The notes below the pieces were generated by a model. The model ran no database searches, was not told the DNA's origin, and saw only the letters and a program-made list of their open reading frames with translations. 33,661 nucleotides of DNA from an uncultured delta proteobacterium (GTDB taxonomy: Bacteria; Myxococcota_A; Polyangia; Polyangiales; Polyangiaceae): the NCBI GenBank assembly GCA_903906315.1, contig CAIVJW010000200.1, positions 1 to 33,661 on the forward strand, written 5' to 3'. Of the stretch, positions 1-33,661 are shown in pieces. A program made the position numbers and the translations under genes. Numbering within the stretch: the stretch's first letter is position 1; every line of letters starts with the position of its first letter.

Positions 1-15
1 CCCCCCCCCCCCCCC
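1..15. repeat. Poly-C homopolymer at window edge
   Basis: The first 15 bases are all C, followed by GGG. No coding frame uses the run. It lies exactly at the window edge, so it may be a sequencing or assembly end artefact and not a biological tract. Confidence 0.85.
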
Positions 16-192
16 GGGTGAAAATACATGCTTGCCCAAGTTGCTCATTGTGCTGCGCGACGTGTGGGGCTATCTTCAGCACAGTTCGCAGGGCCCGCGG
101 CGTCGCGAGGCCGGTTGCAAGGAGCTGCATGGGCGCGCTGCACGGTCGCCGGGTCACGCGCGCACCTTCGCAGTGGGTCGATGGAGGGAGTC

Positions 193-1779
193 ATGTGCGA
201 GCACCACACCGCCGCGCCGTTCCGTCCGGTCCTCGTGTTTGGGGACGTGCCGCAACGCGAGACCATGGCACTTCTCGACCGTGCCGCGGACGCGGCAGGG
301 CTCGGACGCTGGTGCTGGAATCTGCTGGACGACACGCTCGTGTGCGACGAGCGGTTCCGTCGTTGGTACGATTTGCCCGAGGCCCAGCGTGGCGCTCCGT
401 TTCGCCACGACGTCTGGTGTGATCGGGTGCACCCGGACGACCTCGACCGCGCCGAGGCCCTGCTCGCGCGATCCCTGGTCGACGGTGATCCCTTGGACCA
501 CGAGTTCCGGATCGTCGGGCCCGGCGGGGCGGTCCGGGTCATTCACGCGGTGGCCGTGGTCGTGAGGGACTCGGGCGGGCGGGCGCTGCGCATGATTGGC
601 ATGGACCGAGACGTGACGGCGGAGCGCGAGGCCGATCGGGCGCTGCGGTCGGCGAACGGCCGGCTGCAGTCGACTCGGACGGAGCTGGAGCGCCAGCGTG
701 ACGGGCAGGCCGCGCTCCTCGAGGCGCACGCGCTCCAGATCGCCGCCGCGCGCGACGCCGCCGCGAGCGGGAACCGGGCGAAGCGAGCCTTCCTCGCGGT
801 CGTCAGCCACGAGCTCCGGACGCCGATGAACCACATCATGGGGGCGGCCGACCTGCTCGAGCGCTACGTCGCGGACGAGCGCGCCAAGCCCTGGGTCGGG
901 GTGCTGCGCCAGTCCTCTCGCCGTCTGCTCGGGATGATCGAGGACCTCCTCGAGCTCTCGCAGGTCGAGGCCCAGACGCTCCAGCTGTGCGTGGTCGAGT
1001 TCAGCCTCTCGCGCCTGCTGGATCGGGTGGAGCGAGGCGTCGCCGACATGGCGGCCGCCAAGGGGATCGAGGTCGTCAGCGAGATCGGCCCCGAGGTGCC
1101 CCCGCGGCTCCACGGGGACGTCGTTCGACTTCAGCAGATCCTCGGGAACCTCGTCGACAACGCCGTGAAATTCTCGGACCGCGGGCGCATCGTCGTCCGC
1201 GTCCGTGGGGTCGGTTCGCCGACCGGCGCGGCCTCGGTGCGCTTCGAGGTCGTCGATCAGGGCGTGGGCATTCGCCCCGAGCTTCAAGAGTCCCTGTTTC
1301 GGCACTTCGAGCAGGCCGACATGTCGCTCACGCGCCGTCACGGCGGCATGGGGATCGGGCTGGCCCTCTGCCGCCGCCTGGTCGCGCTCATGGCCGGGGA
1401 CCTCGGCGTCACCAGCGCCGAGGGGCAGGGGAGCACGTTCTGGTTCCAGGTTCCGCTTCGGGTTGCCGAAGCCTCCGCGGACGCGGCCTCGGCGGCGGCT
1501 CTCGACCGCGCGCAGGCGGACCGCGTGGTCGCCGAGCTCGAGCGCCTCCTCGGCGCGGAAGACCTGCGCGCCAGGTCGCTCTGGGATGCCGAGGCCAGCC
1601 GGGTAGCCGAGCCCATCCTGGGAGGGCGGCGCCACTCGTTCCTCCGCGCCCTCGAGGGCTTCGACTTCCAGAGCGCCCTCGTCGTCCTGCGCGACGCCGT
1701 AGCGGCGAGCCCGGATCGGTCGGCCGGCCCGAGCGGCCCGGTCGAGGACTACGGCGCCGGATCGCCCACCCGCCGGTAG
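193..1779 (+). CDS. PAS-domain sensor histidine kinase (orphan)
   Basis: Predicted soluble two-component sensor kinase of 528 residues. A PAS fold spans roughly residues 25-145 (ending in the typical [11 protein letters not shown]), followed by a coiled coil (about 145-195). The HisKA domain has the phospho-acceptor H206 in SHELRTP. The HATPase domain shows the N box (N323 in LVDNAVKFS), DQGVGI and GMGIGLAL. No transmembrane segment is visible, so it should sense a cytoplasmic signal. Start ATG 193 is chosen because GGAGG at 183-187 lies 5 nt upstream; ATG 181 and ATG 28 are in frame, but the extension from 28 looks unconserved. The last 90 residues ([11 protein letters not shown] ... [12 protein letters not shown]) resemble the short helical tail that often ends hybrid kinases, yet no receiver domain is present. 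No response regulator is adjacent. The 3' end overlaps the convergent membrane gene by 31 bp. Confidence 0.93.
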
Positions 1780-3344
1780 AGCCACCACCCGCCGACGTGG
1801 TCGACGGGCACGATGGCCGGGTCGCCTCGAAACTGGGCCTCGGGCGTGCGCTGGGATCGCACGAGGAACCAGTCGAAGAACGGTCCCTGCTTGTTCACGT
1901 CGAAGAGGTTCGGCTGCCACTCCCAGCGGTGCGGCACGGGCGGCGGCACGACGGCGCCGGGCGCCCGCGGGTCGCGGTAGCGGAGCGGCGACGCGCCGAA
2001 GATCGCGAAGTGGAAGCTCTGCCAGCCTCCGCGCTCGGCTTGCACCCAGGACGGCAGGTGGATGAACGGCGTCGTCGATCGGGCCGACCCGGTGTGATCG
2101 TGGACGAGATAAAGGAGCCGGGGCGCCTGCGGGATCTGGGCGGTGATCGCCTGAAAATCAGCCGTCGCGCGATCGAAGGCCGCGTACGCCTTCACCACGA
2201 CCGAGCCCATCGACGCCACCGCGGCGCCGATCGAGATCACCACCATCGCGCGCACGGCGCCGGCCTTCGGTAGGTCCGGGAAGGCGCCGAGGGCGAGGAA
2301 CGCGGCCACGGTCGCCTCGCGCGGGTAGACGTACCACCAGGTGCCGATCTGCATGGGCAGCACGAGGAAGAGGCCGAGGAAGACGGCGGCGCACGAGATC
2401 GGTACCAGGGCCGCGCCGACGTCGAAGGCCCACTCGCGGCGCGTCCTGCCCCGGTGCCGCCGCTCGACGAAGAGGGCGCCGAGGCAGACGATCGCGGTCA
2501 CGGCGAGCACGCGCGCCGATCGCTCGACGCCCTTGGCCTCGGCGGGGTCGGTCAGGCCGCCGAAGAGGAAGCCGGCGAGCTCCTTGAGGCGCTCGGGGTG
2601 GACCGCGATCGGGCCGAACGATCCGGCGATCTCGGCCGGGCGCACGCGCATCCAGGCCAGGAAGACGGCCGTGCCGAGGGCGAGCGGCAGCAGCACGGGG
2701 CGGGCTCGGCGCGTCGCGGGGTAGAGCACGACGGCGGTGCCCGCGACCGCGGCGAGCGCGAACGGGAAGCGGAACACGTGCGTGAAGAAGAGCACGATCA
2801 GCGCCGCGGTCAGGCCGACCTGCTTGGCGCGCGTCGGGGCGTCGAGCAGGCGCATCGTCAGGCCGATCGTCATCGCGAACAGGCCGCACGCGCCCATGAA
2901 GTTGACGAAGCCCCAGTGCGTGAGGTTGGCCCACACGAAGCCGAGGCCGAGCAGGCCGAGCAGCGGGCTCTTCTTCATCCCGTGGAAGAGCACGGCCAGG
3001 CCGACGGGCAGCATGGCGAGCGTGAGGGCGGTGGCGATCTTCACCGCCGTCACGGTCGGCAGCGCGAGCATCAGGAGCGCGCCGAGCACGTACGAGGACA
3101 GGTATGGGGCGGCGAACGGCTGGAGCGTGAACTGCTCGCGGAAGTGCCACGCGGGGTCGAGGTAGTGGCGCAGCGTCGACGTGACCGCCGCGTGGAACGG
3201 CAGGTCCGTCATCGGCGGGTAGCGCACGACGACGAAGGGGCCCGCGATCACGTAGAGGCCGACCGCCACGGCGAGGAACGCGAGCGTCGCCTCGAGCGGG
3301 CGGCGGCGGGCGGCGAGCGCGAGGCCGCGGGCGAAGGAGCGCAT
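1749..3344 (-). CDS. Polytopic membrane protein, possible GT-C glycosyltransferase
   Basis: 531-residue integral membrane protein with about ten or more hydrophobic helices and a soluble C-terminal part of roughly 140 residues. The first extracytoplasmic loop carries PPMTDLPFH, an acidic site placed like the catalytic Asp of GT-C glycosyltransferases, but no family signature is certain. An in-frame ATG at 3395 exists. ATG 3344 is preferred because the sequence MRSFARGLA then leads straight into a basic n-region and TM1, and the upstream 17 residues look non-coding. It is divergent from the GT39-like gene at 3454 with a 109 bp gap, and its 3' end overlaps the histidine kinase by 31 bp. Function in surface polysaccharide or protein glycosylation is inferred from its neighbours only. 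Confidence 0.75.
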   Translation of the reverse strand: MRSFARGLALAARRRPLEATLAFLAVAVGLYVIAGPFVVVRYPPMTDLPFHAAVTSTLRHYLDPAWHFREQFTLQPFAAPYLSSYVLGALLMLALPTVTAVKIATALTLAMLPVGLAVLFHGMKKSPLLGLLGLGFVWANLTHWGFVNFMGACGLFAMTIGLTMRLLDAPTRAKQVGLTAALIVLFFTHVFRFPFALAAVAGTAVVLYPATRRARPVLLPLALGTAVFLAWMRVRPAEIAGSFGPIAVHPERLKELAGFLFGGLTDPAEAKGVERSARVLAVTAIVCLGALFVERRHRGRTRREWAFDVGAALVPISCAAVFLGLFLVLPMQIGTWWYVYPREATVAAFLALGAFPDLPKAGAVRAMVVISIGAAVASMGSVVVKAYAAFDRATADFQAITAQIPQAPRLLYLVHDHTGSARSTTPFIHLPSWVQAERGGWQSFHFAIFGASPLRYRDPRAPGAVVPPPVPHRWEWQPNLFDVNKQGPFFDWFLVRSQRTPEAQFRGDPAIVPVDHVGGWWLYRRVGDPAP

Positions 3345-3413
3345 GGCCGCGAGTGGATACCACGGCTCGCCCCGCCGCTCGACTCCGCTCGCCAACCGGT
3401 CCCGAACCGATGC

Positions 3414-3419
3414 TAGCGT
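3414..3419 (+). promoter_or_regulatory. Possible -10 element (TAGCGT)
   Basis: TGC-TAGCGT lies 34 nt before ATG 3454, in the divergent 109 bp gap. It fits a TAnnnT -10 core, but no good -35 is visible. Confidence 0.3.
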
Positions 3420-3453
3420 GCGGCGCGATGCCGATCCGCCCCGAGGTGCCGTG

Positions 3454-5727
3454 ATGCGCTGGCCGGCGCCGCCGCGCGGGCTCGACGGGCTGCCGATCGC
3501 CGACGATCGCGAGATCGGCGTCGCCCGCGCGGTCGCGATCGTCGCGTCGACCTGGTTCGCGATCGCCGCGGGGTGGGAGCTCTTCGGGCCGCTCCTCGCG
3601 GGGCACTACGCCTCGTCGGCGAGCGTCGGGATCATCGCGGAGAACATGCTCCGCTGGAAGATCGCCGGCCCGGTCTGGGAGTACACGGCGCAGCGGCCGG
3701 GGCCCGAGGCGTACTACTGCCATCACCCGTTCGGCATCTTCTGGACGACCGCGATCCTGATGAAGATCTTCGGGCGGCACGACTTCGTCTGTCGGCTCGC
3801 GCCCGCGCTGCTCAGCGCGGCGACGCCGCCGCTGCTCTACGCGATCGGTCGCGCGATCTGGCGGCCGGCCGCGGGCGCGGCGGCGGCGGCCGCGTTCGTG
3901 GTGCTGCCGATCAGCCTCGCGTTCGCGAGCTTCAACGCGCTCGAGGTGCCGGTCATCGCGTGGTCGCTGGTCGCGATCTGGGGCTACGTGCGCGTCGGGC
4001 AGACGGGCGGGCGGCGCTGGGTCGCGGTGAGCCTGATCGGCGTGCTCGGGGCGCTGCACGCGGACTGGCCCGCGTTCGTCCTCGTCGGCGAGCTGCTCGC
4101 GCTGGGCTTCGCGCGGGGCCTGGTCCTCGGGCCGCGCGCGATGGACCCGCCGATCGTCGACGCGCGCCGCCAGGCGCAGTGGTGGGCGCTCACGGCGAGC
4201 GCGGCCGTGCTGACCGCCGCGCTCTACCTCGCCCTCTTCCAGCGCAGCGGCAAGCTCGGCGACTTCCTCGGCGCGGGCACGATGCGATCGGCGGGCCACG
4301 AGGCCTCGCTCGCGGCGGTGCTCGCCTCGCGCCGCTACTGGATCGAGCTGTCGTTCACGCCGATCGCGATCGCGATCGGGAAGGTCGCCGCCGTGGTCGC
4401 GGCCGTGCGGCTCGTCGCGCTCCGACGCGAGCACGAGGCGCTGCCGCTCGTGTTCCTCGGCATGGCCGCCGTGCAGTACGTCGTGTTCCGGCAGGGCGCC
4501 GACATCCACGTCTTCTGGCCGCACTACTTTGCCGGCTACTTCGCGCTCGCGATGGGCGCGATCGTCGCGACGATCGCGCCGGCGATCGGGGTCGGGCAGC
4601 GGCTCTGGGGCAGGTTGCGGAGGCGGCCGCCCGTCGGTGACCGGGGCGGAGTCGAGGCCGGGGGGCGCCGCGGGGTCATCGCGCTCGGCCTCGCGATGAT
4701 CCCGATCGTCGCGATCGCGCGCGACGGCGTGCCCGCGCTCCGCTACGCGCGCGAGACCGGGGGGCGCTTCAACGAGAAGGGGCTGATCATCCACTCGGAC
4801 GGCGCGAAGACCGCGTTCCTGCGCTGGCTCGACGCGCGCATCCCCAGGGACGCGCCCGTCGAGCTGCACGAGGGCTTCAAGCCCACGTGGGCGCAGACGT
4901 GGACGCTCGGCGGGCGCCTCGTGTCGCTCGGGCGGCCCGTGCCGCGCCCCGGCCGCCCGTCGCGGGGCGTGATCCTCGCCGACACGCGCTTCCTGCTCGA
5001 CGACCAGCAGGCCGGCTTCGCCGAGAGCGCCCACGTCGTCGCGGTGGGCCCGTTCTGGTACGCGCTGCCCGCGGACGCCGCGGCGCCGATCGACGCCTAC
5101 GCGATCGTCGAGCGCGAGCCGGGGCCGTTCGAGTGGTATTTCGTCTCGGGCACCGAGCCGCACCGCGAGATCGTCGCCGACCCGTTTCGCACCTGGGAGC
5201 TGCGCGTCCACTTCGGCCAGTTCGCCTCGCCGCCGACCGCCCATCCGACGACGTTCGACGAGCGGCGCATCGCGCACAACGTCGCGGTGCTGCAGGGTGA
5301 TGGCGCGCGCGCCGCGGCGCTCCTCGCCGATATCGAGCGCGATCTGCGGCCGATCCACGCCGCGTACGACGACGGCACCGAGCTCGTGGGCGCGCGCTTC
5401 GATCCGGGCGCGAGGCCGCTGCTCACGCTGGTCGTCCGCGCCGGCGGGCCCACGCGCGGCGACGTGCAGCTCACCGTGAGGTCGCGCGTGACCGAGCGCG
5501 CGACGCTCTCGACGACGATGGCCGACCCGACCGAGCGCGAGGTCGGGCTGCCGCTCGCGATCGCGCCGCAGCGCTGGAAGAAGGGCTTTCTCTATGCGGA
5601 CCCGGTGGCGATCCGCAAGCGCCCGGGGACCGAGGTCTTCCGCGCGACGTTCTGGTCACGCGACCGGTCGCCGTTCCCGCGCCCCGTCGCCGGGGCCGGG
5701 GCGGTCGAGGTGCTCACGCTGCGCTGA
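3454..5727 (+). CDS. ArnT/PMT-like glycosyltransferase family 39 protein
   Basis: 757-residue protein with an N-terminal polytopic region (TM helices through about residue 415) and a long soluble C-terminal domain, the layout of ArnT/PMT_2-type GT-C enzymes. These transfer sugars from polyprenyl-phosphate donors at the periplasmic side. The first periplasmic loop ends in YYCHHPFGIFW (C89 H90 H91), matching the conserved H-x-P-P/F-G segment after TM1-2 in this family. A clear DE/DD catalytic pair is not obvious; AEN in the first loop is the nearest acidic site. The C-terminal 340 residues hold no recognised motif. ATG 3454 was chosen over ATG 3343 because the extra 37 residues overlap the divergent gene and look like shadow coding. 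Its 3' end lies 24 bp from a convergent GT39 homologue. Confidence 0.82.
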   Translation: MRWPAPPRGLDGLPIADDREIGVARAVAIVASTWFAIAAGWELFGPLLAGHYASSASVGIIAENMLRWKIAGPVWEYTAQRPGPEAYYCHHPFGIFWTTAILMKIFGRHDFVCRLAPALLSAATPPLLYAIGRAIWRPAAGAAAAAAFVVLPISLAFASFNALEVPVIAWSLVAIWGYVRVGQTGGRRWVAVSLIGVLGALHADWPAFVLVGELLALGFARGLVLGPRAMDPPIVDARRQAQWWALTASAAVLTAALYLALFQRSGKLGDFLGAGTMRSAGHEASLAAVLASRRYWIELSFTPIAIAIGKVAAVVAAVRLVALRREHEALPLVFLGMAAVQYVVFRQGADIHVFWPHYFAGYFALAMGAIVATIAPAIGVGQRLWGRLRRRPPVGDRGGVEAGGRRGVIALGLAMIPIVAIARDGVPALRYARETGGRFNEKGLIIHSDGAKTAFLRWLDARIPRDAPVELHEGFKPTWAQTWTLGGRLVSLGRPVPRPGRPSRGVILADTRFLLDDQQAGFAESAHVVAVGPFWYALPADAAAPIDAYAIVEREPGPFEWYFVSGTEPHREIVADPFRTWELRVHFGQFASPPTAHPTTFDERRIAHNVAVLQGDGARAAALLADIERDLRPIHAAYDDGTELVGARFDPGARPLLTLVVRAGGPTRGDVQLTVRSRVTERATLSTTMADPTEREVGLPLAIAPQRWKKGFLYADPVAIRKRPGTEVFRATFWSRDRSPFPRPVAGAGAVEVLTLR

Positions 5728-5751
5728 TGGCGCGGGCCTTCCGCGCGCGCC

Positions 5752-7491
5752 TCAACGCTCGAGGTAGACGTCGAAGTCGTCGATCGACCGCGCCAGTCGG
5801 TAGCGCGACGCGATCAGGGTCGCGAGCGCGGGGAAGTCCGGGAGCGTGTCGGCCGAGTCGAGGGTCGATCCGGTGACCATCGGAAACACGTCGCGGTGCT
5901 CGACGACGATCGCCGCGGGCGGCGAGGCCTCGAGATCGCGCATCATCACGTCGCGGAGGCCCGCCTTCGCCCACGCGACGCGCTGGGGCACGTCGTAGAG
6001 GAAGCGCGTCGAGGGGCGGCGACCCGCGAGGTCGTAGATCACGGGCTCGAACCCCCACACGAAGATGGGGCGCCCGGGCGGCACGCTGCCTTGCACGAAC
6101 GCGGCGACGGCGCGGTTCTGCCCGGCGTCGACGTCCGCGACCGACGCGAGCTTGTCCCAGCCCGCGAGGTCGCCGCGGCGCGCGGTGGCCAGCTCGAGGC
6201 GCTTGCGGCAGCGATCGAGGAAGGAGTCGGGCGTGTCCTTGGTCGCCGTCCGGCCGAACGAGACGGCGACGACGCCGATCCCGAAGACCACGGCGACGGC
6301 CGGCCCGCGGCGGACGCAGGCGTCGAAGAGGCGGACGTAGCCATAGCCGGCGAGCAGCGCGGTGACCGGCCAGGTGGCGCCGTAGTGGTAGGGGAAGAAC
6401 TTGCCCTGCAGGATCACGCCCAGGAGGTGAATGGCAATCACGCCGGCCACGACGAGGACGCCGGGCCGCGCGCGCCGCGACGGCTGCAGGGCGAGCAGGA
6501 GCAGGAAGCCGACCGTGGCGATGCTGCAGTACTGTTGCAGCCACTCGGTGAAGCCCCACCACACCATGCCCATGACCGACTCGCCCACCCACGACAGCGC
6601 CGTGTAGTGGGGCGTGAAGACGAAGAGCACCTGCCGGAGGTCGCCGAGCGCGCCGCGCGCCGCGAACCACAGCACGACGAGGACGATCGGCGCCGCGCCG
6701 CCGGCCGCGATCGCGGCCACGGGGCGCCACGCCGCCGCGCGCAGGAGGGGCGAGTCGCCGGGCGCGGCCGCGCGCGTGGCGCGCGACAGGGGGACGAGCG
6801 CGAGCGGCAGCGCGCCGCCGGCGCGCGGCGGCTTGAGCAGGCCGGCGAAGCCGAGGAGCGCCCCGGCGCCCGCCCACCGCGCGAGGTCGGCCCGCGACGG
6901 CGCGGCCCCCGCCTTCGGCGTGCGCAGCCCGAGGAGCAGGGCGAAGATCGTCGCGACGCCGCCGAACGACTCCGGCTGTGCGGTGTGCCAGAAGTCGAGC
7001 TGGGCATGCACCAGCACCGCGATCGCGCCGCCCACGACCCCGATGCGCGCGTCGCCCCACTCGTCGCGCGCGAGGCGCGCCATGGCGCCGACCATGGCCA
7101 GCAGCGACGCGACCTCGAGGAGCCGGATCCCGCGCTGCGAGGCCCCGAAGATGGCGCGCGCGAGGGCGTACACGACGAAGATGCCCGGGGGCTTGAAGTC
7201 CCAGGCGTCGCGGTACGGCATGCCGCCCTCGGTGACGACGCGGCCGACCATCGCGTAGATGCCCTGGTCGCGCCCGTAGTCGAAGAGCGCGATCTGCAGC
7301 AGGCAGAACGCGGTGACGAGGGCCGCCACGCCGATCAGCACGGCGTCCGCGGTGCGCGCGAACGCAGGCCTCGCGACCTCGGGAGCCTCCGCCGTCTCGG
7401 CGGCCCCCCCGCGGCGGGAACCCGCCTCGGCGCCCTCGGAGGCCTGAAGCGCCGCCGTCTCGGCGGCCTCGTCGACGTGCCGGGAGTCCAC
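5752..7491 (-). CDS. GT39/GT83-type glycosyltransferase, membrane
   Basis: 579-residue polytopic protein. A short acidic/Ala-rich N-terminus is followed by TM1 and the loop FDYGRDQGIYAMVGRVV...DAWDFKPPGIFVVYAL, the characteristic first loop of PMT_2 glycosyltransferases, where the acidic residue in DQG is the expected catalytic position and KPPG marks the following helix. A soluble C-terminal segment ends the protein. No ATG sits upstream of TM1 in a sensible place. GTG at 7491 is taken as the start, since the frame extending to 7764 is Arg/Pro-rich and runs into the divergent gene. It is convergent with the GT39 gene at 3454-5727 and divergent from the exported protein at 7611. With its neighbours it suggests an envelope glycosylation locus. 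Confidence 0.83.
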   Translation of the reverse strand: MDSRHVDEAAETAALQASEGAEAGSRRGGAAETAEAPEVARPAFARTADAVLIGVAALVTAFCLLQIALFDYGRDQGIYAMVGRVVTEGGMPYRDAWDFKPPGIFVVYALARAIFGASQRGIRLLEVASLLAMVGAMARLARDEWGDARIGVVGGAIAVLVHAQLDFWHTAQPESFGGVATIFALLLGLRTPKAGAAPSRADLARWAGAGALLGFAGLLKPPRAGGALPLALVPLSRATRAAAPGDSPLLRAAAWRPVAAIAAGGAAPIVLVVLWFAARGALGDLRQVLFVFTPHYTALSWVGESVMGMVWWGFTEWLQQYCSIATVGFLLLLALQPSRRARPGVLVVAGVIAIHLLGVILQGKFFPYHYGATWPVTALLAGYGYVRLFDACVRRGPAVAVVFGIGVVAVSFGRTATKDTPDSFLDRCRKRLELATARRGDLAGWDKLASVADVDAGQNRAVAAFVQGSVPPGRPIFVWGFEPVIYDLAGRRPSTRFLYDVPQRVAWAKAGLRDVMMRDLEASPPAAIVVEHRDVFPMVTGSTLDSADTLPDFPALATLIASRYRLARSIDDFDVYLER

Positions 7492-7597
7492 GGCCGCTCT
7501 CGTACTACAGCGCTGACGGCGGGGCGGGGGGAACCTGCCGCGCCGCGGGTTTGCGCCCCCCGTCGCGCTCGTTCGGCACGCGCCCCTCGCGGTGTGG

Positions 7598-7603
7598 TAG
7601 GCA
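7598..7603 (+). promoter_or_regulatory. Possible -10 element (TAGGCA)
   Basis: GTGG-TAGGCA ends 7 nt before GTG 7611. GGAGG at 7605-7609 is too close to that GTG for normal ribosome binding, so a near-leaderless transcript would fit better. No -35 was recognised. Confidence 0.25.
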
Positions 7604-7610
7604 CGGAGGC

Positions 7611-8669
7611 GTGCGGCGGGGTCCGGATCGACGGTGCGTTGCGCGGCGCGGGCCGATCGCCGCGTGCGCCGCGCTGGTCGCGATCTCGGCGCTCTCGGGC
7701 GCGTCGGCGCAGGTGCGCGTCGACCCCGGCGTCGCGATCGCCCGGCCGATCGCTTCGCCGCCACTCCCTCGCCTGGTCGTGCGTCGCGCGCCGGACGCCG
7801 CCGACTGCCCCGACGCGCCCGCCCTCGCGATCGAGGTGGGCCGCCACATGGGTCGCCCCGCCCTCGACCCCGACGCGCCCGCGTGGATGCCGGCCATCGA
7901 CGTCGCCATCGCGCGCGAAGGCGCGGCGTTCTCGGCGATCGTGGCGATCGGCGGTCGCGAGCGCCGCCTCGCGGACCCGGGGCCCGGCTGCGCGGGCCTC
8001 GGCGACGCGCTCTCGGTGACCCTCGCCATCCTGCTCGATCGCGAGGGGCCCCCGCCGCTGCCGCTGCCGCCTCCGCCGTCGGCCCCGCCGCCGCCCCCGC
8101 CCGATCGCGCCGCCCCGCCTCGGCCGGTGGCCCCGCCTCGGTCCGACCCGCGCGTGGCCGTCGCCGTCGAGGGCGCGTTCACCTACGGCCTCCTCGGCGC
8201 GGCCGCGCGGCCCGCGTTCACCGCCCTCGTCGAGCTGCGCGTCGCGGGCCCGATCTGGGTGGCGCCGGGCATCGTGTGGGCGCCCGCGCGATCGATCGAT
8301 TTCCCGCCCGGGGCCGTCGACGTCTCGCTCGGCGCCGGAACCGTGCGGGCGTGCGCTGCCGCGATCGGTGGCGCCGGCGACGGGCCGTCGATCTCGGCGT
8401 GCGTCGAGCCGTCGATCGGGGCCCTGCGCGGCACCGGCACCGGCTACGCCTCGGACGCGAGCGGCACGCGCCTGTGGGCGTCGGTCGGCCTCGGCCTCGT
8501 CGGTCGCGGCCCGATCCTCGGCCCGCTCGGGTGGTTCGCCCACGCCGCCGGCTTCGCGCTCGTGGGCCCGCGCGAGCAGTTCGACGTCCGCGGCGTGCCC
8601 GGGATCGCCTACGATCCGAGCCCGGCAGGCGTCTCGGCCGGCGCCGGCCTGCGCCTGTCGATTTATTGA
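7611..8669 (+). CDS. Exported protein of unknown function, upstream of ECF sigma factor
   Basis: 352 residues from GTG 7611. The N-terminus is basic (MRRGPDRRCVARRG), followed by a hydrophobic stretch and a likely signal peptidase I site after SGASA. Next come about 110 residues with a conserved-looking Cys pair (ADCPDAP and GPGCAG), a Pro-rich hinge near residues 147-190, and a Gly/Ala-rich C-terminal half with alternating hydrophobic patterning that could be a small outer-membrane barrel or surface beta domain. Such exported proteins next to ECF sigma genes are common in myxobacteria. I do not recognise a family. ATG 7551 is an alternative start but would add a Ser/Arg-rich leader before the signal peptide. 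The sigma gene starts 38 bp downstream, so cotranscription is likely. Confidence 0.7.
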   Translation: MRRGPDRRCVARRGPIAACAALVAISALSGASAQVRVDPGVAIARPIASPPLPRLVVRRAPDAADCPDAPALAIEVGRHMGRPALDPDAPAWMPAIDVAIAREGAAFSAIVAIGGRERRLADPGPGCAGLGDALSVTLAILLDREGPPPLPLPPPPSAPPPPPPDRAAPPRPVAPPRSDPRVAVAVEGAFTYGLLGAAARPAFTALVELRVAGPIWVAPGIVWAPARSIDFPPGAVDVSLGAGTVRACAAAIGGAGDGPSISACVEPSIGALRGTGTGYASDASGTRLWASVGLGLVGRGPILGPLGWFAHAAGFALVGPREQFDVRGVPGIAYDPSPAGVSAGAGLRLSIY

Positions 8670-8670
8670 T

Positions 8671-8684
8671 GGGGCCCGGGCCCC
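8671..8684. promoter_or_regulatory. Perfect 14-bp palindrome between exported-protein gene and sigma gene
   Basis: GGGGCCCGGGCCCC is a perfect palindrome starting 2 nt after the stop codon of the exported protein and ending 23 nt before ATG 8708. In RNA it could fold as a 5-bp stem with a 4-nt loop, so it might be an attenuator or a protein-binding site. Confidence 0.35.
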
Positions 8685-8707
8685 CCCTCCACTCACCCCG
8701 TCGAACG

Positions 8708-9259
8708 ATGTCCGAGCCGACCTTCCGCGAGGTCTACGAGGAGCACTTCCGCTTCGTGTGGCGGTCGCTGCGCAGGCTCGGTGTGCCCGAGAGCGACGTC
8801 GCGGACGCAGTGCAAGACGTGTTCCTCGTCGTGCACCGGCGCCTCGGCGACTTCGAAGGACGATCCAAGGTGAGCACCTGGCTGTACGGCATCTCGCTGC
8901 GCGTGGCGCGCGACCGCAAGCGCTCCGCGTTCGTGCGGCGCAACGCGTCCGACGACGAGCCGATCGAGGACCGCGTCGACGATCGCGCCGACGTCGGTGC
9001 CGAGGCCGAGCGCCGCCAGGGCCTCGCCGTGCTCGAGGCGATGCTCGACGAGCTGTCGCTCGACCAGCGCGCGGTGTTCACGCTCTTCGAGCTCGACGGG
9101 CTCTCCAGCGAGGCGATCGCCGAGCTCTGCGAGATCCCGATAGGGACGGTGTACTCGCGGCTGCGCCTCGCGCGCGAGGCGTTTCAGCGCTCGCTCGCGC
9201 GGCGGCAGGCACAAGACCAACACAGGCTCGCCCGGGTGGGCGCGGGAGGCGGCCGATGA
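8708..9259 (+). CDS. ECF RNA polymerase sigma factor
   Basis: 183-residue extracytoplasmic-function sigma factor. Region 2 (about residues 8-75) has FREVYEEHFRFVWRSLRRLG, DVADAVQDVFLVVHRRL and STWLYGISLRVARD, the DNA-melting/-10-reading part. Region 4 (about 115-170) has LDELSLDQRAVFTLFELDGLSSEAIAEL and IPIGTVYSRLRLARE, a helix-turn-helix for the -35. The two are joined by an acidic linker (DDEPIEDRVDDR), as usual in ECF factors. Its stop overlaps the start of the next gene by ATGA, the classic coupling of an ECF sigma to its regulator. The exported protein upstream and VWA lipoprotein downstream suggest an envelope-stress or cell-surface regulon. Confidence 0.95.
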   Translation: MSEPTFREVYEEHFRFVWRSLRRLGVPESDVADAVQDVFLVVHRRLGDFEGRSKVSTWLYGISLRVARDRKRSAFVRRNASDDEPIEDRVDDRADVGAEAERRQGLAVLEAMLDELSLDQRAVFTLFELDGLSSEAIAELCEIPIGTVYSRLRLAREAFQRSLARRQAQDQHRLARVGAGGGR

Positions 9260-10167
9260 ACGCGCCGAAGCGATGGCTCGATGGGGGCGGATCGCCCGAG
9301 ACGCGCGACGTCCTGCGTGCGGGGCTCGAGCTGGAGCCTCCGCCGGGGGCGAGCGACGCCGTCTGGGGGGCGATCGCGGCGAAGATCGGCCCGGTCGGCG
9401 GCGGGGGAGGCGGCGGCGGGCCGGCCGACCCGGCCACGAGCGCCGTCACCACCAAGGCCGCCGGCGTCGCGAAGGCGGCCGGGTCGGCGAAGGCCGCGGG
9501 CCTCGCGACGGCGGGCCTCGTCAAGTCGCTGTTCGCCGGCGCGGCCGTCGCCGGTCTCGGCCTCGCCGCGTACTCGGTGGCCGTCCCCGCGGGCCCCGCG
9601 CGCGTCGATCCGGCCGCGGTCGCGATCGCCCCGCCGGCCGCGCCGCCCGCGATCGCGGCGCCGCCCGCCCGCGCGCCCGCCGTCGTCGACCCCGGTCGCG
9701 ACCCGGACCCCGCGCCGGTCGCGGCGAAATCGGCAGCGATTCCGGCCGATCCAGCGGTCGTCCGCGCCCCCTCGCCCCTCGACCGTGCCGGCGCCGGCGC
9801 CGCGCCCTCGGGCGACGCGCGCCCCGCCGCCAACCCCCCGCCTCCCGTCGCGACGGACGAGGGGGCCGGCGGGGCGGCCGCCGTCGCGCGCGCCGAGCGT
9901 GCCAGTCGCCTCCGCGAGGAGAGCCAGATGGTCGGCGAGGCCCGCGCGCTCCTGCGGAGCGGCCAGTCGCTCGCCGCGCTCCACCAGCTCGATCAGGCCC
10001 GCGCCCGCTTCCCGGGCGGCATGCTCGGCCAGGAGCGCGAGGCCCTCGCGATCGAGGCGCTGTCGCAGAGCGGCCAGCGCGCCGCCGCTCGCGAGCGGGC
10101 CGCCGCCTTCCTTCGCGCGTACCCCTCGAGCCCCCACGCGACGCGGATGGAATCGTTCGCGGAGTGA
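9256..10167 (+). CDS. Putative membrane anti-sigma partner with TPR-like C-terminus
   Basis: 303 residues, start ATG overlapping the sigma factor stop (ATGA). Residues 1-45 form a short cytoplasmic part (MNAPKRWLDGG...DAVWGAIAAKIG), followed by a poly-Gly tract and an Ala/Lys-rich stretch. One TM helix sits near residues 91-110. A long Pro/Ala periplasmic linker leads to a helical C-terminal region (about 215-303: EARALLRSGQSLAALHQLDQARARFP...) that looks like two TPR or YbgF-like repeats. No zinc HxxxCxxC anti-sigma motif is present. Role as anti-sigma is inferred from coupling, topology and common myxobacterial organisation, not from a catalytic or binding signature. The gene is followed by a dyad symmetry at 10170-10185. 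Confidence 0.7.
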   Translation: MNAPKRWLDGGGSPETRDVLRAGLELEPPPGASDAVWGAIAAKIGPVGGGGGGGGPADPATSAVTTKAAGVAKAAGSAKAAGLATAGLVKSLFAGAAVAGLGLAAYSVAVPAGPARVDPAAVAIAPPAAPPAIAAPPARAPAVVDPGRDPDPAPVAAKSAAIPADPAVVRAPSPLDRAGAGAAPSGDARPAANPPPPVATDEGAGGAAAVARAERASRLREESQMVGEARALLRSGQSLAALHQLDQARARFPGGMLGQEREALAIEALSQSGQRAAARERAAAFLRAYPSSPHATRMESFAE

Positions 10168-10169
10168 CG

Positions 10170-10185
10170 ATCACGATTTCGTGAT
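10170..10185. promoter_or_regulatory. Inverted repeat ATCACGA-TT-TCGTGAT
   Basis: Perfect 7-bp arms separated by 2 bp, beginning 2 nt after the stop of the anti-sigma-like gene and ending 53 bp before ATG 10239. It is AT-richer than the surroundings and has the size of a dimeric regulator's operator. As RNA it could also form a 6-bp stem with loop ATTT, a weak terminator. Confidence 0.45.
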
Positions 10186-10238
10186 GGCAGCGCCCGCTGC
10201 CCCCCACACACCGATCAAGCCCCAAGGAGGCGCCCGTC

Positions 10239-12182
10239 ATGCACCATCCTCTCCGCCGCTCCACGTCCGCGCTCGCCCTCTTCGCCGTCGTCGGCCTCAT
10301 CGGCTGCGACTCCAACGTCACCAGCGTCGGCGCCGAGACGACGACGGGCGGTGGCACCACCGGGTATACGACGACCAGCACGGGCCAGGGCGGCGCCGGC
10401 CAGGGCGGCGGCGCGCAGGGCGGCGGCTCCAGCACGGGCGGCGCCGGTCAGGGCGGCGCGGCTCCGGTCGGCCTCGTGAACAAGGTCGACATCCTGTTCG
10501 CGATCGACAACTCGCGATCCATGGCCGACAAGCAGGCGATCCTCTCGCGCGCGATTCCCGATCTCGTCAATCGCCTCGTCAACCCGTACTGCGTCGACGT
10601 CAACGGCGTCGCCATCGCCGAGCAGCCCGCGGGCCCGCTCGACCCGTGCCCCAACCTGACGACGCGCGAGTTCGCGCCCGTGGTCGACTTCCACCTCGGC
10701 ATCGTGACCTCCAGCCTCGGCGGCCACGGCTCCGACGCGTGCCCCGACGTGACCAAGGACTCGTGCGACGCGGCCGACAACACGACCAACAACGACCACG
10801 GTCACCTCGTCACGCGGCTCGACCCCTACGGCAATGGCACGGTCACGACCTACCAGAACCAGGGCTTCCTCGCCTGGGATCCAGGCCAGAAGATGAACCC
10901 GCCGGGCCAGAAGGACGTGAGCGCGCTCGTCGGGTCGGTCAAGGGCATCGTCGAGGGCGTGGGCCAGATCGGCTGCGGCTTCGAGTCGCAGCTCGAGGGC
11001 TGGTACCGCTTCCTCGTCGACCCGGAGCCGTACGAGAGCATCGCCGTCGTCGGCGGCAAGGCCACGCCCACGGGCATCGATCAGAACGTCCTCGCCCAGC
11101 GCGCGGCCTTCCTGCGCCCCGACTCCCTGCTCGCCGTCATCATGCTGACGGACGAGAACGACTGTTCGGTCAACGAGTCGGGCCAGTTCTACCTTGCCAA
11201 TCAGCTGGCGAGCGCGAATGGCACCCCGTTCCACCTGCCGCGCGCCCGGTCGGAGTGCGCGAAGGACCCGAACGACCCGTGCTGCATGTCGTGCGGCCAG
11301 GCGCAGGGCAACTGCCCGGCCGACCCCGAGTGCGACAAGGGCCCCGGCGACGACGCGTCCGACCCGATCAACCTGCGCTGCTGGGACCAGAAGCGCCGCT
11401 TTGGTATCGACTTCCTCTACCCGACGGACCGCTACGTGCAGGCCCTCAGCTCGCCGCAGATCGCCAATCGCGCCGGTGACCTCGTCGCGAACCCGATCTT
11501 CACCGATCTCTCCAAGAGCGGCGCCACGGTCCGCGACCCCGGCCTCGTCTTCCTCCAGGGCATCGTCGGCGTGCCGTGGCAGGACGTCGCCCGCGACCCG
11601 AAGGACCTCGGCAAGGGCTTCATGCCGGCGGGCGACCTCAACGCGCTGGAGGGCGGGCCGCGGTGGCACGCGATCCTCGGCGACCCGGCGACGGGCGTGA
11701 AGCCGACCGACCCGCTGATGCAGGAGTCCGAGGTCCCCCGCCAAGGGCAGAACCCCGTCACGGGCGACGCGCTGGTGCCCCCGAGCGTCGGCCCCGGGTC
11801 GAACCCGATCAACGGCCACGAGCACGAGAAGGCCGCGGGCGGCGACCTCCAGTACGCATGCGTCTTCCCGCTGCTCCCCGGGACGGAGCGCGACTGCACG
11901 GCGGCGTGCACCGGGGCCTGCGACTGCCAGGACGAGGCGAACCAGAACCCGCTCTGCGACGCGAACCCGAGCGACTCGGGCAAGCCGACGAAGCAGGCGA
12001 TGGCGAAGGCGTACCCGAGCCTGCGTGAGCTCGCGGTCCTGAAGGGCCTGGGGACGAACGCCGTCGTCACCTCGATTTGCCCCGCGCAGGTCACCGACGC
12101 CACGGCCCGCGACTACGCCTATCGCCCCGCGATGCGCGCCTTCGTCGAGGCCGCCCAGACCCGCCTGAAGAAGGCCGAGTAG
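10239..12182 (+). CDS. VWA-domain surface lipoprotein with GQGG linker
   Basis: 647-residue exported lipoprotein. The signal peptide ends in the lipobox GLIGC (C23). Residues about 30-75 are a Gly/Gln/Thr-rich flexible linker with GQGG repeats. A von Willebrand A-type fold follows, with a MIDAS motif D90-x-S92-x-S94 in FAIDNSRSM. The C-terminal 300 residues are Cys-rich (CCMSCGQ, NCPADPEC, DCTAACTGACDC), implying disulfides outside the cytoplasm. The family is typical of Polyangiales and probably mediates metal-dependent binding at the cell surface; the ligand is unknown. A strong AAGGAGG at 10224-10230 lies 8 nt before ATG 10239. It is the last gene of the sigma factor module, 71 bp after the anti-sigma-like gene. 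Confidence 0.85.
   Translation: MHHPLRRSTSALALFAVVGLIGCDSNVTSVGAETTTGGGTTGYTTTSTGQGGAGQGGGAQGGGSSTGGAGQGGAAPVGLVNKVDILFAIDNSRSMADKQAILSRAIPDLVNRLVNPYCVDVNGVAIAEQPAGPLDPCPNLTTREFAPVVDFHLGIVTSSLGGHGSDACPDVTKDSCDAADNTTNNDHGHLVTRLDPYGNGTVTTYQNQGFLAWDPGQKMNPPGQKDVSALVGSVKGIVEGVGQIGCGFESQLEGWYRFLVDPEPYESIAVVGGKATPTGIDQNVLAQRAAFLRPDSLLAVIMLTDENDCSVNESGQFYLANQLASANGTPFHLPRARSECAKDPNDPCCMSCGQAQGNCPADPECDKGPGDDASDPINLRCWDQKRRFGIDFLYPTDRYVQALSSPQIANRAGDLVANPIFTDLSKSGATVRDPGLVFLQGIVGVPWQDVARDPKDLGKGFMPAGDLNALEGGPRWHAILGDPATGVKPTDPLMQESEVPRQGQNPVTGDALVPPSVGPGSNPINGHEHEKAAGGDLQYACVFPLLPGTERDCTAACTGACDCQDEANQNPLCDANPSDSGKPTKQAMAKAYPSLRELAVLKGLGTNAVVTSICPAQVTDATARDYAYRPAMRAFVEAAQTRLKKAE
10344..10461 (+). repeat. 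Gly-rich linker-coding repeat (GQGG)
   Basis: Degenerate repeats of ggccagggcggcgc type encode GQGGAGQGGGAQGGG and similar. Near-identical coding recurs in the partial lipoprotein at 33490-33661. Confidence 0.7.
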
Positions 12183-12204
12183 CCGCCGCCTTCCTCGCGG
12201 CGCG

Positions 12205-12233
12205 GAGGCCGGGCTCCCTCGGGGCCCGGCCTC
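12205..12233. terminator. Bidirectional terminator-like hairpin
   Basis: A perfect 10-bp stem GAGGCCGGGC / GCCCGGCCTC (12205-12214 and 12224-12233) with a 9-nt loop lies between the convergent ends of the VWA lipoprotein (12182) and the PRPP synthetase-like gene (12241). No U-tract follows, as is common in very GC-rich bacteria. Confidence 0.65.
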
Positions 12234-12240
12234 GACGCGT

Positions 12241-13170
12241 TCAGGTCCGCGCCACTTCCTGCGCGAGCAGCTCCACCACCGATCCGATCGCGCCGGGCTC
12301 GCCCGCGAGGGCCTGACTGCCAGGGTGCGAGTCCGTCCCCCCGATCGTCGCGAAGACCCCGGCCTTTCGGATCACGTCGAGCGAGTCGCCCGGCAGGACG
12401 AGGTGGGTCGCGATGGCGTGCACGCGCGTCGCGCCGGCCCCGAGGTAGGCGCGCCCGGCCTGCAGCAGCGTGCCGCCGGTGCGGATCATGTCGTCGTAGA
12501 TCACGACCTCGCGGCCGCGCACGTCGGCGTTCACGCCCGTCACCGACAGCTTGCCCGAGTCGCTCTCGCGCTTCTTGTAGACGAAGGCCGGCTCGACCCC
12601 GAGCGTGCGCGCCAGGCTCTGCACCCATTTCGCGCGCCCGGCGTCCGTCGCGCCGAGCAGGTAGGGGCGGTCGCCTATCAGGGCGCGGATCGCCCCGGTG
12701 ATCACGGGGGCGCCGTAGAGGTGCCGAGTGACGTGGCTGTCGCCGAAGTAGAACTCGATGCCGTCGGTGTGGAGATCGAAGAGGAACACGCGATTGCCGG
12801 CCTCGCACGGCGGGATGGCCGAGATGAGGAGCGCGCGCGACTTGGCCGTGACGACCTCGCCGGGCAGGACGGCCCGCTCCATCGTCGAGTAGCCGAAGTA
12901 GGGCATGACGAGCGACATCGACCGCGCGCCGGCGCGCGCCAGGGCGCAGCCGAGGTCGAAGATCTCGAGCCAGTCGCTCTCGCGCGGCGTCCCGCCGAGC
13001 ACGACGACGTTGCGACCCCAGCAGTCGTCGGCGAGGCGGAGGTAGCGCTCGCCGTCCGGGAAGCTCTTGCGGATGACCGTGCCCCGGTCGAAGTCGCCCG
13101 CGGCGAGGAACCGGTCCTCGAGGTACGCATAGGAGGGGATGGTGAGCAGGAGCTTCTTCCGGGAGGGCAT
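12241..13170 (-). CDS. prs: Ribose-phosphate pyrophosphokinase, divergent type
   Basis: 309 residues. Expected reaction: ATP + ribose 5-phosphate to PRPP + AMP, feeding nucleotide, histidine and tryptophan synthesis. Family signs are FPDGE (38-42), a metal-site DLH (D132-H134), and the PRPP loop VVIYDDMIRTGGTL (about 223-236). The flexible-loop segment is unusual: PYFGYSTMERA...GEVVTAK replaces the bacterial class I YARQDRK, and LFDLHTDGIEFYFGD replaces VDLHAAQIQGFF. These features, including T-S/M-ER and the FYFGD ending, are closer to plant class II PRPP synthetases, which do not need phosphate and accept other nucleotide donors. Activity is likely but class is inferred. It is divergent from phosphofructokinase with a 113 bp gap. 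Confidence 0.85.
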   Translation of the reverse strand: MPSRKKLLLTIPSYAYLEDRFLAAGDFDRGTVIRKSFPDGERYLRLADDCWGRNVVVLGGTPRESDWLEIFDLGCALARAGARSMSLVMPYFGYSTMERAVLPGEVVTAKSRALLISAIPPCEAGNRVFLFDLHTDGIEFYFGDSHVTRHLYGAPVITGAIRALIGDRPYLLGATDAGRAKWVQSLARTLGVEPAFVYKKRESDSGKLSVTGVNADVRGREVVIYDDMIRTGGTLLQAGRAYLGAGATRVHAIATHLVLPGDSLDVIRKAGVFATIGGTDSHPGSQALAGEPGAIGSVVELLAQEVART

Positions 13171-13179
13171 CGGGGCGAG

Positions 13180-13185
13180 AGGCTA
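13180..13185 (-). promoter_or_regulatory. Possible -10 element (TAGCCT) of prs
   Basis: On the minus strand, GGT-TAGCCT ends 9 nt before the prs start codon, and no Shine-Dalgarno is present. A start point about 7 nt downstream would give an almost leaderless mRNA. Confidence 0.35.
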
Positions 13186-13283
13186 ACCGAAATCCTCGAG
13201 CGCGCGCGGGCGCCGGGCGACGCGCCCGCGCTTGCCGCCTCCGCCCGTCCGCGCGAAGGTTCGCGTCCCCCCCAGGAGGAGCG

Positions 13284-14648
13284 ATGCTCACCCCCAAAGC
13301 CCTCGAGATCCGGTCGCTCGGTGAGCGCGCGGTCGCTTCACCCCTCGGTCTGTCGACGCGCGCCGGCGACGAGATCGCCGACTACGTCCCCGATCGCGCG
13401 CGCGTGCTCTACCAGAGCGAGGTCCTCGACGGCGAGGAGCCCGACGCCTCGCTCCGCTTCGAGAAGGCGGGCCCGCGCGAGCACATCTTCTTCGACCCGC
13501 GCGCCACCCGCGCGGCGATCGTGACGTGCGGCGGCCTCTGCCCGGGCCTCAACAACGTCATCCGCTCGATGGTGCTCGAGCTGCACTACAAATACCGCGT
13601 GTCCGAGGTCGTCGGCTTTCGCTACGGCTACCAGGGCCTCGGCCCGAACGCGCTGCCGCCGGTGCGCCTCACGCCCGACTTCGTCCGCCACATCCACACC
13701 GCGGGCGGCAGCGCGCTCGGCACGAGCCGCGGCGCCGAGGCGCCCGCCGTCATGGTCGACACGCTCGAGCGCAACGGCGTAAACGTGCTGTTCGCGATCG
13801 GCGGCGACGGCACCCTGCGCGGCGCGCACGCGATCCACGAGGAGATCACCCGCCGCAACCTGAGCATCGCCGTCGTCGGCGTGCCGAAGACGATCGACAA
13901 CGACGTCGCCTACGTCGACAAGACCTTCGGCTTCGACACGGCCGTCGAGGTCGCCCGCCTCGCCATCGACGGTGCCCACACCGAGGCCGTCAGCGCCCAC
14001 AACGGCATCGGCCTGGTCAAGGTCATGGGCCGCGACGCGGGGTTCATCGCCGCCTCGGCGACGCTCGCGAGCCTCGAGGTCAACTTCTGCCTGATCCCCG
14101 AGGTCTACTTCGATCTCGAGGGCCCGCGCGGCCTCTACGCCGCGCTCGAGCACCGCCTCGCCGAGCGTGCCCACGCGCTCATCGTGGTCGCCGAGGGCTG
14201 CGCCCGCACGATGGGCGTCGACGCGGCCGTCGACGAGTCCGGCAACGCGCGCTACTCGGGCGGCGACGTCGACGTCGGCGCGGCGCTCCGCGACTCGATC
14301 GTCAAGGCGTTCAAGGCGCGCAAGCTCGCCGTCACCGTGAAGTACATCGACCCGAGCTACATGATCCGCAGCGTCCCCGCGAACGCGAGCGACTCGATCT
14401 TCTGCGACATCCTCGCGCGCCACGCGGTCCACGCCGGCATGGCCGGCAAGACGGACCTCGTCATCGGCCGCTGGAACGGCGTCTTCACGCACGTGCCCCT
14501 GTCGCTCGTCACGGCCGAGCGCAAGACGGTCGACCCCGACGGCCCGCTCTGGCTCGCGGTCAGCGAGACGACCGGGCAGCCCTCGCTCTCGAACACCTCG
14601 GTGTCCATGCGCGTCCGCGCCCGTGGGCGATCGGATTCGAGCGCGTGA
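13284..14648 (+). CDS. pfkA: ATP-dependent 6-phosphofructokinase (PPi-PFK-like group)
   Basis: 454 residues, longer than E. coli PfkA (320) because of an N-terminal extension of about 75 residues, as in plant and trypanosomatid PFKs. Glycolytic phosphorylation of fructose 6-phosphate is expected. Visible sites are CGGLCPGLN (nucleotide loop, near residue 78), GGDGT with D175-G176, PKTIDND with K202 and catalytic D205, and MGRDAGFIA. The G176/K202 pair is diagnostic: Gly at the first position indicates ATP use, whereas Lys at the second is normally found in PPi enzymes. The combination is known from ATP-dependent trypanosome PFK. AGGAGGA at 13274-13280 sits 3 nt before ATG. It is coupled by GTGA to the following EI24-like gene. 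Confidence 0.92.
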   Translation: MLTPKALEIRSLGERAVASPLGLSTRAGDEIADYVPDRARVLYQSEVLDGEEPDASLRFEKAGPREHIFFDPRATRAAIVTCGGLCPGLNNVIRSMVLELHYKYRVSEVVGFRYGYQGLGPNALPPVRLTPDFVRHIHTAGGSALGTSRGAEAPAVMVDTLERNGVNVLFAIGGDGTLRGAHAIHEEITRRNLSIAVVGVPKTIDNDVAYVDKTFGFDTAVEVARLAIDGAHTEAVSAHNGIGLVKVMGRDAGFIAASATLASLEVNFCLIPEVYFDLEGPRGLYAALEHRLAERAHALIVVAEGCARTMGVDAAVDESGNARYSGGDVDVGAALRDSIVKAFKARKLAVTVKYIDPSYMIRSVPANASDSIFCDILARHAVHAGMAGKTDLVIGRWNGVFTHVPLSLVTAERKTVDPDGPLWLAVSETTGQPSLSNTSVSMRVRARGRSDSSA

Positions 14649-15439
14649 CGCTCCCCCGGCGCGCCCCGGTCGCGGCTCCCGGCTTCCTCCACGGCGCGCG
14701 CGCGCTCCTCGGCGGCTTCGGCTTCGTCCTGTCGCGCCCCGCGGTGTGGCCGCTCGCCGCGGTGCCGGTCGTCGTCGCCCTCGCGCTGACGACGGTGATC
14801 GCGACCGGCGGCGTCTCGCTCGCGTCGAGCCTCCTGCCGTCGATCGCCCTGCCCGCCGGCCTCGGCGCGTCGACCGCCGTCGGCGTCGTCGCCACCGTCC
14901 TGCGCTTCCTCGCGTACGTCGCGGTGGTGATCGTCGCCGCGGTCCTCGGCTTCGCCCTGTCGCAGCCGCTCTCGGGCTTCGCGCTCGAGGGCATCGTGCG
15001 CCGCGTCGAGGCCTCGATGGGCGCCCCGGCCTGGACTCCGCCGACGTTCCTCCAGGGCGTCGTGCGGTCGCTGCAGTCGGTGGTCGTCGCCTTGGCGTTC
15101 GGCGTCCCGATCTTCGGCGTGCTGATCGTGATTGGCCTCGTGGTCCCTGGCGCGGCCTTCGTCACCGTCCCGCTCAAGCTCCTCGCGACCGCGCTGCTCG
15201 CGGCGTGGGACCTCTGCGACTATCCGCTCTCGATCCGCGGCCTGCCGATGGATGAGCGCGTGCGCCGCGTGCGTCGCCACGCGCGCGCGATGGTCGGCTT
15301 CGGCTTCGGCATCGCGATCGTCGGCCTGATCCCCGGCGCGATCCTCTTCGTGCTCCCGGCCGGCGTCGCCGGCGCGGCGCGGCTGATGGTCGACCTCGAG
15401 CGCTGGGAGGCCGGCGCCGGCGGGGCGCCGCGGGCCTGA
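14645..15439 (+). CDS. EI24/CysZ-like membrane protein
   Basis: 264 residues from GTG 14645, which overlaps the phosphofructokinase stop (GTGA). Four to six hydrophobic segments are visible: GFVLSRPAVWPLAAVPVVV, VLRFLAYVAVVIVAAVLG, LAFGVPIFGVLIVIGLVV and GFGIAIVGLIPGAILFVLP. The segment WDLCDYPLSIRGLPMDERVRRVRRH between them is the typical Pro/charged cytoplasmic loop of the EI24 domain family, which includes the sulfate importer CysZ. The substrate here is unknown; no cysteine-biosynthesis genes are nearby. Translational coupling to pfkA implies coexpression. Confidence 0.78.
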   Translation: MTLPRRAPVAAPGFLHGARALLGGFGFVLSRPAVWPLAAVPVVVALALTTVIATGGVSLASSLLPSIALPAGLGASTAVGVVATVLRFLAYVAVVIVAAVLGFALSQPLSGFALEGIVRRVEASMGAPAWTPPTFLQGVVRSLQSVVVALAFGVPIFGVLIVIGLVVPGAAFVTVPLKLLATALLAAWDLCDYPLSIRGLPMDERVRRVRRHARAMVGFGFGIAIVGLIPGAILFVLPAGVAGAARLMVDLERWEAGAGGAPRA

Positions 15440-15481
15440 TCCCGATGCGCCGTCGGGCTCGCCCGATCGCCGCCCCCGTGC

Positions 15482-15487
15482 CAAGCT
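15482..15487 (+). promoter_or_regulatory. Possible -10 element (CAAGCT)
   Basis: TGC-CAAGCT ends 8 nt before ATG 15496 and resembles TGG-CAAGGT upstream of the lipoprotein at 28725. No Shine-Dalgarno is present. Confidence 0.25.
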
Positions 15488-15495
15488 CGCCGCCG

Positions 15496-15993
15496 ATGAC
15501 GCGCCTATCCCCACGCTCCGCCCTGAGCACGCTGATCACGCTGGTCACGCCGCTCACGCTGGTCACGCCGCTCACGCTGGTCACGCCGCTCACGCTGGCC
15601 GGCTGCGCCGCCGTCGAGAACACCGCCGCGGGCGCGCGCAGCGTCGCGGAGGAGACCTTCCAGGGCGCCGCGGAGGTGACGACCGATGCGTCGATCTCCT
15701 TCGCCATCGATGGCGGGCTGCTCGCCGACGACGTCGTGCGGTCGCGCGACATCCGCGTCACGACGAGCCACGGGGCCGTCACCCTCACGGGCACGCAGCC
15801 GACCCCGGAGGCGCGCGCGCACGCCGACGCCGTCGCCCGCCGCGTGCGGGGCGTCGTCTCGGTCCAGAACCAGATCGTCGTGCCGGGCGCCCCTCCGATG
15901 GGCGCGCCGCCGCCGCCGCAGGGCCCGATGATGCAGCCCGCCGCGCCGCCGCAGGGCCCGATGATGCAGCCCGCCGCGCCGCCGCCGATCTAG
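15496..15993 (+). CDS. BON-domain lipoprotein with repeat-bearing signal peptide
   Basis: 165 residues. The signal peptide contains three copies of LVTPLT before the lipobox LAGC (C37), which makes it unusually long. A BON domain follows (about residues 70-130: DGGLLADDVVRSRDIRVTTSHGAVTLTGTQPT...VRGVVSVQNQIVV), a small fold that binds phospholipid or partner proteins in OsmY and secretin-associated proteins. The C-terminus carries two exact 11-residue PPQGPMMQPAA repeats. Start ATG 15496 is preferred over ATG 15445 because it gives a normal short basic n-region. Its last 4 bp overlap the convergent lipid kinase. Role is probably outer-membrane maintenance, inferred from domain and localisation. 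Confidence 0.85.
   Translation: MTRLSPRSALSTLITLVTPLTLVTPLTLVTPLTLAGCAAVENTAAGARSVAEETFQGAAEVTTDASISFAIDGGLLADDVVRSRDIRVTTSHGAVTLTGTQPTPEARAHADAVARRVRGVVSVQNQIVVPGAPPMGAPPPPQGPMMQPAAPPQGPMMQPAAPPPI
15541..15594 (+). repeat. Three perfect 18-bp tandem repeats in a signal-peptide coding region
   Basis: The unit ctggtcacgccgctcacg repeats exactly three times (15541-15558, 15559-15576, 15577-15594), with a degenerate half unit just before. Each copy adds LVTPLT, so copy-number change keeps the frame and only changes h-region length. Confidence 0.98.
15913..15978 (+). repeat. Two perfect 33-bp tandem repeats at the C-terminus
   Basis: Units 15913-15945 and 15946-15978 are identical and encode PPQGPMMQPAA twice, near the end of the BON lipoprotein. 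Confidence 0.97.
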
Positions 15994-16964
15994 CGGGCCG
16001 TCGGCTTCGGCCCCTGCTCGTGCGCGACGAGGATCCGCACGCGCGGCCCCGTCGAGAGCTCGAGCGGGCCCTCGCGCGTGAACAGGTCGCCGTCGCACAT
16101 GTAGTCGTTCACGCCGGATCGCGCCTCGAGCACGGCCCGGCGCGCGACCTTCTCGAGCGCGTGGCGAGAGCCCATCGGGCGACCGCGCCAGATGGCGGGC
16201 AGGCGGCTCACGCAGCCGAACGGCGTGGTCGTGATGCCGAGCAGGTGGAAGCTCTCCGGCGCCTCGTCGTAGCGGTAGAACGGCCGGAAACCGAGCCCGA
16301 TCTGGTCGACGGTGCCGCACGCGATCGCGAGGTAGTCGCGGTCGGGGAAGCTCGCGCCGTCGTCGAATGTCACGCGGCCCTCCCACCGCGGCGCGACGCG
16401 GCGCGCGGTCTCGCCGCCCACGAGCGCCGACGCGCTCGCGTGCGCGAGCAGCTGCGCGGCCCACACCGGGTTCGGCTCGGCCGCGCGGTAGTACTCGCGG
16501 ATGTAACCCTGGATCGCGCCCGTCCCGAAGAGGAAGGCGTAGTGGTCGCCGACGCGCAGCACGTGCCGCTCGACGCTCTGGAGCGGCTGGCGCTGGCGCG
16601 CGGCGTAGCGCTCGATGAGGCGCGCGCGCAGGCCGTCCGGCTTGCCGCGAGGGACGCCGACGGCGTTGGCGACCGTGTTCATCGTGCCGCCGCGGAGGAA
16701 CGCGACCGGCGGCAGCGGCTCGTCGGCCCACACCTTGAGGAAGCCCGTCAGCGTGACGCCGTTGGTGCCGTCGCCGCCCGAGATGCCGAGCACGTCGATG
16801 TCGAGCTTGCGGAAGTCCTCCGCGATGCGCGCGAGCTCCTCGTGCGTGCTCGCGATGCGGACGACCCCGTGGTCGCCGAGCGCGCGCGAGAGGCGCGTGG
16901 CGGCCCGCGGATCGCGCTTGTTTTGACGTGCGCGCGGATTGACGATGACGCCGATGCCAGGCAT
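15990..16964 (-). CDS. Diacylglycerol-kinase-family lipid kinase
   Basis: 324 residues of the DagK/sphingosine-kinase catalytic family. The N-terminal ATP site shows IGVIVNPRARQNKR and SGGDGTNG (D65 in GGDGT), then FLRGGTMNTVAN, the usual second glycine-rich motif. The C-terminal beta-sandwich contains IQGYIREYY, YLAIACGTVDQIGLGFRPF and MCDGDLF. It likely phosphorylates a lipid such as diacylglycerol or another lipid alcohol at the inner membrane, as YegS does. The end overlaps the BON lipoprotein by 4 bp on the other strand. The fused RNA-modification gene lies 135 bp upstream on the same strand. Confidence 0.88.
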   Translation of the reverse strand: MPGIGVIVNPRARQNKRDPRAATRLSRALGDHGVVRIASTHEELARIAEDFRKLDIDVLGISGGDGTNGVTLTGFLKVWADEPLPPVAFLRGGTMNTVANAVGVPRGKPDGLRARLIERYAARQRQPLQSVERHVLRVGDHYAFLFGTGAIQGYIREYYRAAEPNPVWAAQLLAHASASALVGGETARRVAPRWEGRVTFDDGASFPDRDYLAIACGTVDQIGLGFRPFYRYDEAPESFHLLGITTTPFGCVSRLPAIWRGRPMGSRHALEKVARRAVLEARSGVNDYMCDGDLFTREGPLELSTGPRVRILVAHEQGPKPTAR

Positions 16965-16975
16965 TGCGGCTTCGA

Positions 16976-17004
16976 GAGGTGCCGGCGCGGCAGGTCGCCG
17001 TCAA
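16976..17004 (-). promoter_or_regulatory. Possible promoter of the lipid kinase
   Basis: On the minus strand TTGACG (17004-16999) is followed 17 nt later by CACCTC (16981-16976), close to the ATG at 16964. The -35 is good, the -10 poor. Confidence 0.2.
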
Positions 17005-17099
17005 GGGGCGCTGGGCGCGTAGGTCGCGACGCACCTCCTTCCGCGATCGCGACGACGACTCGGGATCGAGGGTCGCGGGCCCGTGGGGCGCCGCCTCCG

Positions 17100-18818
17100 C
17101 TACCCCTTCAACGTCACCAGCACGCTCTTCAAGTGGCACTCGCCGCCCGGGTCGGCGGGGAAGTCGACGGGCTCGGGCAGATCCTTCATCTGAGCGACCT
17201 CGCGCAGGGCCTCGCGGGCGGCCTCGTGCAGCAGGCGGCGGAGCTTCAGCCGGGCGACCCCGCGGTGGTTCGTGCACGCGATCAGGCGCCCGCCGGGCGC
17301 GAGCAGCTTGATCACGCGCGCAGCGAGGGGCCGGTAGTCGCTCTCCGCGCTGAAGCGCGACTTCTTGGTCGTCGCGAAGCTCGGCGGATCCAGGATGGCG
17401 AGGTCGAACTTCTCGCCGCGCTTCGCGGCCGCCTCGAGCCAGCCGATCGCGTCGGCCTCGACGAGCTCGTGCGCGGCCGGATCGGCCCCGATCGCGTCGA
17501 GGTTCCTGCGCGCCCAGGCGAGGACGCCGCGCGAGACGTCGACCGTGGTGGTCGCGCGCGCGTGACCGAGGACGGCCGCGACGGTGAACGGGCCCGTGTA
17601 CGCGAACAGGTTGAGCACGCGCAGGCCGGCCGAGATCTCCCGCACGCGGCGCCGGTTCTCGCGCTGATCGAGGAACACTCCCGTCGACAGGCCGTCGCCG
17701 AGGCGGACCTCGAAGGGCAAGCCGAGCTCGTGCACGGTGAACGACTCGGGGGCCGCGGCGCCGCGCACGGGCTCCCGTGGGGCGAGCTCCTCGCGGCGGG
17801 TGTCGACCACGCGGCTCGAGTCCTTGGGCCGCACCTTGAGGTAGATCCCGGCGGGCCCGAGGCGCAGCGCCGCGTCGAGGATCGCCTCGCGCGCGGCCTC
17901 GGCCTCCGGGCTCGACAGCGAGACGACGAAGTGGTCGCCGTAGAGGTCCACCGTGACGCCCGGCAGGCCGTCGCCCGCGCCGTTCGCGAGCCGCAGGCAC
18001 GTCGTATCCGGGAGGCGGGCGACGCCGTATCGCAGGTCCGCCGCCTCGCGCAGCAGGGCCTCGACGCGGTCCCGAGAGGCGAGCGCGGCGCTGGCCTCGG
18101 CGCCCTGGATCCACTCGTCGAACGCGGGCGGCACGGGCGCGCGGAACGTCGCCGGCGCGCCGCTGGACGGGTGCGCGAGCGTGAGCGCCGTCGCGTGCAG
18201 CAGCAGGCGCCGCGCGGGCGGTCCCCCGTAGATCGGGTCGCCTGCGACGGCCGCGCCGACGGCGGCGAGCTGCGCGCGGATCTGGTGGGTGCGCCCCGTC
18301 TCGGGGGTGAGCTCGAGCAGCGCGCGCTCGCCCCGCGGCCCCGCGCCGATCAGCCTCCAGCGCGTGATCGCGAGCTGCGCGCGCCGGTCGCCCTTCGGCA
18401 CGACGCGCATCGCGCCGTCCTCGCCCGGCGCGAGCGCGTGCTCGAGGACGCCCTCCTTGCCGCGCCCGGGGGCGCGCGCCGCGCAGGCGACGTAGGTCTT
18501 GCGGACGTGGCGCCCCTCGAACTCGCGCGCGACGGCCGGGTTCGCCTCGCGCCGGCGCGTGAAGAGCAGCACGCCCGAGGTGTCCCGATCGAGCCGCTGG
18601 TGGATGCCGAGGTACGCGCCGGCGTCTCCGCGCGCGGCGAGCAGCGCCTTGACGCGCGTCACGGCGTCGTCGACGCGGCCCGCGTCGGGCGCGTGCGTGG
18701 GCGCGCCGGCCGGCTTGTCGACGACGATCAGATCGGCGTCCTCGAAGAGCACGCGGTCGGCCCGCCAGGCGGGCCAGAGCGCGTCGCGGAGACTCGAGGG
18801 CGGTGCGGCGTCGTTCAT
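17100..18818 (-). CDS. Fused RluA-type pseudouridine synthase and RlmI-like rRNA methyltransferase
   Basis: 572-residue two-domain RNA-modification enzyme. Residues about 20-230 are an RluA-family pseudouridine synthase: VVDKPAG, HQRLDRDTSG with the catalytic D77, and ETGRTHQIRAQL. Residues about 270-375 match the linker domain of RlmI-type methyltransferases (ANGAGDGLPGVTVDLYGDHFVV). Residues about 385-572 are the SAM-binding Rossmann domain with NLFAYTGPFTVAA (from 403), DPPSF (477-481), ACTNH and a terminal HLKSVLVTLKG. The PUA domain that normally starts RlmI is missing; the synthase takes its place. ATG 18818 is chosen because upstream residues look non-coding. Likely target is 23S rRNA, inferred from both families. 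Confidence 0.92.
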   Translation of the reverse strand: MNDAAPPSSLRDALWPAWRADRVLFEDADLIVVDKPAGAPTHAPDAGRVDDAVTRVKALLAARGDAGAYLGIHQRLDRDTSGVLLFTRRREANPAVAREFEGRHVRKTYVACAARAPGRGKEGVLEHALAPGEDGAMRVVPKGDRRAQLAITRWRLIGAGPRGERALLELTPETGRTHQIRAQLAAVGAAVAGDPIYGGPPARRLLLHATALTLAHPSSGAPATFRAPVPPAFDEWIQGAEASAALASRDRVEALLREAADLRYGVARLPDTTCLRLANGAGDGLPGVTVDLYGDHFVVSLSSPEAEAAREAILDAALRLGPAGIYLKVRPKDSSRVVDTRREELAPREPVRGAAAPESFTVHELGLPFEVRLGDGLSTGVFLDQRENRRRVREISAGLRVLNLFAYTGPFTVAAVLGHARATTTVDVSRGVLAWARRNLDAIGADPAAHELVEADAIGWLEAAAKRGEKFDLAILDPPSFATTKKSRFSAESDYRPLAARVIKLLAPGGRLIACTNHRGVARLKLRRLLHEAAREALREVAQMKDLPEPVDFPADPGGECHLKSVLVTLKG

Positions 18819-18835
18819 CGGCGGGGCGCGACAGC

Positions 18836-18841
18836 ATAGTA
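18836..18841 (-). promoter_or_regulatory. Possible -10 element (TACTAT)
   Basis: TACTAT on the minus strand lies 17 nt before the ATG of the fused RNA-modification gene, in an otherwise GC-rich divergent gap. Four of six bases match TATAAT. Confidence 0.35.
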
Positions 18842-18970
18842 CAGAGAGCGCGCGCGCACCGGGAAACGAGGCCGCGAGCGCGCACCGGCGCGTGACGTCC
18901 GCGGCGGCTTGGGGCATGGTGCCGCCGCCGCCCGCCCGGGCGCGGAGCGGCGGAGCGAGGGAGCACGAGC

Positions 18971-20833
18971 GTGGACGGTTTGGTTGACAGGATCTTCGGC
19001 TGGCCGGGGCGCGCGCGCCCGAGCACTCAGCTCCTGGTCCTCGCGATCTTCGTGCTCGAGATCCTCGCGGCCATGGCCCGCCCCGTGGGCCTCGCGCCGC
19101 GCTTCGTCGCGGTCACCGCGGGCTTCCTGCTCGTCGTCGCGATGGCCGCGCTGCTCCGCCGCCTCCGCTTCGACACCGGCACGATCCTCGTCCTGCTCGG
19201 CGGCGTGTGGCTTTACCTCGGCTACCTCGGCTACACGGTCTACACCGAGCGCAACTACGACGGTGGCGCGCAACTCGAATACATCGAGTTCATCGTCAAG
19301 AATCACAAGCTGCCGAAGGCCGACACCTGCTTCGTCTGCCACCACCCGCCGCTCTATTACGTGCTCGGCGCGGCCGCGTACGCGGTCTTCGGCCGGCTCA
19401 AGCTCATCGCGCCGACCGACGGGCTGCAGCTCTATTCGCTCGCCGTCTTCCTCGCGTTCGTCGTCTTCGGCGCGCTCCTCTCGCGCGAGCTCGCCCGCGA
19501 CCGGCGCGAGGTGCAGCTCGTCTCGGCGCTGGTCGTCTTCTGGCCGTACAGCGTGCACAACTGCGTGCGCGTCCACAACGACACGCTCGTCTCGACGCTG
19601 CTCGTCGCGTCCTTGTGGCTCACCGTGCGCTGGGCTCGCCACGACCGCCCGCGCGACCTCTACCTGGCCGGCTTCGTCGGCGCGCTCGGCATCCTGACGA
19701 AGTCGAGTGCGATCGTCATCGGCGCGGTGCTCGCGATCCTGCTCGCCAAGCGCCTCCTCTTCGCGCCCAACAAGGCGCGCACGCTGCTGCGCGGGTCGTT
19801 GGTCGGCGCGATGCTCGTCGCCGCGCTCTTCCTGAACGCCGCCCGCAAGGACAAGCCCATCGAGCGCGAGATCGCCCCGCGCGGCGCCCTCTGCGAGAAG
19901 CTCCTCGGATCGGCCTGTCACATCGGAGAGCACCAGTTCGTCGGCAACCGCTGGAAGAACTACGTCTACTTCGACGTGAAGAGCTTCCTCGCGGAGCCGT
20001 ATTTCATCGCCGAGCGCGACGTCGCCGGCCGCCAGTGGTTCTGGAACGACCTGCTGAAGTCGAGCCTCTTCGGCACGCACAACACGGTCCCCGATCGCGA
20101 GACGTCCTACGAGCTCAACAAGGCCCTCGCCTACGGCCTCAACTGGCTCCTCCTCGGCATGACCGGCTACCTCGGCGCGGGCCTCGTCGCCATGGGCCGC
20201 CAGGAGCGCCGGCGCTTCGCGGTCCTCGGCCTCTTCGTGGCGCTGTCGGTGCTCTTCCTCGCCGGCTTCAAGGCGCTGATCCCCGCGCCTCACCACAACG
20301 ATTTCCGCCACGTCTTCCCCGTGCTCGTGCCGATGGCGATCGTCTACGCGGCCTCGGTCGCCGCCTTCCGCCGCAGGTTCGCCGCCGTCGCGTGGTTCGG
20401 GCAGGCCATGGCGGTCTCGTTCGTCGCGCTGTCCATCTTCTACTTCGTGCCGAAGTACGACTGGGCGATGCGCGTGACGGCGCGGACGATCCCGCACGAC
20501 CTCTCGGAGTTCGCCAAGGTCGTCTCCGAGGGCACGCCCTGGGACAAGGACACCAACCTCTTCATCGACGGCAATCACACCATCGAGCTGCGCGCGCAGG
20601 CCCCGATCACCGTCCGGCAGATCGACCTCTCGGTCGACAACAACGACGTCTACGAGATCGTCGTCGTCGGCGCGAGCGAGACGCGCACGCTCCGCGTCGG
20701 CCCGAAGCCCATGAAGGGGCTCGCCCGGTTCTTCGTCCCGGTCACCCCGCCGGTCGAGGACGTGTCTCTCCTGCGGCTCCGACCGCTCGAGGGCGACCAC
20801 GCGTACTCGATGGGCCACTTCATCGTGCGGTGA
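18971..20833 (+). CDS. GT39-family glycosyltransferase with CXXCHH loop motif
   Basis: 620 residues from GTG 18971, with a purine-rich gagggag upstream. TM1-2 are followed by a periplasmic loop with RNYDGGAQLEYIEFI and then C120-F-V-C123-H124-H125-PPLYYVLG, where HPPLYY is the conserved segment of PMT_2/ArnT-type enzymes. About ten TM helices extend to roughly residue 495, and a 120-residue soluble C-terminal domain follows. It probably transfers a sugar from a polyprenyl donor at the outer face of the inner membrane. The two cysteines form a heme-type CXXCH pattern, but in this family they more likely form a disulfide or metal site. It is divergent from the fused RNA enzyme; pepP follows after 65 bp on the same strand. 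Confidence 0.85.
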   Translation: MDGLVDRIFGWPGRARPSTQLLVLAIFVLEILAAMARPVGLAPRFVAVTAGFLLVVAMAALLRRLRFDTGTILVLLGGVWLYLGYLGYTVYTERNYDGGAQLEYIEFIVKNHKLPKADTCFVCHHPPLYYVLGAAAYAVFGRLKLIAPTDGLQLYSLAVFLAFVVFGALLSRELARDRREVQLVSALVVFWPYSVHNCVRVHNDTLVSTLLVASLWLTVRWARHDRPRDLYLAGFVGALGILTKSSAIVIGAVLAILLAKRLLFAPNKARTLLRGSLVGAMLVAALFLNAARKDKPIEREIAPRGALCEKLLGSACHIGEHQFVGNRWKNYVYFDVKSFLAEPYFIAERDVAGRQWFWNDLLKSSLFGTHNTVPDRETSYELNKALAYGLNWLLLGMTGYLGAGLVAMGRQERRRFAVLGLFVALSVLFLAGFKALIPAPHHNDFRHVFPVLVPMAIVYAASVAAFRRRFAAVAWFGQAMAVSFVALSIFYFVPKYDWAMRVTARTIPHDLSEFAKVVSEGTPWDKDTNLFIDGNHTIELRAQAPITVRQIDLSVDNNDVYEIVVVGASETRTLRVGPKPMKGLARFFVPVTPPVEDVSLLRLRPLEGDHAYSMGHFIVR

Positions 20834-20886
20834 CCGGCGCCCGGTTTCGCGCCGCGCAGGTCCTTGCGCGCGCGTCGGAACCCGGG

Positions 20887-20892
20887 GAAAGT
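20887..20892 (+). promoter_or_regulatory. Possible -10 element (GAAAGT) or ribosome-binding stretch
   Basis: GGG-GAAAGT ends 6 nt before the pepP ATG. It could serve as a weak purine-rich ribosome-binding site or as a NANNNT -10. Confidence 0.2.
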
Positions 20893-20898
20893 GCGCCG

Positions 20899-22413
20899 AT
20901 GCGCACGAAGCCGCTCCCGCGTAGCCAGCCCTCGCCGAAGTCCGGACGCCGCCCGCGCGGCGCCGCCAAGCCGGCGAGCCACGACCCGGCGACGCCGCCG
21001 GCGCTCATCGACTTCATGATGAAGGACTGGAAGCCGTCGTCCACGCAGGCGCCGGCGCCCATCGAACACGCGGGCGCCTTCGCCGCGCGGCGCCGCGCGC
21101 TGTCGAAGCTCTACCCGGCCGAGACGCTGGTGGTGCCGACGGGGCACGAGAAGGTGCGCGCCAACGACACGACCTACCGGTTCCGGCCCGGATCCGACTT
21201 CTACTGGCTCACGGGCAACGTCGAGCCGGACTGCGTGCTCGTGATGGTCCCGAAGGCCGGAGGCGGTCACCGCGACGTGCTCTTCGTCGAGCCGAACCCG
21301 GGGCGCGGCGACCCGACGTTCTTCACCGATCGCAGCAAGGGCGAGCTGTGGGTCGGCGCGCGCCTCGGCGTGCCGCAGAGCCGCGCCCGCTACGGCGTGC
21401 ACGAGTGCCGCGGCCTGCCGGAGCTGGCCGAGCTGCTCGCGTCGCTGAAGAAGGGGCGCACCACGCGCCCGACCCGCGTGCTGCGCGCGCTGTCGGAGAA
21501 GGTCGACGCCGCCGTCGCCTCAAGCGACCGGGACAAGGAGCTCGCGACGGCGCTGTCGGAGCTGCGCCTCCGCAAGGACGCCGTCGAGGTGAGGGAGCTC
21601 GAGCGCGCCATCGCGTCGACCAAGCGCGGCCTCGAGGACGTCATCCGATCGCTCGGCCCGGCCGGGACCGCGATGAGCCCCGGGGGCGCGCGGAGCGAGC
21701 GCGAGGTCGAGGGCGTCTTCGGGCTGCGCGCGCGCGTCGAGGGCGCGGACGTGGGCTACGGGACGATCGCGGCGGCGGGCGCGCACGCGTGCGTGCTGCA
21801 CTGGACGCGCAACGACGGGCGCCTGAAGAAGGGCGACCTCCTGCTCCTCGACGCAGGGGTCGAGCGCGAGACGCTCTACACGGCCGACATCACGCGATCG
21901 ATCCCCATCGGCGGGCGCTTCGGCAAGGCTCAGCGGCAGATCTACGACCTCGTGCTCGCCGCGCAGCGCGCCGCGCTCGCGGCCGTGAAGCCGGGCGCCG
22001 ACTTCCTCGATCCCCACCGCGCCGCGATGCGAGTGCTCACCGAGGGCCTCTGCGCGATCGGCATCCTGCGCGGATCGGTGGAGGACGCGCTCGCCGAGGA
22101 CCAGCAGCTGCACAAGCGCTACACGCTCCACGGTACGAGCCACATGCTCGGCCTCGACGTGCACGACTGCGCCCAGGCGCGGCAGGAGGTCTACAAGCTC
22201 GGCAAGCTCGCCGAGGGCATGGTCCTCACCGTCGAGCCCGGCCTCTACTTCCAGCTCGACGACCTCACCGTCCCCGCGAAGTACCGCGGCATCGGCGTGC
22301 GGATCGAGGACGACGTCCTCGTCACGGCCAAGGGGTCGAGGAACCTCTCCTCGGCGATCCCCACGGGGGCGGACGAGATCGAGGCCTGGATGGCGTCGAT
22401 CTGGGCCCGCTGA
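20899..22413 (+). CDS. pepP: Aminopeptidase P (Xaa-Pro aminopeptidase)
   Basis: 504 residues. It removes N-terminal residues preceding proline; cytoplasmic, with two metal ions. The N-terminal domain (about residues 45-200) has the AMP_N pattern FAARRRALSKL, YRFRPGSDFYWLTG. The C-terminal pita-bread domain holds all five metal ligands: D318 (LLLDAGVE), D330 (YTADITRS), H415 (GTSHMLGLDVHD), E446 (TVEPGLYF) and E470 (VRIEDDVLV). H422 in DVHD is also conserved. A 40-residue basic/Pro-rich N-terminal extension (KPLPRSQPSPKSGRRPRGAAK) precedes the family core and is unexplained. ATG 20899 is the first plausible start after the preceding gene; the 3' end is 10 bp from the convergent enoyl-CoA hydratase. 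Confidence 0.93.
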   Translation: MRTKPLPRSQPSPKSGRRPRGAAKPASHDPATPPALIDFMMKDWKPSSTQAPAPIEHAGAFAARRRALSKLYPAETLVVPTGHEKVRANDTTYRFRPGSDFYWLTGNVEPDCVLVMVPKAGGGHRDVLFVEPNPGRGDPTFFTDRSKGELWVGARLGVPQSRARYGVHECRGLPELAELLASLKKGRTTRPTRVLRALSEKVDAAVASSDRDKELATALSELRLRKDAVEVRELERAIASTKRGLEDVIRSLGPAGTAMSPGGARSEREVEGVFGLRARVEGADVGYGTIAAAGAHACVLHWTRNDGRLKKGDLLLLDAGVERETLYTADITRSIPIGGRFGKAQRQIYDLVLAAQRAALAAVKPGADFLDPHRAAMRVLTEGLCAIGILRGSVEDALAEDQQLHKRYTLHGTSHMLGLDVHDCAQARQEVYKLGKLAEGMVLTVEPGLYFQLDDLTVPAKYRGIGVRIEDDVLVTAKGSRNLSSAIPTGADEIEAWMASIWAR

Positions 22414-22423
22414 CCGCTCGGCC

Positions 22424-23215
22424 TCAGCGCCCCCGGAAGTGGGCGGGACGCTTCTCGATGTAGGCGGCGAGCCCCTCGGCCGCGTCGTCCGTGCCGAAGA
22501 GCTCGGCCTGCAGCTCGCGCTCGAGCGCGAGGCCCTGCTCGAGGCCCATCTCGAGGCCGGAACGCACGGCGCGCTTGATGCGTCCGACGGCGAGCGTCGC
22601 CTTGTTGGGCAGCGCGAAGTCGTGCGCGTACTCCATGACGCGCGCCATGAACGCCTCGTGGTCGGGCGCCTCCCAGATGGCGTTCACGAGCCCATACGCG
22701 AGCCCCGTCTCGAAGTCGAAGGTCGACCCCTCGACCATGAGCTGGATCGCGCGCGACGCGCCCACCGCGCGCGCCAGCCGCTGCGTGCCGCCGGTGCCGG
22801 GCAGGACGCCGAGCGTGACCTCGGGCAGGCCCATCTTGCCGGCGCCCTTGCGGGCGACGCGCAGATCGCAGGCGAGCGCGATTTCGAGCCCGCCTCCCAC
22901 GCAATGGCCGTTCAGCGCGGCGATGCAGAGCTTCGGGGTGTGCTCGAGGCGCAGGAGCGTCTCGTTGGCGTGCAGGCAGAAGTAGTATTTGAAGGTGGGA
23001 TCGGCCTCGCGCAGCATGTTGATGTTCGCGCCCGCCGAGAAGAATCGGTCGCCGTGGCCGGTGATGACCAGCACGTGGACGTCGTTGTCGAACCTCGCGT
23101 CGAGGATGGCCGCGTCGAGATCCTTCATCATCTCGTGCGTATAGCCATTGACGGGCGGGTCGTTCAGCGTGAGCAGCGCGACGCCGGCTTCGGTCTGGTA
23201 GTCCACGAGGGCCAT
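22424..23215 (-). CDS. Enoyl-CoA hydratase/isomerase (crotonase family)
   Basis: 263 residues, typical crotonase length. The oxyanion-hole segments are FFSAGANINML and LNGHCVGGGLEIALACD. Both catalytic glutamates expected for hydratase activity are present, E111 (GGGLE) and E132 (GLPEVTLG), so trans-2-enoyl-CoA hydration is likely. The start at ATG 23215 leaves a standard N-terminus MALVDYQTEAGVALLTLN. Longer open frames upstream run antisense through the ACP/ketosynthase genes and are not real. It is divergent from the ACP operon with 123 bp between, so it could share control with that pathway or belong to general fatty-acid oxidation; the sequence does not decide. Confidence 0.92.
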   Translation of the reverse strand: MALVDYQTEAGVALLTLNDPPVNGYTHEMMKDLDAAILDARFDNDVHVLVITGHGDRFFSAGANINMLREADPTFKYYFCLHANETLLRLEHTPKLCIAALNGHCVGGGLEIALACDLRVARKGAGKMGLPEVTLGVLPGTGGTQRLARAVGASRAIQLMVEGSTFDFETGLAYGLVNAIWEAPDHEAFMARVMEYAHDFALPNKATLAVGRIKRAVRSGLEMGLEQGLALERELQAELFGTDDAAEGLAAYIEKRPAHFRGR

Positions 23216-23221
23216 TCGAGC

Positions 23222-23227
23222 GCCATA
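23222..23227 (-). promoter_or_regulatory. Possible -10 element (TATGGC) of the hydratase
   Basis: GG-TATGGC on the minus strand ends 6 nt before the start codon, with no Shine-Dalgarno. Confidence 0.25.
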
Positions 23228-23319
23228 CCGAAGGTTCGGCCCGGCGAGAAGGAGCGGCGGCGCCGCGGCGTCGGGGCGCTTCGCCGCGCCGTTCCGGTGG
23301 CGGCCGGCCGTCGTATCTG

Positions 23320-23325
23320 TTACCT
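23320..23325 (+). promoter_or_regulatory. Possible -10 element (TTACCT) of the ACP-ketosynthase operon
   Basis: TATCTG-TTACCT ends 13 nt before the ACP ATG 23339, in the divergent gap with the hydratase. No Shine-Dalgarno lies between, so a leader of about 7 nt is implied. Confidence 0.35.
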
Positions 23326-23338
23326 CGCCGGCTCTGTC

Positions 23339-23605
23339 ATGGATGCGTCCGAACTGCGCCAGCAACTGAAGGAACTCATGGTGTCCGAGCTCAACCTCGA
23401 GGGGAAGGCGCCGTCGGACATCGACGACGCGGCACCGCTCTTCGGGGAGGGCCTCGGGCTCGATTCGCTCGACGCGCTGCAACTGGCGATGTCGGTCGAG
23501 GAGCGCTTCGGCGTTCGCATCCCCGAGGGCGACGAGGCGCGGCCCATCTTTGCGTCGGTGAACTCGCTCGTGGAGCACATCGCCAAGGCGCAGGCGGCCG
23601 CCTGA
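23339..23605 (+). CDS. Acyl carrier protein, aryl-polyene-cluster-like
   Basis: 88-residue discrete acyl carrier protein. The phosphopantetheine site is S43 in GEGLGLDSLDALQL. The run DDAAPLFGEGLGLDSLDAL with a Gly-Glu-Gly before the DSL is the pattern I associate with carrier proteins of aryl polyene and flexirubin-type type II pathways, not with the fatty-acid ACP (GADSLDTVEL). It starts the operon: the first ketosynthase follows after 31 nt. It would carry the growing acyl chain between the two ketosynthases. No phosphopantetheinyl transferase is in the window. Confidence 0.9.
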   Translation: MDASELRQQLKELMVSELNLEGKAPSDIDDAAPLFGEGLGLDSLDALQLAMSVEERFGVRIPEGDEARPIFASVNSLVEHIAKAQAAA

Positions 23606-23636
23606 GGGCGGACGCCGCGATCGCACGGCACGGCGC

Positions 23637-25862
23637 ATGCGAATCTGGGTGACGGGGATCGGCGTCGTCTCGCCGCTGGGGCGCGGGGCGGGCGTGACCA
23701 TGGACCGGCTCGTCGCGGGCGACCGCGCGTTCGGCGAGCTCGGGCTCTTCCCGGTCGCCGACATGCGCGTGAGGATCGCGGCCGAGGTGCACGGGCTGAC
23801 GGCCGACTTGGTCGCTCCGGCGGGCGAGGCCGAGGGCTGGTCGCGCACGGACGCGATGTCGGTGCTCGCGGTGCGCGAGGCGCTCGGGCAGGCCGGGCTC
23901 GATCCGCGCGCGAAGCCGGTCGACCTGATCCTCGGCGGCACCACCGCCGGCATGTTCGAGACCGAGGACACGCTCGCGTGGCTGTCGCGCGAGCCGAGCG
24001 CGATCACGCCGTTCAAGAAGATGCTCTCGCACCCGCTGTCGTCGACGGCGGACCACGTCCACGAGGCCGCGGGGCCGTTCCGGCGCACGCGCAGCCTGTG
24101 CAGCGCGTGCTCGAGCGGCGCGAACGCCCTGCTGCTCGGGGCGGCGTGGCTCCGCGCGGGGCTCTCGGATTGCGTGATCGCCGGCGGCGCGGACGGCCTG
24201 TGCCGGCTCACGTACACGGGCTTCGCGGCGCTCTCGGCCGTCGACGCCAACCCGTGTCGGCCGTTCGACCGGCGGCGCGCGGGGCTGAACCTCGGCGAGG
24301 GCGCGGGCTTCCTCGTGATCGAGCCCGAGCGCACGGCGCGCGCGCGCGGAGCGCGGCCGATCGCGGAGCTGCGCGGCTGGTCGGTCGGCGCCGAGGCGCA
24401 CCACATCACGAACCCGGAGGGCACGGGGCGCGCGGCCGCGCGGGTCATGCGCGCGGCGCTCGCCCGCGCGGGCATCGGCCCGGCCGATCTCGACTACGTG
24501 AACGCGCACGGAACGGCGACGCCGCTGAACGACTCGATGGAGGCCGCGGCGCTGCGCGAGGCGCTCGGCGCCGAGGTCGATCGCGTGCCCGTGTCGTCGT
24601 GCAAGGGGCAGATCGGCCACACCCTCGGCGCCGCCGGCGGCATCGAGGCTGCGATCTCGGCGATGGCGATCGATCGCGGCGTGCTCCCGCCGACGATCGG
24701 CCTCGAGGAGGTCGACCCCGCGTGCCGCCTCGTGCACGTCACGGAGGCTCGAAGCGCGAAGCTCCGCGCGGTGATGTCGAACTCGTTCGGCTTCGGCGGC
24801 ACCGACACGGTGCTCGTCTTCGCGGCGCCGGGTCACTTCCCGGACCCGGAGGCGGCGCCGCGGCGATCGGTCGTGCTCACCGGCGCGGCCACGGTCGGCG
24901 CGCTCGGCGTGTGCGGCACGGCGGCGAGCGGCGCGTACCTCGACCCGGGGCCTGCGCCGGCCGAGGGGCCGGTCGCGTTCCAGCCCGCCGATCACCTCGA
25001 GCTCTCTCGCGCGCGCCGGCTCGATCGCGCGGGGCGCCTGACGACGGTCGCGATCCAGGCGGCGCTCCGTGAAGGCGGGCTCGACCTCGCGGCCCCGGGC
25101 GTCGCGGAGACGACGGGGGCGCTCGTGGGCGCGTCCTTCGGCAGCGTCGATGCGTCGACGGCCTTCATGCGCCGCATCTACGACAAGGGCGCGAAGTACG
25201 CGAGCCCGGCCGACTTCCCGAACCTCGTGCCGTCCTCGCCGGTCGGGCATGCGTCGATCTACCTCGGGCTGCGCGGGCCCGTGTTCGCGATGGCGGACCT
25301 CGGTGCGACGGCCGAGTCGACCATCGAGTCGGCGATCGAGCTCGTCCTGGTCGGGGAGGCCGACGCGATGGTCGCGGGCAGCGTCGAGGAGGCGAGCCCG
25401 ATGATCGAGCGGTGTCTCGGCCCGATCTGCACGGGCATCGAGCACCGGGGCGTCCGCGCGGAGGGCGCGAGCGCGGTGCTCGTCGAGGCCGAGGACGCGG
25501 CGCGTGCGCGCGGGGGCCGGCCGCTCGCTCGGGTGGTCTGGTGGGGGTCGTGGCGCGGGGATCGCCCGGACGGCCTCGCCGAGGCGCCGCCGCCGCCCGC
25601 CGCGGGTGAGGCCTGGGTCCTGGTCGGTCGAGACGACGAGCGGCTGCGTGCGCTCGTCGCGCGATCGTCGTGGGCGGCCGCGCCGCAGCATGCGCTCGCA
25701 CCGCGATCGGGCGACCACGCGGGCGCCGGCGGCTGCGCGGTCGCCGCGGCCGTGTCGGCCCTCGCCGCGGGGCGGATCCGCGGCGCGCTCGTCGTCGGCG
25801 GCGCGCCCGATCGCACGTACGCGCTGCTGCTCGAGGCCGCGAGCGCCGTGGCCGGGGGATGA
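23637..25862 (+). CDS. Ketosynthase fused to an inactive ketosynthase-like domain (KS1)
   Basis: 741 residues; ordinary KAS II enzymes have about 410. Residues 1-400 form a complete type II ketosynthase with nucleophile C158 (CSACSSGAN), H291 (NAHGTATPLND), the lysine in SCKGQIGH, H328 (QIGHTLGAAG), and SFGFGGTD. From about 415, a second thiolase-fold copy begins (VVLTGAATVGALG), runs through LVPSSPVGHASIYLGLRGP, and keeps the helix TIESAIELVLVGEADAMVAGS. The nucleophile position is a glycine near residue 556, and the second half is strongly reduced: no HGTGT or GHTLGA is present. This looks like a chain-length-factor-like partner in cis. Condensation of malonyl-ACP with an acyl chain on the adjacent ACP is expected. 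Its stop overlaps the next ATG (ATGA). Confidence 0.88.
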   Translation: MRIWVTGIGVVSPLGRGAGVTMDRLVAGDRAFGELGLFPVADMRVRIAAEVHGLTADLVAPAGEAEGWSRTDAMSVLAVREALGQAGLDPRAKPVDLILGGTTAGMFETEDTLAWLSREPSAITPFKKMLSHPLSSTADHVHEAAGPFRRTRSLCSACSSGANALLLGAAWLRAGLSDCVIAGGADGLCRLTYTGFAALSAVDANPCRPFDRRRAGLNLGEGAGFLVIEPERTARARGARPIAELRGWSVGAEAHHITNPEGTGRAAARVMRAALARAGIGPADLDYVNAHGTATPLNDSMEAAALREALGAEVDRVPVSSCKGQIGHTLGAAGGIEAAISAMAIDRGVLPPTIGLEEVDPACRLVHVTEARSAKLRAVMSNSFGFGGTDTVLVFAAPGHFPDPEAAPRRSVVLTGAATVGALGVCGTAASGAYLDPGPAPAEGPVAFQPADHLELSRARRLDRAGRLTTVAIQAALREGGLDLAAPGVAETTGALVGASFGSVDASTAFMRRIYDKGAKYASPADFPNLVPSSPVGHASIYLGLRGPVFAMADLGATAESTIESAIELVLVGEADAMVAGSVEEASPMIERCLGPICTGIEHRGVRAEGASAVLVEAEDAARARGGRPLARVVWWGSWRGDRPDGLAEAPPPPAAGEAWVLVGRDDERLRALVARSSWAAAPQHALAPRSGDHAGAGGCAVAAAVSALAAGRIRGALVVGGAPDRTYALLLEAASAVAGG

Positions 25863-26740
25863 CCGCCTCGAGCGCGGCGGACCGACGGCTCGCGCGGGAG
25901 CTCCGGCGCGCCGTCCTCGCGGGGCTGGTCGCCGTGCTCGCGGGTGTCGGCTGCGGGCCCGCGCCCGCGCGCCCGGCGGCGCTCACGTGGCCGACGACGG
26001 CGGTGTGGCGCGGCGCCCAGGCTCGGCTCGCGCGGCTGCGCCTCGAGGCCGAGGGCGACGGCCCGCGCACGCTGCGGCTCGCGCTCAGCCTGCACGAGCC
26101 GTTCGGCGGCCGCGTGCTGGAGGCGCGCGGCGCGGTCGCGATCGCGCCGGCGCGCGCGGACGGGTCGTCGCCGGCGGGCGGCGCGCTGCGCATGATCCTG
26201 ATCGGTCCGGGGGGCACGACGGCGCTCGATCTGTGGGCGCGCGCGGATCGCTTCCGCTTCGCGGTCCCCGCGATCGATCTCCTGCGCAGGGGCGACGCGA
26301 GCACGCCGCCGTCCGAGCTGCGCGGCCTGCCCGTGGGCTTCCTGCGCTGGTGGCTCTTGCGCCCGGCCGCCGGCTCGTTGCTCTGGTACGAGCGCGAGGC
26401 GGCGACCTCTCGCTTCGTCCTGCGCGACGGCGCCGCGATCGTCGATCTGCGGCTCGGCGACGGCGGGCAGGTCGACGCCGTGCGCACCACGTGGGCGCGA
26501 TTCGAGGGGGAAGACGTCGTGGTCGCCGAGGAGCGCGTGGAGGCCAGCGGCGTCGGCTGCGCGACCGCGCGCTACGTCACGCGCATCCCGCTCGGCGGCG
26601 ACGGGCGCACGGGCTTGCCGCTCGAGATCGCGATCCGGTGCGAGGGCGTCGATCGCTCCCGCGCCCCGAATCCCCGTGCGTTCGAGGACCCCGACGCGCC
26701 CGCGCACGACGCGGGCCCGCCCCGCGGAGGTGCACCGTGA
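25859..26740 (+). CDS. LolA/LolB-like lipoprotein within the ketosynthase operon
   Basis: 293 residues, start overlapping the KS1 stop by ATGA. The N-terminus is basic then hydrophobic, with a probable lipid-attachment C32 (LAGVGCGP; the -3 residue is not an ideal Leu). The body consists of alternating hydrophobic beta-type segments, including LRMILIGPGGTTALDLWARADRFRFAVP, which resembles LolA/LolB-type half-barrels that hold a hydrophobic ligand. Aryl polyene clusters usually encode such a LolA-like protein for moving the lipid product to the outer membrane, so a similar job is proposed. No catalytic motif was found. Family assignment is from pattern only. Confidence 0.68.
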   Translation: MTASSAADRRLARELRRAVLAGLVAVLAGVGCGPAPARPAALTWPTTAVWRGAQARLARLRLEAEGDGPRTLRLALSLHEPFGGRVLEARGAVAIAPARADGSSPAGGALRMILIGPGGTTALDLWARADRFRFAVPAIDLLRRGDASTPPSELRGLPVGFLRWWLLRPAAGSLLWYEREAATSRFVLRDGAAIVDLRLGDGGQVDAVRTTWARFEGEDVVVAEERVEASGVGCATARYVTRIPLGGDGRTGLPLEIAIRCEGVDRSRAPNPRAFEDPDAPAHDAGPPRGGAP

Positions 26741-28602
26741 GCCATGCCTGCGTGATCGCCGCCGGCGCCGTCTCCGCGCTCGGCCTCGGAGAGGACGCCT
26801 ATCGTGCCGCCGAGGAGGGCGCCGTCGCTCGGTCCGGCCTCCGCCGGGACGACGACCTCGCCGCCGCCGGCCTCGCCAAGCCGTTCGCGGGGCGCGCGCC
26901 CGCCGTCCTGCCCGGCGGCGCGTTCGAGGACCGCGCCACGTCGCTGCTCGCGTGCGCGCTCGAACAGGCGCTCGGCGATCTCGACCTCGCGCGGCCCGGC
27001 TGGCGCGCCGATCGCATCGGCGTCGCGATCGGCACGTCGAGCGGCGGGATGCTGTCGGCCGAGCGCTTCTTCGCGCTGCGGGCCGCGGGCGCGCCCGACG
27101 CCGATCTCGCCTCCGTCGCGCGCGCCGCGACCTACTTCGCGCCCATCGACGACGCGCTCCTCGCCGCCGGGCTCGGCCCCGACGCGATCGTGGCGCGCGC
27201 CCACCTGCTCGCCGCGTGCGCGGCCTCGACCCTCGCGATCGGGATCGGCCTGCGGTGGCTCGATCGCGGCGCGTGCGACGTCGTCCTCGCCGGAGGCTAC
27301 GACGGCGTGAGCGTCTTCGTCGCGGCCGGCTTCGAGGTCCTGCGCGCGACCACGGCGTCGTCGCCGCGCCCCTTCTGCGTCGGCCGCGATGGCATGTCCC
27401 TCGGCGAGGGCGCTGGCGTCGTCGCGCTCGTCCGCGACCGCGATCTCCGCGGCGCGAAGGTCCTCGTCCGCGTCGTCGGCTTCGGCGCCTCGACCGACGC
27501 CGTGCACATCACCGCGCCCGACCGCACGGGCGGGGGCCTGGCGCGCGCCGCGGCCGCGGCGATCGCGGACGCGGCCGTCGATCCCGCGAGCATCGGCCTC
27601 GTGAGCGCCCACGCGACGGCGACCCCGTACAACGACGCGATGGAGTCGAAGGCGATAGCGCGCATCTTCGAGGGATCGCCCGCGCCGGTCGTGCACCCGT
27701 TCAAGGCGCAGATCGGCCACACGCTCGGGGCCGCCGGCGTGCTCGAGGCGCTCGCCGCCGCCCACGCGCTCGCGGTGGGCGTCGCGCCCGCGGCGGCCGG
27801 CGCGGGCCCGCACGACCCCGAGGCGTCGGCGGTGTTGCTCGAGCGCGGCGAGCGTCGGCCGCTCGAGCGCGCGCTCAAGCTGTCGGCCGCGTTCGGCGGG
27901 ACGAACGCGGCCCTGGTGCTCTCGACGACGCCGACCGCGCGCGCTCCGCGGCCTCCGCGCCCGGTCTACGTGCGCGCGATCGCCCACGTCGTCACGGCCG
28001 ACCTCGTCGCGCTCGCCGAGGCGACGGGCATCGCGCGCGACCGGCTCGCGCGGCTCGACGCGCTCGGCCGGCTCGGCCTGGCCGCGGTGGCGGCGCTCGC
28101 GACCGCGGTCGGGCGCGAGGCGATCGAGGGCGCCGGCATCGTGGCGGGCCACGCGCTCGCCACGATCGACACGAACGAGCTCTTCGACGCGCGTCGGCGA
28201 TCGCGCGGCGCCGCCCACGTCGAGCCTCGCCTCTTCCCCTCCACGTCGCCCAATGCCGTCGCGGGCGAGTGCGCGATCGCCTACCGCCTCACGGGGCCGG
28301 GCTTCGCCGTCGGCGGAGGGCTCGACGGCGGCACCGAGGCGCTCGGCCTCGCCGCCGAGCTCTGCGCGGCCGGCGACGCCGAGGCGATGGTGGTCCTCGC
28401 CGCGGACGACGCCGGCCCCGCCGCGCGCGATCTCCTGCGCGCCGCCGGCCTCGGCGACCGACCGCTCGTCGCCGGCGCCGTCGCGATGCTCGTCACCGCG
28501 CGCCCCGAAGGCGCCGTGCGCGAGGTCGGGCCGGACGTCGCGGTCGACCACGCCGGCGCCCCTATCGGCCACCTCGCGCTGCTCCGCTGGGCGGCGCCGT
28601 GA
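26737..28602 (+). CDS. Ketosynthase fused to an inactive ketosynthase-like domain (KS2)
   Basis: 621 residues from GTG 26737, which overlaps the preceding stop (GTGA) and has GCGGAGG at 26724-26730. Residues 1-400 are a ketosynthase with C161 (LAACAASTLA), H292 (SAHATATPYND, where canonical HGTGT is changed to HATAT), the lysine of FKAQIGH and H328. The first KS has its catalytic histidines at nearly the same positions. A second, half-length thiolase-like part follows (about 405-621) with PSTSPNAVAGECAIAYRLTGPGF; at the nucleophile place it has GLDGGTEAL (D530/G531), so no thiol. Like KS1 it therefore carries a non-catalytic copy. The two proteins probably act in one pathway with the ACP at 23339, perhaps in different elongation steps. 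Confidence 0.88.
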   Translation: MSHACVIAAGAVSALGLGEDAYRAAEEGAVARSGLRRDDDLAAAGLAKPFAGRAPAVLPGGAFEDRATSLLACALEQALGDLDLARPGWRADRIGVAIGTSSGGMLSAERFFALRAAGAPDADLASVARAATYFAPIDDALLAAGLGPDAIVARAHLLAACAASTLAIGIGLRWLDRGACDVVLAGGYDGVSVFVAAGFEVLRATTASSPRPFCVGRDGMSLGEGAGVVALVRDRDLRGAKVLVRVVGFGASTDAVHITAPDRTGGGLARAAAAAIADAAVDPASIGLVSAHATATPYNDAMESKAIARIFEGSPAPVVHPFKAQIGHTLGAAGVLEALAAAHALAVGVAPAAAGAGPHDPEASAVLLERGERRPLERALKLSAAFGGTNAALVLSTTPTARAPRPPRPVYVRAIAHVVTADLVALAEATGIARDRLARLDALGRLGLAAVAALATAVGREAIEGAGIVAGHALATIDTNELFDARRRSRGAAHVEPRLFPSTSPNAVAGECAIAYRLTGPGFAVGGGLDGGTEALGLAAELCAAGDAEAMVVLAADDAGPAARDLLRAAGLGDRPLVAGAVAMLVTARPEGAVREVGPDVAVDHAGAPIGHLALLRWAAP

Positions 28603-28652
28603 GCCCGACGGCCCCCGAATCCGGTCTCTCGGGCCGATTGTGCGGCCGGCCC

Positions 28653-28682
28653 TTGCCCGGGGAGGCCCGACTCTGGCAAGGT
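28653..28682 (+). promoter_or_regulatory. Possible promoter TTGCCC-N18-CAAGGT
   Basis: In the 122 bp between KS2 and the lipoprotein at 28725, TTGCCC (28653-28658) and CAAGGT (28677-28682) are spaced 18 nt. The -10 is weak, so confidence is low. Confidence 0.3.
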
Positions 28683-28724
28683 CGAGCGGAATTACCGGGG
28701 CAGGTTCCCGGTTGGAACACCCGC

Positions 28725-29201
28725 ATGCGCCGCCCGATCGCCCTCGCCCTCGCTCTCGCCGTCACCAGCCTGCTCGCGGGCTGCAACACGCGCTACATCC
28801 CCAACACCGACGTCGAAGACAACGACGAGAACCGCAAGGTCGTCTCGTTCTGCGAGAAGTACCGGCACGCGGTCGAAAACAAGAACATCGCCGCGCTGCT
28901 CAAGCTCGCCGCGCCGAACTACTACGAGGACGGCGGCAACGTCGACCCGAGCGACGACATCGACTTCGCCGGCCTGAAGGCCTACCTCCAGGGCAAGTTC
29001 CAGGACGCGCAGGCGATCCGCTACGAGATCCGCTACCGCAAGGTGGGCGAGCACCGCGGCTCGTACTACGTCGACTACACCTTCAGCGCGAGCTACCGCA
29101 TCCCCGGCATGAAGGGCGAGGAGTGGCACCGCAAGGTGGACGACAACCGGCTCGAGCTCGTCCCGTTCCAGGACGACTTTCGCATCATCGCCGGCATGTG
29201 A
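28725..29201 (+). CDS. Small lipoprotein with NTF2-like fold
   Basis: 158 residues. The signal peptide MRRPIALALALAVTSLLAGC gives lipidated C20. The mature part begins NTRYIPNTDVEDNDENRKVVSFCEKYRHAVENKNIAALLKL and continues with YEIRYRKVG and YYVDYTFSASYRIP, the helix-then-curved-sheet order of NTF2/SnoaL-like proteins. A catalytic role is not visible. The length is normal for this class. It lies 122 bp after the ketosynthase operon, so it may be separately transcribed, and is convergent with the patatin gene with a hairpin between them. Confidence 0.82.
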   Translation: MRRPIALALALAVTSLLAGCNTRYIPNTDVEDNDENRKVVSFCEKYRHAVENKNIAALLKLAAPNYYEDGGNVDPSDDIDFAGLKAYLQGKFQDAQAIRYEIRYRKVGEHRGSYYVDYTFSASYRIPGMKGEEWHRKVDDNRLELVPFQDDFRIIAGM

Positions 29202-29238
29202 CGGGCGCGCGGTGACGCCGCGCGCGACCGCTGAGAAC

Positions 29239-29260
29239 GACGCCGCCCCGGCGCGGCGTC
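29239..29260. terminator. Terminator-like hairpin
   Basis: Perfect 8-bp stem GACGCCGC / GCGGCGTC (29239-29246 and 29253-29260) with a 6-nt loop, in the 92 bp convergent gap between the NTF2-like lipoprotein and the patatin. No U-tract. Confidence 0.55.
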
Positions 29261-29293
29261 CTGGCACCGCGTCCGAGGTTGCGTCCCGGCCTC

Positions 29294-30211
29294 TCAGTTC
29301 AGGCCGAGGTCGGGCGTGAGCGTGCCGCTGAACACGCCGCGCTCCTTGGCCGCCGCGAGCACGCGGAGCGCCGAACGGTAGCCGCGCAGCACGAGCGATC
29401 GCGCGGCAAAGCGGTTCAAGAAGCCGTATTTTCCGATGTCTGGCGCGATGTCGAGGAACGTGACCTGCGGGTAGAGCTTCGACAGCAGCTCGACGCCGCG
29501 CCGCTCCTTCTCGGTGAGCACGATGCCGAGCGACTGCCGCAGGACGCGCAGCACGCCGAGTCGCGCGATGGACGTGCGCTCCGGGGGGCGGACCTCGGGC
29601 CGGTAGATGTTCGAGATGATGACGACGTTCGCGCCGGCCGCGACGGCCAGGTCGGCCGAGGCCGTGCGGACGACCTCGCCGTCGAGGTGGTAGCGGTCGC
29701 CGATGCGGTAGGGCCGGAAGAGCCCCGGCACGCAGCAGCTCGCCGCGACGGCCTGGCTCACCGGCGTGCGATCGTCGTAGCCGGGGCCGAACACGACCCG
29801 CTGCGCGGTGTCGACGTCGACCGCGGTGACGAGCACCTGGTTCGGCAGCTTGCGGAAGTCGTTGATGGGCAGCGTGCGCTCGAGGTACCGCTCGAGCTTG
29901 TCCATCGAGAAGAGGCCCGACGCGAGGTAGCCCGGGTCGACGAGGTCGCGCAGGCGCGGCGCGCCGAGGAACGTGCTCATGTGCAGCCGCGGCCCGTCGT
30001 GGCGCCGGCGCCACGGCAAGCGGTATCCATCGAGCATCACGTCGAGCGGGATGTCCTGCCCGTACATCGCGCCGACGAGCGCGCCCGCGCTGGCGCCCAC
30101 GTAGATTTCGGGGTGGATCCCGAGCTCCTCGCAGGCCTTCAGCACGCCGAGGTGCGCGAGCCCACGCGCCGCACCCCCCGATCCCACGAACGCGATCTTC
30201 AGGCGGCCCAT
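29294..30211 (-). CDS. Patatin-like phospholipase
   Basis: 305 residues of the bacterial patatin/RssA group, with a Ser-Asp dyad lipid acyl hydrolase. The oxyanion loop is GSGGAARG (10-17), the nucleophile elbow is GASAG with S41, and the catalytic Asp is D177 in HLDGEV. No signal peptide or membrane helix is visible, so it acts in the cytoplasm, or is exported without a recognisable signal. The C-terminal 80 residues (TEKERRGVELLSKLYPQVTFLDIAPDIG) look like the standard helical end of this subfamily. ATG 30211 gives the typical MGRLKIAFVGSGG start. Upstream of it (30212-30291) no gene is seen before the lipoprotein on the same strand. Confidence 0.93.
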   Translation of the reverse strand: MGRLKIAFVGSGGAARGLAHLGVLKACEELGIHPEIYVGASAGALVGAMYGQDIPLDVMLDGYRLPWRRRHDGPRLHMSTFLGAPRLRDLVDPGYLASGLFSMDKLERYLERTLPINDFRKLPNQVLVTAVDVDTAQRVVFGPGYDDRTPVSQAVAASCCVPGLFRPYRIGDRYHLDGEVVRTASADLAVAAGANVVIISNIYRPEVRPPERTSIARLGVLRVLRQSLGIVLTEKERRGVELLSKLYPQVTFLDIAPDIGKYGFLNRFAARSLVLRGYRSALRVLAAAKERGVFSGTLTPDLGLN

Positions 30212-30291
30212 CCGACGAAGCTGCACCGGCCGGCCCGCGTCGGCAACTTTCGTTCGGCGTGGCCGGCCGTCGGCGCACGCCGCTCGAGGCC

Positions 30292-30960
30292 TCAGGGCAG
30301 CTGGAAGTCTTCCATCGACCGGTAGATCCGGTACTGGTCGCCGTCGCGCCGCAGCCAGAGCACGATCTCCTCGCCGAGCAGGCGATCGACGCCCACGCGC
30401 GAGGTGTGGATGGGGACCGCGACGACCACGTCGTCCTCGCCGAGCGTGTCGGCGTGGATCGCGGGGTGCCGCAGGCCGTCCGCGCCGTCGCCCGCGCGGA
30501 CCACCGACAGGTCCGCCTCGCGGAAGACGACCTCGCCGGCGAGCTTGGTGTAGTCGAGCTTGCGGAAGCGCTGCTCCCACCAGAGCGGCGCGGTCGGCGT
30601 CGACCCCTGCTGCGGCCCTTGCACGGTGATGACCGTCGAGTCGCGCGTGAAGAGCGAGTCGAGGCCCTCGGCGTCCTCGAGCACGATGCGGCGGAACAGC
30701 GCGCGCACGGTGACCAGCGCGCGGTCGACCCCGAGCGGGGCCCGCAGCGTCACGACGCCGTCGCCCACCGGGGCGCGGTCGCGCGCGGGCGGCGGCGCGC
30801 TCGCCCGATCCACGGCCACGCCGTCCGGGCGTCGTCGCGCGTCCTCGGGCACGCGGGGCGTCGGCGCCGGCGCAGCGCCGCACGCCGCGGCAAACGTCAG
30901 GAAGCCGAGCGCGGCGAGGCGTCGACCGAGAGGCTCAGAGGGACTCCGACGAGGGCTCAT
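30292..30960 (-). CDS. Lipoprotein with NTF2-like domain
   Basis: 222 residues from ATG 30960, giving the signal peptide MSPRRSPSEPLGRRLAALG with lipidation at C27 (TFAAAC). A Pro/Arg-rich linker is followed by an NTF2/SnoaL-like region (VRALFRRIVLEDAEGLDSLFTRDSTVITV ... IVLWLRRDGDQYRIYRSM). The longer frame from 30987 is possible but would add residues before the basic n-region. The start lies inside the end of the amidotransferase-like gene (26 bp overlap), so translation is probably coupled. A second NTF2-like lipoprotein at 28725 has no obvious close sequence similarity. Confidence 0.78.
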   Translation of the reverse strand: MSPRRSPSEPLGRRLAALGFLTFAAACGAAPAPTPRVPEDARRRPDGVAVDRASAPPPARDRAPVGDGVVTLRAPLGVDRALVTVRALFRRIVLEDAEGLDSLFTRDSTVITVQGPQQGSTPTAPLWWEQRFRKLDYTKLAGEVVFREADLSVVRAGDGADGLRHPAIHADTLGEDDVVVAVPIHTSRVGVDRLLGEEIVLWLRRDGDQYRIYRSMEDFQLP

Positions 30961-31771
30961 TTTCGCGCGTGAACAGGACGATCGCACGCTCGGGGAGCAC
31001 GGTCCACCCGGCGGGCGGCCGGTCGTCGTCGAAGTCGGACGCGACCAGCGTCACGCGCGCTTGCGCGAAGTCGGGCAAGCGCATGCGGCCGAGCCCACCG
31101 TCGCCGACGAGCCGTCCGACGTCGGCCGGCCCCTCGTAGGTGCGGTAGGCCATCAGCGAGGCGCCGTGCAGCGCGACGAGGTACTCCGCGTTCGACAGCA
31201 GCACGTTCATCGCGCTCGGCCCCGCGCCCTCCTCGGCGCAGAGGCGATCGACGAGCGCGAGCGTGGCGCGCAGCGCCGAACGCGCGTTCTCCGCGGGGAC
31301 GTCGGGCCGGTCGAGCTCGCCCGCGTCGTGGAGGAACGACAGGAAGAGGTGGAACAAGAGCTCGCTGTCCGTCTCGCCGCGGACGTCGCGCAGGAGGAAC
31401 GCCGGCAGCGACTCGCGCAGCCGCCCGCGCAGCGAGGTGAACGACTCGACGGTGCCCGTGTGGGCGAACAGCCACTGGCGGTACCGGAAGGGGTGCGTGT
31501 TCTCCGTCCGCTGGCCGCCGACCGTGGCCGCGCGAATGTGCGCGATGAGCAGATCGGTGCGGATGCCGCCCGCGACGTCGCCGATCGCGATCACCGGGCG
31601 GTCGTCGATGGGGCGCCGCTTCAGGAGGATCTCGCCGCTCTGGTAGAAGCCGACGCCCCACCCGGGCGTCACGCCGGCCTTTCTGCGAAACGACAGCCCC
31701 TGGCCTTCGACCTCGATCATGCGAGCGCCTAGGTCGGGGCGGTTTCCGATCAAGCCGACGAGACGAGCCAT
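30935..31771 (-). CDS. Class II glutamine amidotransferase homologue lacking Cys2
   Basis: 278 residues. The fold is that of YafJ/EgtC-type class II amidotransferases: WGVGFYQSGEILLKRRP, IAHIRAATVGGQRTENTHPF, WLFAHTGTVESF and GETDSELLFHLFL match the family blocks. In active members the protein starts with MC and the processed N-terminal cysteine is the nucleophile. Here the start is MARLVGLIGN, with Ala at position 2 and no cysteine before the VDRLCAEEG near residue 180. An upstream start is not available. AAAGGA lies 6 nt before the ATG. It is thus either an inactive relative or one with a changed chemistry. It overlaps the downstream lipoprotein by 26 bp. Confidence 0.9.
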   Translation of the reverse strand: MARLVGLIGNRPDLGARMIEVEGQGLSFRRKAGVTPGWGVGFYQSGEILLKRRPIDDRPVIAIGDVAGGIRTDLLIAHIRAATVGGQRTENTHPFRYRQWLFAHTGTVESFTSLRGRLRESLPAFLLRDVRGETDSELLFHLFLSFLHDAGELDRPDVPAENARSALRATLALVDRLCAEEGAGPSAMNVLLSNAEYLVALHGASLMAYRTYEGPADVGRLVGDGGLGRMRLPDFAQARVTLVASDFDDDRPPAGWTVLPERAIVLFTRENEPSSESL

Positions 31772-31932
31772 GGGGATCCTTTCGCTTCCGCGAGGGGTGC
31801 GCGCGCCGCGGCTCGCGTGGCCTCGATGGTCTCAGTCTGAGGTCGTTTGCTCGCGCCGCAAGTTTCCCGCGCGAGGGCGTCCCCGCGCCGCGCCGGGGCC
31901 GGTCCGCAGCGCGCGCTCCGGCGGGCGAAATC

Positions 31933-31940
31933 TGATAAAA
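31933..31940 (+). promoter_or_regulatory. AT-rich -10-like element TGATAAAA
   Basis: TCTGATAAAACG is one of the few AT-rich spots in the divergent 177 bp gap; it ends 8 nt before ATG 31949. If it is a -10, the mRNA would begin at or near the start codon. Confidence 0.4.
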
Positions 31941-31948
31941 CGTGCCGC

Positions 31949-32797
31949 ATGAAGACCTTTGCCACGCAACCGCGGGCCGGATCCTCCCGGCCGATCCGCG
32001 CCGCAGGGCTCGCCGCGACCGTCGCCGGTCTCCTCGCCGTGCTGGCGGGCTGCCCCGCCGTCTACCCGGAGCTCGCGACGCGCACGAGCAAGGTCGCGAG
32101 CGATCGCGCGGTCGACCCGCCGCCGCCCGACGACCTGCACTGGATCCGCTTCCTGTCGGGCGAGGTGCCGCCGCGCACGCGCGACGGGCGCGAATGGAGC
32201 AAGGGCAGTCGGCTGCCGGACCCGTACGCGACGCTGGTCGTCAACGGCCGGGAGGTCCTGCGCACGCCGGTGCAGTCGGGCACCCTCAAGCCCACGTGGC
32301 CCGACGGTCCGCGGGGCAACTTCCGTCTCCAGCCGACCGACCGCCTCCGCGTCGAGCTGTGGGACAGGAACGCCATCAACGACCGGCCGATCGGCGTGCG
32401 CGACCTCGGGCGCCCGACCGAGGAGGCCCGACAGACCCGCCAGATCCGCGTCGAGCTCGAGGGCGGCGGCGAGGTGATCCTCGCCTACGAGCCCGCGCAC
32501 CCCGTGCTGGGCGTCGGCCTGTGGTACGAGCTGCGCAACGACACGTGCTTCGTCACGCGCCTGCTCGACCAGAGCCCGGCGTCGCGCGCGGGCCTGCAGA
32601 AGGGCGACGAGCTGCTCGCGATCGGCGGCAAGGCCGTGAAGGCGACCACGCCCGACGACGTGCAGAGCCTCTGGAACGCGATCCCGATGGCGGGCGTGGC
32701 GGTCACCGTGCGGCACGCGAGCGGCGCGACGCAGGAGGCGCTCCTCAAGGAGGGGCCCATCTACCCGCTGTTCGACCAGTACGGGCCGGTGGACTGA
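31949..32797 (+). CDS. Lipoprotein with C2-like and PDZ domains
   Basis: 282 residues with the lipobox LAGC (C35). Residues about 70-155 look like a C2 beta-sandwich (DPYATLVVNGREVLRTPV ... TWPDGPRGNFRL ... DRLRVELWDRNAINDRPIGV), with acidic residues in loops as in Ca-binding C2. Residues about 175-255 are a PDZ domain (GVGLWYELRNDTCFVTRLLDQSPASRAGLQKGDELLAIGGKAV). The PDZ alone suggests recognition of protein C-termini; no protease domain is attached. The pairing of C2 and PDZ on an outer-membrane lipoprotein points to an adaptor role. The SPOUT methyltransferase starts 1 bp after its stop. Confidence 0.83.
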   Translation: MKTFATQPRAGSSRPIRAAGLAATVAGLLAVLAGCPAVYPELATRTSKVASDRAVDPPPPDDLHWIRFLSGEVPPRTRDGREWSKGSRLPDPYATLVVNGREVLRTPVQSGTLKPTWPDGPRGNFRLQPTDRLRVELWDRNAINDRPIGVRDLGRPTEEARQTRQIRVELEGGGEVILAYEPAHPVLGVGLWYELRNDTCFVTRLLDQSPASRAGLQKGDELLAIGGKAVKATTPDDVQSLWNAIPMAGVAVTVRHASGATQEALLKEGPIYPLFDQYGPVD

Positions 32798-32798
32798 C

Positions 32799-33350
32799 GT
32801 GGCGAAGGTCGCTCCGTTCGGGCTCGACACGGAGGCGATCCGCGACGAGCTCCGGCCCCTCCGGAACGATCTTTCCATCGCGATCTGCCGCGCCAAGAAC
32901 CCGTTCAACGTCGGGGCGATCATCCGCGTCGCGCACTCGTTCCTCGTGCGCGAGGTCTTCCTGATCGGGACGGAGCCCTGGTACGAGCGCGCCGCCATGG
33001 GGATGCACAAGTACGAGACCGTCGTCGAGTGCCCCGACGAGGCGGCTTTCCTCGCGGCGACCGCGGGCCGTCCGCTCGTCGGCGTCGAGCGCGACGACGC
33101 GAGCACCACGATCTGGGAGGCCCCCGCGCCGCGCGACCTCGTCTACCTGCTCGGCAGCGAGAACGACGGCCTGCCGCGGTCGCTCCTCGAGGCGTGCACC
33201 TCCGTCGTCGCGATCCCCATGTACGGCATCAACCACTCGTATCCCGTCGCGATCGCCGCGGGCATGGTCCTGTGCGAGTGGGCGCGGCGGCGCGACCCAC
33301 GAGGCCGGCTCACGCCGCCGGAGAGCGCTCCTTCCCCGCCTTTGCGCTAA
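32799..33350 (+). CDS. SPOUT (TrmH-family) RNA 2'-O-methyltransferase
   Basis: 183 residues from GTG 32799, a typical single-domain SpoU/TrmH enzyme. Motif 1 is RAKNPFNVGAIIRVAHSF (31-48), motif 2 is LLGSENDGLP (118-126), and the trefoil-knot motif 3 is IPMYGINHSYPVAIAAGMVLCEW (from 139). The usual SLNVSVA is altered to INHSYPVA, which still provides the knot. It transfers a methyl group from SAM to a ribose 2'-OH of tRNA or rRNA; the exact target cannot be told. The gene starts 1 nt after the preceding lipoprotein stop, suggesting a shared transcript. Confidence 0.93.
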   Translation: MAKVAPFGLDTEAIRDELRPLRNDLSIAICRAKNPFNVGAIIRVAHSFLVREVFLIGTEPWYERAAMGMHKYETVVECPDEAAFLAATAGRPLVGVERDDASTTIWEAPAPRDLVYLLGSENDGLPRSLLEACTSVVAIPMYGINHSYPVAIAAGMVLCEWARRRDPRGRLTPPESAPSPPLR

Positions 33351-33353
33351 CCT
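33348..33353 (+). promoter_or_regulatory. Possible -10 element (TAACCT)
   Basis: TAACCT overlaps the SPOUT stop codon (TAA) and lies 52 nt before ATG 33406, close to the TTACCT seen before the ACP gene. Confidence 0.25.
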
Positions 33354-33405
33354 CCCGGCTGCGCGCGGCTGGCTCGGCCGCGCGCTCAACGCCAGGGAGG
33401 CCACG

Positions 33406-33661
33406 ATGACCCGCTCGATCCGCGCTTCGCTCGTCACCGCCGTCATCCTTTCGCTCAGCGCGACCGCCTGCTCGGACGAGGGCGAGGTGTCGCCGGGGTC
33501 GATCGACGGGCAGGGCGGCGCGGCGTCGACGACCACGATCGGGCAGGGCGGCCAGACGACCACCGCGGGAGGCGCGGGGCAGGGGGGGGCGGCGACCGGC
33601 GGCGCGGGCGGCGGGCAGGGGGGCCAGGCGACCGGCGGCGCGGGCGGGCAGGGCGGCGCGA
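33406..33661 (+). CDS. Start of a GQGG-linker lipoprotein (cut by window end)
   Basis: Partial gene, 85 complete codons and no stop before the window ends. Start ATG 33406 has AGGGAGG at 33394-33400. The signal peptide MTRSIRASLVTAVILSLSATAC lipidates C22. After SDEGEVSPGSIDG comes a Gly/Gln/Thr-rich linker with GQGG repeats, the same style as in the VWA lipoprotein at 10239. By analogy a VWA-like or other binding domain may follow outside the window. The nucleotide sequence is highly repetitive. Confidence 0.75.
   Translation, partial: MTRSIRASLVTAVILSLSATACSDEGEVSPGSIDGQGGAASTTTIGQGGQTTTAGGAGQGGAATGGAGGGQGGQATGGAGGQGGA
33490..33661 (+). repeat. Tandem GQGG/AGG-coding repeats
   Basis: Imperfect units such as gggcagggcggcgcg and gcgaccggcggcgcgggcgg alternate to the window end and encode GQGGAxTGGAGG. 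A run of eight G lies within. Confidence 0.8.

Follow-up and report, generated by a model that had tools for sequence, protein, structure and literature searches.

Two proteins encoded in one operon of a Polyangiaceae genome each carry, on a single chain, a catalytic ketosynthase (KS) followed by a degenerate half that resembles a chain-length factor (CLF). The operon lies in a stretch of 33,661 nucleotides, referred to here as the window. Its two proteins, KS1-CLF1 (23637..25862, forward strand, 741 aa) and KS2-CLF2 (26737..28602, forward strand, 621 aa), are best read as self-contained KS-CLF elongases of an aryl-polyene (APE)-like pathway, for which we infer both the product and the pairing role of the CLF halves. 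We consider it likely that they represent two different elongating ketosynthases, each linked in cis to its own inactive, truncated CLF, and this judgement includes the roles proposed for them below.

Upstream of KS1, an acyl carrier protein (ACP; 23339..23605, forward strand) of 88 aa contains the serine motif GLDSL. It is classified as an ApeE/ApeF-type ACP by NF006617 (77.3 bits, cut-off 70) and reaches 64.8 bits against ApeE of E. coli CFT073 in phmmer. The KS1 gene shares an ATGA overlap with the gene of a predicted lipoprotein of 293 aa (25859..26740, forward strand), the stop codon of which is in turn overlapped by the GTGA of KS2, which starts with GTG. A second predicted lipoprotein of 158 aa (28725..29201, forward strand), also devoid of a Pfam match, lies downstream of KS2. 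Homologues of the first lipoprotein occur in 24/32 family loci (phmmer) and homologues of the second in 25/32, within the stretch read around each locus. In the first lipoprotein, the lipobox Cys32 is invariant among 12 aligned sequences, and none of these 12 members has a Pfam match. Its assignment to LolB or DUF3261 was rejected, as it lacks a Pfam match and its best score against any E. coli APE protein is 2 bits; the best PDB matches of its profile are to BamD (E 2e-4), cover only profile positions 55-123 and are not trusted. A divergent enoyl-CoA hydratase/crotonase gene (22424..23215, reverse strand, 263 aa; PF00378, 163.5 bits; start checked) has homologues on the strand opposite the ACP in 19/32 family loci, and it is by synteny only that this gene is linked to the pathway.

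The N-terminal halves of KS1 and KS2 both match PF00109 and PF02801. The catalytic triad is retained in all family members, as C158/H291/H328 in 32/32 KS1 rows and as C161/H292/H328 in 28/28 KS2 rows, and Lys323 of KS1 is likewise retained in 32/32 rows. These domains and triads confirm the intact N-terminal ketosynthases that an earlier note on this DNA had recognised in both proteins. KS2 scores 220 bits against NF006618 (PRK09185), which is under the cut-off of 407, and the classification of KS1 as a cispentacin-type AmcF was rejected (232.8 bits, under the cut-off of 325).

The C-terminal halves are ketosynthase-like and degenerate. CLF1 (24870..25862, forward strand; residues about 412-741 of KS1; seen from PF00109 and the secondary structure of the model) comprises a first thiolase lobe and a reduced second lobe, whereas CLF2 (27949..28602, forward strand; residues about 405-621 of KS2; seen from PF00109) is predicted by its model to retain about one thiolase lobe, similar in size to ApeC. 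Searched alone, both exceed the PF00109 cut-off of 20.8 bits (46.0 bits for KS1, 22.8 bits for KS2) and neither matches PF02801. Their profiles match solved FabF structures with E values of 2.6e-29 (KS1) and 1.6e-15 (KS2), and their likeness to ketosynthases is therefore above chance. The two halves are also homologous to each other (hhalign probability 99.4). The C-half of KS2 reaches only 16.2 bits against PF13723 (Ketoacyl-synt_2), below the cut-off (hmmscan, C-half alone), a search of the own genome for PF13723 at E 0.001 gave no match, and single C-half sequences gave no phmmer match to ApeC of E. coli.

The nucleophile cysteine is absent from both C-halves. At the corresponding column of KS1 (residue 556), Cys occurs in 0/32 rows (G 14, A 11, S 3, E 2, Q 1, F 1), and at that of KS2 (residue 529) in 0/28 rows (L 14, P 11, I 1, S 1, D 1). 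Both proteins thus combine Cys-His-His in the KS with a lost nucleophile in the CLF, which is the general hallmark of KS-CLF pairs. The earlier note had correctly placed G556 in KS1 but had assigned the KS2 position to D530/G531, where the alignment indicates L529. Its statement that both C-halves lack the His motifs is inexact for KS1, because H694 is kept in a GxHxGAGG-like stretch in 27/32 rows, near the place expected from sequence for GHTLGAAG. Of the second thiolase-fold stretches that it described in both proteins, that of KS2 amounts to about one lobe only.

AlphaFold models of the full-length proteins reached pLDDT 87.8 and pTM 0.93 for KS1-CLF1 and pLDDT 92.5 and pTM 0.95 for KS2-CLF2 (pTM is no interface test). 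In Foldseek, the best match of both is the KS-CLF didomain of PfaC (6riw), with E 8.2e-44 and TMq 0.81 for KS1-CLF1 and E 1.9e-32 and TMq 0.74 for KS2-CLF2. Along their whole chains, the predicted proteins resemble a known KS-CLF fold, which together with PF00109 supports the original observation that an operon with an ACP encodes two proteins with a ketosynthase and a non-catalytic ketosynthase-like half in cis. The VIA-align comparison extended over residues 1-400 of the two models and is silent on the C-halves. The C-halves could instead be structural remnants that only stabilise a KS-KS homodimer and do not serve the catalytic half as its CLF partner. The reduction of CLF2 to about one lobe would fit such a role, as would end branches that are somewhat longer among the C-halves (median 0.55) than in the KS tree (median 0.43; the row sets differ). 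The conserved stretches RR, FPNLVPSSP and GLxGP in CLF1, the match of both whole chains to PfaC and the presence of separate CLF-like genes adjoining the KS genes of unfused relatives nevertheless make this unlikely. The same fold match could suggest that the fused proteins are cut-down descendants of PfaC that lost its other domains, and polyunsaturated fatty acid (PUFA) synthases are indeed at hand: the enzyme of Minicystis rosea, another member of the Polyangiaceae, has KS and CLF in Pfa3 (PMC8436480), and the own genome encodes a 3918-aa frame in which FabA-like domains accompany a KS and a second KS-like stretch. The sequences, however, favour a FabF-type KS (384 versus 56 bits for KS1 and 206 versus 64 bits for KS2, fabF versus PfaA), unfused counterparts exist and the ACP is a free ApeE-type protein, which renders a PUFA origin highly improbable.

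The unfused counterparts also bear on how the fusions arose. Separate, overlapping genes encode the counterparts of KS1 and its CLF in four genomes from other groups of Myxococcota, and 2/4 of these genomes also have a KS2 pair. With starts as chosen, the KS and CLF genes overlap by 4 bp in both L098 pairs, L101 and L102, and by 8 bp in the KS1 pair of L099. Homologues of the whole chain, which the earlier note had proposed to seek in other Myxococcota, were found fused in the family loci and as separate KS and CLF-like genes in these four genomes. In the KS tree, fused KS2 groups with unfused KS2 (99/95) and fused KS1 with unfused KS1 (94/89), while a single clade of all fused KSs is rejected (p-AU 0.002). 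KS1 and KS2 are alike in layout and reside in one operon, as would be expected if a single fusion had occurred first and was then duplicated, yet the tree speaks against this order of events, which is very unlikely. Since each fused KS pairs with its own unfused counterpart and one fused clade is rejected, two joinings seem, from these sequences, to have taken place as separate events; an ancestral fusion followed by two splits is possible, but less likely. The two-event claim rests on four unfused KS1 and two unfused KS2 sequences with long branches, and PfaC is absent from the trees. In the CLF tree, the pairing of CLF2 with its unfused counterpart is weakly supported (72), CLF1 does not join unfused CLF1, and ApeC is placed on a very long branch.

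Fused KS1 is present in all 32 family loci tallied and KS2 in 28/32. In L049, KS1 is present and KS2 is absent from the stretch read, L096 (an f6 locus) has KS1 with no KS2 within 18 kb, and no CLF2 half was detected in the KS2 frame of L063. Frames were taken from stop to stop; the matches in L018, L023, L025 and L029 and one in G080 crossed one TGA and so end there. An assembly frameshift that joins two genes was rejected, as the fused frame is open in 32/32 family loci and also in the records of Sorangium cellulosum So ce26 and So0157-2 and of Minicystis rosea, which are titled as complete. Three records of a phage collection contain partial, distant matches.

The remainder of the pathway would be encoded elsewhere. 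When the E. coli APE proteins were used to query the window and the family loci read (each about 20 kb at most) by phmmer, which distant versions may escape, only the KS and the ACP were matched. Apart from one ketoreductase (KR)-type match in L034, these regions gave no match for a ketoreductase, dehydratase, acyl-ACP ligase, MMPL exporter or LolA. An MMPL gene was found only beside the unfused relatives L098, L101 and L102. In the own genome, the MMPL of L101 has its best match on contig C183 (28% identity), but the 19.9 kb read around it contained no KS and a single weak short-chain dehydrogenase (APE queries). Contig C308 holds a KS-reductase-dehydratase row of different make-up, and neither of these two regions yielded a partner cluster.

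With a short linker joining the KS to its CLF half, each chain would form by itself the kind of KS-CLF pseudo-heterodimer for which ApeO and ApeC are two proteins. The CLF half would provide the dimer face and the floor of the acyl tunnel and, as partner of the KS, set chain length. The fusion may ensure that the two paralogous pairs of a cell do not swap partners. Both KS-CLFs would act on the ApeE-type ACP of the operon, with reduction and dehydration supplied by enzymes encoded elsewhere, and the product would probably be an APE-like or otherwise unsaturated acyl chain destined for an envelope lipid, with the lipoproteins possibly assisting. More tentatively, two type II KS-CLF pairs may have become single chains by parallel fusions across overlapping stop/start codons in one lineage, selected against cross-pairing, and may serve an undescribed envelope-lipid pathway that about half of the family's genomes, or more, have retained.

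KS-CLF complexes set the chain length of polyketides and polyenes, and their pairing rules are hard to study. Natural single-chain KS-CLFs of a free-standing system, with two pairs per operon and unfused counterparts, allow a direct test of pairing specificity and of how small a CLF can be, and they offer a template for engineered KS-CLF fusions. The operon also marks a conserved, uncharacterised lipid-type system of the Polyangiaceae, among them Sorangium, Polyangium and Minicystis.

Type II polyketide synthases with their KS-alpha/KS-beta pairs and the ishigamide enzymes Iga11-Iga12 follow the same KS-CLF pairing logic. In the actinorhodin (1tqy) and ishigamide (6kxd) structures, however, KS and CLF are two chains, the CLF being 415 and 378 aa long, respectively, whereas the operon proteins are fused and their CLFs shortened. 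In the APE pair ApeO-ApeC, the KS is accompanied by an inactive one-lobe CLF of about half KS size, ApeC being a single thiolase fold (PMC8358021), an arrangement that the operon proteins seem to resemble; the ApeE-type ACP is shared, and the lipoprotein gene ahead of KS2 is positioned like that of the DUF3261 protein ApeN ahead of ApeO. In contrast, ApeC is encoded by a separate gene and ApeR is described in the same source as a homodimer without a CLF, while here both KSs carry a CLF half in cis. APE clusters further comprise KR, dehydratase (DH), acyl-ACP ligase, acyltransferases, LolA and an MMPL exporter, a set that the E. coli APE queries did not reveal in the cluster; apart from the KR-type match in L034, KR, DH, ligase, MMPL and LolA gave no match beside the operon.

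The earlier note knew of no described pathway with this architecture, which is wrong as worded, because PUFA and heterocyst-glycolipid synthases have KS and CLF in cis. One-chain KS-CLFs are described for PfaC (KS-CLF-DH2), PfaBC and HglC (KS-CLF-AT), all type I megasynthases (PMC3098273), and the PfaC-KS-CLF didomain is named as such in PMC12895367. In PfaC and HglC, as in KS1 and KS2, a catalytic KS precedes an inactive CLF in cis. These are megasynthase subunits with further domains, whereas KS1 and KS2 are free-standing, with a shortened CLF and a free ACP; the tandem ACPs, AT and DH that PUFA megasynthases carry on the same chains are lacking, and only KS/thiolase-type Pfam matches occur in both proteins. 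For a cis KS-CLF in a free-standing type II system, no description was found in the literature searched, which covered few subscription journals. As far as found, what is new is the setting, a small operon that encodes two cis KS-CLFs alongside a free ACP of the ApeE type and a pair of predicted lipoproteins.

The two ketosynthase (KS) genes, each described in an earlier note as fused to a non-catalytic ketosynthase-like half, are genuine open reading frames at 23637-25862 (KS1, 741 residues) and 26737-28602 (KS2, 621 residues). An 88 amino acid acyl carrier protein (ACP; 23339-23605) is encoded upstream of KS1 and matches NF006617 with 77.3 bits (cut-off 70) and ApeE, the ACP of the aryl polyene (APE) cluster of E. 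coli CFT073, with 64.8 bits. Between KS1 and KS2 lies the gene of a first predicted lipoprotein of 293 residues, which shares an ATGA overlap with KS1 and a GTGA overlap with KS2, the latter containing the KS2 start codon GTG. A second predicted lipoprotein (28725-29201) follows KS2, and a crotonase gene (22424-23215) is divergent.

The first halves of both proteins contain the Pfam domains PF00109 and PF02801, and the catalytic residues read from the window are invariant: C158, H291 and H328 in 32/32 KS1 rows and C161, H292 and H328 in 28/28 KS2 rows. Lys323 of KS1 is also conserved in 32/32 rows. When the second halves were searched alone, only one of the two domains was recovered, with PF00109 scoring 46.0 (KS1) and 22.8 bits (KS2; cut-off 20.8) and PF02801 giving no match; a PF00109 search of the own genome returned the same KS1 and KS2 places. 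Profiles of the second halves matched experimentally determined structures of FabF (2.6e-29 for KS1, 1.6e-15 for KS2), and each other with an hhalign probability of 99.4. The proposed loss of the second-half nucleophile is borne out, as Cys occurs in 0/32 KS1 rows (residue 556) and 0/28 KS2 rows (residue 529), the assignment of this place to D530/G531 in KS2 being off by one or two positions in the alignment. The statement that the His motifs are lacking is inexact for KS1, because His 694, located in a GxHxGAGG-like stretch, is kept in 27/32 rows.

AlphaFold2 models were built from alignments of 26 (KS1) and 22 (KS2) sequences and reached a pLDDT of 87.8 and pTM of 0.93 for KS1, and 92.5 and 0.95 for KS2. 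The top PDB match of both models in Foldseek was 6riw, the KS-chain-length factor (CLF) of PfaC (KS1: E 8.2e-44, TMq 0.81, 887 columns; KS2: E 1.9e-32, TMq 0.74, 751 columns); the other matches, among those listed, were single KS chains. By the secondary structure of the models, the second half of KS1 has the first lobe of a thiolase and a reduced version of the second, and that of KS2 essentially one thiolase lobe.

Within the Polyangiaceae, the KS1 second half had matches at E <=1e-20 in 52/98 genomes, the own genome counted, which is only a lower bound for the module because five weaker-matching genomes carry it too (loci L108 in G021, L107 in G028, L109 in G032, L063 in G037 and L056 in G066). 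At 1e-5, the same query matched 96/98 genomes, ordinary KS genes included. We tallied 32 family loci, the window and 31 picked from KS1 second-half matches; the presence of the second half in all of them is a consequence of this selection, and the informative point is its frame, which is that of the KS in 32/32. KS2 was present in 28/32 loci, with its second half detected in the same frame in 27 (L063 being the exception), the first lipoprotein in 24/32, the second in 25/32 and the divergent crotonase in 19/32. Three of the four KS2-less loci are at a contig end; the fourth, L049, is not. A scan of genome contigs returned 28 loci, from Sorangium cellulosum, Polyangium and Minicystis rosea and from MAGs labelled Byssovorax, Sorangium, Polyangiaceae, Myxococcales, Polyangia and Deltaproteobacteria; the final locus in the list came from a distant Dehalococcoidia MAG, where two KS-type genes stand separately. 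The phylum sample (Myxococcota_A) yielded two fused KS1 loci in another family of the order: L096, where KS2 was not found within 18 kb, and L097, at a contig end.

Several other KS loci were met. In the own genome, L051 (G000:C67:20000-39900) contains at ~9283-12588 a KS gene preceded by a partial KS-like stretch and a FabA-like stretch; genes of several FabG-like reductases, of a class III aminotransferase and of radical SAM proteins accompany it. L052 (G000:C48:1-15000) holds a 3918-residue frame that combines a KS with another KS-like stretch and with FabA-like domains and looks like a PUFA-synthase PfaC/Pfa3. L157 (G000:C308:22000-36000; 5265-9230, minus strand) is a row of a BioF/serine-palmitoyltransferase-like gene, a FabZ-like dehydratase, a KS and a FabG-like reductase. 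Elsewhere in the phylum, L111 (G252:C154:13000-27000; 5276-7768) encodes a different 830-residue fusion, a single frame matched twice each by PF00109 and PF02801, and a third KS gene comes next. In L103, L104, L105 and L106, which belong to other families of the order, a different KS gene is overlapped by a second KS-like frame that is CLF-like and nearer full length.

Four loci encode KS and CLF unfused. The order is MMPL, KS2-like, CLF, ACP, KS1-like, CLF and a glycosyltransferase/lipoprotein-like frame in L098 (G219), KS2, CLF, ACP, KS1, CLF in L099 (G104), and MMPL, ACP, KS1, CLF in L101 (G312) and L102 (G100). With starts chosen by us, the KS gene shares 4 bp with the CLF gene in both L098 pairs, L101 and L102, and 8 bp in L099 (KS1 pair). 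In L098 (10038-11801) and L101 (3405-5111), one stop-to-stop frame matches a family 2 glycosyltransferase in its early part and, further along, the first-lipoprotein profile (31 bits). A profile built from the four CLFs and searched in 377 phylum genomes matched at E <=1e-126 only the four source genomes (next best 4e-38), and the unfused form is therefore rare in this sample; at 1e-25 it matched 34/377 genomes in all, and judged by position and length of frame the remaining matches resemble fused halves or KS-type genes of other kinds.

In a careful KS tree (38 rows), both fused KSs grouped with their unfused equivalents, at 99/95 for KS2 and 94/89 for KS1; a constraint that made fused KS1 and KS2 a single clade cost 28.6 log-likelihood units (p-AU 0.002). 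A quick KS tree (59 rows) was concordant, separating KS2 and unfused KS2 from the rest at 96 and joining KS1, unfused KS1 and locus L100 at 91. The quick CLF tree (63 rows) joined the KS2 second half (CLF2) to unfused CLF2 at 72 only and did not join that of KS1 (CLF1) to unfused CLF1. The best reading of these sequences is that KS1-CLF1 and KS2-CLF2 were joined on two separate occasions; possibly, the fusion was instead ancestral and was followed by two later splits.

KS1 and KS2 are most likely two single-chain KS-CLF elongases that share one ApeE-type ACP, and the conserved parts suggest an aryl-polyene-like product. E. coli APE queries gave only KS and ACP matches beside the operon, save one KR-type match (L034), and a search of the own genome for a partner cluster found none.

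The earlier note knew of no pathway with this architecture. KS-CLF in cis is known from PfaC (KS-CLF-DH2), PfaBC fusions and HglC (KS-CLF-AT) in the accessible text of PMC3098273, and that of PMC12895367 names a 'PfaC-KS-CLF didomain'. For Minicystis rosea, the accessible part of PMC8436480 gives a Pfa3 that has KS and CLF, and lists two arylpolyene clusters obtained by genome mining. Neither a free-standing type II KS-CLF fusion nor an account of this ACP-KS1-KS2 operon was found in the accessible text of the literature searched, which lay outside most subscription journals and included PMC10132072 and PMC13291983. ApeC, the separate CLF of APE systems and partner of ApeO, has one thiolase fold with its second domain almost lost and is roughly half as large as its KS (PMC8358021); the modelled lobe content of the KS1 and KS2 second halves agrees with this. 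APE systems encode KS and CLF separately (PMC8253772, accessible part), as in the cluster of E. coli CFT073, whereas in KS1 and KS2 the CLF half lies in the same frame.
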